From: Candidatus Poribacteria bacterium
GTDB taxonomy: Bacteria > Poribacteria > WGA-4E > WGA-3G
Assembly (NCBI GenBank): GCA_021295715.1
Contig: JAGWBV010000034.1
Span: 1 to 47,645 of the forward strand
Direction of reading: 5' to 3'
DNA: 47,645 nt
The position numbers and the translations under genes were made by a program. This document shows, piece after piece, positions 1-47,645 of this stretch (positions within the stretch are counted from its first letter, which is position 1; each line of letters begins with the position of its first letter). The notes below the pieces were generated by a model. The model did not search any database, was not told the origin of the DNA, and worked only from the letters and a program-made list of their open reading frames with translations.

Positions 1-742
1 GCATCGTCGTCTGGTTGACAACACCGATACGCTTGAGGTGGACAGTGGGATCAAAACCCGGAGAGAATCGGTCTGCAAACTTTTCAAAGAAGAACGCCGC
101 ATCTTTTTCACCCGATATCACCGTGGCTAAAGCCTGAGCCTCCGAAAGGTCACGAACAACGACAACAGGCGCGCCTGCTTGGGCATGGGAAAATGTCGCC
201 CGAGTTTCTTCATGGTAACGTTTTCCGTGGATTACAACAGTGTACTCCTGCTTTCCGATTTCCTCACTCCGCCGCCAAACTTTTTCAACGAACGGACACG
301 TCGTGTTATATGCCGTGAGGGTAACACCGCGCGCTCTGAGTGCCTGTTCTACTTCAAGAGTTGTCCCAAAGGCAGGAACGATGACAACATCGTCAGGCAT
401 TAGAATATCGAAGGGAAGGAGTGGCGTTCCAGCGGTATCCATCAGAAACTGGACGCCGCGCTCTTTCAGGTTTTCGTTGACATGCGGATTGTGGATAATT
501 TCGGAGAGTAGAAAGATACGCTTGTCTGGGTTTTCTGCCAACGCCTGATAGGCAATTTCAATAGCGTTTTCAACGCCGTAGCAGAATCCAAAATGGCGGG
601 CGATTTTAAAGCGGACGGGTCCGAAATCCAATAAAGTCGGCGAAAGGTCTCGCTTTCGGGCATCCATCTCTCGGCGCGCATGTTTAACGACGGAAATCAC
701 CGGACTGTGATAGAAATGAGGGAGTTTAAAAGTCCGCGGCAT
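1..742 (-). CDS. ispH: 4-hydroxy-3-methylbut-2-enyl diphosphate reductase (IspH/LytB), 3' end outside window
   Basis: Catalyses the last step of the MEP isoprenoid pathway, reducing HMBPP to IPP and DMAPP with a [4Fe-4S] cluster in the cytoplasm. Reading leftward from ATG at 742, about 247 residues are visible and the frame is open to the window edge. Family landmarks are present in order: GFCYGVENAI with the first cluster Cys, SEIIHNPHVNE, TTCPFVEKVW with the second cluster Cys, IHGKRYHEET, and NQTTM at the edge, so only the last part with the third Cys is missing. The start is preceded by CTGCAAGGTAAAATTAAAAA, the leader motif shared with other genes here. It sits downstream of rpmH on the same strand, where rnpA would often be. 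Identity rests on motifs. Confidence 0.9.
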   Translation of the reverse strand, partial: MPRTFKLPHFYHSPVISVVKHARREMDARKRDLSPTLLDFGPVRFKIARHFGFCYGVENAIEIAYQALAENPDKRIFLLSEIIHNPHVNENLKERGVQFLMDTAGTPLLPFDILMPDDVVIVPAFGTTLEVEQALRARGVTLTAYNTTCPFVEKVWRRSEEIGKQEYTVVIHGKRYHEETRATFSHAQAGAPVVVVRDLSEAQALATVISGEKDAAFFFEKFADRFSPGFDPTVHLKRIGVVNQTTM

Positions 743-912
743 TTTTTAATTTTACCTTGCAGTTAAACAACGTAGTGCTGTGTCAAGTTGAGTTTGATAG
801 TATTGTCAGTTGGGTTGAAGGGATTTTCCCTGTAGGGGCAGTCCCTTGTGCACAGCAGTAGGTCGGTTTTCAGAGGAAAGGGGTGCGTAGCAACGCGAAC
901 CGATAACCATTT

Positions 913-1047
913 TTAGGCACTCAGGACTTTTCGTCCCTTGGCGCGACGGCGTGCAATGGTTTGTCTACCATGCCGAGTAGACATCCGTTTCCGGAAACCC
1001 ATTTTATTTTTTCGTTTCCGACGATGCGGTTGATATGTGCGCTTCAT
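913..1047 (-). CDS. rpmH: 50S ribosomal protein L34
   Basis: A 44-residue, very basic protein of the large ribosomal subunit. The translation starts [18 protein letters not shown], contains [19 protein letters not shown] and ends KVLSA, which is the full L34 pattern at its usual length. The start ATG (1045-1047) is preceded on the minus strand by ACCGCAAGGAACATAAAAAAC, giving an AAGGA ribosome-binding site. rpmH divergent from dnaA is the classical origin-proximal arrangement. rnpA, which normally follows rpmH, is not seen: ispH begins 170 bp downstream. Confidence 0.97.
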
Positions 1048-1403
1048 GTTTTTTATGTTCCTTGCGGTTGGGTCAGCACAGTTGAGGGTTTCACAAACTG
1101 TGTTCTATATCTGCCTTCCATTGCGGGAAGGATTTGTAACCCTGATTCTTTCAGGCTTCGCAGTTAGGGTTAATCGTTAAAAAAATGTATTGCCAGAATG
1201 ATGTTACACTTGGCTTTAAAATGATACCTTATTTATGGATGTTTGTCAAATTTTTCGTCCGGCTTGCTTAACTTCAAAGAATCGACTTGGTGATAGACCC
1301 CCAGCTAAAACATGGGGGCTTTGACACCGAATTTGATCAAATTTCGATTTCAGTCCAGAATAAGCGGAAATTGCAACATGAGATTTCCAGGCTAACAATG
1401 CTC
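1048..1403. other. rpmH-dnaA intergenic region, upstream part
   Basis: About 355 bp with no convincing gene. It presumably holds the rpmH promoter (not clearly resolved). A hairpin with stem CCCCCA (1298-1303) and TGGGGG (1313-1318) and a 9-nt loop lies here without a following T-run. It could be a transcriptional or structural element, or a relic of a mobile-element end. Confidence 0.5.
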
Positions 1404-1492
1404 GTAGCCTGCAACAACGGCGCAGGCGGATTTAAGAAACGCACGTTAAAGTCTTAACACCCGTTGTTTCTCCGTAAGGAAAAATTAAAAAA
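1404..1492 (+). repeat. R-family leader repeat, copy A (upstream of dnaA)
   Basis: Contains the core hairpin GCCTGCAACAACGGCGCAGGC minus its last base at 1407 onward, then a GGATTTAAGAAACGCACGTT spacer, and ends CCGTAAGGAAAAATTAAAAA. Copies with the same order of parts occur at 8102-8200, 18622-18718, 18786-18883 and 34880-34970. Here the end does not touch a start codon; the dnaA promoter begins immediately after it. Confidence 0.75.
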
Positions 1493-1499
1493 TAAAATG

Positions 1500-1528
1500 T
1501 TGACATTTCTGCAATAGAATGGTATGAT
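1500..1528 (+). promoter_or_regulatory. sigma70-type promoter of dnaA
   Basis: TTGACA (1500-1505), a 17-bp spacer, and TATGAT (1523-1528), a near-consensus promoter 70 bp before the dnaA start. No DnaA box was noticed between it and the gene; the boxes are all downstream of dnaA. Confidence 0.8.
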
Positions 1529-1597
1529 ATTTTTCATAAGTAATAATTTTTTCATAAGAACGGTATCATGATTTTATCATAGTTTCTTACAGGAAAT

Positions 1598-2995
1598 ATG
1601 CTCATGCGGCACACCCCAAATGAAATTTGGCTGGAAATATTGGAAAAACTCAGTGATACAGCAAGGCAGGATGTCTACCTTCACCAAGCGGTTCCGCTGT
1701 CAATTACAGCGGATGCGTTGAATATAGCCGTTCCGTCTGCGTACACGCGGGCAAGGATTGAGGAGCGTTTTCGGGTTGATATACAACGGGCATTGGCAAC
1801 GCTCATCGGGGCACAATGTGCCCTAATTCTTACCGTAGACGAACCCACGTCCGAGGGCAACGAAGACTCCAGAAAAACGCAGAACAAAGAGAATTTTAAC
1901 CAATTGCCCGATGCAAATCGAACATCTCACACGCATGCCTCTGCACCATCAATACAGGATGAAACAGGGTTGAATCCGAACTATCGATTCGATAGATTCA
2001 TTGTTGGTTCCAGCAATATGATTTGTCACGCCACTGCCTTAGCGGTCTCGGAAAATCCCGGACGCGATTATAACCCGCTCTTTATCTATGGCGGTGTGGG
2101 ATTGGGAAAAACCCATCTGCTACACGCAATCGGGAATCGACTCTTAGCATACCAACCCGATAAGAAAGTCCTCTACGTCACATCAGAAACCTTTATGAAC
2201 GAGTACGTCGAGTCCATCGTCAATCGCGGATCCGCACAAGGTTTCCGGACAAAATACCGAACCGCAGATATGCTCTTGATTGATGACATACAGTTCTTAC
2301 AAGCCAAGGAGGGGACACAAGAGGAGTTCTTTAATACCTTTAACGCCCTTCACATGAACTCAAACCAGATAGTCATGAGCAGTGACCGAACACCTGACAA
2401 CCTCGTAAACCTTGAAGAACGCCTCCAATCTCGGTTCCAATCAGGCATGGTCGCCGAAATCAGCATGCCACAATTCGAAATACGGATCGCTATTCTCCGA
2501 CAAAAATGCCGAGACCAAGGGTTGGAGAACCTCCCTGATGATGTGCTCAGTTACATCGCTGAAGTGGTTAGAACCAATATCCGAGAACTTGAAGGAACCC
2601 TTGTGCGGTTAATTGCGCAAGCGACAATCCTCAAAGAAGATTTGACCTTAGACTTCGCACGGCAGGTTCTCAGTGATATCGGGCCCCCTTCACCCATTCG
2701 ACACCGAAAAACTGCCACGTCGAGAGCAATCCAAGCAACTGTTGCCGATTACTTTGGAATTCAAACAGAGGAACTCGTATCCCAGAAACGGACAAAGGAA
2801 TTGGTGCAAGCGCGTCAGATCGCTATGTACATGTGTAGAGAACTGACAGCAATGTCATATTCAAATATTGCACAGGCGTTTAATAGGGAAGATCATACCA
2901 CTGTTATCCATGCTTGCAGACAAATAGAAAAATTGACTGAGGAAAATGACGAAGAGCGACAAACGATCCTCCAATTAATTAATCAATTCCGTTAA
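1598..2995 (+). CDS. dnaA: chromosomal replication initiator DnaA
   Basis: AAA+ initiator that binds DnaA boxes at oriC, melts the origin and loads the helicase. 465 residues, normal length. Domain I is at residues 1-80; a polar linker (about 85-125) is domain II. The AAA+ domain carries Walker A GGVGLGKTH (about 165-173), Walker B LLIDDIQFL, and the sensor region around MSSDRTPDNL. C-terminal domain IV holds the DnaA-box-reading signature DHTTVIHACRQIE. ATG 1598 is used; a second in-frame ATG at 1604 is better spaced from the AGGAAA upstream and is an equal candidate. It is the first gene of the replication block, with oriC directly downstream. Confidence 0.98.
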   Translation: MLMRHTPNEIWLEILEKLSDTARQDVYLHQAVPLSITADALNIAVPSAYTRARIEERFRVDIQRALATLIGAQCALILTVDEPTSEGNEDSRKTQNKENFNQLPDANRTSHTHASAPSIQDETGLNPNYRFDRFIVGSSNMICHATALAVSENPGRDYNPLFIYGGVGLGKTHLLHAIGNRLLAYQPDKKVLYVTSETFMNEYVESIVNRGSAQGFRTKYRTADMLLIDDIQFLQAKEGTQEEFFNTFNALHMNSNQIVMSSDRTPDNLVNLEERLQSRFQSGMVAEISMPQFEIRIAILRQKCRDQGLENLPDDVLSYIAEVVRTNIRELEGTLVRLIAQATILKEDLTLDFARQVLSDIGPPSPIRHRKTATSRAIQATVADYFGIQTEELVSQKRTKELVQARQIAMYMCRELTAMSYSNIAQAFNREDHTTVIHACRQIEKLTEENDEERQTILQLINQFR

Positions 2996-3079
2996 CAAAA
3001 TCCGAGAGGACTACCCTCCGAATTTCCACTTTTCCGCTCGCAGTCGTCCCTTTTTCAGTCTTAAAATGCTCTTTAAACC

Positions 3080-3344
3080 TGTGGATAACCTGTGGATAAC
3101 TTGTGGATAACTCTGTTGTTCTTTGTGGATAACTTGTGGATAACTTGTGGATAAGTCAAAAATTCTTAGCGTCTGTGGATAACCTGTGGATAAGTCAAAA
3201 AGTTATCCACAGGTTATCCACAGGCACTTGTCAATGGTCACAAGGGTTTAAGCGAGTTATCCACTTATCCACAGCCCCTATTACTACTACTACAGTATAT
3301 AATATATATATCGTAATTAGTACAATTAATAGGGTTGTGGATAA
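3080..3344. other. Chromosomal replication origin (oriC)
   Basis: Twelve perfect DnaA boxes (TGTGGATAA or its complement) plus one with a single mismatch lie in 265 bp. Plus-oriented boxes: 3080, 3091, 3102, 3124, 3135, 3146, 3174, 3185 and 3336. Minus-oriented boxes: 3203, 3214, 3257 (TTATCCACT) and 3265. Many are spaced exactly 11 bp, so they face one side of the helix. The last inner box (3265-3273) is followed by GCCCC, then TATTACTACTACTAC (DnaA-trio-like, TAG repeats on the minus strand), then an AT-only run around 3296-3311 as the likely unwinding site. This is the box / GC / trio / AT order described for the basal unwinding system of Bacillus subtilis. Confidence 0.93.
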
Positions 3345-3497
3345 CTTCAGAATTCAAGAAGAGGTTAAGCAGGATTAAAAAAGTTGTTAACAATATACGA
3401 AAAAATTATTAACAACTTCCAGAAAAGTTACGGGGTCCAAAAATTTACGCACGACACCGAGAAACGGTATCAATCTCATGTTACACCCCTCAAACAC

Positions 3498-4853
3498 ATG
3501 CTGCTAAATAATATTATTCTCCGCAATTTCCGCAATTATGTCGACTGCGAAGTGAGTTTTTCCAAGCCTGTCAATCTAATTATTGGCGGCAACGCGCAAG
3601 GGAAAACGAGTCTACTCGAAGCAATCTATTTCCTGTGTACTGCTGAATCACATCGAGCAACTCGCGATGGTGAACTCATTCGGCACAACGAAATGGGATT
3701 TTATCTCAAAGGAACGTTAGGAACGAATAATAATGATATGATGTCGCTTGAGGCGACGAAGCGGACACGTGGACAGTTTAAACTTAAAAAGAATGGTGTG
3801 CTTCAAACGAAACGCTCTGAATGGATTGGACAGTTTAATGCGGTGCTCTTCTCACCGGAGTCACTGGTATTGGTGAAAGGCGGTCCCGCAGAACGTCGAA
3901 GGTTTTTAGACTTACTCATCTCACAAATCGACAGCATCTACCTAAAAAATTTGCAGGAATATAGACTGGTTCTCAGGCAACGAAACGAACTTCTTAAACA
4001 AATTCGGACAACGTTAGTGGACGCAGCACAGTTAGATGCCTGGGACAAACTTTTAATTGCACACGGCACTGCAATTATCATAAAGCGATTAGAAATTTTT
4101 TACCAACTGAAAGATTACGCCATGCAAAACCACCAAAAACTCACTGGTGGTAAAGAAAGCATCGCCTTGACATATTGCTCCTCACTGGTGCGGAGCAATA
4201 TGTCAAGGCATAATGCACACAGTACAACAGATAAAGACACCGGAAAATTAGAGGAACCAGAGATTGGGTACCTTCAAACCAAAACCGAAACCGAGATAGA
4301 AAAGGATTTCGACGCGGCTTTAAACGCATCACGCGGTGCTGATTTACAGAGAGGTACAACCCTCGTCGGACCGCACCGCGACGATTTTCTCATCGAATTG
4401 GAGAACGCGTCTGCAACACCCAGTCCTGATCCGGAAAGCGAAAATTGCTTGAAAGTCGCAGGCGCTGAGGAGACGGAGATCGACGCGGAACAGTCCGAAA
4501 GTCAAAATCCATTTCCAACATCCGAAATCGGAACATTTCGAGAAGGCGCGCGAGCTTACGGATCTCAGGGTCAGCAACGGACGATAGCGTTAGCACTCAA
4601 ACTGGCAGAATTAGAGTTAATCCGAGCCATAACGGGGCAGGATCCGATCGTCCTTCTCGACGATGTCACCTCAGAATTAGATTACAAGCGAACGGAATAC
4701 CTATTAAACGTCCTCCAAAATTTGAGCGCGCAAACCTTCATCACTGCGACCCATGCTGAGCCACTCGTGCACCACCTAAACCAACCAAACGTTTTAACAG
4801 TAGAAAATGCCCAGATAGACCAAGCCTCGAAAGTAATTTTAAATGATGAGTAA
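3498..4853 (+). CDS. recF: DNA replication and repair protein RecF
   Basis: SMC-like ABC ATPase that loads RecA at single-strand gaps with RecO/RecR. Walker A is GGNAQGKTSLLEA, the signature is GSQGQQRTIALALKLAE, and Walker B is IVLLDDVTSELD. VGPHRDDF precedes the signature as expected. I place the start at ATG 3498 because the family begins M-x-L-x-x-L-x-L-x-NFRNY and this gives MLLNNIILRNFRNY. The frame is open to a TTG at 3384 preceded by CAGGATTAAAAAAG, which resembles local leaders, so a 38-residue longer form is possible. At 451 residues it is about 80-90 longer than usual, with acidic insertions near residues 230-270 and 300-345. The first insertion coincides with the inverted repeat at 4164-4209. 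recF follows oriC directly; dnaN is not between them. Confidence 0.95.
   Translation: MLLNNIILRNFRNYVDCEVSFSKPVNLIIGGNAQGKTSLLEAIYFLCTAESHRATRDGELIRHNEMGFYLKGTLGTNNNDMMSLEATKRTRGQFKLKKNGVLQTKRSEWIGQFNAVLFSPESLVLVKGGPAERRRFLDLLISQIDSIYLKNLQEYRLVLRQRNELLKQIRTTLVDAAQLDAWDKLLIAHGTAIIIKRLEIFYQLKDYAMQNHQKLTGGKESIALTYCSSLVRSNMSRHNAHSTTDKDTGKLEEPEIGYLQTKTETEIEKDFDAALNASRGADLQRGTTLVGPHRDDFLIELENASATPSPDPESENCLKVAGAEETEIDAEQSESQNPFPTSEIGTFREGARAYGSQGQQRTIALALKLAELELIRAITGQDPIVLLDDVTSELDYKRTEYLLNVLQNLSAQTFITATHAEPLVHHLNQPNVLTVENAQIDQASKVILNDE
4164..4209. repeat. Perfect 18-bp inverted repeat inside recF
   Basis: Left arm GCCTTGACATATTGCTCC (4164-4181), 10-nt loop, right arm its exact complement (4192-4209). 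It stays in frame, encoding ALTYCSSLVRSNMSRH, and the opposite strand reads almost the same peptide. No second copy was noticed in the window. An 18-bp perfect stem in a coding region is unlikely by chance. Confidence 0.9.
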
Positions 4854-4920
4854 CTTTGGATTCACTGAAAACCGTTACGGAACGAAGTGAAACAACCGCC
4901 AAAAGTCAATCGTTAAAAAA

Positions 4921-5430
4921 ATGGACAAAACCCGTAACTTACACCACCTTCTCGCTGAGCTCATCCGAAAACGCGATCTTGAGCCTAAGATGCTTGAGCA
5001 AAAAGTTTTCGTGCTTTGGGCGAAATACCTTCGGACCCACATTAGCATGCCCCTTAGCACCAAAACTGTGCCCGTGTCGTTGTCAGATGGTATCCTGAAA
5101 ATTTATACAGAATATCCTGCTTATAAAACAGCCTTGTCGTTCCATAAGCCGAAGATCTTAGCCGACATAAACGCTGAATTAGGACAATCCGCGCTCACAG
5201 ACTTGCGGATAGAAATACGCCCACTTCGCTCTGCAGAATCTCATGAGACTGAAGATAAGCCTTCAAGTGCAAAAGCTTTAAAAGGAAACGCTACCATGAA
5301 TCGTAACATCCGCCAAGTCACACCTGAACAATTAGAGAAAATTGAACAAACTCTGGCAAGCGTTTCCGATCCCCAACTCAGAGAATCCTTGTGGCAGCTA
5401 TTCACTACGCAAAGTAAGGATGAACCTTGA
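4921..5430 (+). CDS. dciA: DUF721 / DciA-family protein
   Basis: DciA-family proteins recruit or load the replicative helicase DnaB in bacteria without DnaC or DnaI. 169 residues. The N-terminal half, from LHHLLAELIRKRDLEPKM through VFVLWAKYL to GILKIYTEYPAYKTALSFHKPKIL, fits the DUF721 fold: a basic helical start, a beta segment, and a helix running into L..IN. The C-terminal part is polar and linker-like. Start ATG 4921 follows CGTTAAAAAA. Its place between recF and gyrB is the common genomic location of this family. The functional call is by family and context, and no clear catalytic motif is expected. Confidence 0.82.
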   Translation: MDKTRNLHHLLAELIRKRDLEPKMLEQKVFVLWAKYLRTHISMPLSTKTVPVSLSDGILKIYTEYPAYKTALSFHKPKILADINAELGQSALTDLRIEIRPLRSAESHETEDKPSSAKALKGNATMNRNIRQVTPEQLEKIEQTLASVSDPQLRESLWQLFTTQSKDEP

Positions 5431-5455
5431 CAAAATTGTTGAAATAGGGTACAAT
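5427..5455 (+). promoter_or_regulatory. sigma70-type promoter of gyrB
   Basis: TTGACA (5427-5432), a 17-bp spacer, and TACAAT (5450-5455). The -35 box overlaps the dciA stop codon. It leaves an untranslated leader of about 130 nt before gyrB. Confidence 0.82.
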
Positions 5456-5564
5456 TTAATTACGTTAAGTAACGTACGCGTAAGGAGGTATACAAGGAAT
5501 TTTCCAAAAAACGGGGACCAACCCTACTAAAAATTCCCACTGCAAATCAAACCATACCCGTTAG

Positions 5565-8099
<2,535 letters not shown>

Positions 8100-8101
8100 T
8101 A

Positions 8102-8200
8102 TTTTAATTATACCTTGCGGAGAAATTGCGTGCGTTAGAACTTTTGCGTGCGTTTCTCAAACCCGCCTGCGCCGGTGTTGCAGGCTACGCGGTTCGGTGA
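8102..8200 (-). repeat. R-family repeat, copy B, abutting the gyrB stop codon
   Basis: Minus-oriented copy. Read on the minus strand it runs from the core hairpin (complement at 8166-8186), through GGGTTTGAGAAACGCACG, to CTCCGCAAGGTATAATTAAAA, ending 2-3 bp from the gyrB stop. Together with the plus-oriented leader before gyrA it brackets the gyrB-gyrA gap with inverted ends. Confidence 0.8.
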
Positions 8201-8214
8201 TAAAATTAAAGATA

Positions 8215-8372
8215 ATAGGACTTACACAATTTTGACGATATGACGCTCCGTTAGAGGCTAAACTCCAAAAAAAACACAGGCACTCTCGTGGCACAACCTA
8301 ACAGGTTGGCGGCGTACTCGCCCAGATGCGACGTGCATCATGCTACAAAAGATCAACCTGCGTAAGTCCTAT
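8215..8372. mobile_element. MITE-like element between gyrB and gyrA
   Basis: 158 bp bounded by perfect 11-bp terminal inverted repeats ATAGGACTTAC (8215-8225) and GTAAGTCCTAT (8362-8372). Similarity extends a few bases inward (ACACAA against GCAGG). ATA lies outside both ends, fitting a short A/T target duplication. The interior has no reading frame of note. This is the profile of a non-autonomous miniature transposon; the parent transposase is not in the window. Confidence 0.65.
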
Positions 8373-8393
8373 ATAATACAAAAACCGTAGCCA

Positions 8394-8429
8394 ACCTACC
8401 TCACCGAACCGCAAGGAAAGTTAAAAAAT
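8394..8429 (+). promoter_or_regulatory. gyrA leader / ribosome-binding site of the CCGCAAGG type
   Basis: CCGAACCGCAAGGAAAGTT followed by AAAAAAT places AAGGA 13 bp before the gyrA ATG, separated by an A-rich spacer. The same arrangement precedes rpmH, ispH and pgi, so it is a recurrent translation-start module of this genome. Confidence 0.7.
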
Positions 8430-10976
8430 ATGGAAAATATCCAAGAACGAAACATAGAAAATGAACTGACGACATCGTATCTTACCTACGCGATGAGCGT
8501 CAATACCAATCGTGCGATACCCGATGTCCGCGATGGTCTCAAACCGAGTACCCGTCGAATTATTTACGCGATGGGACAGATAAATCTCACTGCCAATCGA
8601 CCTTATGACAAATGCGCTGCCGTTGTTGGGGAGGTGATGAAGAACTACCACCCACACGGTGATGGTCCCATTTACGGGACTCTCGTTGGTTTAGCACAGC
8701 CGTTTAGTATACGCTATCCGTTAATAGACGGACAGGGCAACTTCGGGAGTATTGACGACGATCCGCCGGGGGCGATGCGCTATACGGAATGCCGACTTTC
8801 TGTTATTGCCAGTGAGATGCTCACTGACATTGAAAAACAGGTCGTTGATTTCCAACCTAACTATAAAGACTCTCTCGAAGAACCGACAGTTCTTCCGGGG
8901 CTGCTACCGAATTTGCTCATCAATGGCACAACAGGTATAGGTGTTGGTTACCTTACCCGAATACCACCGCACAACCTCACTGAGGTTGTTGACGCGCTGC
9001 TTCATAAGCTCACGGATCCAGATGCCACTTCAGAAACGCTCATGGAACACATCCTCGGACCCGACTTCCCTACCGCAGGTATTATTGTCGGCACTCCTGG
9101 TATCCAGCAGATGTATACTACAGGTAAGGGAAGCATCACTATCCGAGCCAAAGCAGTCATAGAAAGATTTTCAGGGCGCGGAGGAGACCGGGAACAAATC
9201 GTCATAACCGAGATTCCTTATCAGGTTAAGAAAAATCAATTGTTACAGCGGATGTATGACCTTGTTGTCAGTAAAACCATTACTGGAATCAACGATATCC
9301 GAGACGAGTCAGACAAGGAAATTCGCATCGTTATACCCCTCAAACGCGGCGAAATCGCACAGGTTATCCTGAATCAACTGTATAAACATACGCAGATGCA
9401 GATGAACTTCAGTGCGAATCTTCTCTGCCTTGTGGAGGGACTTCCGAAGGTTCTAACACTCGAGGAAATCATCAGTCACTACCTTGACCACCGCAGGGAT
9501 GTGGTCCGGCGGCGGACGCAATTTGAACTTGCCCGTGCCGAACGTAGAAATCACATTTTAGAGGGATACCTCTTGGCACTGCAAAACCTCGAGGCAATTA
9601 TAGAGATTGTTCAAACGGCAGAATCACCGCAAACAGCAGAAGCGGAACTCCGTGAAACCTATCAACTCAGCGAGCAGCAGGCGAGAGAAATTCTCACGAT
9701 GACGCTCCGGCAGCTGACGGGACTCGAACGCCAGCGAATTCACGATGAATATACAGAACTCCTTGATCATATCGCCGAATTTCGCGCGATTCTTGCCGAC
9801 GAAACGTTGATAACAGATATTATCCGAACGGAACTCGAAACCCTCAAAGAGAAATATGGGGATGAGCGTCGGACTGAAATCACGGGTGAAGTCAGGGAAT
9901 TTGAGGTCGAAGACCTCATCGCTGACGAAGAGATGGTCGTCACACTCTCCCATTCCGGCTACATCAAACGGTTACCTATGGACACCTATCAGAAGCAGCA
10001 TCGCGGTGGTGTCGGGATCCGCGGCGCTGCGCGAAAAGATGGCGATTTTTTGGAACACATCTTCGTCGCCACTGCCCATCAAAATATTCTGTTCTTTACA
10101 GATTTGGGCAAATGTTATACACTTAAAGTCTATCAAATTCCTGAAGCCAGTCGCCAATCAGTCGGGCGCGCAGTCGTCAACCTACTCCGCTTATCAAAAG
10201 GTGAGAATATCACAGCCTATGTTACTGTCCCGCCTAAAACCCTTAGTCGCAAAAGTGAAGGGGCGGATGCCGGCGAGGTTGCAATGGATGAAGTTGCAGC
10301 AGAGGCATTCGTCTTCATGTCAACGCAGCGAGGTATCGTCAAAAAAACAGAACTTTCCAGTTTTGAGAATACGCTGTCAAGCGGCATTATCGCCGTTAAT
10401 CTTGACGATGGTGATAAACTTATCGGTGCACAAGTAACGGACGGTGATTCCGATGTCATTCTTGTCACCCACAAAGGGGTTGCGATTCGTTTCAGTGAAA
10501 AAGATGCAAGACCTCTTGGACGCAACACGCGAGGCGTGCGAGGTATAGAACTTGGCGACGAAGATTTCGTTGCACAAATGGTTATTGTTAAGAGCGAAAC
10601 ACTGGAAACAGAGGAAGACACAGCTGCTTCCAGAGAAGACGATACTTTATTGATTGTTACAGAAAATGGGTACGGTAAGCGGACAGCGGTCTCTGCCTAT
10701 CGTTCTCAAAAACGCGGTGGAAAAGGCATTATCGCCATCGGGAAATCTGCCCGAAATGGGGCGGTTGTCGCTGCAAAACGCGTCGCAAATATTGATGAAC
10801 TTGTACTCATTAGTTCAAACGGATATGTCACCCGGACGGCGGTCGGGGACATTCGACGTATTGGGCGTAACACCCAAGGTGTGCGAATCATGGCACTCCA
10901 AACAGACGAAAAACTTGTCGACGCAGCCAAGATCGAATTCTCATCCGCCCTACTTGAGGAAGAATCAGATTCCTAA
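8430..10976 (+). CDS. gyrA: DNA gyrase subunit A
   Basis: DNA-breaking and rejoining subunit of gyrase. 848 residues. The breakage domain carries the catalytic tyrosine in GAMRYTECRLS (about residue 115). The C-terminal beta-pinwheel has six repeat blades, including HRGGVGIRG and the GyrA box KRGGKGI, which favours gyrase over topoisomerase IV. In the quinolone-resistance region the sequence reads HPHGDGPIYGT where E. coli has HPHGDSAVYDT, so the equivalents of Ser83 and Asp87 are both glycine. ATG 8430 follows a CCGCAAGG leader. It ends 124 bp before the TPR gene, with an H repeat in between and no clear terminator. Confidence 0.96.
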   Translation: MENIQERNIENELTTSYLTYAMSVNTNRAIPDVRDGLKPSTRRIIYAMGQINLTANRPYDKCAAVVGEVMKNYHPHGDGPIYGTLVGLAQPFSIRYPLIDGQGNFGSIDDDPPGAMRYTECRLSVIASEMLTDIEKQVVDFQPNYKDSLEEPTVLPGLLPNLLINGTTGIGVGYLTRIPPHNLTEVVDALLHKLTDPDATSETLMEHILGPDFPTAGIIVGTPGIQQMYTTGKGSITIRAKAVIERFSGRGGDREQIVITEIPYQVKKNQLLQRMYDLVVSKTITGINDIRDESDKEIRIVIPLKRGEIAQVILNQLYKHTQMQMNFSANLLCLVEGLPKVLTLEEIISHYLDHRRDVVRRRTQFELARAERRNHILEGYLLALQNLEAIIEIVQTAESPQTAEAELRETYQLSEQQAREILTMTLRQLTGLERQRIHDEYTELLDHIAEFRAILADETLITDIIRTELETLKEKYGDERRTEITGEVREFEVEDLIADEEMVVTLSHSGYIKRLPMDTYQKQHRGGVGIRGAARKDGDFLEHIFVATAHQNILFFTDLGKCYTLKVYQIPEASRQSVGRAVVNLLRLSKGENITAYVTVPPKTLSRKSEGADAGEVAMDEVAAEAFVFMSTQRGIVKKTELSSFENTLSSGIIAVNLDDGDKLIGAQVTDGDSDVILVTHKGVAIRFSEKDARPLGRNTRGVRGIELGDEDFVAQMVIVKSETLETEEDTAASREDDTLLIVTENGYGKRTAVSAYRSQKRGGKGIIAIGKSARNGAVVAAKRVANIDELVLISSNGYVTRTAVGDIRRIGRNTQGVRIMALQTDEKLVDAAKIEFSSALLEEESDS

Positions 10977-10995
10977 GGAGTGGTTGTCGGAAAAA

Positions 10996-11095
10996 TAGCG
11001 GTCAGCAATCAGCAATCAGTTAAGAGGGTATTTGTGAACCATAACCCCTTACAATTGATGGCTAAGAGCCGATAGCCGATAGCCGACGGCTAAGA
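10996..11095. repeat. H-family heptad hairpin repeat (gyrA-TPR spacer)
   Basis: Left arm of heptads TCAGCAA TCAGCAA TCAGTTA, then AAGAGGG, a loop, CCCCTT, and a right arm of heptads AAGAGCC GATAGCC GATAGCC. The arms are partly complementary, so the unit can fold. It ends 4 bp before the next start codon. This is the clearest copy of the family. Confidence 0.82.
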
Positions 11096-11099
11096 AACA

Positions 11100-12818
11100 A
11101 TGAAACATTTTAAAGCGATCTCAATCCTTGTTTTAATCATAGTATGTCTCCCTTTGGGCTCCAATTTGCAAGCGCAAACCGGAGGTGAAACACCTGAATT
11201 GGTGATACTCCCTGATGCTGATGCAGGATTGAATTCAAATATGACCCGCGTCGCAGGACTTTATACCAAGTTAATGTGGGCGACATACTACAGAACAGGC
11301 GAGCGCAGCATCCCAAAAAGCAAAGCTCTCTACGATGCCTTGATTGAGGAAATTGATGATGCCACCACCCTTCTCGAAGATGGACTCCTATCTGCAGAGG
11401 AAGTGAGTTTTATCTATGCCGAACGTGCCTCACTTCGGTATCCTAAATTGCAGGATATCAATGGGGCAGAAGAGGACGCGAAAACAGCTATTGAACTGAA
11501 TTCTGACAATGTAAAGGCAACATGGGTTCTTGCCCAAATAGTAACCGAGCGATTTCTGTATCAAATGGAACGGAACAGAAACGGTAGAAGACTTAACACG
11601 CTACAAAAGGAGATGTTTGATACCCTAAAACGCGTGGTCGATTTAGATCCCGATCACAATAAGGCTTACTTCTACCTTGGTAGTATGGCACGTGATCTCG
11701 GCGATACTGAACTTGCCATTACGTCCTTCAAGGCACTGACACGCATTATTCCTTATGATGACCGATATTATCGGGAACTCGCTGAACTCTATAAAAGTCA
11801 AAACCGGCTCGATGAGGCTGTCCAGTCCTACGAAAGAGTTGTCACTATTCGACCCGAACAGAAAAGTGCCCGAAATCGGCTTGGGCAGCTTCACCTTCAA
11901 GCTGGCGATTATCCTGCAGCGATAAAAACTTTCCTCTCTGTTTTGCCACCACTTGAAGGACAGTTGGAGACGAATGGTGTGAGGGAACGCGCTACGCCTA
12001 ATGTCAGTGAAGAAGAAATTGAAGCGCACCAAGGCATTAGCCTCGCATATCAGGCGCAAAATGACTTTGAGCAATCTGAATTCCATATCACGCGCGCAAT
12101 CAATTTGTTGGAAGAACGGGCAAAACGAACTCGTACCGGTTTCCGGACGAGAAGTAGCGAACGTATCGAATTAGCGAACCGTATCCAAGAGGCACGCTAC
12201 ACCCTCGGACAAATATACCTCAAATTCAATGTCCCTCGGAAAGCCGTCCAAACTTTTACGAAGATCCTATCTACCAATGATAAATATGTCCCTGCGCTTT
12301 CCGGTATAGGAATGGCGTATCAAATGCAAGACGATGTGAAACGCGCTGAAATTTATCTCCGTCGGGCAATTGAGTTATCTGCTGAAGAAGAATTGCCGGA
12401 TGCCTACAACGCATTAGGATATCTCTATGCAGAGCAAGGTATTAATTTAGATGAAGCCGCAGCTTTAGTGCGCCGAGCACTCAAAAGCGTGCCGAAATCT
12501 GGAGCATATCTTGATAGTTTGGGACTCATCTACTTTAAACAGGGAAAACTTGATGCAGCTATAGAAAACCTGGAGCAGGCGCTCCACTATCTACCCGATA
12601 CACCTGAAATTCTCTTGCATCTCGCTGACGCTTATCTTGGAAAAGGCTTGAAACAGAAAGCTTTGCAAACTTTGGAGCAAGCAGTCCTCCTTGAACCCAA
12701 TAACGCTGAACTACGCCAGAAACTTGAAAGAAGCCTTCAGCAATCAGGGGTCGGTGGTCGGGAGAACGGTTTCAATCAGCCGACGGTTTCCGATAGTGAT
12801 GCCCCTGAAAGCCGATAA
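11100..12818 (+). CDS. Exported tetratricopeptide-repeat protein
   Basis: 572 residues starting with a signal peptide (MKHFKAISILVLIIVCLPLG, cleavage near LQAQ). The rest is almost all TPR helix pairs: recognisable units include NKAYFYLGSMARDLGDTELA, YYRELAELYKSQNRLDEAV, ARNRLGQLHLQAGDYPAAI, AYLDSLGLIYFKQGKLDAAI and EILLHLADAYLGKGLKQKAL. Such proteins are periplasmic scaffolds and no enzyme motif is visible. The last about 28 residues (from LQQSGVG) are read from an H-family repeat and do not look like TPR. The stop is 2 bp before the next ATG, so it is probably translated with the peptidase gene. The specific role is unknown. Confidence 0.85.
   Translation: MKHFKAISILVLIIVCLPLGSNLQAQTGGETPELVILPDADAGLNSNMTRVAGLYTKLMWATYYRTGERSIPKSKALYDALIEEIDDATTLLEDGLLSAEEVSFIYAERASLRYPKLQDINGAEEDAKTAIELNSDNVKATWVLAQIVTERFLYQMERNRNGRRLNTLQKEMFDTLKRVVDLDPDHNKAYFYLGSMARDLGDTELAITSFKALTRIIPYDDRYYRELAELYKSQNRLDEAVQSYERVVTIRPEQKSARNRLGQLHLQAGDYPAAIKTFLSVLPPLEGQLETNGVRERATPNVSEEEIEAHQGISLAYQAQNDFEQSEFHITRAINLLEERAKRTRTGFRTRSSERIELANRIQEARYTLGQIYLKFNVPRKAVQTFTKILSTNDKYVPALSGIGMAYQMQDDVKRAEIYLRRAIELSAEEELPDAYNALGYLYAEQGINLDEAAALVRRALKSVPKSGAYLDSLGLIYFKQGKLDAAIENLEQALHYLPDTPEILLHLADAYLGKGLKQKALQTLEQAVLLEPNNAELRQKLERSLQQSGVGGRENGFNQPTVSDSDAPESR
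12736..12818. repeat. H-family repeat forming the 3' end of the TPR gene
   Basis: Heptad-like TTCAGCAATCAGGGGTCGG, then CAGCCGACGG...CCGATAG, ending at AAGCCGATAA, which supplies the stop codon. It encodes the Gln/Ser/Gly-rich tail of the TPR protein. Confidence 0.65.
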
Positions 12819-12820
12819 CC

Positions 12821-14623
12821 ATGCATAAATCCCTCGTTAGAATCTCATATCCACATTCGCTCTTTGCTGGTGGTGTGCTTGCGAGGTTTTCGCTCATCGC
12901 ATTACTGCTTTTCGGGTATCCCTGTGTAGAAGAGGTTTGTAACGCCGATTCATATATCTGTGGGACACCGCATTTATCAAATAGCCGTCAGCAGTCGGCG
13001 ATCAGCCTTCAGCAAGAGGACTTTGTTATACAAAAACCTCTTAACCGACGATTTCCGACAGTCGATACCCGACAGCCAAATGCTCCTGCCTTGCCTGCTG
13101 CGCCAGCTTTGCCAATTGGTACAGAACGCACCTTCTTCGCCCCTGATTTTAGAAGCATGCAACAGTACACCGTCTCCGCCGTTCTCCGCGGTGTAGGCAG
13201 TTTCTGCTACGTTTTCGTTGAGGAAGCTGAGTGGAACACACGGGTTACCGCTCGAACCGTTCAGGCAATAATCCGCGCTTTTGATGCCGCGACGCCAGCG
13301 AATCCACAGCAAGGAATTTATCCGACATTGACGAAGCTCTTCGGAGTTCCACCCGATATTGACGGAAATGGCAGGATTGTCTTACTGCTGCTCAACATTC
13401 AGGATGCACGCGGTGCTGACCGTTACACAGCGGGGTTTTTCAATCCAGCCGACCAGCAACAGGGGTTACTCCGAAATCCGGGGTTCCGAGGGTTCCCAAT
13501 TCGTAGTAACGAAGCAGAGATGCTATACATTGATACGCAACCTCTGAATCCGAACAGCGAAAGAGCACACAATGTTATTGCACATGAATTTCAACATCTC
13601 CTCAATTGGCGGCATGATGCAAGAGAAGTCAGCTGGGTTGATGAAGGATGTGCAGTATATGCCTCATTTCTCTGCGGCTATTCTGTGCGGGAACATGTAG
13701 CAGCGTTTGAAAAAATGCCATCTATCTCGCTTGTGACGTGGCCCGAGGGAAACGCAGACTCGCTTCCACACTATGGTGCTGCCTTCTTATGGATGCTCTA
13801 TCTTCATGAGCAGTACGGAGGTATAGGTACACTTATCGAAATTGTCCAAAATCGCGGCACATCGCTCACCGGTATCTCAGATGCGCTCACATCTCGAGGC
13901 ATTACCCAAACGATTCCTGACCTCTTCATTGAATGGAAATTGGCTAACTATTTATCCGAGTATCGTGCCATCGGACTTTCTCTCACGCCTCGTCGATGGT
14001 ATGACGCCTACCCAAGCGGCACGCAGCAGGGACAGTTGCGCAATTTTTCGGCGGCGTATATCGGCTTTAGAGATGCCGAGGGGTTAACACTTGGATTCTC
14101 AAGTAATTCTCCAACGAGTAGTGCTGTTCATGCAATTGAATTTCATAACACGGGTACCGTCGATATCAAGGAGATAGAATTGTCAGCTGGTAATACCGGT
14201 TCCCTTATGTTATCGAATACCGCCGCGGAGGTCATTCTGGTTCCCAGTTTACAAATGGAAGCGATCAATCTCGATGGGCAAAGTTTGACATATCAATATA
14301 GTGCAACCCGCGGTGCACATATCACCTTTACTACCGCTGCTCTTCCGAATCCGGTGCATCCGCGTTACTGGGACATCATCGCCGAATCGGCGGAATCCCT
14401 CGTAGGGTTGACCCCCACTGTAACGCTGATGCTCTCTGACAGCAAGACGGAGCAGCTTTACCGAGAAGCGCAAGCGATGTATCCCATAATACAGGATCTG
14501 CAGGATAACCGTCTGTATCGATTCTCGTTCCTCCTTGAACCAGAAATAGAACCGAAGTCGGTGATATATCACGTTTCACTTGATTCGAGACCCGTTGGTA
14601 CCGGATCCTTAACCGATTTTTAA
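12821..14623 (+). CDS. Secreted zinc metallopeptidase, M30 (hyicolysin)-like
   Basis: 600 residues with an N-terminal hydrophobic export signal (FSLIALLLFGYPCV). The catalytic zinc motif HEFQH (residues about 255-259, in NVIAHEFQHLLNW) is followed by WVDEGCAVYAS, whose Glu is the likely third ligand, as in gluzincins of the M30 type. DIDGNGRIVLLLLNI upstream matches the calcium-loop-like segment seen in that family. The C-terminal about 220 residues look like beta-sandwich domains. Between signal and enzyme, residues about 55-86 are encoded by an H repeat. Start ATG 12821 follows the TPR stop by 2 bp, suggesting coupled translation. The substrate is unknown; the M6 or immune-inhibitor-A group is an alternative. 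Confidence 0.75.
   Translation: MHKSLVRISYPHSLFAGGVLARFSLIALLLFGYPCVEEVCNADSYICGTPHLSNSRQQSAISLQQEDFVIQKPLNRRFPTVDTRQPNAPALPAAPALPIGTERTFFAPDFRSMQQYTVSAVLRGVGSFCYVFVEEAEWNTRVTARTVQAIIRAFDAATPANPQQGIYPTLTKLFGVPPDIDGNGRIVLLLLNIQDARGADRYTAGFFNPADQQQGLLRNPGFRGFPIRSNEAEMLYIDTQPLNPNSERAHNVIAHEFQHLLNWRHDAREVSWVDEGCAVYASFLCGYSVREHVAAFEKMPSISLVTWPEGNADSLPHYGAAFLWMLYLHEQYGGIGTLIEIVQNRGTSLTGISDALTSRGITQTIPDLFIEWKLANYLSEYRAIGLSLTPRRWYDAYPSGTQQGQLRNFSAAYIGFRDAEGLTLGFSSNSPTSSAVHAIEFHNTGTVDIKEIELSAGNTGSLMLSNTAAEVILVPSLQMEAINLDGQSLTYQYSATRGAHITFTTAALPNPVHPRYWDIIAESAESLVGLTPTVTLMLSDSKTEQLYREAQAMYPIIQDLQDNRLYRFSFLLEPEIEPKSVIYHVSLDSRPVGTGSLTDF
12982..13078. repeat. H-family repeat inside the metallopeptidase gene
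   Basis: TAGCCGTCAGCAGTCGGCG, AAGAGG, loop, CCTCTT, and CCGACAGTCGATACCCGAC: both heptad arms and the conserved centre are present, yet the frame is intact. It encodes a Gln/Ser-rich then Arg/Pro-rich linker after the signal peptide. Confidence 0.75.
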
Positions 14624-14741
14624 TTTTTAATTGGTCCTTGCGGTTCGGTTCTTAACCACACAGATAGATGACCGAGTCACAAGTTAACGACAAACCTGCC
14701 CGAAGACAACGGCGGGCATCCCAGGAGGCCATAGTTAAAAA
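14624..14741. repeat. Diverged R-type spacer between the peptidase and propeller genes
   Basis: Begins AATTGGTCCTTGCGGTTCGG right after the stop (TTTTTAATTTTT), a reversed R end. It holds a changed core hairpin (GCCCG...CGGGC near 14698-14717) and ends CAGGAGGCCATAGTTAAAAA before the next ATG, where AGGAGG is the ribosome-binding site. No gene. Confidence 0.5.
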
Positions 14742-15704
14742 ATGCAACCTACACTCTATGCCGGAACCATTGGACAAAGTGTCTGGCGAAGTAATGACAA
14801 TGGAGACACATGGCGCAGGGCGAGTAATGAGCTTTTTCCTGAAGCCGATGTTCGCGCCATAGCGGTGAATCCAAGCGACTCAAACGTTCTTTACGCCGGG
14901 ACCGAAAAAGGTATCTTCCGATCAGACAATGCCGCCGAATCCTGGCATCGTCTCTCAAGTCCTATGGATGATTTGGAAGTTTGGGCGATCGCTATCGATT
15001 CAAGGACACCGGACACGCTCTACGCCGGTACGTGTCCTTCCGCACTTTTCAAATCCACTGACGGTGGTGACAGTTGGAAGCAGCTCAACGCTGATCTCGC
15101 ACAAGAATGCGAAGGTGTTCCGATTATCCCACGCGTCACGACCTTCGTGATTGACCCTGAAGATTCGCAAACGCTCTATGCTGGAATTGAGATTGATGGT
15201 ATGCACCTCAGCACAGATGGTGGTGAAACATGGGTTGAGCGAAGTGAGGGTCTCAGTAGCCTCGATATCCACGGGCTTTGCGTGGTTCCGGGTTCACCCA
15301 AAACGATCATCGCTGCGACAAACAATGATGTTTGTGTAACGACAGACATGGGACAACAGTGGATACCCTTAAATGTCAAAGCACACTATCCATGGCCCTA
15401 CTGTCGGGCAGCATTTTTCCTCAACAGCGATGCCGGTCAGGTCTTTATCGGTGCTGGAAATGGTCCTCCCGGTGATCAAGGGGCAATCTTCTCGACGCGT
15501 GATGCTGGGAAGACGTGGAACCGAGCTGACATCGGTAGAACAGCAAATAGTACGATCTGGTGTTTCGCTCACAATCCACAGTTTAACGACCTTCTTATCG
15601 CTTGCAGCGTGAGTGGACAACTCTACCGTAGTACAGATTCTGGCGAGTCATGGACCAAGCTTGATCACGAATTTGGGGAAGTTCGAGCATTGGCTATCGG
15701 ATAA
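14742..15704 (+). CDS. Seven-bladed BNR/Asp-box propeller protein
   Basis: 320 residues without a signal peptide, so apparently cytoplasmic unless the start is wrong. Seven Asp-box motifs of the S/T-x-D-x-G-x-T-W type are regularly spaced: SNDNGDTW, SDNAAESW, STDGGDSW, STDGGETW, TTDMGQQW, TRDAGKTW and STDSGESW. Each is preceded by an LYAGT-like strand. This is the sortilin/photosystem-stability-factor style of propeller. No sialidase active-site residues are evident, so an enzymatic role is not supported. ATG 14742 follows an AGGAGG at a longer than usual distance, bridged by GTTAAAAA. Likely function: binding or scaffolding; the partner is unknown. Confidence 0.85.
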   Translation: MQPTLYAGTIGQSVWRSNDNGDTWRRASNELFPEADVRAIAVNPSDSNVLYAGTEKGIFRSDNAAESWHRLSSPMDDLEVWAIAIDSRTPDTLYAGTCPSALFKSTDGGDSWKQLNADLAQECEGVPIIPRVTTFVIDPEDSQTLYAGIEIDGMHLSTDGGETWVERSEGLSSLDIHGLCVVPGSPKTIIAATNNDVCVTTDMGQQWIPLNVKAHYPWPYCRAAFFLNSDAGQVFIGAGNGPPGDQGAIFSTRDAGKTWNRADIGRTANSTIWCFAHNPQFNDLLIACSVSGQLYRSTDSGESWTKLDHEFGEVRALAIG

Positions 15705-15708
15705 AGGC

Positions 15709-15738
15709 TTGACTTATTTCTGTAATTTATGATATGCT
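15709..15738 (+). promoter_or_regulatory. Putative sigma70-type promoter upstream of the lipoprotein gene
   Basis: TTGACT (15709-15714), an 18-bp spacer, and TATGCT (15733-15738), starting 5 bp after the propeller stop codon. It would give a long leader of about 290 nt that includes the palindrome and the short frame below. Confidence 0.6.
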
Positions 15739-15798
15739 GTTGGTAAAATGTAGGGCAAAAGCGAATTGTGCTTTGATGGCACAGTTTGGTTTCCGATA

Positions 15799-15828
15799 TA
15801 TGGGCGCGATTGCTGAATCGCGCCCATA
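15799..15828. repeat. Perfect 13-bp-stem palindrome
   Basis: TATGGGCGCGATT, loop GCTG, and the exact complement. No T-run follows, so it is not a textbook terminator; it could be a small repeated hairpin or protein-binding site. It abuts the GTG of a short reading frame. Confidence 0.8.
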
Positions 15829-15948
15829 GTGAAACAGGTGTATGAACCTGATCATCAGGAAACTGAAATCCCTTACGCCCGAGACATCGAACATGCCGAC
15901 GAGATTTTTAAGTGGACACAAGAGCAGCAAAAATCTCGCAAACTATAG
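15829..15948 (+). CDS. Possible 39-residue peptide or gene remnant
   Basis: GTG start directly after the palindrome. The protein has a charged, ordinary composition (YARDIEHADEIFKWTQEQQ near its centre and end) and reads like the C-terminus of a larger helical protein. No ribosome-binding site is visible, so it may be the leftover 3' end of a lost gene. Not recognised. The rest of 15705-16033 holds only the promoter, the palindrome and the next ribosome-binding site. Confidence 0.3.
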   Translation: MKQVYEPDHQETEIPYARDIEHADEIFKWTQEQQKSRKL

Positions 15949-16033
15949 GTTGGGATAGGAGACAGGTTTTCTGACCCAGTCTACAAAAATTTGGCTTTCA
16001 AGTTACGCCCAAAATTATAGGAGGCACACTTCA

Positions 16034-16816
16034 GTGATACGTTTCTTTACACTTCTAATTATACCGCTTCTCTGCATCGCAATGGCAGGCTGTGGTAGTG
16101 ATGATGGTGAAATTGACATTGATACCCCACCCCCAATTACGGATGCAAAGCGCATTGCAATTGTTCCATTCTTTGCTAAAACAGGAGCAGCAGAGGACGT
16201 TGGCAAGTTAGCTGGACGGATTGGCGTGAACCTCGCAACCCGTCTGGAACTGATATTCAAAGAAGCAGAATGGGTTTATGACATCTCAAACAAGGTTAAA
16301 CCGGTTGCAGATAAACTCACAGAGTTAGGCTTAACGGTGGAGCAGGTCTATGCAGATCCTGCCTTGGCAGCGAAACTCGGACAGGCACTCAGCACCGATA
16401 TGGTTATCATCGGAAGGGTGGAAGAACCGAAGATAACCAATCAGGACTACAACCAACTTCTTATGAAACAGGGTAGACAAGGTGGAATTTCCGGTACATC
16501 CACCTATATTCGCACCCGTCTGACTGCCCGGGGGCTTACCCGCGTCAAGGTCATCGATGCAAACTCCAATAAGATTATTTTCAACAACCGTATCGGATCG
16601 TATCTCAAGTATTGGTACGCCTATCAGACCCAGCAGAGCGAACAGCAAATATTTAAGAGCCGTATGGATAGGCTTGCCGATTTAGGTAAATATCTCCCCC
16701 TCAGAATCGCTTATGTTCTTCATCCAACTGGGTTAAAGTTGGAAACCGAAGAGCAGATTCTGCTTAAACCGGACATGGTGCTCAAAGGGACAGGCGGTAT
16801 TGTTGAGTTTAACTGA
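16034..16816 (+). CDS. Outer-membrane lipoprotein with CsgG/LpoB-like fold (putative)
   Basis: 260 residues. The signal MIRFFTLLIIPLLCIAMAGC ends in a lipobox (AMAGC), so Cys20 should be lipidated. The mature part begins with a polar linker and then RIAIVPFFAKTG, and continues with a stretch in which a protein is defined as a rate or abundance sensor (STDMVIIGRVEEP), resembling LpoB/CsgG/GNA1162-type lipoproteins. The start is GTG 16034, chosen because a perfect AGGAGG lies 9 bp upstream; no ATG fits. It is followed by a strong terminator, so this is the end of the plus-strand unit. The family assignment is tentative; lipoprotein status is firm. Confidence 0.75.
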   Translation: MIRFFTLLIIPLLCIAMAGCGSDDGEIDIDTPPPITDAKRIAIVPFFAKTGAAEDVGKLAGRIGVNLATRLELIFKEAEWVYDISNKVKPVADKLTELGLTVEQVYADPALAAKLGQALSTDMVIIGRVEEPKITNQDYNQLLMKQGRQGGISGTSTYIRTRLTARGLTRVKVIDANSNKIIFNNRIGSYLKYWYAYQTQQSEQQIFKSRMDRLADLGKYLPLRIAYVLHPTGLKLETEEQILLKPDMVLKGTGGIVEFN

Positions 16817-16852
16817 AGCGGATAGAAACGGTTTCTAACGCATCAAATCTTC

Positions 16853-16904
16853 GGCGTGAAAACCCCCACCTTTCGGTGGGGGCGAAAACGCCGTTTCTTT
16901 TTTG
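16853..16904 (+). terminator. Hairpin terminator after the lipoprotein gene
   Basis: Two-part stem: GGCGT/ACGCC outside and CCCCCACC/GGTGGGGG inside around a TTTC loop, separated by a GAAAA/CGAAA internal loop, followed by GTTTCTTTTTT. It serves the plus-strand gene; the next gene is convergent. Confidence 0.8.
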
Positions 16905-16943
16905 CAGGGCAGCTTCCTTCGGTAGCAGTCGTGAGTTCTATCT

Positions 16944-17414
16944 TTACGGGGAATGGCTTACAAAGAAATTTTCGAGTTGGCGGATGTAGACTTCACCATG
17001 CTTCAAAAGTTCGAGGGCCGCATCATATAGTTCCGGAGGCGCGAGTTCTTGATAGGGATTCGCGATCTTTTCATAGAAATCTAAAGCCGTTATGAAAAAA
17101 TCCAAGGTTTCTTGATCGATCGCCTTGTTTTGATATAAGGCACGGAAGCTCTGGTGCTTCTGCTGTGGCGGTGTTTGTCCACTAAATTCGATGATAACGT
17201 TGTTGATGTCCACAGCGCGCTGAATAATCATAAGGAAGCAGCTTTTAACATAAGAATGTGTAATCCTGTCCGCTTCAATATACTCTTCTCGATTTGAGGG
17301 CAGCCCATACCGTAATTGGTCAAAACATTCATTTATAGATTCCAGCTTCGCTTTTACGGGATTGAAGCGGCGATTCGCAGTTTTCTTTCGGCTTCTAACT
17401 TTTCTTTTTCCCAT
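16944..17414 (-). CDS. HEPN/HepT-like protein with degenerate catalytic motif
   Basis: 156 residues: a very basic N-terminus (MGKRKVRSRKKTANRR), then a helical bundle. IIQRAVDINNVII, the YQNKAID turn and FITALDFYEKIANPYQEL follow the order seen in DUF86/HepT toxins. In active HepT the last segment carries an R-N-x-x-x-H-x-Y RNase motif. Here the corresponding residues read EKIANPY, with Arg and His missing, so RNase activity is unlikely. No MntA-type nucleotidyltransferase antitoxin is adjacent. Start ATG follows GGAACAGGAA. It is convergent to the lipoprotein gene. The family call is by pattern only. Confidence 0.6.
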   Translation of the reverse strand: MGKRKVRSRKKTANRRFNPVKAKLESINECFDQLRYGLPSNREEYIEADRITHSYVKSCFLMIIQRAVDINNVIIEFSGQTPPQQKHQSFRALYQNKAIDQETLDFFITALDFYEKIANPYQELAPPELYDAALELLKHGEVYIRQLENFFVSHSP

Positions 17415-17579
17415 TTCCTGTTCCTTTCCTTGTATGGATTTTCGTCCTGTTAGAGTTCAATTATTTTAGACGCTGAGAAACTTAAAAAGTTGTAACCCAC
17501 TTATTTTTCTTATCTGTTTTATGTCGCTTTTCTGCTATCCACCCCCTGCTAATTGAAGATCTGAAACCTATCTTTAAAC

Positions 17580-17609
17580 TTGGTATAACCTTTCTAAATA
17601 TGCTAAAAT
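17580..17609 (+). promoter_or_regulatory. Possible promoter of the quinone oxidoreductase gene
   Basis: TTGGTA (17580-17585), an 18-bp spacer, and TAAAAT (17604-17609), 28 bp before the start codon. A moderate match. Confidence 0.45.
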
Positions 17610-17637
17610 TAGATGTAATATTAAAAGAGGAAGTGGA

Positions 17638-18627
17638 GTGCAAACAGTGAAAGCGATTATTAGAACTGGTGATGGCGGACCGGAAGTCCTGCAAATAGGC
17701 GAAGTTCCATCGCCGAATCCAACAGAAACACAAGTCTTGGTGGATGTCCATGCGACTGCCTTAAATCGAGCCGATATGATTCAACGACGCGGTGGATATC
17801 CGCCACCGCCGGGGGACTCTGAGATCCTCGGTTTAGAGATCGCTGGCACCGTTTCAGCGATGGGGAGTGCTGTAAAAGGCGTGTCAAAAGGAGACCGAGT
17901 TTTTGGACTCGTTGGCGGTGGCGGTTATGCGGAGCAAGCCGTCATTGATTACCGCATGGCAATGCCAATGCCTGACGAATGGACTTTTGAACAAGCCGCC
18001 GCTGTGCCTGAAGTATTTTTCACAGCAAGTGATAACATTTTCACCCAAGGCGGACTATCCACTGGTGAGGCGATCCTGATTCATGCCGGAGGGAGTGGTG
18101 TTGGCACCGCTGGTGTCCAAATCTCGCATCGTGCCGGTGCCAAGGTTTTTGTCACTGCAGGGACCTCCGAGAAAATTGAAAATTGCAAAGCACTCGGCGC
18201 GGTAGAGGGCATCAACTACAAAGAAACCGACTTCGTTGCCGAGATTCTGCGTTTGACAGATGGACAAGGTGTAGATGTTGTTGTGGACTTTATCGGAGCA
18301 ACTTATCTTGAACGGAACCTTTCCGTGCTTAAAACAAAGGGTAGACTTTTACAACTCGGATTAATCAGCGGTTCAGTCACAGAAATTAACCTCAACACGG
18401 TGATGCGTAAAAGGCTCCAGCTGATAGGATCCGTCCTGCGAACTCGATCTATTGACGAAAAAATTGGTGTCACGCAACGCTTTATGGACAGCTGGTTACC
18501 CGAATTGAAAAGCGGCAAAATCCGACCCATTATTGACACCGTTTTCCCATTAGCAGAAGCAGGGAAAGCACATGCGTATATGGAAGCAAATCGAAATTTC
18601 GGAAAAATTATTTTAAAGGTTTTTTAA
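17638..18627 (+). CDS. NAD(P)H:quinone oxidoreductase, zinc-independent MDR (PIG3/zeta-crystallin type)
   Basis: 329 residues, a normal length. The medium-chain dehydrogenase fold is seen in ALNRADMIQRRGGYPPPPG near the N-terminus and in the nucleotide-binding loop IHAGGSGVGTAGVQISHRAG. TDGQGVDVVVDFIGATYLE follows, then RKRLQLIGSVLRTRS near the C-terminus. There is no structural zinc Cys cluster, as expected for quinone oxidoreductases. It probably reduces quinones or related enones with NADPH in the cytoplasm. GTG 17638 is used (GAGG about 7 bp upstream); GTG 17647 is an alternative. The stop codon lies within a reversed R end (TTTTTTAATTTACC). Confidence 0.88.
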   Translation: MQTVKAIIRTGDGGPEVLQIGEVPSPNPTETQVLVDVHATALNRADMIQRRGGYPPPPGDSEILGLEIAGTVSAMGSAVKGVSKGDRVFGLVGGGGYAEQAVIDYRMAMPMPDEWTFEQAAAVPEVFFTASDNIFTQGGLSTGEAILIHAGGSGVGTAGVQISHRAGAKVFVTAGTSEKIENCKALGAVEGINYKETDFVAEILRLTDGQGVDVVVDFIGATYLERNLSVLKTKGRLLQLGLISGSVTEINLNTVMRKRLQLIGSVLRTRSIDEKIGVTQRFMDSWLPELKSGKIRPIIDTVFPLAEAGKAHAYMEANRNFGKIILKVF

Positions 18628-18718
18628 TTTACCTTGCCGGTCAATCGGATGGGTTTGGGATATAACGTGCTTTTGTGTATATCCGCTTGCGCCGCTGTTG
18701 CAAGCTATACGCTTTGGT
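18622..18718 (-). repeat. R-family repeat, copy C (after the oxidoreductase stop)
   Basis: Minus-oriented: the end TTTTTTAATTTACCTTGCCGG overlaps the stop codon. A CACGTTATAT spacer and a core with compensating changes (GCTTGC...GCAAGC, complement at 18687-18707) follow. The paired changes keep the stem intact, suggesting selection for the hairpin. Confidence 0.72.
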
Positions 18719-18785
18719 GGATGTTAAGACACTGGAAAAAAGATAAAAAAAGTGAAGGATATACCCTTCGCATAACACTATAATT

Positions 18786-18883
18786 CAAAACCGTTAGCCT
18801 GCAACATCGGCGCAGGCGGATTTGAGAGAGGAACGTTAATGTCGAAACGCACGTTATTCCCCCGCAAAGTAAAATTAAAAATG
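18786..18883 (+). repeat. R-family repeat, copy D (over the start of the C25 gene)
   Basis: Core hairpin GCCTGCAACATCGGCGCAGG(C), then GGATTTGAGAGAGGAACG, ending CCGCAAAGTAAAATTAAAA directly before an in-frame ATG at 18881. With copy C it forms an inverted pair spanning about 260 bp. Confidence 0.75.
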
Positions 18884-21800
18884 CTATTGGGTATCTGCAT
18901 TCTCACCTTCATAGGGGTGGTTTGTAGCTCTGATTCCTTCGCAGAGATTGCCCAAACGACATCGACAGACGGAATCACCCTTCAATTCACCTTGCCGGAG
19001 CTGACTGTCTCTGAGGTAATCCGGAATAATGTCCGCTACCAAGAGGTGCGTTACGACGAATGTCACTTCACCGACGAACCGGGAAACCCCAAAGCTCCTG
19101 TTACTCGCCTCATGTTGGGTATACCCGCGGCGGCTACAATTGAAGCAGTCGATGTCTCTGCTGCATCCGCTGAGACACGCACCGGTGTGCGCCTCGTTCC
19201 AGTTCCGATTTTTGATATACATGAGCGCAATTCACAGCACTCGGCTTCACAGCACTGGTCGGAAAACGGGAGCGCGTATCAGTTAAAGGAAAGTCGTTCG
19301 TTTGCTGGAAATCACTCATACCCAGGGCATCCCCTTGCTCGGATCGTCCGTGAAGGCTATATTCGTAGCCAACGTGTTATCGCATTGGCACTATATCCTG
19401 TGCAATACCTACCGAACACTCGCCAACTGCGTTTGTATTCACGCTTCACAGTGAACATTCGTTTCTCCTACACAAAGCAGGGAGGACCACTAACAGCGCA
19501 AGGAAGCGGCTCACAAATTTTTCCTGGCGAAGGGATAACTGTCCCAGAATCGGAAGCTTTTGAGCGTGCATTCTCACATCAACTCCTCAATGCTGAACAA
19601 GCCGCTCACTTCCGGGCACCCCGTCCACTGGTCCCTGCAGCACCAACACTTATTCCCAACGGAGGTAATGAAACTCGTTATAAGCTGTCTATCCAAGAGA
19701 CAGGTATCTACGCAGTAACAGCGGCATCTCTACAAAACGATTGGGGTATAGATCTTATCGGTACGCACCCTGCGAGACTTCGACTCACACAAGGAAATAG
19801 AGACATTCCTGTATACATCAGTGGCGCGGCGGATGGAAGTTTTGATCCGAACGATGCCATCTTTTTCCTCGGTCATAAGCCTAAAAATCGATACAGTCGT
19901 TGGAACGTTTATTGGCTCATGATTGACAACGGTGGTCGCATTCCGACACGGGTGCCACAGATTACCGCCAGCCCCACAGACCAAACAGCAACGCAGGTGC
20001 CTACCTTCCGTTCTAAAGTGGACTTTGAAGAAGATCATCTAACGAGTAATCTCGAATTTGTTCATACCGAGACGGTTTCGCCTGGTAATAAGCACGGTTG
20101 GTTTGATGCTTTGGACTTTTGGTACTGGGACGGTATCAAAAATGGCGGTGATGCCGCCGAGATGCGCCTCGAATTCCCGCTCTATGATGTCGCAAAAAGT
20201 TTCGATCCGCCACGCATCTCTGTTGATTTGCAAGGCGGCACACCGGTATCACACGAGATTTTGGTCGCTATTAATGGAGTCCGGATTGACTTTGCTGAGT
20301 GGGAACAGCAAGATACACTCACCGTTGGGCGTACATTGCGCACATGGGATACACTCAAGGACAGCGTCAAAGGTGATCAGAATGTATTGTCTTTAGCCAG
20401 AGTTGACAGCAATGTTGATGAAGATACCACCCGATACCCCTATCATGTTTACCTCAATCGTTTTTCTGTCGAGTATACTCGCCTCTTCCGAGCCGTTGCT
20501 GACGAATTGTGGTTCAGATCTCCCACTGCCGATGCAACCTCCCAAGAGCGGAAACCCCCCGGAGGGCGGAAACTTCAGTATAAAATTGAGGCGTTCCGTG
20601 ATCCGGGAGTACATGTCTTTGAGACAGATGGTACATACCTTACTGCCCAGATGCAGGGTGTGAATGTGGAAGTAGATGTAGCACATCCTAATTCGTATAA
20701 TGCACTTTTCCAAGTTCCTGATACCCGAAGCACACAATTTATCGCCATCTCCGATATGGCGTTGCGTCAGCCTGATCGGGTTGAGGTCGTTGCGCCGACA
20801 GACTTAGCGACTGCGGTGCACGGTGCTGACTATCTAATTGTGACGCACCCTAACTTCCTACCTGCCGCACAACGGTTGGCAGCGTGGCGCGCAACGCCTG
20901 GCGGCGGCGGATACCGCACGAAAGTTCTTACAACCGATGAGATTTACAATACCTTTGGTGATGGGGGTGTGAGCCCAAAGGCTATTAAGGCGTTTCTAAA
21001 GCATGCATATCAGTCTTGGACCCCGCCAGCACTGACGTATGTGGCTTTTTTGGGAGATGGCACCTTCGATTTTCGCGGCATTGACACAGATATTTATGCT
21101 GAACCGCCTGAACTGACCGGGTACATTCCGACCCATTATATCCGAACCGACTCCTTCGGACGGACCGCCGCAGATCATTGGTATGCGACCGTCTCCGGAC
21201 ACGATGAATTCACCGATTTCTATATCGGTAGACTCAGTGTTGAAAACCCTGATCAAGCTAATGCAGTTGTTGACAAAATCATCGCCTACGAACAGGCACC
21301 GCCTAACGGGGATTGGCGAAGAAGAATCATTTCTGTTGCTGACGACGAAGTTAGCAACTCCGGGGATTTTATCTTCAAGAAGAGCCTTGATGAAATAGCG
21401 AAAGATCACACCCGTCTTGGATATGAAACGGTTGAGGTGTTCCTTGAAGATGTCATCGACCAAGTGGAAGCACGTCCTGCGGATTACCCAGGACTCTTGC
21501 CGCAACGCGTTGCGAAAGATCAAATCATTGAGGCGCTCGGAGAGGGGGCTGTCCTCGCACAATATGCCGGACACGGCGGTAGAATCGTTTGGGCGCATGA
21601 AGCGATCTTTGATAATGCCTCCGTCGATCAAGTTGAAGAAACTACAAAGATCCCTTTCATGTTAGTCCTCAGTTGTTACAACGGCTATTTTGACAAGCCT
21701 GGCGAACCGAGTATGGCGGAGAAGTTGTTGCGTAAAGAGAGAGGCGGTATCATTGGGATGTTGAGCGCGACACGTCTCACCTATGGCAGCGGGAACGATG

Positions 21801-24800
21801 CACTCAACCGTATCATTTTCGATATGCTCTTTAAACGGAACGTCCGACAACTCGGTCCCTTAAGTTTCGATTCAAAGGTTGAACTTTTAATGACAGAGGG
21901 CACAGGTCAAATTGATATTATGATGGAATATACCCTTTTCGGAGACCCTGCCTTACAAATTGCAATCGCTAATGGTGAAATTCAACCCACTATTGAGACG
22001 AAAACAGTTGCACCTGGAGATACGCTCCGAATTGCAGCCGGGCACGTACAGACTGCTACTTACGACGCGGCAAGCCGTTCAAAACGCTTTGTGACCGATA
22101 CCTCTTTTAATGGCACACTCACCGTTAAAGCTTTATTTCCGGGGAAAACAGCCACTGCTCAAGGTGTTGCGGGTCCAGTAAAATACTACACCGGCGACGT
22201 GATTCTCACGAAAACGGCAAATGTTAACCGCGGTGCCTATCCCGCATTGACTTTTTCTGTTCCGAAAAACATTGACAGCGGTGATGCCCATGTCGAGTAC
22301 TACGCTCAAAGTAACACAACTGTTGCTGTCGGTGGCGATGGATTTACCGTCAATATCCCAAAAATCCTTGACATTAAACCCGAATTAGTCGATGAGGGCA
22401 AGTTCCGCATCTCCGTTCAGGTTTCCGATGAAAAAGAAGAGCTGTTTCTCGTCCTCTTGGAATGGCGCAACCCACAGAGTCGGGAATGGGAGAACGTCCA
22501 ACTCGTTCCGGCAGATCCGCCCCCTCAGTCTCCGAAGACAGAAGACGGATGGTGGACAGTACCTGAACCACTAAACGCGCCTACAGATGGTTCCGTTATC
22601 CGGTATAATCTTCAAGTCACGGATATAGACAACAATACGGTTACAAGTGATAGACTCCAATATTATCCCTACGTGTATCCTAATCTGACGGTTGTGGAGG
22701 TTGACAGAACCAGCAGGATTGAGTACGGCTACAACACTAAAATGGAGCAATGGCACCTCTCGGCAGATGTCCAGGTAGAAGGCGAAAGTATAGCGAATCC
22801 GATTCAGGTTGCTTTTTTCAGCGGCAATCCGGATGTTGACGATGATACACTTGTTGACGATGACGCGAATCTCATAGGAACTACCCGCATTCAACCCAAC
22901 GACTGGGTGCAACGCACGCCATTGGCGAACCCCGGTACGAAGAAAGATGTTTATGAACCGGATCCCCTGAACACACTGCCAATTGCAACGGCTACTTTAA
23001 ATCTGAAAGACCCGCTGCCTCTCGGCACACATGACATATTCGTCTATATTGATGTGACAGAGACTGAAGCGGATCAGCCCGGTAAGGTCCTTGAAAACGA
23101 TGAGGAGGATAATATCGCCTACCGACGACTCCTTATTGATATGAATGCGGTCGGAAAGGCTTCTTCGAGTCAGATTACCAGTTTGGACCGGAACTGCGTT
23201 ATCACTGTTCCTCCTGGTGGTTTCCAAGAAGCTGCAGTGCTGGCAGTTCGTCCGTTAGATGAACAACAATTTGCGGCTGTAGAGACGAGTTCTCTTGATA
23301 CAACTCCGAAACCCTCATCTCCCAGTGAATTTGAGGGAATGTCCAAACGGGCACCGCTTCCTGGGATTTCTACTTACGGTTATGAAATAGTAGCCATTAG
23401 CAATCAGCAGTCAGAGGGCTCCGACGGTTTCCAAGAGCCAGCAGCCATTAAACTTGCCTCTCCAGTGGCGATTGACTTAAGTTTCGACCTTGGTACGCTC
23501 AGAACCCAACTCACGCGAGAATTGTTGGGCGGTATGGAATCCGAAGAGACGCCTATAGAACAGGGTCCAGATGAATTTGGGGTGACAGATACAATTAACG
23601 CCGCCATCGAATCCCGCGCACGTGAGTTGGGCATCTATATGTTTAACTCGACACTCGGAAATTGGGCGAGGCTTCCTTCTCAACAACTTGCCGATACTAC
23701 GGGCGCGTTGCAGCAGTGGATACATGTAACAAACGTGAGTGAGGAAAACGTTGGCGAAAGCACACTCCGCGATGTCCGTATCCAACCTGAAGGCGCTCCG
23801 ACCGGCAAATACGTCCTCTTCTTCACAGGTCCTCAAACTTATCGGCTTTTCCTGGCTTCCCCTTCAATAGAGGACACGCAGGCTTTTGAGCCGTTGGAAG
23901 TTATCGCATCCGCGGAGCAGCTTGGAAGTTTTACGACAGACTTACCCAGTTTTAGACACGGCTTCTCGGTTAATGTAGAACTCGATTTTGAAAAACCCTT
24001 TACATTCGGGGATGTCTTGACATTCAACATAACTTCCCTTGTACAGGCTGCGGATGTTGAGCCGGATCTTGATGTCACTCAACAGGGGCAGCGTTGGTAC
24101 GCATCTGGATTCAGAGATACTAACCGAGGCACGGGGACCATCAGTTACATTGAACTTCCGCCGGACACTGCTATGCCGGAGGATAAGTGGATTATCTTCT
24201 TCCTTACCGATACTGAATTTCAGGTTGAAGGTGAAAGAACCGGCATTTTGCGCTCCCAAACCGATGGAAACCAACCGTTGCGTGGAAGGGTCGGAGAACC
24301 GTTCGCATATAAGCCCTACGGTTTGCGTTTTCAAATTACACAAGGTGAACGGTCCTTTGTTCCTGGCGATAGATTTCGGTTTCAAACCCGATCTGTCGGC
24401 ACTATTCGGGCTACAACGGATCGGCTCGGACCGATTACACTGTTGTATACCGACGATACAGTGCCACCTGATATACAACTCACTATTGGCAATCAACAAC
24501 ATTTTGTGACGGGGGACGCAACAGATTCTGAGCCGCTCATCGGAGCAACATTAACTGACCTAAGCGGGCTTGATTACTTCACCCGTCCGTTGCTGTTAGA
24601 AATTGGAGACGCTTTCGGAGAATATGAACGTATTCATCCAGAGGCGTATCAGGTGACACATCACCCAGGCTCAAATCAACTCGTGTTGACATATCCGTCT
24701 CCCGAGCTTGAACCGCGGGAATATGAGGTCCGCCTCACCGCAAGCGATGTTCATGGAAATACAGATACAAAAGAAATCACATTTCGGGTCCATGACGCTT

Positions 24801-25093
24801 TGCAACTGCTATCGTTTCTCAACTATCCAAATCCTTTTCCCCGCAAAACAACGCTCACCTGCGAATTGACAGCCCCTGCTGACGCACTCGTTGTGAAAAT
24901 CTATACGCTGAGTGGACGACTTATCCGGGAACTCTCTCTGCCAGCAAGTCCTGGGTTTCTTATGGTGGAATGGGATGGCAGAGATGCTGATGGAGTTGAG
25001 GTTGCAAATGGCGTTTACTATGCTAAACTCCGAATCCAGCGCGACGGTGAAAAAGATATAACCGAAATACTTAAAATGATGAAATTGCGTTAA
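18839..25093 (+). CDS. Giant secreted C25 (gingipain/PorU-like) cysteine peptidase with type IX sorting domain
   Basis: 2084 residues. An N-terminal export signal (MLLGICILTFIGVVCSSDSFA) is followed by a propeptide-like beta region. The C25 domain runs from about 670 to 1045, with YVAFLGDGTFDFRG, TDFYIGRLSVEN, a catalytic His in QYAGHGGRIVW (His912) and a catalytic Cys in LVLSCYNGYF (Cys946). Their 34-residue spacing resembles gingipains. Several beta-sandwich domains follow. The end is a FlgD/type A sorting domain (LNYPNPFPRKTTLTCEL, YTLSGRLIREL, WDGRDADGVEVANGVYYAKL). Start: ATG 18839 has GAGAGGA 7 bp upstream; ATG 18881, directly after the R end, is the alternative. A PorV-like gene follows. 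It is either a sortase (PorU) analogue or a cargo protease. Confidence 0.87.
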   Translation: MSKRTLFPRKVKLKMLLGICILTFIGVVCSSDSFAEIAQTTSTDGITLQFTLPELTVSEVIRNNVRYQEVRYDECHFTDEPGNPKAPVTRLMLGIPAAATIEAVDVSAASAETRTGVRLVPVPIFDIHERNSQHSASQHWSENGSAYQLKESRSFAGNHSYPGHPLARIVREGYIRSQRVIALALYPVQYLPNTRQLRLYSRFTVNIRFSYTKQGGPLTAQGSGSQIFPGEGITVPESEAFERAFSHQLLNAEQAAHFRAPRPLVPAAPTLIPNGGNETRYKLSIQETGIYAVTAASLQNDWGIDLIGTHPARLRLTQGNRDIPVYISGAADGSFDPNDAIFFLGHKPKNRYSRWNVYWLMIDNGGRIPTRVPQITASPTDQTATQVPTFRSKVDFEEDHLTSNLEFVHTETVSPGNKHGWFDALDFWYWDGIKNGGDAAEMRLEFPLYDVAKSFDPPRISVDLQGGTPVSHEILVAINGVRIDFAEWEQQDTLTVGRTLRTWDTLKDSVKGDQNVLSLARVDSNVDEDTTRYPYHVYLNRFSVEYTRLFRAVADELWFRSPTADATSQERKPPGGRKLQYKIEAFRDPGVHVFETDGTYLTAQMQGVNVEVDVAHPNSYNALFQVPDTRSTQFIAISDMALRQPDRVEVVAPTDLATAVHGADYLIVTHPNFLPAAQRLAAWRATPGGGGYRTKVLTTDEIYNTFGDGGVSPKAIKAFLKHAYQSWTPPALTYVAFLGDGTFDFRGIDTDIYAEPPELTGYIPTHYIRTDSFGRTAADHWYATVSGHDEFTDFYIGRLSVENPDQANAVVDKIIAYEQAPPNGDWRRRIISVADDEVSNSGDFIFKKSLDEIAKDHTRLGYETVEVFLEDVIDQVEARPADYPGLLPQRVAKDQIIEALGEGAVLAQYAGHGGRIVWAHEAIFDNASVDQVEETTKIPFMLVLSCYNGYFDKPGEPSMAEKLLRKERGGIIGMLSATRLTYGSGNDALNRIIFDMLFKRNVRQLGPLSFDSKVELLMTEGTGQIDIMMEYTLFGDPALQIAIANGEIQPTIETKTVAPGDTLRIAAGHVQTATYDAASRSKRFVTDTSFNGTLTVKALFPGKTATAQGVAGPVKYYTGDVILTKTANVNRGAYPALTFSVPKNIDSGDAHVEYYAQSNTTVAVGGDGFTVNIPKILDIKPELVDEGKFRISVQVSDEKEELFLVLLEWRNPQSREWENVQLVPADPPPQSPKTEDGWWTVPEPLNAPTDGSVIRYNLQVTDIDNNTVTSDRLQYYPYVYPNLTVVEVDRTSRIEYGYNTKMEQWHLSADVQVEGESIANPIQVAFFSGNPDVDDDTLVDDDANLIGTTRIQPNDWVQRTPLANPGTKKDVYEPDPLNTLPIATATLNLKDPLPLGTHDIFVYIDVTETEADQPGKVLENDEEDNIAYRRLLIDMNAVGKASSSQITSLDRNCVITVPPGGFQEAAVLAVRPLDEQQFAAVETSSLDTTPKPSSPSEFEGMSKRAPLPGISTYGYEIVAISNQQSEGSDGFQEPAAIKLASPVAIDLSFDLGTLRTQLTRELLGGMESEETPIEQGPDEFGVTDTINAAIESRARELGIYMFNSTLGNWARLPSQQLADTTGALQQWIHVTNVSEENVGESTLRDVRIQPEGAPTGKYVLFFTGPQTYRLFLASPSIEDTQAFEPLEVIASAEQLGSFTTDLPSFRHGFSVNVELDFEKPFTFGDVLTFNITSLVQAADVEPDLDVTQQGQRWYASGFRDTNRGTGTISYIELPPDTAMPEDKWIIFFLTDTEFQVEGERTGILRSQTDGNQPLRGRVGEPFAYKPYGLRFQITQGERSFVPGDRFRFQTRSVGTIRATTDRLGPITLLYTDDTVPPDIQLTIGNQQHFVTGDATDSEPLIGATLTDLSGLDYFTRPLLLEIGDAFGEYERIHPEAYQVTHHPGSNQLVLTYPSPELEPREYEVRLTASDVHGNTDTKEITFRVHDALQLLSFLNYPNPFPRKTTLTCELTAPADALVVKIYTLSGRLIRELSLPASPGFLMVEWDGRDADGVEVANGVYYAKLRIQRDGEKDITEILKMMKLR
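23393..23450. repeat. H-family half-repeat inside the C25 gene
   Basis: GCCATTAGCAATCAGCAGTC, AGAGGG and CCAGCAGCCATTA: heptad arm remnants in frame, encoding a Gln/Ser/Gly-rich linker (SNQQSEGSDGFQEP) between beta domains. Degenerate but recognisable. Confidence 0.55.
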
Positions 25094-25193
25094 TGGTTGT
25101 CAGCAGTCGGCAGTCAGTCCTCAGTTACAAGAGGTTTCCCGCATGCATATAACCTCTTTACTGACAGCCGATACCTGATAGCCGATGGCCATT
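25094..25193. repeat. H-family heptad hairpin repeat (C25-PorV spacer)
   Basis: Left heptads GTTGTCA GCAGTCG GCAGTCA, centre AAGAGGTT...AACCTCTT (8-bp perfect stem), right heptads CAGCCGA TACCTGA TAGCCGA. It fills the whole gap between the C25 stop and the next start. Confidence 0.82.
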
Positions 25194-25198
25194 AAAAA

Positions 25199-26293
25199 AT
25201 GAAACATCTTAAAAAAAATATCTTCTATTTTCTGGTGTGTGTAATTGCGTTCTGTGTGGTGGCTCCTCAATCCGTTGATGCCAGGTACACTGCTGATTTT
25301 CTAACACTTGGGGTTGGAGCCCGCGCACTTGCTATGGGCGGTGCGGGGACTGCGCTGAGTGACAATGCTTATGCCCCCTATTGGAATCCCGCTGGATTGG
25401 GACAGCTGACTCGATATGAAGTCAGTTTCATGCACTCTACGCTCAATGGAGAAGATGCTTACGATTTTGTCAGTTTTGTGGTGCCGCTTGCAAAACACAA
25501 CTTGCAGGACAAAAGTCAGCCGCTGAAAAAGCGAGGCGCGATTGGTGTCAGCTGGCTCCGCGTCGGTGTTGACGATATTCCTATTACCAGTCTACCCGTT
25601 GTCAGCCGGCCTGTCGGACCTGAAAACCGTCCAGAGATCGTCGGATCTTTTAACAATACCGATAACGCCTTTCTCTTTGCTCACGGCTGGAGACTGCCAG
25701 CTTTCCGTGGTATTAATTTACATCTTGGTGGGACGCTCAAACTTCTCTATATGAGTGGGTATCGAAGCACAAATGCCATCGGTGGTGGGGCAGATGTCGG
25801 TGTTATCGCAATGACGAACCCAGAAAAATCTCATCAGCTTATGCTCGGATTGCAGGCGAGTGATGCCTTCACGACGAAACTCTATTGGAATACACCGCCA
25901 CCATCGTCCGACCAGACATCCCACACCGAGACGATACTGCCGCATCTGAAGATTGGTATTGCCACGATACACTCGCTCCCTATCTTCCGAAGTAAACTCA
26001 TTCTCGCATTGGATACCTACGTTCAGAATCGAGGTCAATCTGATGCCGAGGCACCACAGGGCAGTCCAGTTGAGTTGCATGCCGGTGCTGAGTGGACGCT
26101 TTTCGACCTGCTTGCCTTACGGGTTGGAATGGCAGAGCGGAGTGGAAGCCTTGAGAGCGTGCGTCAGCTGACAGCAGGGGTTGGATTGAATCTCAGATTC
26201 GTCACCGGCGCAGGTGCGGGATTAGACTATGCGTTTGCGAACCACCCGGCATTAGGTGGCAGCCATCGTATATCTCTCAGAATTAGATTTTAA
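25199..26293 (+). CDS. PorV/PorQ-family outer-membrane beta-barrel protein
   Basis: 364 residues. Signal peptide MKHLKKNIFYFLVCVIAFCV with a cleavage site near VDA. The mature protein opens with FLTLGVGARALAMGGAGTAL and AYAPYWNPAGLGQL, the hallmark start of the PorV/PorQ group of FadL-like barrels, and alternating beta strands continue to a C-terminal aromatic residue (ISLRIRF). In type IX secretion PorV shuttles cargo to the PorU sortase. Here it lies directly after a C25/PorU-like gene with only an H repeat between, so co-transcription is likely. No PorK, PorL, PorM, PorN or Sov gene is in the window. Confidence 0.82.
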   Translation: MKHLKKNIFYFLVCVIAFCVVAPQSVDARYTADFLTLGVGARALAMGGAGTALSDNAYAPYWNPAGLGQLTRYEVSFMHSTLNGEDAYDFVSFVVPLAKHNLQDKSQPLKKRGAIGVSWLRVGVDDIPITSLPVVSRPVGPENRPEIVGSFNNTDNAFLFAHGWRLPAFRGINLHLGGTLKLLYMSGYRSTNAIGGGADVGVIAMTNPEKSHQLMLGLQASDAFTTKLYWNTPPPSSDQTSHTETILPHLKIGIATIHSLPIFRSKLILALDTYVQNRGQSDAEAPQGSPVELHAGAEWTLFDLLALRVGMAERSGSLESVRQLTAGVGLNLRFVTGAGAGLDYAFANHPALGGSHRISLRIRF

Positions 26294-26294
26294 A

Positions 26295-26325
26295 TGGCGG
26301 TCAGCAATCGGTAGTCAGAGAAAGT
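26295..26325 (+). repeat. H-family half-repeat after the PorV-like gene
   Basis: GCGGTCAGCAATCGGTAGTCAG: only a left heptad arm, right after the stop codon. No right arm was found in the 60-bp gap before the convergent WD40 gene. Confidence 0.6.
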
Positions 26326-26355
26326 ATTTGTTAGGCAACCGGGGACAGATGGATA

Positions 26356-28344
26356 TTATTCACCTATCACAGTGAAACCCTTAAGGATTTCATTCCAATC
26401 CCACAAGAGAATTGTGCCGTCCTGTGCTGCGCTGACGAGTGTCTTGCCGTTGGGCGAGAATTGTAACGTTTCTACCTGTGCTGTGTGTCCGTTGAGAGTG
26501 ATGAATTCATTTCCTGTTATTATGTCCCACAACTGAAGTTTGCCGTTTCTATCACCATTGATAAGGATAATATTATCAGGCGAAAACACCAATGTCTGAG
26601 AACCGTGAAAGACTGCTCTGCCCTCTTCACGGCTGTTAATTGAGGAAATTCCCTTTCCCCAATTCCCGGTTTCCATGTTCCACAAACGAATCTGTTCCTG
26701 ACTTCCAGCAGCGAGTCGTCTGCCATTTGGAGAGAATGCCAGCACGAAAATAGGATCTTTATATGAGGTTGTCACCCGCATTCCTCCATCTTTCATCTCA
26801 TGTGTTGCCCCGTCCGGTTCTTGCTCTACGAGGGAAGTGAGTTCGATTCCCATCTCCGCATCCCACATCTGAATATTTCCGTCCATGGTTCCACTGACTA
26901 ATTTCTTGCCATCGGGTGAGAATACCAAGGCACTGATTTCAGGCTCCAACCTCTCAGGCAAATTGTTCTTCGGATCCGAAGGCGACATATTAAGAACAGA
27001 CCCTGCCTCTGTACTCCACAAACGAATTTCACCGTGATTGCTGAAGGCTACTGTTTTGCCATCAGGCGAAAATACCAGATTTGAGACCCCGGGCTTATCC
27101 TTCAATGTTGCCATCTCGCGTCCGGTGCTTACATCAATCAAACGAATTAAAGGATCAGGCTTTATCACGCGACCGAATCCTACGACCATGTTACTTTCCG
27201 CGCCAACGCTTGCGAGCTGTGTTTCATCCGGTGAAAACGCTAAGGTCGCTAACCAATCTCGGTGTCCAGTAATTTGGCGATTGATTTTTTGTGAGGTCTT
27301 CACATCCCAAAAAGTGATTGCACCGTTAAACGCTACACTCGCAAGTGTAGAACTATCTTTAGAGAAAGTCACTCCTTTTACCCACTCAGTGTGTCCAGTG
27401 ATAGGCGTAGATAGCGGATCCCCATTTTCTGTGTTCCAAAATCGGACAGTGCCATCTGTGCTCCCACTTGCGAGCGTGGTGCCATCAGTCGAAAACGCTA
27501 ACGCATTAATACCGTTGAGATGTCCCGTGAGTGTTGAAATTGGTTCACCCGTAGCAGTATCCCATAACTGCACCGTTTTATCAGTACTTCCACTGGCAAG
27601 TATCTTTCCATCTGGAGAGAATGCTAACACGTTTGTCCAACCTGTATGTTTTTGAAGCACAGTCGGTTGGTTATCGCTGGCGTTACCCGACAATCGGACT
27701 GTGTTATCCTTACTTCCACTTGCGAGCCGCGTGCCATCGGGTGAAAATGCTAACGCTAAGACACGTTTCCGATTTAAAGGTGACGGAGGCAAGCGTGAAG
27801 GAAGCGGGTGAGCGGGTGAATCTGCATGTCCTCTGAGGGTGGATAACTTTTTTCCAGTTGTTGTGTCCCACAATTGAATCTTCCCGTTCCAACCTCCAAA
27901 AGCGATCTTATCAAATGTGAACGCGTAAACTTCAGAGATAGTCCCGACTTCTGATTCAGGTCGCCCTTTGAGCGTTGTCACATCTCTCTTGCCAGTTTCA
28001 ATATTCAACCTACTAATTGTGTTCCCTAAGCTACTCAAACTAATCAGCCTTTTGCTATCTGAGGAAAACTGCAATGCTGCGGCAGAAGTAGGGGCATCAA
28101 TGAGTGACACTTTGTGCCCAGTAGTTGTATCCCACACTTGAATTTCGTCCGTTGTATACCTTCCACCACTGTTGGCAAGATAACGTCCATCTGGTGAAAA
28201 CGCGAGGGATTGACACATGCCTGCAAACAACGATAGTTCTTTGCCTGTCTCCACATCGTAGAGCCATACACCGATATTGCTACCGACAGCGAGTTGCGCG
28301 CCATCCGGTGAGAATTGCATCGCATTGATTCCACCCTTTCCCAA
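26356..28344 (-). CDS. Large WD40-repeat protein, apparently the 3' part of a frameshifted sigma-WD40 gene
   Basis: At least 662 residues, almost entirely WD40 repeats (about a dozen; examples are LAFSPDGKILASGSTDKTVQLWD and LAFSTDGTTLASGSTDGTVRFWN, each cut here to its core), enough for two seven-bladed propellers. There is no credible start codon: the coding sense continues upstream of TTG 28344 (in-frame ALYAEAQTDKTAEDYAKW) to about 28440, where it meets the end of the sigma-factor frame. It is most simply the C-terminal part of one sigma - membrane - WD40 protein, separated by a one-base shift. Expected role: a binding platform that could sense a signal and control the sigma part. Confidence 0.8.
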   Translation of the reverse strand: MGKGGINAMQFSPDGAQLAVGSNIGVWLYDVETGKELSLFAGMCQSLAFSPDGRYLANSGGRYTTDEIQVWDTTTGHKVSLIDAPTSAAALQFSSDSKRLISLSSLGNTISRLNIETGKRDVTTLKGRPESEVGTISEVYAFTFDKIAFGGWNGKIQLWDTTTGKKLSTLRGHADSPAHPLPSRLPPSPLNRKRVLALAFSPDGTRLASGSKDNTVRLSGNASDNQPTVLQKHTGWTNVLAFSPDGKILASGSTDKTVQLWDTATGEPISTLTGHLNGINALAFSTDGTTLASGSTDGTVRFWNTENGDPLSTPITGHTEWVKGVTFSKDSSTLASVAFNGAITFWDVKTSQKINRQITGHRDWLATLAFSPDETQLASVGAESNMVVGFGRVIKPDPLIRLIDVSTGREMATLKDKPGVSNLVFSPDGKTVAFSNHGEIRLWSTEAGSVLNMSPSDPKNNLPERLEPEISALVFSPDGKKLVSGTMDGNIQMWDAEMGIELTSLVEQEPDGATHEMKDGGMRVTTSYKDPIFVLAFSPNGRRLAAGSQEQIRLWNMETGNWGKGISSINSREEGRAVFHGSQTLVFSPDNIILINGDRNGKLQLWDIITGNEFITLNGHTAQVETLQFSPNGKTLVSAAQDGTILLWDWNEILKGFTVIGE

Positions 28345-29312
28345 GCGCGCTTTCGCCTCTGTTGGAAGTTCCCATTTTGCATAATCTTCAGCTGTTTTAT
28401 CCGTTTGTGCTTCCGCATATAACGCTGGGATATTATTACGTTTCCTGGATTTCCGAGTTGTGTTCGCTTATCCGTTTTGGACACGAGGTTCAGCACAGCC
28501 GGTGCTTCAATGAGTTCAATCGTCATCTCTGAAGTCGCATCGAAACTGTATGGCTTTTGGAAACGTCCTAAGTATTGATGGCTTCCAATGCCTAACATCA
28601 GCAAGACCACTGCTATTGTGGAAGTTGCAATTGCCCATGGTATGAGAGGTTTACCGCTGGACGGTGCAACAGGTTTAATGCGAGCGATTTCCAGCATGAT
28701 ATTCTCCGTGAAGTTCGGTGTGATTTTGAAGTTCTCTAAAGCGTCTCTTATCATTGGTTCTTCCTTTCTTAAACGCTGCTGTGCGCGACGAAGCCGACTC
28801 TTGATCGTGTTTGCGGATACACCTAAAAACGCCCCAATCTCTGTACACGACATCTCGCCGAAGTAGTGGAGTGTGATAACTGTGCATTCACTTTCTTGGA
28901 GTTTCGCCAGCAACTTTTTAACAACTTCACGTTGGGCATCTACGGCTGTGCGCTCGTTTTCCTCAATGACATACCCAGAATACGTTGCTTTTTGTAACGG
29001 ATCGTTGTCCGTCTCCTCCAACTCCTCCAGCGGCTGCGTCCACAACCGTTTTTTACGGAGCCAAGAACTGCAGCGATTCGCGGCAATCACATAAAGCCAA
29101 CTCACGAACCTTTGAGGCTTCTTCAGGGTTGCGAGTCTCTTATATGCATTCAGGAATGTGTCCTGCGTAATCTCCTCTGCGATGTGGAAGTCCCCGATTT
29201 TCCGCCACGCGAGTGCGTGAACCTGCTTTTGGTATTTTCTCACAAGCACGGAGAAGGCATTATCGTCGCCTGCGAGGACGCGCTGGATGAGTTTGGTATC
29301 ATCGTTTTTCAT
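28044..29312 (-). CDS. ECF-type sigma factor with C-terminal membrane segment (frame broken)
   Basis: From ATG 29312 (GGAGG 6 bp upstream). Sigma region 2 is at about residues 20-90 (FSVLVRKYQKQVHALAW, EEITQDTFLNAYKRL, FVSWLYVIAANRCSSWL). Region 4 is at about 130-182 (LHYFGEMSCTEIGAFLGVS and NTIKSRLRRAQQRLRK). One transmembrane helix is at about 222-243 (PWAIATSTIAVVLLMLGIG). Sense coding ends near residue 291 (LGNPGN, about position 28440); the remaining frame to 28044 is an antisense-like shadow of the WD40 frame. The intact gene probably read on into WD40 repeats. Fused sigma-membrane-WD40 proteins are known among ECF factors of planctomycete-type bacteria. Confidence 0.85.
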   Translation of the reverse strand: MKNDDTKLIQRVLAGDDNAFSVLVRKYQKQVHALAWRKIGDFHIAEEITQDTFLNAYKRLATLKKPQRFVSWLYVIAANRCSSWLRKKRLWTQPLEELEETDNDPLQKATYSGYVIEENERTAVDAQREVVKKLLAKLQESECTVITLHYFGEMSCTEIGAFLGVSANTIKSRLRRAQQRLRKEEPMIRDALENFKITPNFTENIMLEIARIKPVAPSSGKPLIPWAIATSTIAVVLLMLGIGSHQYLGRFQKPYSFDATSEMTIELIEAPAVLNLVSKTDKRTQLGNPGNVIISQRYMRKHKRIKQLKIMQNGNFQQRRKRAWERVESMRCNSHRMARNSLSVAISVYGSTMWRQAKNYRCLQACVNPSRFHQMDVILPTVVEGIQRTKFKCGIQLLGTKCHSLMPLLLPQHCSFPQIAKG

Positions 29313-29481
29313 GCGTCGCCTCCAAAAAGAAATAGTTTTATCAGTGGGCATTCGTATCTGGTGACGCTATTTAGGAGTGAAACGGGTGCATAATTCCGCG
29401 AAGAAAATCGGGGTGTGTTTGGATAAAGTGTTTTTTCGGACGCAACATTTATGGAAAGTAGTCCATCATCCGATTTGGCTT

Positions 29482-30453
29482 CTATTTCTTTTCGCCTTTT
29501 CGCAGAAGCGTAGGAGACGTAAGGTCCCATAGACGAATTGTACCATCTTCACTGCCACTTGCAAGCGTTACACCGTTTGGACTGAAGGCAACGCTCTTGA
29601 CAGGTGCCGTGTGCCCTGTCAGGATTGCACGTTGTTCACCTGTTGCAGCATTCCAGAGACGGATGGTCTTGTCTGCGCTCCCACTTGCGAGTGTTCGTCC
29701 GTCAAGGCTGAAAGCAACGCTGAGAACCGGATCGGTATGTCCAGTGAGAATTTTCAGTTGCTGTCCGGTGGTTGTATCCCATAGTCGGACAATTTTGTCC
29801 CAACTTCCGCTTGCGAGTGTCTGTCCGTCGGGACTAAAAGCGACACTACGAACCCAGTCAGTGTGTCCTATGAGTCTTCCCAATTGCTTGCCCGTGGCAA
29901 CATCCCAAAGTTGGATGGCGTAACCGCGCCCACTCGCTAATGTTTTTCCATCACTACTGAATACGACACTGAAAATATTATCCGTGTCCTCAGTAAGGGT
30001 TTTCATTTTTCTACCCGTTGCTACATCCCATAGATAGAGATTTCCATCTTCACTTCCACTTGCAAGTATTGTGCTATCAACACTGAAGGCAACAGTATTG
30101 ACCCAATGTAAAGCATTAGCTGCATCTTCTCGTATTGCTCTGAGTTGCTCACCGGTGGCAGCGTCCCAGATGCAGATAGTTTCACGCTCGTTGATCCCGC
30201 CTGCAATCATCTGTCCATCTGGACTGAAGGCGATGCTATTGATATCCGCTGTGGAGTGCCCAGCAATATCTACCCAGAATAGTTTCTTCGTTTCTATCTT
30301 CTGTCCGGTGGTAGCATCCCAGAGTTGTATGGTGTTATCTCTATCGCTTGCGAGTGTTGCGCCATCGGGGCTGAACGCGACACTGCAGACTCCCCTCCTA
30401 TTAGCGACTTCAATGGTGATGTGAGACAAATCTTGGGTGGAAGTTGTTTTCAT
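29482..30453 (-). CDS. Seven-repeat WD40 protein
   Basis: 323 residues forming seven WD40 repeats of about 42 residues, such as VAFSPDGQTLASGSWDKIVR and VAFSLDGRTLASGSADKTIR, each closing with LWD or LWN. That is exactly one propeller. No signal peptide or extra domain is present, so it is probably cytoplasmic. It starts 17 bp after the anmK stop on the same strand and precedes the sigma-WD40 locus by about 170 bp. The function beyond protein binding is unknown; proximity suggests a partner of the sigma factor or a paralogue of its sensor domain. Confidence 0.88.
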   Translation of the reverse strand: MKTTSTQDLSHITIEVANRRGVCSVAFSPDGATLASDRDNTIQLWDATTGQKIETKKLFWVDIAGHSTADINSIAFSPDGQMIAGGINERETICIWDAATGEQLRAIREDAANALHWVNTVAFSVDSTILASGSEDGNLYLWDVATGRKMKTLTEDTDNIFSVVFSSDGKTLASGRGYAIQLWDVATGKQLGRLIGHTDWVRSVAFSPDGQTLASGSWDKIVRLWDTTTGQQLKILTGHTDPVLSVAFSLDGRTLASGSADKTIRLWNAATGEQRAILTGHTAPVKSVAFSPNGVTLASGSEDGTIRLWDLTSPTLLRKGEKK

Positions 30454-30470
30454 GGCTAAAGACCATTAAA

Positions 30471-31697
30471 TCATGGACACACGAACTTACCAAGAATTTT
30501 CCGCACAGACGCGCCTGTCGCGGAAGGTAAGTTTCCAGTCTGTCCGTGAAGTGACTCGTTTGCAAGAATTGCGAACGCGATTGCCTCTTTTGCATCCGCC
30601 GAGATGCCTGAGCTATCCACAGGTTCAACAATTGTATTCGCTAACACTTCGTTGAGGCATCGCATGATAGTCTGATTGTGTACCCCACCGCCGCTCACAT
30701 AGAGTATGTCTATCGGGTTCTGTTCCGACACAAATTGCGAAATGTAAAGGGCAACCGTCTGAACTGTCAATTCGGTCAACGTCGCAATAGCGTCGTCTTC
30801 TGAGAGACTGTGTTCACGACATGCCGCCAAACATTCCATTGCGAAGGTGTGTCCGAACATCTCGCGTCCTGTGGTTTTTGGGGGTGATAGGTGGAAAAAA
30901 GGATGCTTTAACCATTCGTCAATGAGGGGTAGGTAAAAAGTGCCTTGCGCGGCACGCTGCCCGGCTTTGTCATAACGTTCTTTTCCATCCGTTATCTCGC
31001 TCACGACTGCGTCAACACACATATTTCCCGGTCCTGTGTCTGCTGCGGAAACCGAATCGAACGATCCGTTTGCCGGAAGCACTGTGAGGTTCGCGATCCC
31101 TCCGATGTTCAGGAGTCCTACTGTTTTAATACTATCATGGAACAGCAGATAGTCTGGATATGATACTAACGGTGCTCCTTGTCCGCCTGCTGCCATATCT
31201 GCCACCCGAAAGTCAGCAATGGTGGGAATACCGGTTTCGTGTGCGATGACGGCAGGTTCACCAATTTGAAGTGTTGACGGATATCGAGAAGCACTACAAT
31301 CAATATTTGGATCTCTGGGTAGGTGGTGAATCGTTTGACCGTGTGAGCCGATGAGGTCAATGGCACTGGCGTGTATTCCATTTTTTTGTAGGATATGTTT
31401 GACAGCCTCCGCGAAAAGATGTCCGATATAAAAATTCATCTCACAAATATCGTCAACGCGGCTCGTATCGGGTTGGCAGAGAGCGAGGATCCGTGGTGGC
31501 ACTTCGGGGGGGAAGGGAAACGTCTCAAAAGCGATCAAGTTCACTGTCGTTTCCAAGCCGTGCCCCGTAATTTCAACAACAGCTGCATCAATACCATCGA
31601 CAGAGGTGCCGGACATCAGACCGATCACATATTTCTTATTTTTTTTCAGGAGTTCATAAAATTTTTTAATTTTTCCTTGCGGAGGAACAACGTGCAT
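30471..31697 (-). CDS. anmK: Anhydro-N-acetylmuramic acid kinase
   Basis: Converts 1,6-anhydro-MurNAc plus ATP into MurNAc-6-phosphate in peptidoglycan recycling. Conserved segments: GLMSGTSVDGIDAAV (phosphate loop), IGSHGQTIHHLPR, IPTIADFRVADMAAGGQGAP, LNIGGIANLTVLP, ADTGPGNMCVDA and VSGGGVHNQTIMRCL. The family normally has only a few residues before GLMSGTS. Here the frame extends to ATG 31697 (or GTG 31709), but that extension is read from an R repeat (PPQGKIKK equals its CCGCAAGG-AAAAATTAAAAA end). Translation may therefore start later at a non-ATG codon such as GTG 31628; the start is uncertain. It lies downstream of namZ. Confidence 0.92.
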   Translation of the reverse strand: MHVVPPQGKIKKFYELLKKNKKYVIGLMSGTSVDGIDAAVVEITGHGLETTVNLIAFETFPFPPEVPPRILALCQPDTSRVDDICEMNFYIGHLFAEAVKHILQKNGIHASAIDLIGSHGQTIHHLPRDPNIDCSASRYPSTLQIGEPAVIAHETGIPTIADFRVADMAAGGQGAPLVSYPDYLLFHDSIKTVGLLNIGGIANLTVLPANGSFDSVSAADTGPGNMCVDAVVSEITDGKERYDKAGQRAAQGTFYLPLIDEWLKHPFFHLSPPKTTGREMFGHTFAMECLAACREHSLSEDDAIATLTELTVQTVALYISQFVSEQNPIDILYVSGGGVHNQTIMRCLNEVLANTIVEPVDSSGISADAKEAIAFAILANESLHGQTGNLPSATGASVRKILGKFVCP

Positions 31698-31760
31698 TTC
31701 GACTTTCACGAGTGTTCCGTAAATCCGCCCTCCAAATGTAAAGCAAAGACAAATTATGCC
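31655..31760 (-). repeat. R-family repeat, copy G (anmK leader)
   Basis: Minus-oriented. It begins GGCATAATTTGTCTTTGCTT, TACATTTG, GGAGGGCGGATTTACGG, then GTGAAAG, ending CCTCCGCAAGGAAAAATT. The first part recurs almost unchanged at 38615-38642, and the GGAGGGCGGAT...CACGTGAAAG part at 44137-44222. This defines a second subtype lacking the GCCTGC core. Confidence 0.75.
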
Positions 31761-31819
31761 ATTTAAGGAGAACCTAATTTCATTGCGGGCAATCCATTTT
31801 AAGATTCGCCTCAGAGATA

Positions 31820-31880
31820 CACCCTCTTAAACGAAAACATCTTTAGCCAACTGCTAACTGCCAATCGCTAATTGCTTCTA
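31820..31880. repeat. H-type half-repeat at the namZ stop codon
   Basis: CCCTCTTAAACG, then AGCCAACTGCTAACTGCCAA and TCGCTAATTG heptads, running into the namZ stop codon (31878-31880). Degenerate right arm only. Confidence 0.55.
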
Positions 31881-33098
31881 ATTGTAGGCGTGATATTGTT
31901 TTGTGTTTTCACACCATCTCTGGAGTTCTTCAGTCCACTGTGCTCGGATTGTATCTATCGATTTTTCTTTTAGCAGCGCGTCTCGAAGCCAACTGTTTCC
32001 TGCTAATCGATCAAAGTGCGCGGGTCGAAACGCAAAATGGTTTCTGTATTCGGTGGTTAATGTGGATAACATGTGGATAACCGTCTCCACTGGAAGGAAG
32101 CCTTCTCTATCGGTAATGTGAATTGCAACGCCACTGCATGTCTGTTTCGCGTGCTTTGTGTTTTCAGCGGCTGGAGCAGGTGTAAAGACGACGGGGCGGA
32201 ACAGAACACCCGGTAGACACAATGCATTTAGTATTTCAGCCCATTTTTCGCCGTTGCACCAAGGCGCGCCGATGTATTCAAATGGGTTTGTCGTTCCTCT
32301 GCCCTCGCTCATATTTGTTCCTTCAAACAAGCATAAGCCGGGATAGAGGACTGCGGTTGTGAGTGTCGGCATATTCGGTGAGGGTGGCACCCACTGCAAG
32401 CCCGTGTCATCGTACCACATGCCGCGTTCGTATCCTTGCATCCATGCAACCTTTAGACGACACGCGGGGACACGCTCTGCCTTCAACAGTGTTGCTAATT
32501 CGCCGATTGTCAATCCGTAACGGATAGGCACTGTGTGTATGCCGACAAACGATTCAAACCCGCGTTCCAAGACCGGTCCCTCCACGACATTGCACGTAAT
32601 CGGATTCGGACGATCTGTGACGACGAACTCGATGCCGTGATCGCTTGCGGCTTCCATTGCATGGAGCAGCGTCGAAATATAGGTATAGTAACGCGCACCG
32701 ACATCCTGCATATCGTAGATAAGCAGATCAATCCCTTCAAGTTGGCTCGCTGATGGACGAATTGATTGACCGTATAGACTATAGACCGGAACGTTCGTGA
32801 GGTCAGGGGTTTTTGCTTGAGTGTTTCTTCGCGATGGGTTCCCGTCCGAGACATTGAGACTGTCGATAGCGATGCCGTCTTGAACCGCGCCCCAGAACCC
32901 ATGCTCTGGAGAAAAGACCGCAGACAACCGACACGATGGTGCCTCCGCGAAAAGTCGATAATTGCTCCGTAAGGTGGCATCAACGCCTGTATGGTTTGTA
33001 ATCAGACCAATTGATTTTCCTCGAATCCAGTCGCGTTTCTCTCTGAGAAGGACATTCAACCCCAATTCAACTTTTTGCTGTTGTGCTGTGGCAGACAT
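31878..33098 (-). CDS. namZ: Exo-beta-N-acetylmuramidase NamZ-type (DUF1343)
   Basis: Members release MurNAc from the non-reducing end of peptidoglycan sugar chains. 406 residues from ATG 33098 (MSATAQQQKVELGLN). Family segments: GKSIGLITNHTGVD, LSAVFSPEHGFWG, PVYSLYGQSIRPSASQL, LIYDMQDVGARYYTYISTLL, VVTDRPNPI, EGTNMSEGRGTTNPFEYIGAPW and FTPAPAAENTKH. No signal peptide is evident, unlike secreted homologues, though a lost or mis-set start is possible. The frame is open to 33344 but that part overlaps the upstream gene. The set serine hydrolase - NamZ - AnmK supports MurNAc salvage. Confidence 0.9.
   Translation of the reverse strand: MSATAQQQKVELGLNVLLREKRDWIRGKSIGLITNHTGVDATLRSNYRLFAEAPSCRLSAVFSPEHGFWGAVQDGIAIDSLNVSDGNPSRRNTQAKTPDLTNVPVYSLYGQSIRPSASQLEGIDLLIYDMQDVGARYYTYISTLLHAMEAASDHGIEFVVTDRPNPITCNVVEGPVLERGFESFVGIHTVPIRYGLTIGELATLLKAERVPACRLKVAWMQGYERGMWYDDTGLQWVPPSPNMPTLTTAVLYPGLCLFEGTNMSEGRGTTNPFEYIGAPWCNGEKWAEILNALCLPGVLFRPVVFTPAPAAENTKHAKQTCSGVAIHITDREGFLPVETVIHMLSTLTTEYRNHFAFRPAHFDRLAGNSWLRDALLKEKSIDTIRAQWTEELQRWCENTKQYHAYN
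32061..32080 (+). other. Pair of DnaA boxes inside namZ
   Basis: Two perfect TGTGGATAA sequences at 32061-32069 and 32072-32080, 11 bp apart as in oriC, about 29 kb away from it. They may titrate DnaA or be coincidental within codons for L-S-T. Confidence 0.45.
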
Positions 33099-33162
33099 TT
33101 TTTTGTGTTTGGATGAAAGGATGGGTCCCCTCCTTTCCATCCTTCCTCTCCGTTCATTCCAA

Positions 33163-33206
33163 TCTTTTAACCGACTGCCGATGGCTGACTGCTGAAGGCT
33201 ATTAAG
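33163..33206. repeat. H-family half-repeat forming the 3' end of the serine hydrolase gene
   Basis: TTTTAACCGACTGCCGATGG, CTGACTGCTGAAGGCTATTA: heptads supplying the last about 12 codons (IAFSSQPSAVG) and the stop of the minus-strand gene. Just downstream, 33116-33142 can form a second small hairpin (AAGGATGG/CCATCCTT). Confidence 0.65.
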
Positions 33207-34246
33207 TGGAAGATTTTTCGGAATTCGATGATGCCACGCCGATCGGCATCGGGATGCACCCGATTTGTCAACAGAATCGCTGCAAGTTTTCTTTTTAAAC
33301 AGATTCGTATTGAAGTGCCAGTGAATCCGGTGTGGTAGAGACAACCGTCATCTGCCAAAGCCCAGCCAATACCCCGGCGTTCTCCTTCCGCTGAAGCGAC
33401 CTGTTGCATCGTAGAGAGGCTCTCCGGACGTAAGAGTTGCCCACCATTTCTCATGAGCGTTCTGCAGAGCTTACCGAGATCCGTTGATGTAGAAAAGAGT
33501 CCTGCATTGCCGGAAACGCCACCAAGGAAATGCGCGTTCTCATCGTGGACTTGCCCCATGATGATGCCTTCTCGCCAATCATAGCGTTCGTAGTTCACCA
33601 TCCGGCGTTCAAAACTGTTGGAATCCTCAGTGGCTGCACACTGTTCACGCCATGTGTGTGGCGGGTTGAACCGCGTCCATTCCATACCGAGCGTCCCGAA
33701 AATCCGATCGTATGCCAGTTTATCCAACGATTGTCCCGCGACGCTTTCAAGGAGCGCGCCTAACACGATATACCCCAAGCAACTATACACGGCTTTTTTC
33801 CCTGGTTGAGATTCCAGTGGCACCCCTCCGAGATAGGAGATGACATCCTTTCGTGATGGTGCACGCAGATAAACAGGCAACCACGCCGGGAGTCCGGAGG
33901 TATGTGTCAGCAGATGTTTAAGCGTCACCCCTTTCTGCTTGAACTCCGGTAGGTATTTCTCTGCAGGCGTATCTAACGAGAGTTTGCCGCTCTCAACGAA
34001 CTGCATGCAAAGTGTCCCTACAACAATCGGTTTCGTCAGCGACGCTAAGTCGAAAACGGTCGTGTGAAGCATCGGTAGTTTTTTCGGTTTCACACATCGA
34101 TAACCAAACGCTTCGTGGTAAAGCACCTTTTTATCCGTAAGAATACAGGCAACAGCACCCGGAAACACCTTCTCGGAGATGCTATTCTCAATAAGGTTTT
34201 TTAAATTTACCTTGCGGTCAAATGACGTGGGAGTAGAACTTGACAT
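33167..34246 (-). CDS. Beta-lactamase-family (class C-like) serine hydrolase
   Basis: About 359 residues. The nucleophile motif S-x-x-K is in DLASLTKPIVVGTL. The second motif, usually Y-S-N/D-L-G-Y, reads YSCLGYIVLG with Cys at the usual Asn/Asp place. The third, H-x-G, is in YHTGFTGTS. LLTHTSGLPAWLP and GVSGNAGLFSTSTDLGKL are typical of DUF1343-linked esterases/beta-lactamase homologues. No clear signal peptide. Start: ATG 34246 chosen; ATG 34276 is possible, and an R end lies inside the frame (DRKVNLKN) just before the domain. The C-terminus comes from an H repeat. Probably a peptidase or esterase acting with NamZ; true lactamase activity is unsupported. Confidence 0.85.
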   Translation of the reverse strand: MSSSTPTSFDRKVNLKNLIENSISEKVFPGAVACILTDKKVLYHEAFGYRCVKPKKLPMLHTTVFDLASLTKPIVVGTLCMQFVESGKLSLDTPAEKYLPEFKQKGVTLKHLLTHTSGLPAWLPVYLRAPSRKDVISYLGGVPLESQPGKKAVYSCLGYIVLGALLESVAGQSLDKLAYDRIFGTLGMEWTRFNPPHTWREQCAATEDSNSFERRMVNYERYDWREGIIMGQVHDENAHFLGGVSGNAGLFSTSTDLGKLCRTLMRNGGQLLRPESLSTMQQVASAEGERRGIGWALADDGCLYHTGFTGTSIRICLKRKLAAILLTNRVHPDADRRGIIEFRKIFHLIAFSSQPSAVG

Positions 34247-34324
34247 TTTTCTATAAGAATCCCTCCTCCATTTCATGACGGACGACGCGGTTTGGACAGT
34301 GTTTAAGTATGTGCCTCTTTTGAG

Positions 34325-34353
34325 TTGACGACACGCTACTGATATGATACACT
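34325..34353 (+). promoter_or_regulatory. sigma70-type promoter of the cupin gene
   Basis: TTGACG (34325-34330), a 17-bp spacer, and TACACT (34348-34353), 75 bp before the start; divergent from the serine hydrolase. Confidence 0.65.
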
Positions 34354-34427
34354 ATCTATTGTGTTTTGGTAAGTGTTTTTTCACCTGCAAGTAGGTTTTC
34401 AAACGATGAGGCACGGAGAATTGGATC

Positions 34428-34793
34428 ATGGCGTTATGCCCAAAAGAACTTCAGGAAATCATAACAACTGAAAAACCTTGGGGGCGTTTCATACAATACG
34501 TCCTCAATCAGCCTGTTACCGTCAAAATTTTAGAAATTCGGGCAGGCGAGCAGGTGAGTTATCAGTATCACCACCATCGAAGTGAGTTGTGGATTCCGCT
34601 TGATGAGGGTGCTTGTGTAAACCTTGATGGCACCCTTCAACGTCCCGCACCTATGGAACCGGTGTTTATTCCACAAGGTGCTAAACATCAACTCATTGGT
34701 GAATCTAAAGACTATCGGATACTCGAAATTGCGTTAGGCCACTTTGACGAAGAAGATATCGTTCGTCTTTCAGACAAGTATGGCAGAATGTAG
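34428..34793 (+). CDS. Cupin, mannose-6-phosphate isomerase type II-like
   Basis: 121 residues, a single cupin barrel. EKPWGRFIQYVLN, LEIRAGEQVSYQYHHHRSELWIPL (first cupin box, metal His cluster), FIPQGAKHQLIG (second box, His) and ILEIALGHFDEEDIVRLSDKYGR match the C-terminal cupin of GMP/PMI enzymes. Expected reaction: fructose-6-P and mannose-6-P interconversion, or a related sugar-phosphate step. The guanylyltransferase domain is absent. It has its own promoter. The neighbour is pgi, supporting a hexose-phosphate role. GGAG precedes the ATG by about 10 bp. Confidence 0.82.
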   Translation: MALCPKELQEIITTEKPWGRFIQYVLNQPVTVKILEIRAGEQVSYQYHHHRSELWIPLDEGACVNLDGTLQRPAPMEPVFIPQGAKHQLIGESKDYRILEIALGHFDEEDIVRLSDKYGRM

Positions 34794-34879
34794 GTTTTTA
34801 ATTGATGGACTCCTGGGCCGTTCTCCCTTTCATTACGAGCGGTTTTCTGGTCAGTTACCGGTTAAATATGAGTCCTAAT

Positions 34880-34970
34880 CGCGTAGCCTGCAACAACGGC
34901 GCAGGCGACTCGAACGCGAAAAGCGTCATGTTACAAACGTCGTTACCTATCCGCAAGGTATAATTAAAAA
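34880..34970 (+). repeat. R-family repeat, copy E (pgi leader)
   Basis: Core GCCTGCAACAACGGCGCAGG(C) at 34886-34906, then GACTCGAACGCGAAAAGCG, ending TATCCGCAAGGTATAATT and AAAAA directly before the pgi TTG start. The best case of the repeat end acting as a translation-start region. Confidence 0.8.
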
Positions 34971-36371
34971 TTGGACGGTAAGCTACATTTTTCAGTTGAC
35001 GATGGAAGGGTTGGTTTGCTCCCGCAGGCGGCACAGCAGAAGGTTGATACCGCTTTGCAAAAGATTCATCTTCTCTTTCAGGATGAGACAGAAGCATCAC
35101 TTGCCGAATTGGAGCGTGGGCTTCGTGCGTGGACCCGAAGTCATCTCCAGTCCGAGGATATTGCTCAGGTCGCGGCATTAGCCACACGCGCGCGTGAGGC
35201 GTTTTCGGTGTTAGTTACCATTGGGGTTGGGGGTTCCGACCTGAGTGCCCGCGTCTTTCACGATTCCTTCAACCATCCCTATCATAACTTGTTGTCGGTT
35301 GAAGAACGAGGCGGTGCCCCCGAAGTCTATTTCACAGGTGATACCTTCGATCCACGCAAACTTGCTGGCTTACTTGAAATGCTCAAATCAAGAAACCTCC
35401 TTGATAAGACGCTTTTCAATGTCATTAGCAAATCCGGGACAACGGCCGAAACGATGGCGACATTGATGATTATCCGTGATGCGCTTGATGATGTAAACTG
35501 GCATAAACAAATCCTCGCGACGACCGGATTAACCGTCGACAGTGTGCTCTTCCGAATACATAAGCAATCACCCTTCTACGGGGACCCACTGCTTCCTGTT
35601 CCTGATGGCGTTGGGGGACGGTTTTCAGCTTTCTCTCCAGTTGGGTTGTTCTTTCTCGCTATGACGGCAGGAAAGGACGAGACTCCCGATACCCGAATTC
35701 GTGCCGCTGTCGAAGGGGTGAGTCAGGCGCATGAAGACTTTAATCTCGATTATAACCATCAGGATAACATGGCATATCAATTGGCACGATGGATTCATCT
35801 TTCTGAAGAAACTAACGGAACCAAGGACCCAAGTAAAAACACCATTGTTTTTTACAACTACGCTGACAGTAGTTGCCTTGGTGAATGGCTTGTCCAACTT
35901 TATACGGAATCTATTCAGGAACGCCGGGGCGGTGCTAATGTCATAAATGCAAAGGGACCCACGAGTAATCACTCTATTCTCAACGGTATTATCGCCGGTC
36001 CCAGAGATAAAGTCGTTTTATTTATCCATTGGGAGGAACTTGGTCCCGATTTAGGACTACCGACAGAGACTGGAATGGACAGCAAGTTAACCGAGTTGGA
36101 AGGTTTATCCATGACGCACATGCAGACTGCTTCGTATCGCGGGACGGCTTTAGATTTGAGTGAGAACGGGGTCCCGAATGCAACGCTAACGATCTCGAAG
36201 CGGGATATTCGGTCTGTTTGCCGGTTAATGCGCCTCTTAATGGACACGATTGCCGTGAAAGGCAGGCTCCAGGGATTACATCTTGACAATGATGACGGGA
36301 GTGAGTTAACATACCTGCAAGATGGTGTAGAAGGCTATAAACGAAATTTCCGATCTTTTTTAGAGTCTTGA
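34971..36371 (+). CDS. pgi: Glucose-6-phosphate isomerase
   Basis: Interconverts glucose-6-P and fructose-6-P. 466 residues, in the range of the shorter bacterial PGIs. Motifs: TIGVGGSDLSARV, NVISKSGTTAETMAT (phosphate-binding loop), GGRFSAFSPVGLFF, QERRGGANVINAKGPTSNHS and NHQDNMAYQLARW. The start is TTG 34971, 13 bp after CCGCAAGG; no ATG fits and the protein begins MDGKLHFSVDDGRVG. The stop codon TGA overlaps the TTG that could start the next gene, so coupling is likely. Confidence 0.95.
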   Translation: MDGKLHFSVDDGRVGLLPQAAQQKVDTALQKIHLLFQDETEASLAELERGLRAWTRSHLQSEDIAQVAALATRAREAFSVLVTIGVGGSDLSARVFHDSFNHPYHNLLSVEERGGAPEVYFTGDTFDPRKLAGLLEMLKSRNLLDKTLFNVISKSGTTAETMATLMIIRDALDDVNWHKQILATTGLTVDSVLFRIHKQSPFYGDPLLPVPDGVGGRFSAFSPVGLFFLAMTAGKDETPDTRIRAAVEGVSQAHEDFNLDYNHQDNMAYQLARWIHLSEETNGTKDPSKNTIVFYNYADSSCLGEWLVQLYTESIQERRGGANVINAKGPTSNHSILNGIIAGPRDKVVLFIHWEELGPDLGLPTETGMDSKLTELEGLSMTHMQTASYRGTALDLSENGVPNATLTISKRDIRSVCRLMRLLMDTIAVKGRLQGLHLDNDDGSELTYLQDGVEGYKRNFRSFLES

Positions 36372-38527
36372 AAAAAATGAGAAATAGACTCTCAGGTTTA
36401 CGATTCCATGATAAAATATTTATCGCTTACGGCTTCGTCTTCCTTGTCATGTTTGGCGTTGTCTTTGGGAGTACCAGTTTCCTGATTCGGCTCGCTTTTA
36501 AAAGGGAAATTGACTCTTATGTTGAGAGGGTTCAAGCGCAAATTTCAAACAGTTATCGAAAGTTGCTCAACAAAGTTCAGAAAGAAGTCCACGCCACAGC
36601 CACTGATGTGAGACTGCACCGCGTCATAGAAAGCGAGTCGCGCTTCCCTTATCTACCAGCACCGGAGTTCGATCTCTTAGAGTATGGGACCGCGGATGGA
36701 AGGCTGCTATATCCAGACACAAGGGTAGGACAGAGGACGCGAACATATAATTCGTTGGACGACGAAGAGGGATATATACAACTCAGAATTATTCCGCTGC
36801 AGAGCGATTTGGGGTTGCAGTATGTGGTTCAGGTAACAGAAGCAGGCGAATGGGGATTTGTGACAGGGGGTTACCTCTTGCAGAAGTGGCTGGAGACGAC
36901 CCAAACGAGCCTCCAATCTGATGAGCATCCTATCTTCCTTGTAGGAAAGACACAAAGTTCGGAGACGACCTCCTTCGACACCGAGCTGGAGACGACAGCG
37001 GCAGAGGATTGGCTCCCGCTAAATTACGCTTCTCAGACAGCGCAAGGGAGAGGATGGTTTAAATCACTTCCGCGTTGGCTTCCAGAACAAAAAATCTTTT
37101 TGCAGGGAACAGAAGAGACCGGTGGACGGGCTTTTACCGCTTTTCGGATAACACCTTTCAACTCACCCTTCGCGACGACGCGCGCGACCCCCGCTGTCGG
37201 TCTAATCGTGGCATATTCGCATGAACGTCAGATGAAATGGCAGCAGCAACTTACGATTACACTGCTTTTGAGTGGTATCGGTGGACTCGCGTTAGTTTAT
37301 CTCATCAGTTATATCATTAGTCGTCGGATTACCCGTCCGATCGCGGTGCTGCGTGAGGGGGTCAGCCATATCGCTGCAGGTGATCTGGACCATCGCGTTA
37401 AAATCCAATCGCGTAACGAGGTGGGGCAGCTTGCTGAAGGGTTCAACCAAATGGCGCAGGACCTGAAGCAGAGCATGGAGGAGCGCATGGCGGCAGAACG
37501 TGCCGCGACGTGGAGAGATGCCGCTCGACAAGTAGCACACGAAGTTAAAAACCCGCTCTTTCCGATTCGGCTCTCCGTTGAAAACCTACAGCAGGCGAAA
37601 TCCAACCCTGAGGTCTTTGAGCAAATATTCAGTGAATGTACGGACACAGTCATTGAAGAGGTCGATCGGATCGGTAAACTCATAGACGAGTTCCATCAAT
37701 TCGCGCGAATGCCGAAGCCTCAGCGAAAATGGAGCCAATTGAATGACATTGTGAGATCTGTTCTAACATTATACACCGGTAGACACATAACCGACCTTGC
37801 GCAGGAAAATGAAGGGACACCGATGAGTTCAGAGCAGGTGGACTCGGTGCTACAAGATTCTACTGAGAAGTTCTGGCTTGAAAATATCTCGAAAATTAAA
37901 GTTAGGACTGAGTTAGATCCGCTCCCTCGACTTTTAGTTGATCCGGAACAGATGACACAAGCACTTGGCAATCTCCTGAAAAATGCAATTGAAGCGATGC
38001 CTGCGGGCGGATTGCTTAAGGTGAAAACCTATTTCACACCAAAGGGCAGTCAATCCTCGGTTTCTGTCGACAGTCTCTCAGAATACGTTTTGACGGGAGA
38101 AGATGATAACGATCGCCATACACCAAGTAGCCGTCAGCGAGAGAATCTTACGGCAGATGAAAACGATAGCGACAGCCGTGCACCGAAAGCCATTAATGGC
38201 ACGGTTTCGCTGGAAATTCAAGATACAGGGCACGGTATGTCCGAGGAGACGATGGCGAATCTCTTTGTGCCTTATTACACGACAAAGTCGGAGGCGAATG
38301 GTAGAGGACTCGGTGTGCCAATTGTTAGGAGGATTGTCACAGAACACGGTGCCGATATAGACTTCCAAAGTGCTGAAGGCGAAGGCACAACCGTCCGTAT
38401 CCATTTTTCCCACAATCAAGAAACTCGCTCCGAGGCGTTTACATCAGCGACTCAAGAATTCATACCACGCACGAGCTTGGTTACTGAACTGGAAACCGAA
38501 GATCCGACGGTAGGCGTTAAAGACTGA
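36368..38527 (+). CDS. Membrane sensor histidine kinase, NtrY-like
   Basis: 719 residues from TTG 36368 (or ATG 36377). TM1 about 17-38 (FVFLVMFGVVFGSTSFLI), a periplasmic sensor domain of about 255 residues without a known motif, TM2 about 296-318, and HAMP about 319-372 (RPIAVLREGVSHIAAGDLDH). The phospho-acceptor is His391 in ARQVAHEVKNPLFPIRLS, typical of the NtrB/NtrY group. ATPase: N box LGNLLKNAIEAMPAGG, G1 QDTGHGMSE, G2 GRGLGVPIVRRI. A disordered polar stretch between N and G1 (about 570-612) is read from an H-like repeat. The regulator gene follows after 147 bp. The signal is unknown. Confidence 0.92.
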   Translation: MKKMRNRLSGLRFHDKIFIAYGFVFLVMFGVVFGSTSFLIRLAFKREIDSYVERVQAQISNSYRKLLNKVQKEVHATATDVRLHRVIESESRFPYLPAPEFDLLEYGTADGRLLYPDTRVGQRTRTYNSLDDEEGYIQLRIIPLQSDLGLQYVVQVTEAGEWGFVTGGYLLQKWLETTQTSLQSDEHPIFLVGKTQSSETTSFDTELETTAAEDWLPLNYASQTAQGRGWFKSLPRWLPEQKIFLQGTEETGGRAFTAFRITPFNSPFATTRATPAVGLIVAYSHERQMKWQQQLTITLLLSGIGGLALVYLISYIISRRITRPIAVLREGVSHIAAGDLDHRVKIQSRNEVGQLAEGFNQMAQDLKQSMEERMAAERAATWRDAARQVAHEVKNPLFPIRLSVENLQQAKSNPEVFEQIFSECTDTVIEEVDRIGKLIDEFHQFARMPKPQRKWSQLNDIVRSVLTLYTGRHITDLAQENEGTPMSSEQVDSVLQDSTEKFWLENISKIKVRTELDPLPRLLVDPEQMTQALGNLLKNAIEAMPAGGLLKVKTYFTPKGSQSSVSVDSLSEYVLTGEDDNDRHTPSSRQRENLTADENDSDSRAPKAINGTVSLEIQDTGHGMSEETMANLFVPYYTTKSEANGRGLGVPIVRRIVTEHGADIDFQSAEGEGTTVRIHFSHNQETRSEAFTSATQEFIPRTSLVTELETEDPTVGVKD
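38127..38200. repeat. Degenerate H-family repeat inside the histidine kinase gene
   Basis: AGTAGCCGTCAGCGAGAG ... AGCGACAGCC ... GAAAGCCATTAATGGC: remnants of heptad arms in frame, between the N and G1 boxes of the ATPase domain, where the lid loop tolerates length changes. The weakest of the coding copies. Confidence 0.45.
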
Positions 38528-38614
38528 ACCTACTCCCTGTTGGCTGCACTGCTATAGAGTGTCCGTTTGAGAAAACCAACTATCTGTCCGAAATAAAATT
38601 AGGTTTCCTTAGAG

Positions 38615-38674
38615 GGCATAATTTGTTTTTTGCTTTACATTTGACGGGTGGTCACCAGCACCGTAATTAAAAAT
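38615..38674 (+). repeat. R-family partial repeat (regulator leader)
   Basis: GGCATAATTTGTTTTTTGCT, TTACATTTG then ACGGGTGG..., ending CCGTAATTAAAAAT before ATG 38675. Its first 28 bp match copy G near anmK almost base for base in opposite orientation; the CAAGG part is deleted, leaving no ribosome-binding site. Confidence 0.7.
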
Positions 38675-40117
38675 ATGGAAACTATTCTGATTGTAGATGA
38701 CGAAAAAAATACGCTTAAGATGTTGTCCCAAGGACTCAAGATGCGCGGGTATCAGGCTCTTACAGCTGCGAGTGGTGAAGAAGCATTGCAACAGTGCATC
38801 AAGTCCGATGTGGATCTTGTGCTGTTAGATATCCGCATGGAAAATGGAATGGATGGTGTTCAGACGCTTGTAAAACTTCGTGAACGCTACCCGGAATTAA
38901 ATGTAGTAATGATGTCTGCACAGCAAGATATTGAAATTGCTGTTAAAACAATGGAGCTCGGTGCGAAGCGGTATATTACAAAACCGATCAGTATTGATAA
39001 AATTCTCTCCAGTGTCCAACCGTTTTTAGATATATCGCGCTTATCGCAAGAAAATGAGATTCTGAAATCACAAATTACACCCGCCGACGAAATGGTAGGT
39101 GAGAGTGCCGTTATTTCGCATCTCCGCTTGCAGATTCAGCGGGTCGCGGGAAGCAAACTCGGTGTCTTAATCTCTGGCGAGAATGGCACGGGTAAGCAAC
39201 TTGTTGCGAATGCGATCCATCGACAGAGCAGACGTGCCGCGAAAACCTTCATCCCCCTCAACTGCGCCGCTTTACCCGATGAACTCATTGAGAGTGAACT
39301 CTTTGGACATGAACGCGGCGCATTCACCGGTGCTGACTCGCGAAGGCAGGGGCGCTTTGAACTCGCTCATGGTGGCACGATCTTCCTTGATGAAATTGGC
39401 GATATGAGTTTAAAAGCGCAGGCAAAGGTTCTTCGCGTCATTGAAACCGGCGAAGTTGAACGGCTCGGAGGAAATCAGATTCGGACGGTAGATGTGCGAA
39501 TTATCGCAGCGACGAACAAACACCTCCCCGAGGAAATTGAGAAGGGGCGGTTTCGGCGGGATCTTTTCTATCGACTTAATGTCGTGCCTATTACCGTTCC
39601 ACCGCTCCGAGAACGGACAGAGGATATTCCCCTGTTAGTAAAATACTTCGCCGAGCGTTTACAACTCAATATTGCATCCACCCCGAAAGTCATTGATCCA
39701 GGGGCTTATGCTGTGTTTCAAAATTACAGTTGGCCCGGGAACATCCGGGAGTTGAAAAACATCGTTGAACGCCTCCTTATTATGGTAAATCGAGAGGTCG
39801 TCATGGCACCCGATGTCGCCGAGGCTTTGTCATTGGTGCGGCAATCCACGTCCTCGTATTCATCGCCTGTAGCGGATGGAGCACTCAACCCCTACGATCA
39901 AGGTACCTTGCAGTCCTCTCTCGGGATACCGCTCTACAAACCCGGAACGACGCTGAGTAAAATGATGGATGCTGCCGAAGCGCAATGTATCCTTGCGGCT
40001 TTGGAAGAGAATAAGTGGAACATCCGACGGACCGCAGAAGCATTAAAGGTGGAGCGGAGTAACTTGTACAAAAAGATGAACCGGTATGGCATTTCTCGAC
40101 CGAGTTCTGCGAGTTGA
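38675..40117 (+). CDS. NtrC-family sigma54-dependent response regulator
   Basis: 480 residues. Receiver domain 1-120 with DD at 8-9, phospho-Asp52 (LVLLDIRM) and Lys in RYITKPIS. The AAA+ domain has Walker A SGENGTGKQ, the GAFTGA loop contacting sigma54 (HERGAFTGAD), Walker B GGTIFLDEIGDM and sensor RIIAATNKH. The C-terminal Fis-type helix-turn-helix is WNIRRTAEALKVERSNLYKKMNRYGI, cut after 20 residues here: WNIRRTAEALKVERSNLYKK. ATG 38675 gives the canonical METILIVDDE start; an open frame to 38648 is ignored. It pairs with the kinase upstream. No convincing sigma54 promoter (GG-N10-GC) was spotted nearby. Confidence 0.95.
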   Translation: METILIVDDEKNTLKMLSQGLKMRGYQALTAASGEEALQQCIKSDVDLVLLDIRMENGMDGVQTLVKLRERYPELNVVMMSAQQDIEIAVKTMELGAKRYITKPISIDKILSSVQPFLDISRLSQENEILKSQITPADEMVGESAVISHLRLQIQRVAGSKLGVLISGENGTGKQLVANAIHRQSRRAAKTFIPLNCAALPDELIESELFGHERGAFTGADSRRQGRFELAHGGTIFLDEIGDMSLKAQAKVLRVIETGEVERLGGNQIRTVDVRIIAATNKHLPEEIEKGRFRRDLFYRLNVVPITVPPLRERTEDIPLLVKYFAERLQLNIASTPKVIDPGAYAVFQNYSWPGNIRELKNIVERLLIMVNREVVMAPDVAEALSLVRQSTSSYSSPVADGALNPYDQGTLQSSLGIPLYKPGTTLSKMMDAAEAQCILAALEENKWNIRRTAEALKVERSNLYKKMNRYGISRPSSAS

Positions 40118-40152
40118 ATTGTAGGAGGGAACTCCGATTCCCGACTGTTACC

Positions 40153-40587
40153 ATGCTACAGAAAAACATCAACGAAAATAACGGGATGACTCGACTTCAA
40201 CTGCTCATCCTTGTTATTATAGCCATTATCATTGTGGCACTTTCTTTCCCACCGTGGCAGGAGTATCGAAAGGTGAGCGCGGCGGATATAGATGTCGAAA
40301 CCATTGCTGTTGCCATCAAGAAGTACTTCAAGCACACCGGTGGGTATCCAACGAATTTAGGTGCTTTGGTGACGGATACTGGCATTGAAGGATGGCGTGG
40401 TAACTATCTGGAGTCTATTCCTGAAACACCTTGGGGTGGGAATTATGTTCTCCAGCAAGATGCCTATAAGGTGGGGATTGCAAAAAATCACCCGCGTGTC
40501 CCTGAAAAATATCGCATCGGTGGTGTCGCGGAGATTAGTAGAGTCTACCATGCGGACGCGCGCCTCGGTGAAAAGTATTGGTGGTAG
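40153..40587 (+). CDS. Pseudopilin-like protein (GspG-like)
   Basis: 144 residues from ATG 40153. The leader MLQKNINENNG is followed by MTRLQLLILVIIAIIIVALS, a prepilin-type cleavage Gly plus hydrophobic helix. The usual F-T-L-I-E after the Gly reads M-T-R-L-Q, so the +5 Glu is Gln. The globular part (AIKKYFKHTGGYPTNLGAL, IPETPWGGNYVL) resembles the GspG/major pseudopilin C-domain. The frame is open to TTG 40114, overlapping the regulator stop, with AGGAGG at 40123-40128, too far from the ATG. The gene for prepilin peptidase follows, supporting the call. Minor pseudopilin is the alternative. Confidence 0.75.
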   Translation: MLQKNINENNGMTRLQLLILVIIAIIIVALSFPPWQEYRKVSAADIDVETIAVAIKKYFKHTGGYPTNLGALVTDTGIEGWRGNYLESIPETPWGGNYVLQQDAYKVGIAKNHPRVPEKYRIGGVAEISRVYHADARLGEKYWW

Positions 40588-40589
40588 TT

Positions 40590-40668
40590 AGTTAGCAGTC
40601 GTCAGTTGTCGGTTAAAGACGGGACAGGTTAACCGATGACCCTCTTCCGAAGACCAATAACCGGTAAA
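40590..40668. repeat. H-family repeat (pseudopilin-peptidase spacer)
   Basis: Heptads GTTAGCA GTCGTCA GTTGTCG GTTAAAG, then ACCGATGACCCTCTTCCG and AATAACCGG. The AAGAGG half of the centre is mutated. It fills the gap between the two genes and runs up to the next start. Confidence 0.65.
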
Positions 40669-40672
40669 AAAT

Positions 40673-41461
40673 ATGTGGGTCTTTATTCTCCTTTTTGGTT
40701 TGGCAGTCGGCAGTTTTCTCAATGTATGTATCTACCGTATTCCGCTCCCAGACGTGTCGATTCATTCCCCACGTCGCTCTTTTTGCCCTGAATGTAATGA
40801 ACCGATAAACTTTTACGACAACATTCCGGTTTTAAGTTATCTGCTTTTGCTGGGAAGGTGTCGGTCTTGTAAGGCGAAGATTTCCGTTATATACCCGTTG
40901 GTTGAGTTAGCGACGGCTGCCCTGTTTCTACTCATGTTCTACCAGTTCGGGTTAACCCTCGAATTTCTACTCGCAATCGCCTTCATTGCTGTGTTGTTGC
41001 CGATCTCTGTCATCGATGCCAGGCACTACATTATTCCAAATGTCCTCATCGTGACGGGGTTGATTCTCGGTTTGGTGATTGTCTGTGGGATCGCGTATCA
41101 GCGTGCCGATGTTTGGTATCTGCTTACACGTCTCATCGGTGCCGTTGCTGGATGGACGGTGTTATGGTTGATCGCCGTAATTGGGAGCGCGATCTTACGC
41201 AAGAAAGCAATGGGCGGTGGCGACCTCAAACTGATGGCACTCAACGGATTGTTCCTCGGTGCGTGGCCCGAACTCCTGATGGTGATCGCCTTCTCTGCCC
41301 TAAGTGGAGCAATCGTCGGGAGTGCCTTGATTCTCTCCGGACGCAAAAGTCGGCAGAGTCCTATCCCGTATGGACCCTTCCTTGCAGGTGCCGCTGTGCT
41401 TGTGCTTCTATGGGGAGACACGCTCTGGAGTACCTATTTGCGGTTCGTTGGCTGGCATTAA
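40673..41461 (+). CDS. Prepilin peptidase / N-methyltransferase (A24A)
   Basis: Inner-membrane aspartic protease that cleaves and N-methylates prepilins. 262 residues with about seven to eight membrane helices. GSFLNVCIYRIP is the family start. The zinc pair CPECNEPI and CRSCKAKI belongs to the N-terminal methylase part. Catalytic aspartates sit in SVIDARHYIIPN and GGGDLKLMA. YGPFLAGAA is near the end. Length is typical. It follows a pseudopilin-like gene and a sigma54 regulator, which suggests a type IV pilus or type II secretion context, but no other assembly gene is in the window. Confidence 0.95.
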   Translation: MWVFILLFGLAVGSFLNVCIYRIPLPDVSIHSPRRSFCPECNEPINFYDNIPVLSYLLLLGRCRSCKAKISVIYPLVELATAALFLLMFYQFGLTLEFLLAIAFIAVLLPISVIDARHYIIPNVLIVTGLILGLVIVCGIAYQRADVWYLLTRLIGAVAGWTVLWLIAVIGSAILRKKAMGGGDLKLMALNGLFLGAWPELLMVIAFSALSGAIVGSALILSGRKSRQSPIPYGPFLAGAAVLVLLWGDTLWSTYLRFVGWH

Positions 41462-41513
41462 AAGTAGCAGGCACACGCCGTGTGCTGTAGCCATCTAATG
41501 CTATGGAGAAAAT

Positions 41514-41760
41514 ATGATGTTTATCCCTGCTGGTAATTTCGATATGGGAATCAGAACCAACGATAACGATGGGGAAGACGATGAAAAACCCAGGCACACT
41601 GTCTACCTTTTTTACGGATGTTAAAAGCGTCCGTGTGTTGCGCGGCGGCTCTTGGGTAAGTAACGCCAAGTTTGTGCGAGTTTCCGATCGCACACGGTTC
41701 ACCCCTCGGATTACAAACAAGGCTCGCGGTTTCCGCTGTGTGAGACCTGTAACACCTTAA
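41514..41760 (+). pseudogene. Internally deleted FGE-sulfatase (SUMF1/EgtB-type) gene
   Basis: The first frame (41514-41624) encodes MMFIPAGNFDMGIRTNDN and DDEKPRHTVYL, the N-terminus of a formylglycine-generating-enzyme-like domain. In another frame, to 41760, follow VRVLRGGSWVSN, RVSDRTRFTP and GFRCVRPV, the C-terminal end of the same domain. About 200 central residues are gone and the frames no longer match. GGAG sits before the ATG. A decayed relic; this family is often multi-copy in Poribacteria-like genomes. Confidence 0.82.
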
Positions 41761-41794
41761 TTCGGAGTTGGCGAATTACGAGAAAACCGGCATC

Positions 41795-41823
41795 TTGCAA
41801 TTAACGGGTCAGTAGGGTATAAT
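41795..41823 (+). promoter_or_regulatory. sigma70-type promoter of the nitroreductase gene
   Basis: TTGCAA (41795-41800), a 17-bp spacer, and TATAAT (41818-41823), 27 bp before the ATG; AAGGAGG follows as ribosome-binding site. Confidence 0.8.
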
Positions 41824-41849
41824 TAAATCCAATAAGGAGGATCTGAGTT

Positions 41850-42419
41850 ATGGATGTTAAAGACGCAATTCTTTCACGACGCACCATTTTTAAGTTTAAA
41901 CCGGAACCGGTGCCGAACGATGTCATCGAACAGGTTTTCAGCTTTGGGATATGGGCACCCAATCACCATGTCACAGAGCCGTGGCGGTTCACTGTCATCG
42001 GTGAGGAGACGAAACTGATTCTTGCAGACCGCTACCGCGAAATTAAGATTGAGGATACCCCCGATCACGTTGATGCCGAGAATCTTGCCAAAATCGGTGA
42101 ATTGGCTTACGAGAAATTCATGTCCAAGCCGACGATTATTGCCGTGTCATGCCTACAGGAGGGTGATGAGCAACGTCGACGGGAAGATTATGCCGCTGCC
42201 TGCTGTGCGGTGCAGAACGTCCAGCTCGCTGCATGGGATGCTGGCGTCGGAATGCAGTGGAGCACCGGCAGAATTACGCTTGAAGAGCAGACGTATCAAT
42301 TGCTCGGAATTGATACGTCACAAGAGTACATCATCGGCTTCTTCTACACAGGGTATCCCGCCGACATCGGCGCACCGAAACGACAACCCGCAGGCGAGTT
42401 TATCCGCTGGGTGGCATAA
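41850..42419 (+). CDS. Nitroreductase-family FMN oxidoreductase
   Basis: 189 residues. ILSRRTIFKFKPEPVPNDVI (FMN-binding RR start), APNHHVTEPWRFTVI, AACCAVQNVQLAAWDAGVGMQW and YIIGFFYTGYPA are typical nitroreductase segments, nearest in layout to the small YdjA-like group. Such enzymes use NAD(P)H to reduce nitroaromatics, quinones or flavins; the natural substrate is unknown. The Cys pair in AACCAV is unusual but outside known catalytic positions. AAGGAGG 9-10 bp before ATG 41850 and a strong promoter suggest an independent, well-expressed gene. Confidence 0.9.
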   Translation: MDVKDAILSRRTIFKFKPEPVPNDVIEQVFSFGIWAPNHHVTEPWRFTVIGEETKLILADRYREIKIEDTPDHVDAENLAKIGELAYEKFMSKPTIIAVSCLQEGDEQRRREDYAAACCAVQNVQLAAWDAGVGMQWSTGRITLEEQTYQLLGIDTSQEYIIGFFYTGYPADIGAPKRQPAGEFIRWVA

Positions 42420-42420
42420 A

Positions 42421-42494
42421 AGCCGTCGGCAATCAGTCATCAGCGGTCAGTAAGAGGGAATTAGGTGTCGAACGCCCCGACTGCTGACAACTAT
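42421..42494. repeat. H-family repeat between convergent genes
   Basis: AGCCGTCGGCAATCAGTCAT, CAGCGGTCAG, TAAGAGGG, and a right end CGACTGCTGACAAC that runs into the amidohydrolase stop. It fills the whole gap between the nitroreductase and amidohydrolase stop codons and could act as a two-way terminator. Confidence 0.72.
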
Positions 42495-43324
42495 TTCAGT
42501 CGATACGCTGCCGTGGCGTTCTCATGGAAGAACTTTGCCTTGACTGCATCGCCTTTCGCACTAAAGTAGTCATTCACAAGCTGCTGCACGACTTTATACG
42601 GCGCGAAACGTTCAGATACGGGCCAATTACTCCCGTAGATGAGCCTATCCTCACCAAATGCCTCCCATAATACATCTATTGTTGGGGTGTAATAGGCGAC
42701 ATCCGTCGGCGCGGGGATTTGTCCCGTGTGTTCTGCGAGTCCAGATACCTTGCAATAGATGTTTGGGTAGCGAGCGACTTCATGGATTGCGGAAACCCAA
42801 CCCGGATCGGGTGGCTGTTCTGATATTCGCGCACCCGCGATGTGGTTGATGACGATGTGCATTTCTGGGGTATGCTCAACCAAGGTTGGCAAAACGGATA
42901 ACATCTCAGGATTAATCAACAGGTCCAAAGTGAGTGCTTTCGCTGCCAACTTTTCAATATTGGCTAAGAACGTGTCGTCACCGATGGCACGTAGGTGTCC
43001 CCCGCCGAGGCGTATTCCGCGAAAGAGTGGATTCGCAGAAAACCTTGACAGAGACGCTTCAAAATCCGCTGCGTCGGGCTCTAAGTGTCCAACGAACCCA
43101 ACAATGAAAGGCTCATCTGCGGCGAGGTCGAGAATCCACTGGTTGTCTTCAAGCCATTTGCTCGCCTCAACGACGACAGTGCCTGTCGCACCTTCGGGGA
43201 CAGCGAGTGCTTTGTAGTCTTCCGGCATAACCTTTCGGTAAAGCACGTCATCATCTGGGTTCGGCCACGGAACGCCTTCGGGGCGCGTTGGATCGTAGAA
43301 ATGTGTATGTGTATCAATAATCAT
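42491..43324 (-). CDS. Amidohydrolase-2 family TIM-barrel hydrolase
   Basis: 277 residues. Metal-site start MIIDTHTHFYDP (H-x-H); VVVEAS; FVGHLEPDAADFEA; FRGIRLGG; HIVINHIAGA (His); KVSGLAEH; and the C-terminal Asp/Trp segment RLIYGSNWPVS. This pattern is close to lactonases acting on sugar acids (fuconolactone or rhamnonolactone type, COG3618), so sugar-lactone hydrolysis is the best guess. The start ATG 43324 follows AAAAGGAAAAATTAAAAA, an R-type leader. It is divergent from, and overlaps by 24 bp, the TPR lipoprotein gene. Confidence 0.88.
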   Translation of the reverse strand: MIIDTHTHFYDPTRPEGVPWPNPDDDVLYRKVMPEDYKALAVPEGATGTVVVEASKWLEDNQWILDLAADEPFIVGFVGHLEPDAADFEASLSRFSANPLFRGIRLGGGHLRAIGDDTFLANIEKLAAKALTLDLLINPEMLSVLPTLVEHTPEMHIVINHIAGARISEQPPDPGWVSAIHEVARYPNIYCKVSGLAEHTGQIPAPTDVAYYTPTIDVLWEAFGEDRLIYGSNWPVSERFAPYKVVQQLVNDYFSAKGDAVKAKFFHENATAAYRLK

Positions 43325-44134
43325 TTTTTAATTTTTCCTTTTATCGTAATAGGGCTCTTAACCTGTTTGCTGTTTGGATGTAATCCTTCTGATCAGGCAC
43401 AGCAACAGAAGCGGGAACTGCAACGTGATGTGTTGAAGCTCAGAATGGGACAGGCACTCAATCCGACAGATGCGGAAGGGTATATTCAACTCGGCATAGC
43501 CTATCGTGAACTCGGTGAATATGAGAATGCTATGGACGCTTTCCAAAATGCTATTGTACTTGATGACCAGCACCATCACGCCTATAACAATCTCGGTTTG
43601 GTTTACACCGACCTCGGCTTGTTTGTCCCTGCGATTGAGACGTTCCACACTGCGCTTGAGTTATCCCCGGGAAACCCCGCCTTCTACAACAATCTCGGCT
43701 ATGCTTACGACATGACAGACCAGTTCGACGAGGCACTTGCCGCCTTCCAAAACGCTATTGAGACGGAACCAACCTTTGCCGATGCTTACTACAATATGGC
43801 GGGTGCCTATCTCCAACGCGAAATGTATCAGGAGGCTATCCAAAATTACAAGGCAGCCCTCGAAATAGAGGAAGGGGACGCTGATACCTATTTTAACCTC
43901 GGTCTCGCTTACGAGGAGAACGGGGAATTCCTCCCCGCTATCCAATCCTACGAAAAAGGCTTATCCCTTGATGACAGCGATGCGGAAGCTTACTATCGTC
44001 TCGCACAGGCGTATGAAAAAAATGGCGATCCGCTCATGATGCGTCGCTATCTGGAGATTTTCTTGGAGCGCGCAAAGGGTGTCCCTTATCTTGAACAGCA
44101 GATCCGCACGGCTGAGGAGATGTTTGATAGATAG
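43301..44134 (+). CDS. TPR lipoprotein
   Basis: 277 residues from ATG 43301 (or 43307). Signal FLIFPFIVIGLLTCLLFGC with lipobox LFGC, then about six TPR units: GYIQLGIAYRELGEYENAM, AYNNLGLVYTDLGLFVPAI, FYNNLGYAYDMTDQFDEAL, YYNMAGAYLQREMYQEAI, TYFNLGLAYEENGEFLPAI and AYYRLAQAYEKNGDPLMM. Probably anchored in the outer membrane as a scaffold. The frame is open further upstream to 43085 but that part is antisense to the amidohydrolase. The 5' end overlaps the divergent gene, whose leader is read here as signal-peptide codons. No ribosome-binding site is evident. Confidence 0.85.
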   Translation: MCMCINNHFLIFPFIVIGLLTCLLFGCNPSDQAQQQKRELQRDVLKLRMGQALNPTDAEGYIQLGIAYRELGEYENAMDAFQNAIVLDDQHHHAYNNLGLVYTDLGLFVPAIETFHTALELSPGNPAFYNNLGYAYDMTDQFDEALAAFQNAIETEPTFADAYYNMAGAYLQREMYQEAIQNYKAALEIEEGDADTYFNLGLAYEENGEFLPAIQSYEKGLSLDDSDAEAYYRLAQAYEKNGDPLMMRRYLEIFLERAKGVPYLEQQIRTAEEMFDR

Positions 44135-44136
44135 TA

Positions 44137-44320
44137 CTTTCTAATTTTCCTTGCGGTTCGGTCAGGTGAATTTGCGCTTTCACGTGTCTTTTCGTGTATC
44201 CGCCCTCCACTACGTTACGGGCTTACGGTCCATTTTTATTTTTAAGATAGCAGCCTGCAACACCGGCGCAGGCGACTCTGAATCCGAAAACCGTTAGAGA
44301 ACCTATCGCTTAATTTAACG
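44137..44320. repeat. R-family repeat pair between convergent genes
   Basis: A minus-oriented coreless copy (44137-44222: TTCTAATTTTCCTTGCGGTT at the TPR stop, then CACGTG, ATCCGCCCTCC) faces a plus-oriented core copy (44253-44273, GCCTGCAACACCGGCGCAGG(C)) whose CCGCAAGG end is lost. No gene and no classic terminator lies in this 198-bp gap; the inverted copies could serve as one. Confidence 0.7.
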
Positions 44321-44332
44321 CTTTGCGAATTA

Positions 44333-45643
44333 TTAAAAGTCCTTCCGCAAAATCAGTAGGAATTCCGACTTCATTCCGTCTGGGTTCTTATTTTTCCGAG
44401 CACCGAAGAGTTTCCGCGTTTTAATCTTGTCCTCATAGACTTTTTCAAATACAAACCCGCGTTCCGTGAAATACTCCGCCAATATTCGCCACAATTCAAC
44501 CATTATATCATCAACCCATGGATTACCGACGAAAATACAAGCGGCTGCGCCCGGTCTCAGTTGATTCATCGAATTTTCAAGTGCGTTGACTGTGTGGCAG
44601 AAATAGGAGTCGAGTCGTTTCTGTAGGTCGTCCCGTGTGAGCATCTTCCTGATTTTGTCCAACGTTTCCGTCTGAATCAGCCGATCTGCTTTCCGATACG
44701 GGATTTCAAGCCGCGATAATTCACGAATCTCTTCTTCGGTGTGTCCTAACCAGAAGAGGTCCATCTTTGTAGAACGGATGTATTCTTGGGCTTGGAGATA
44801 CGGTGGCGATGTGATTAACGCATCGCAGTCTCTCGGCACAGGAGCATAGGACGAATCCACACCCCCATAAAATTCTACCTTCCCCAGATGTTCAAACTGG
44901 TTTTGTGTGTGCATCGTGAAGGTGTTGAGGTCTCTCAACGTCTTCAAGGAGAGACTGCGGGTCATCGCTTCCAACTGTTCTCTCCAATTTTCGTTGAGCA
45001 GTTCCTCTATAACCTTCAACTTACGCTGAGATCTGGCGAGCTTAGGCGTTCTGTCTTCTGTATAAGAGAAGCGTTTGCTAACCTTCAACAACGCGGATTT
45101 GATAATAGTTGAATAGATCCCACCATCTGTGTTGTGAATGAAACCCCAATACCGCGATAGCACGTCTAAGATTTCCGGCGCATACCAGTAGTCAACATTC
45201 GACCAATGCGGTGTGAACTCGTGTTTACTTTCTCGCATGCCCTCCAATCGTTTGTGCAAATTCGCTTCGCTGAGCAATTCTTTCCCACGATAGACCTTGA
45301 GTGGCATGATATGGTTCAAGAGTAGATTCAGATCGAGTAGAACGGCGTTGCGTTTACACAGATATGCCTCGACACCCACAGTCCCCGAACCGGCGAACGG
45401 GTCGATAATCCAATCCCCTTCCTTTGTGTAGGTGTTGATGGCGTACCGAACGACTTGCGGGATGAATTTCGCAGGATACGCGAAAATAGCGTGCGTCAGA
45501 TAACCGGTATCGTTGATTTCAGGGACGAGTTCTCGGAACGAAACCAACGCTACTTCGTCAGATGTCGGGTCCTCTTTTAGAGTCTCGGATTCGTTATCTG
45601 AGGGGAAAAGCGTGAATTGTTCTGTTAAATTACGGTTTTTCAT
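44333..45643 (-). CDS. Orphan site-specific DNA methyltransferase (probably N4-cytosine)
   Basis: 436 residues. AdoMet motif I is WIIDPFAGSGTVGVEA (DPFAGSG at 81-87), preceded by motif X-like IFAYPAKFIPQVVRYAIN. Catalytic motif IV TSPPY is at 278-282 in ALITSPPYLQAQEYIR, and KMDLFWLG and GAAACIFVGNP follow. TSPPY is the form typical of N4-cytosine enzymes, although N6-adenine activity cannot be excluded. About 190 residues between motifs I and IV would be the target-recognition region, giving the X-I-TRD-IV order. No restriction enzyme gene is adjacent, so it may be regulatory or a defence remnant. It is downstream of cytochrome b on the same strand, 18 bp away. Confidence 0.88.
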   Translation of the reverse strand: MKNRNLTEQFTLFPSDNESETLKEDPTSDEVALVSFRELVPEINDTGYLTHAIFAYPAKFIPQVVRYAINTYTKEGDWIIDPFAGSGTVGVEAYLCKRNAVLLDLNLLLNHIMPLKVYRGKELLSEANLHKRLEGMRESKHEFTPHWSNVDYWYAPEILDVLSRYWGFIHNTDGGIYSTIIKSALLKVSKRFSYTEDRTPKLARSQRKLKVIEELLNENWREQLEAMTRSLSLKTLRDLNTFTMHTQNQFEHLGKVEFYGGVDSSYAPVPRDCDALITSPPYLQAQEYIRSTKMDLFWLGHTEEEIRELSRLEIPYRKADRLIQTETLDKIRKMLTRDDLQKRLDSYFCHTVNALENSMNQLRPGAAACIFVGNPWVDDIMVELWRILAEYFTERGFVFEKVYEDKIKTRKLFGARKNKNPDGMKSEFLLILRKDF

Positions 45644-45661
45644 AGGCCGCTATGAGACACA

Positions 45662-46864
45662 CTATTGCAGCTCTTCCTCTGTTAATTGGAAATCAAAGAC
45701 CTCTTCGGCTGCTTCCGTTCCTTCAATTTCTTCATCGGTGAGCTGAAAATCAAAGACCGCTTCTCCTTCTTCGACTTCCGCCGTCTCTGTATCGGTTGGT
45801 GGAGTGCTTTCGAGTTGCTCCGTCGGTTGCGGTGTTTCCTGCGTTTCAAGCTTTGGAGAACTCGCACCGAGGATCGTTAATCCCACAATCCCGACAACGC
45901 AGAGGGTCGTAACCGTCAATGCGACGGGTCGCTTATAGAGGACGACACGCTCACTTTTGTCTAAGAACGGGAGGAACAGTAAGAGCACCATACCGACCGT
46001 CGGAATGACAAACGTTCCAACGATTTCGAGCGGACCTTGGAAATACTTCAGGAGTTGAAACAGGAATAGGAAATACCATTCGGGTCGCGGAGCATAATTC
46101 GCATTCGTTGGGTCGGCGACATCTTCAAGCGGAACAGGCACAAACAGCGCAACGGCTGCCAGAACTACAAAGAGGATTAGCATGCCGACAACGTCTTCAA
46201 AGACCTGATCCGGATAGAACGGTTTCCCTGCCTTCATCTCTTCTGAGGTGTTCTGTGGGGTACCTGAAGAACCGTAGTAGCGGACGAAGAAGAGGTGCAC
46301 ACCGACTAAACCGAAAGCCAGCCACGGTAACCAGATTGTATGGAGCGCGTAAAATCGAGACAGGGTCACCGCACCGATCTCGGTTCCACCGCGTAAGACC
46401 TTCGCAACAAAATCGCCCAAAATGGGGGCAGTGCTGGCGATTTCGACACCGACAACCGTTGCCCAGTATGCTTTCTCGTCCCATGGAAGGAGATAACCCG
46501 TGAATCCGAAACCGAGGACGACCAGCAGCAAGAGAACGCCGAATATCCAAGTCAATTCGCGCGGGGCTTTATATGAACCATAGAGGATGACGCGGAGCAG
46601 GTGCAGAAAGACGATGATGACCATCGCACTCGCACCCCAATGGTGCAACCCGCGAACGAATGATCCAAACGGCACCTCTTCGCTGATATACGTTACCGCA
46701 TTGTGTGCATGCTCGGGTGAAGGCGAATAATATAACGCCAAAAATGCACCCGTAGCCGCCTGAAGCAGAAGCAGAAACATCGCCAAACTGCCCAGTGAGA
46801 AAAGCAAATTGATGTGTTTCGGTAGGGGTTTGCGTAGATGACGCTCGTTGAGAAATTGCCGCAT
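45662..46864 (-). CDS. Cytochrome b of a bc-type complex, with acidic C-terminal tail
   Basis: 400 residues from ATG 46864, overlapping the Rieske stop (TAATG). Haem-ligand His residues are in GLHHWGASAMVIIVFLHLL and in RFYALHTIWLPW / VGVHLFFVRYYG. PRPEWYFLFLFQLLKYFQG is the quinol-site PEWY region of the subunit IV part, so the b6-type and subunit IV parts are fused as in bc1 cytochrome b. An extra helix (TVTTLCVVGIVGLTILG) and an acidic tail of about 65 residues follow, with the motif VFDFQLT(D/E)EE present twice. It transfers electrons from quinol across the inner membrane. Cytochrome c1 is not visible and would lie upstream, beyond the right edge. Confidence 0.95.
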   Translation of the reverse strand: MRQFLNERHLRKPLPKHINLLFSLGSLAMFLLLLQAATGAFLALYYSPSPEHAHNAVTYISEEVPFGSFVRGLHHWGASAMVIIVFLHLLRVILYGSYKAPRELTWIFGVLLLLVVLGFGFTGYLLPWDEKAYWATVVGVEIASTAPILGDFVAKVLRGGTEIGAVTLSRFYALHTIWLPWLAFGLVGVHLFFVRYYGSSGTPQNTSEEMKAGKPFYPDQVFEDVVGMLILFVVLAAVALFVPVPLEDVADPTNANYAPRPEWYFLFLFQLLKYFQGPLEIVGTFVIPTVGMVLLLFLPFLDKSERVVLYKRPVALTVTTLCVVGIVGLTILGASSPKLETQETPQPTEQLESTPPTDTETAEVEEGEAVFDFQLTDEEIEGTEAAEEVFDFQLTEEELQ

Positions 46865-47334
46865 TATGTTTCCTTCACATACAAAATGCCGGCTTCGACT
46901 TTCGTTTGTAGTTTCTGCAACGGACGCGGCGGCGGTCCGGCAACAACAATTCCGTTCCTGTCGAACACCGCGCCATGACACGGACAGAGAAAAGATTCCT
47001 TCTGTTCATCCCACCGAACAAGGCAACCCAAGTGTGAGCAGGTTCGCGAAAAGACCGTCCATTCCCCATTACCGGCATCCGTCAAATAGACAGAGCGTTT
47101 TTTTGTTGCCTTGACCCAGCCGTCTTTGGCAGTGAAGGTATAGTCCACTTTTTTAAAACGACTGTTTTTGAGTCGGTCGGCGAGCCCCAAATCAACCCAT
47201 TTCGACTCCCCTTTTTTGAAGGCAGGCGAAATCGCAAAGCCGATGAGCGGAATGCCGGCGGCGAGGCTCAACACTCCTCCGATAAACGCTGTACCGATTT
47301 CTAAAAATGAGCGTCGGTTCCCCTGCTTTGCCAT
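46864..47334 (-). CDS. Rieske [2Fe-2S] protein of the bc complex
   Basis: 156 residues. The N-terminal Tat-like signal anchor RRSFLEIGTAFIGGVLSLAAG targets the periplasmic side (shown here only in part: RRSFLEIGTAFIGG). Cluster ligands are in CSHLGC and CPCHGA (two Cys, two His), followed by the Pro loop VVAGPPPRPL. It accepts electrons from quinol and passes them to cytochrome c. Start ATG 47334 follows AAAAAAGGAGAAAGTGG. It is translationally coupled to cytochrome b through TAATG. Confidence 0.96.
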   Translation of the reverse strand: MAKQGNRRSFLEIGTAFIGGVLSLAAGIPLIGFAISPAFKKGESKWVDLGLADRLKNSRFKKVDYTFTAKDGWVKATKKRSVYLTDAGNGEWTVFSRTCSHLGCLVRWDEQKESFLCPCHGAVFDRNGIVVAGPPPRPLQKLQTKVEAGILYVKET

Positions 47335-47617
47335 CCACTTTCTCCTTTTTTAATGATCATCAGTAGGGCTTTCTGATGAAGTTCAATAAAATATTTGGGT
47401 AATTCTATAAAGAACAGTTTTCAATCAAGAAGGCTCCATTATCCTGCAAATCCTTGAATCTTGTAAATCCTGATTCAGACAATGAACACCTACATTACCC
47501 GATTAAATTCTTAATCTTCATGCGAAAACCCTTTCAGTTATCAGTTTTCGGTTAAGAGGTTTTCGGTTAAGACAACCCTCTTGTGACCGATAACTGACAA
47601 CCGACAACCGACAACTA
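47335..47617. other. Region upstream of the Rieske gene, with H-family repeat
   Basis: The part next to the Rieske gene (47335-47534) is AT-rich with no gene and probably holds the promoter or spacer. From 47535 to 47617 lies a good H copy: heptads CAGTTAT CAGTTTT CGGTTAA, then GAGGTTT, a centre AAGAGG...CCTCTT, and right heptads CCGATAA CTGACAA CCGACAA CCGACAA. It ends at a possible stop codon of an upstream gene. Confidence 0.75.
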
Positions 47618-47645
47618 TTAAGGCTTTTTCCACGTTTGCCCTTCA
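47618..47645 (-). CDS. Possible 3' end of an upstream minus-strand gene
   Basis: Only eight codons (EGQTWKKP) and a stop are in the window. The sense is suggested because H repeats elsewhere end at stop codons and because a respiratory gene such as cytochrome c would be expected here. Too short to identify. Confidence 0.25.

Follow-up and report, generated by a model that had tools for sequence, protein, structure and literature searches.

Repeat copies and host genes in the window

We investigated a short palindromic repeat, here called H, in a contig of 47,645 nucleotides (contig C34; hereafter, the window) from a sponge-associated member of Candidatus Poribacteria (genome G000; 5.14 Mb, 96% complete). 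At least 35 genomes of the same genus were available for comparison, coding regions were called with our own gene caller, and H was located using a profile built from G000 copies. The copies in the window and the genes associated with them are as follows.

10977..11098, + strand: intergenic H in the gyrA/TPR spacer (55 bits)
11100..12818, + strand: host gene, TPR protein (ORF; syntenic in 20/20 relatives)
12731..12829, + strand: H that makes up the final ~28 codons of the TPR gene and its stop (27.7 bits, E = 3e-8)
12821..14623, + strand: host gene, secreted metallopeptidase of 600 aa (ORF; orthologues in 58/60 relatives)
12980..13079, + strand: H in the metallopeptidase gene, between the signal peptide and the mature domain (62 bits, E = 7e-19 in the window), encoding SNSRQQSAISLQQEDFVIQKPLNRRFPTVDTRQP
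13014..13042, unstranded: central hairpin AAGAGGACTTTGT/ACAAAAACCTCTT of the metallopeptidase H (inverted repeat, 13-nt arms, 85% complementary)
18839..25093, + strand: host gene, C25 peptidase (PF01364, E = 1e-83)
23387..23460, + strand: decayed H in a C25 linker (AISNQQSEGSDGFQEPAAIK; profile match 23387-23414, E = 0.004 alone)
25092..25201, + strand: near-consensus intergenic H (77 bits, E = 1.5e-23), with the TTAATGG at its left end running into the stop codon of the C25 gene
26288..26328, unstranded: partial H at the stop of a PorV-like gene (15.8 bits, E = 1.5e-4)
33160..33209, - strand: H half-copy from which the serine hydrolase takes its C-terminal tail AFSSQPSAVG and its stop (33 bits, E = 6e-10)
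33167..34276, - strand: host gene, serine hydrolase with beta-lactamase fold (PF00144, E = 2e-65, aa 26-348)
36368..38527, + strand: host gene, sensor histidine kinase (HisKA, HAMP, HATPase_c)
38130..38196, + strand: decayed H in the part of the histidine kinase gene that encodes the HATPase loop (E = 2.2 alone, not significant)
40578..40663, unstranded: H overlapping a gene at its 3' end, position 40587 (29 bits)
42416..42493, unstranded: H between two convergent genes, touching both stops (36 bits)
47532..47622, unstranded: intergenic H near the end of the window (54 bits)

The metallopeptidase had no match in Pfam, and an HExxH-type motif, HEFQHLLNW, was read in its translation. As PF00144 spans aa 26-348, the H of the serine hydrolase lies at and beyond the end of the domain.

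A first-pass annotation, made from the sequence alone, had described H repeats inserted in frame within protein-coding genes, with a copy at 12982-13078 in the metallopeptidase gene and others at the ends of the TPR and serine hydrolase genes. All three were recovered clearly by the profile (62, 27.7, and 33 bits, respectively), and the coordinates were right to within 2 bp. The ORF translations agreed with its description of open frames and Ser/Gln/Arg/Pro-rich peptides, and the repeat does supply some stop codons: the TAA of the TPR gene (12816-12818) and that of the hydrolase gene fall within H or at its border. The two weaker copies that it had proposed, in the C25 (23393) and kinase (38127) genes, were marginal and not significant, respectively, in the window alone, but orthologous copies occur at the same C25 linker (19-82 bits) and in the same kinase loop (26-34 bits).

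Architecture, copy number, and placement of H

Aligned full-length copies define H as an imperfect palindrome of ~105 bp, comprising a (TCAGCRR)n left arm, an AAGAGG...CCTCTT hairpin, and a (GCCGATA)n right arm. The left arm starts with TTAATGG or AATAGCC, followed by the TCAGCRR heptamers, and the right arm is made of GCCGATA-type heptamers with a terminal GCCATTAA. Like a MITE, H has terminal inverted repeats (TTAATGG...GGCCATTAA at 25090-25196 of the window), and the RNA fold of this intergenic copy reached -39.3 kcal/mol (z -5.6).

The profile matched 92 places (88 at E<0.001) in 426 kb of chosen, H-enriched sequence and none in shuffled sequence, placing the copies far above chance. Tandem heptamers are found across many phyla and can form by slippage, and the Ser/Gln-rich linkers might be imagined to result from independent replication slippage and merely to resemble H. 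We regard this as highly improbable: the in-gene copies have a left arm, a hairpin, and an inverted right arm, with scores of up to 82 bits, and slippage cannot produce an inverted arm, nor did shuffled DNA yield any match. In most cases, moreover, this complete architecture recurs at one and the same site in several species.

In 460 kb sampled irrespective of H, we found 29 copies, which corresponds to ~325 copies per genome. Although 73% of the sampled DNA was coding, 27 of the 29 copies (93%) were intergenic and only two lay in genes. In the H-enriched sample, 12 of 88 copies were inside ORFs and eight overlapped gene ends. Stop codons were hit slightly more often than if the copies were placed at random within their own spacers (27 vs 20.2, P=0.008); a strong preference of H for stop codons was rejected, as this excess is only modest. 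The intergenic predominance, the strong RNA hairpin, and the slight stop-codon excess are what would be expected if H were kept mainly as a regulatory or mRNA-end hairpin similar to REP sequences, with the in-gene copies being accidental by-products. Nevertheless, this explanation does not account for the same coding linkers having been filled repeatedly, and the differing repeat families carried by different species at one spacer junction argue against a conserved function of the site; we therefore consider it rather unlikely.

The coding behavior of the arms follows from their heptamers. (TCAGCAG)n encodes SAVSSQQ in all three frames, and (AGCCGAT)n contains a stop in all three, whereas AGCCGAA and AGCCGAG contain none. 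Since the heptamer reads alike in every frame, the SAVSSQQ or ESRKPKA composition is automatic and selection is not needed to explain it. The right arm usually carries stops, and few frames accordingly read through intergenic copies: among 66 such copies of at least 80 bp, 33 of 396 frames (8%) were open, and 39 copies had no open frame in either direction. Thus, a random insertion into a gene usually amounts to a stop, and the rarity of read-through fits the near-restriction of H to intergenic DNA. The in-gene copies either have a stop-free right arm or lie at a gene end where the stop is used. The frame bias raised in the first-pass annotation was not found, as all three phases are represented among the starts of the in-gene copies and a 7-bp unit giving the same heptapeptide in any frame leaves no bias to measure.

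Orthologue comparison

We compared 20 syntenic stretches from relatives with the window. In the metallopeptidase gene, H lies between the conserved ...TATCAAAT and GCTCCTGC, where it replaces an older linker: 18 of the 20 relatives have a different linker between the signal peptide and the enzyme, the H-encoded linker is common only to G010, and G027 has a shortened form. The TPR protein ends in an H-derived tail in G000, G010, G017, G024, G008, and G027 and in unrelated short tails in the other 15 species, with a dN/dS of 0.46 in the tail (few sites) versus 0.06 in the rest of the gene. Readable serine hydrolase orthologues have other short tails a few residues past the domain (FHNILFAS and FHDILFT, each followed by a stop, and similar). 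In the C25 gene, two linkers contain H-like DNA in many species and decayed or no H in others. Copies of 81 and 82 bits occur in G009 and G028, respectively; the linker of the window copy holds the 82-bit H in G028, which displaced a conserved LASPVA motif, and copies of 25 and 19 bits in G033 and G027, respectively. The kinase loop corresponds to a hairpin turn in the HATPase domain, is ~51 aa longer than that of ZraS (9jfj), and contains H at 26-34 bits in G010, G033, G027, and G013.

Two further cases were found elsewhere in G000. The heme-A synthase gene (COX15/CtaA) carries a 79-bit H in the loop that joins the two halves of the enzyme; this copy is absent in 10 of 12 relatives (39-nt linker in nine, 75-nt linker in G033). 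A response-regulator phosphatase has a 71-bit H inside a SpoIIE loop, and what looks like the same insertion in decayed form is present in the phosphatase of three sister species. The host positions (the CtaA junction, the SpoIIE loop, the HATPase hairpin, and the site behind the signal peptide) look tolerant.

In-frame insertions with empty orthologues, the pattern known from Rickettsia palindromic elements (RPE), were thus present at the metallopeptidase, heme-A synthase, phosphatase, and TPR tail sites. Where H is absent, the orthologues have linkers or tails that differ and are mostly shorter; of those compared, none keeps an H-encoded peptide without H DNA. At several sites, H took the place of the old linker rather than being cleanly added. 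These comparisons confirm the observation of the first-pass annotation and support its reading of in-frame insertion, with corrections.

All genomes compared are metagenome-assembled genomes (MAGs) and some kinase orthologues contain stops, which might suggest that the genes carrying H are pseudogenes or result from misassembly. However, their ORFs run over the full length and score strongly as coding, the G010 assembly, in which filled alleles recur, consists of one contig of 5,849,392 bases, and the metallopeptidase body is constrained between G000 and G010 (dN/dS 0.16), making this explanation barely credible. We consider it likely that H is a dispersed palindrome that inserts in frame and creates new linkers and tails, which best explains the data.

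The kinase orthologues of G017 (L161), G033 (L163), and G027 (L164) have one or two stops within the aligned region, a possible sign of kinase decay in some species. In addition, a different repeat (ATTGTCCCGCAGGTTTCC..., with CACACGCGGC in G034) is also found in frame in the same linkers in the histidine kinase of G034 (L162) and the phosphatase of G013 (L149), and several families therefore seem to use these sites.

Possible mobility and copies shared between species

Exact TCAGCAR doubles numbered 46 in G000, 5-7 in its sister clade, and 114 in G010, and none were found in four genomes of other genera. This unevenness between species fits recent, lineage-specific amplification. Comparisons of filled with empty alleles, whose sites were rearranged, revealed no target-site duplication; together with the loss of part of the old linker at several sites, this does not support a claim of simple transposition. 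The search for a partner transposase covered the Y1 family. The single Y1 match in G000 was IS200-sized (143-aa frame) and not flanked by H, the nearest copy being ~7 kb away, and G013 has H with no Y1 match. RAYT-driven spread of H was rejected because Y1 counts do not track H numbers. We also rejected a correspondence between in-gene copies and species-specific heptamers; the early count had been driven by the in-gene copies and vanished on excluding the C25 gene. The only heptamer unique to one genome was (CAGTGGC)n of G006.

In the tree, G017, G024, and G008 are the closest relatives of G000 (support 1.0), and G010 is more distant. Nevertheless, H in the metallopeptidase gene is present in G010 and absent from the three close relatives, and H in the heme-A synthase gene is present in G010 and absent from G017 and G024 (G008 had no match there). 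The unfilled sister-clade sites in both genes carry the ancestral linker. Between G000 and G010, the heme-A synthase H is identical at 106 of 108 positions at flanking dS values of 0.32 and 0.48, and the metallopeptidase H has nine nucleotide differences in 102 at a body dS of 0.525. So few differences at such dS are not expected under vertical descent, implying that a short tract carrying H may have been exchanged or that near-identical copies may have inserted twice at one site. Of the intergenic sites, two were examined, and both contain H in G000 as well as in G010; at one such site, the junction is occupied in the sister species by another palindromic family. Assembly error could conceivably have produced the shared tracts, yet they are not identical and their flanks differ.

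These data raise the alternative that in-gene H reaches a species mainly through homologous recombination of very short tracts, or through same-site insertion from a shared donor, among co-occurring species, with new in-gene transposition being rare. The low divergence of the two shared tracts, the ancestral linkers retained in the sister clade, and the shared intergenic sites point in this direction. Conversely, ~110 bp is unusually short for conversion, the phosphatase and C25 copies have other sharing partners, a common donor may have inserted twice, and MAG assembly may contribute error. We regard this alternative as a serious contender while leaning against it. A more specific version, in which a non-coding palindrome of ~110 bp spreads between species in a homing-like manner and re-enters the same codons, leaving a tract far younger than its flanks, appears distinctly unlikely; if true, protein linkers would be exchanged horizontally almost alone. 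The possible transfer of a ~110-bp tract between species, of which H is an apparent case, is the most novel point of this analysis.

Returning to in-frame insertion as the favored reading, we propose the following course. New H copies would arise occasionally in the genome, and those now in genes would have arrived by mobility. An in-gene copy would persist only if the frame stayed open through H or if a stop at the gene end were tolerated. The left arm, open in all frames, would always encode the same Ser/Gln-rich heptapeptide, whereas the right arm would have to be a stop-free variant (GCCGAAA, GCCGAGA, or CCGA for CTGA) unless it formed a new C-terminus. The outcome would be a new linker or tail, presumably translated, positioned in a loop on the protein surface, between two domains, after a signal peptide, or at the C-terminal end. 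Such segments are probably nearly neutral and would subsequently drift under weak constraint until only orthologue comparison revealed their origin.

Relation to known repeats

RPE are palindromes of ~105-146 bp with long stem-loops that are dispersed and in some cases lie in frame in conserved genes, where the peptide inserts are tolerated (PMC2229807). H is likewise a dispersed palindrome of ~105 bp with a long hairpin and in-frame copies in conserved genes, but, comparing by description, it differs from RPE in its 7-bp units, the lack of a preferred frame, a right arm that usually contains stops, and its occurrence in a different phylum. The likeness to RPE drawn in the first-pass annotation therefore holds for the creation of new protein segments, as the orthologues support, and fails for membership: H acts like an RPE, yet is not one by the features tested.

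Cyanobacterial STRR sequences are 7-bp direct repeats. H shares with STRR and TAACTGA repeats the 7-bp TCAG-NNN type of unit, (TCAGCRR)n in G000 with CAGTTAT units in relatives, which has stops in one orientation and is open in the other. However, these known repeats are described almost only as direct repeats, whereas H has two heptamer arms, one of them inverted, around a central hairpin and also occurs inside domains. The TAACTGA heptamer repeats of Beggiatoaceae and Cyanobacteria contain stops in one orientation, are open in the other, and occasionally occur at protein ends (PMC4679880). H joins the RPE-like and heptamer-repeat logics and, by the features tested, is a member of neither.

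Other families offer partial parallels. ERIC/RU-1, RU-2, RU-3, and Correia/NEMIS are small palindromic MITE-like repeats with ORFs fused in frame to genes (PMC2229807, PMC2759123). H resembles the enterobacterial ERIC/RU elements as a small palindrome fused in frame to genes, but target-site duplications are reported for several ERIC/RU/Correia families and none were seen for H at filled/empty pairs. REP/BIME sequences with RAYT transposases are intergenic palindromes present in hundreds of copies, with REPs of 20-40 bp bearing GTAG/CGTC tags (PMC3733652); H is similar in being an intergenic palindrome in hundreds of copies, but it is ~105 bp long, and no H-flanked RAYT was found in G000. Borg tandem repeats, found on extrachromosomal elements, create new disordered protein segments (PMC9879509); they are tandem direct repeats, whereas H is a dispersed palindrome, although both yield new protein segments. 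Among the papers searched, none dealt with repeats of Poribacteria.

In-frame repeats that build protein segments have been known mainly from Rickettsia and enterobacteria, and here they occur in a phylum that is sponge-associated and uncultured, in which the many relatives with sequenced genomes make insertion, decay, and re-filling visible at single sites. The results suggest a rule by which one arm of a heptamer element is insensitive to frame, because a 7-bp tandem unit gives the same peptide in every frame, and H sites constitute a natural experiment on the entry of new disordered linkers into conserved enzymes. Other phyla contain related heptamer DNA, and palindromes with the full H-like architecture were also observed in a Nitrospiraceae MAG (L195:5946-6036, 48 bits) and a Dehalococcoidia MAG (L186:2135-2213 and 5808-5885, 41 bits), which suggests a wider class of heptamer palindromes.

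The window contains a second palindromic family (TTTTTAATTTTACCTTGCGGTTCGGTCAG...CCGCAAGGTAAAATTAAAAA, with AGCCTGCAACAACGGCGCAGGCGGA inside) at 1405-1491, 18795-18881, and 34884-34970, as well as at 741, 8099, 31661, 34196, and 44252, often near start codons; in relatives, this family is found at the same junction where G000 has H. Finally, the dnaA/recF spacer (3069-3207 of the window) contains ~8 TGTGGATAA units, mostly at 11-bp spacing, which are probably DnaA boxes of a replication origin.
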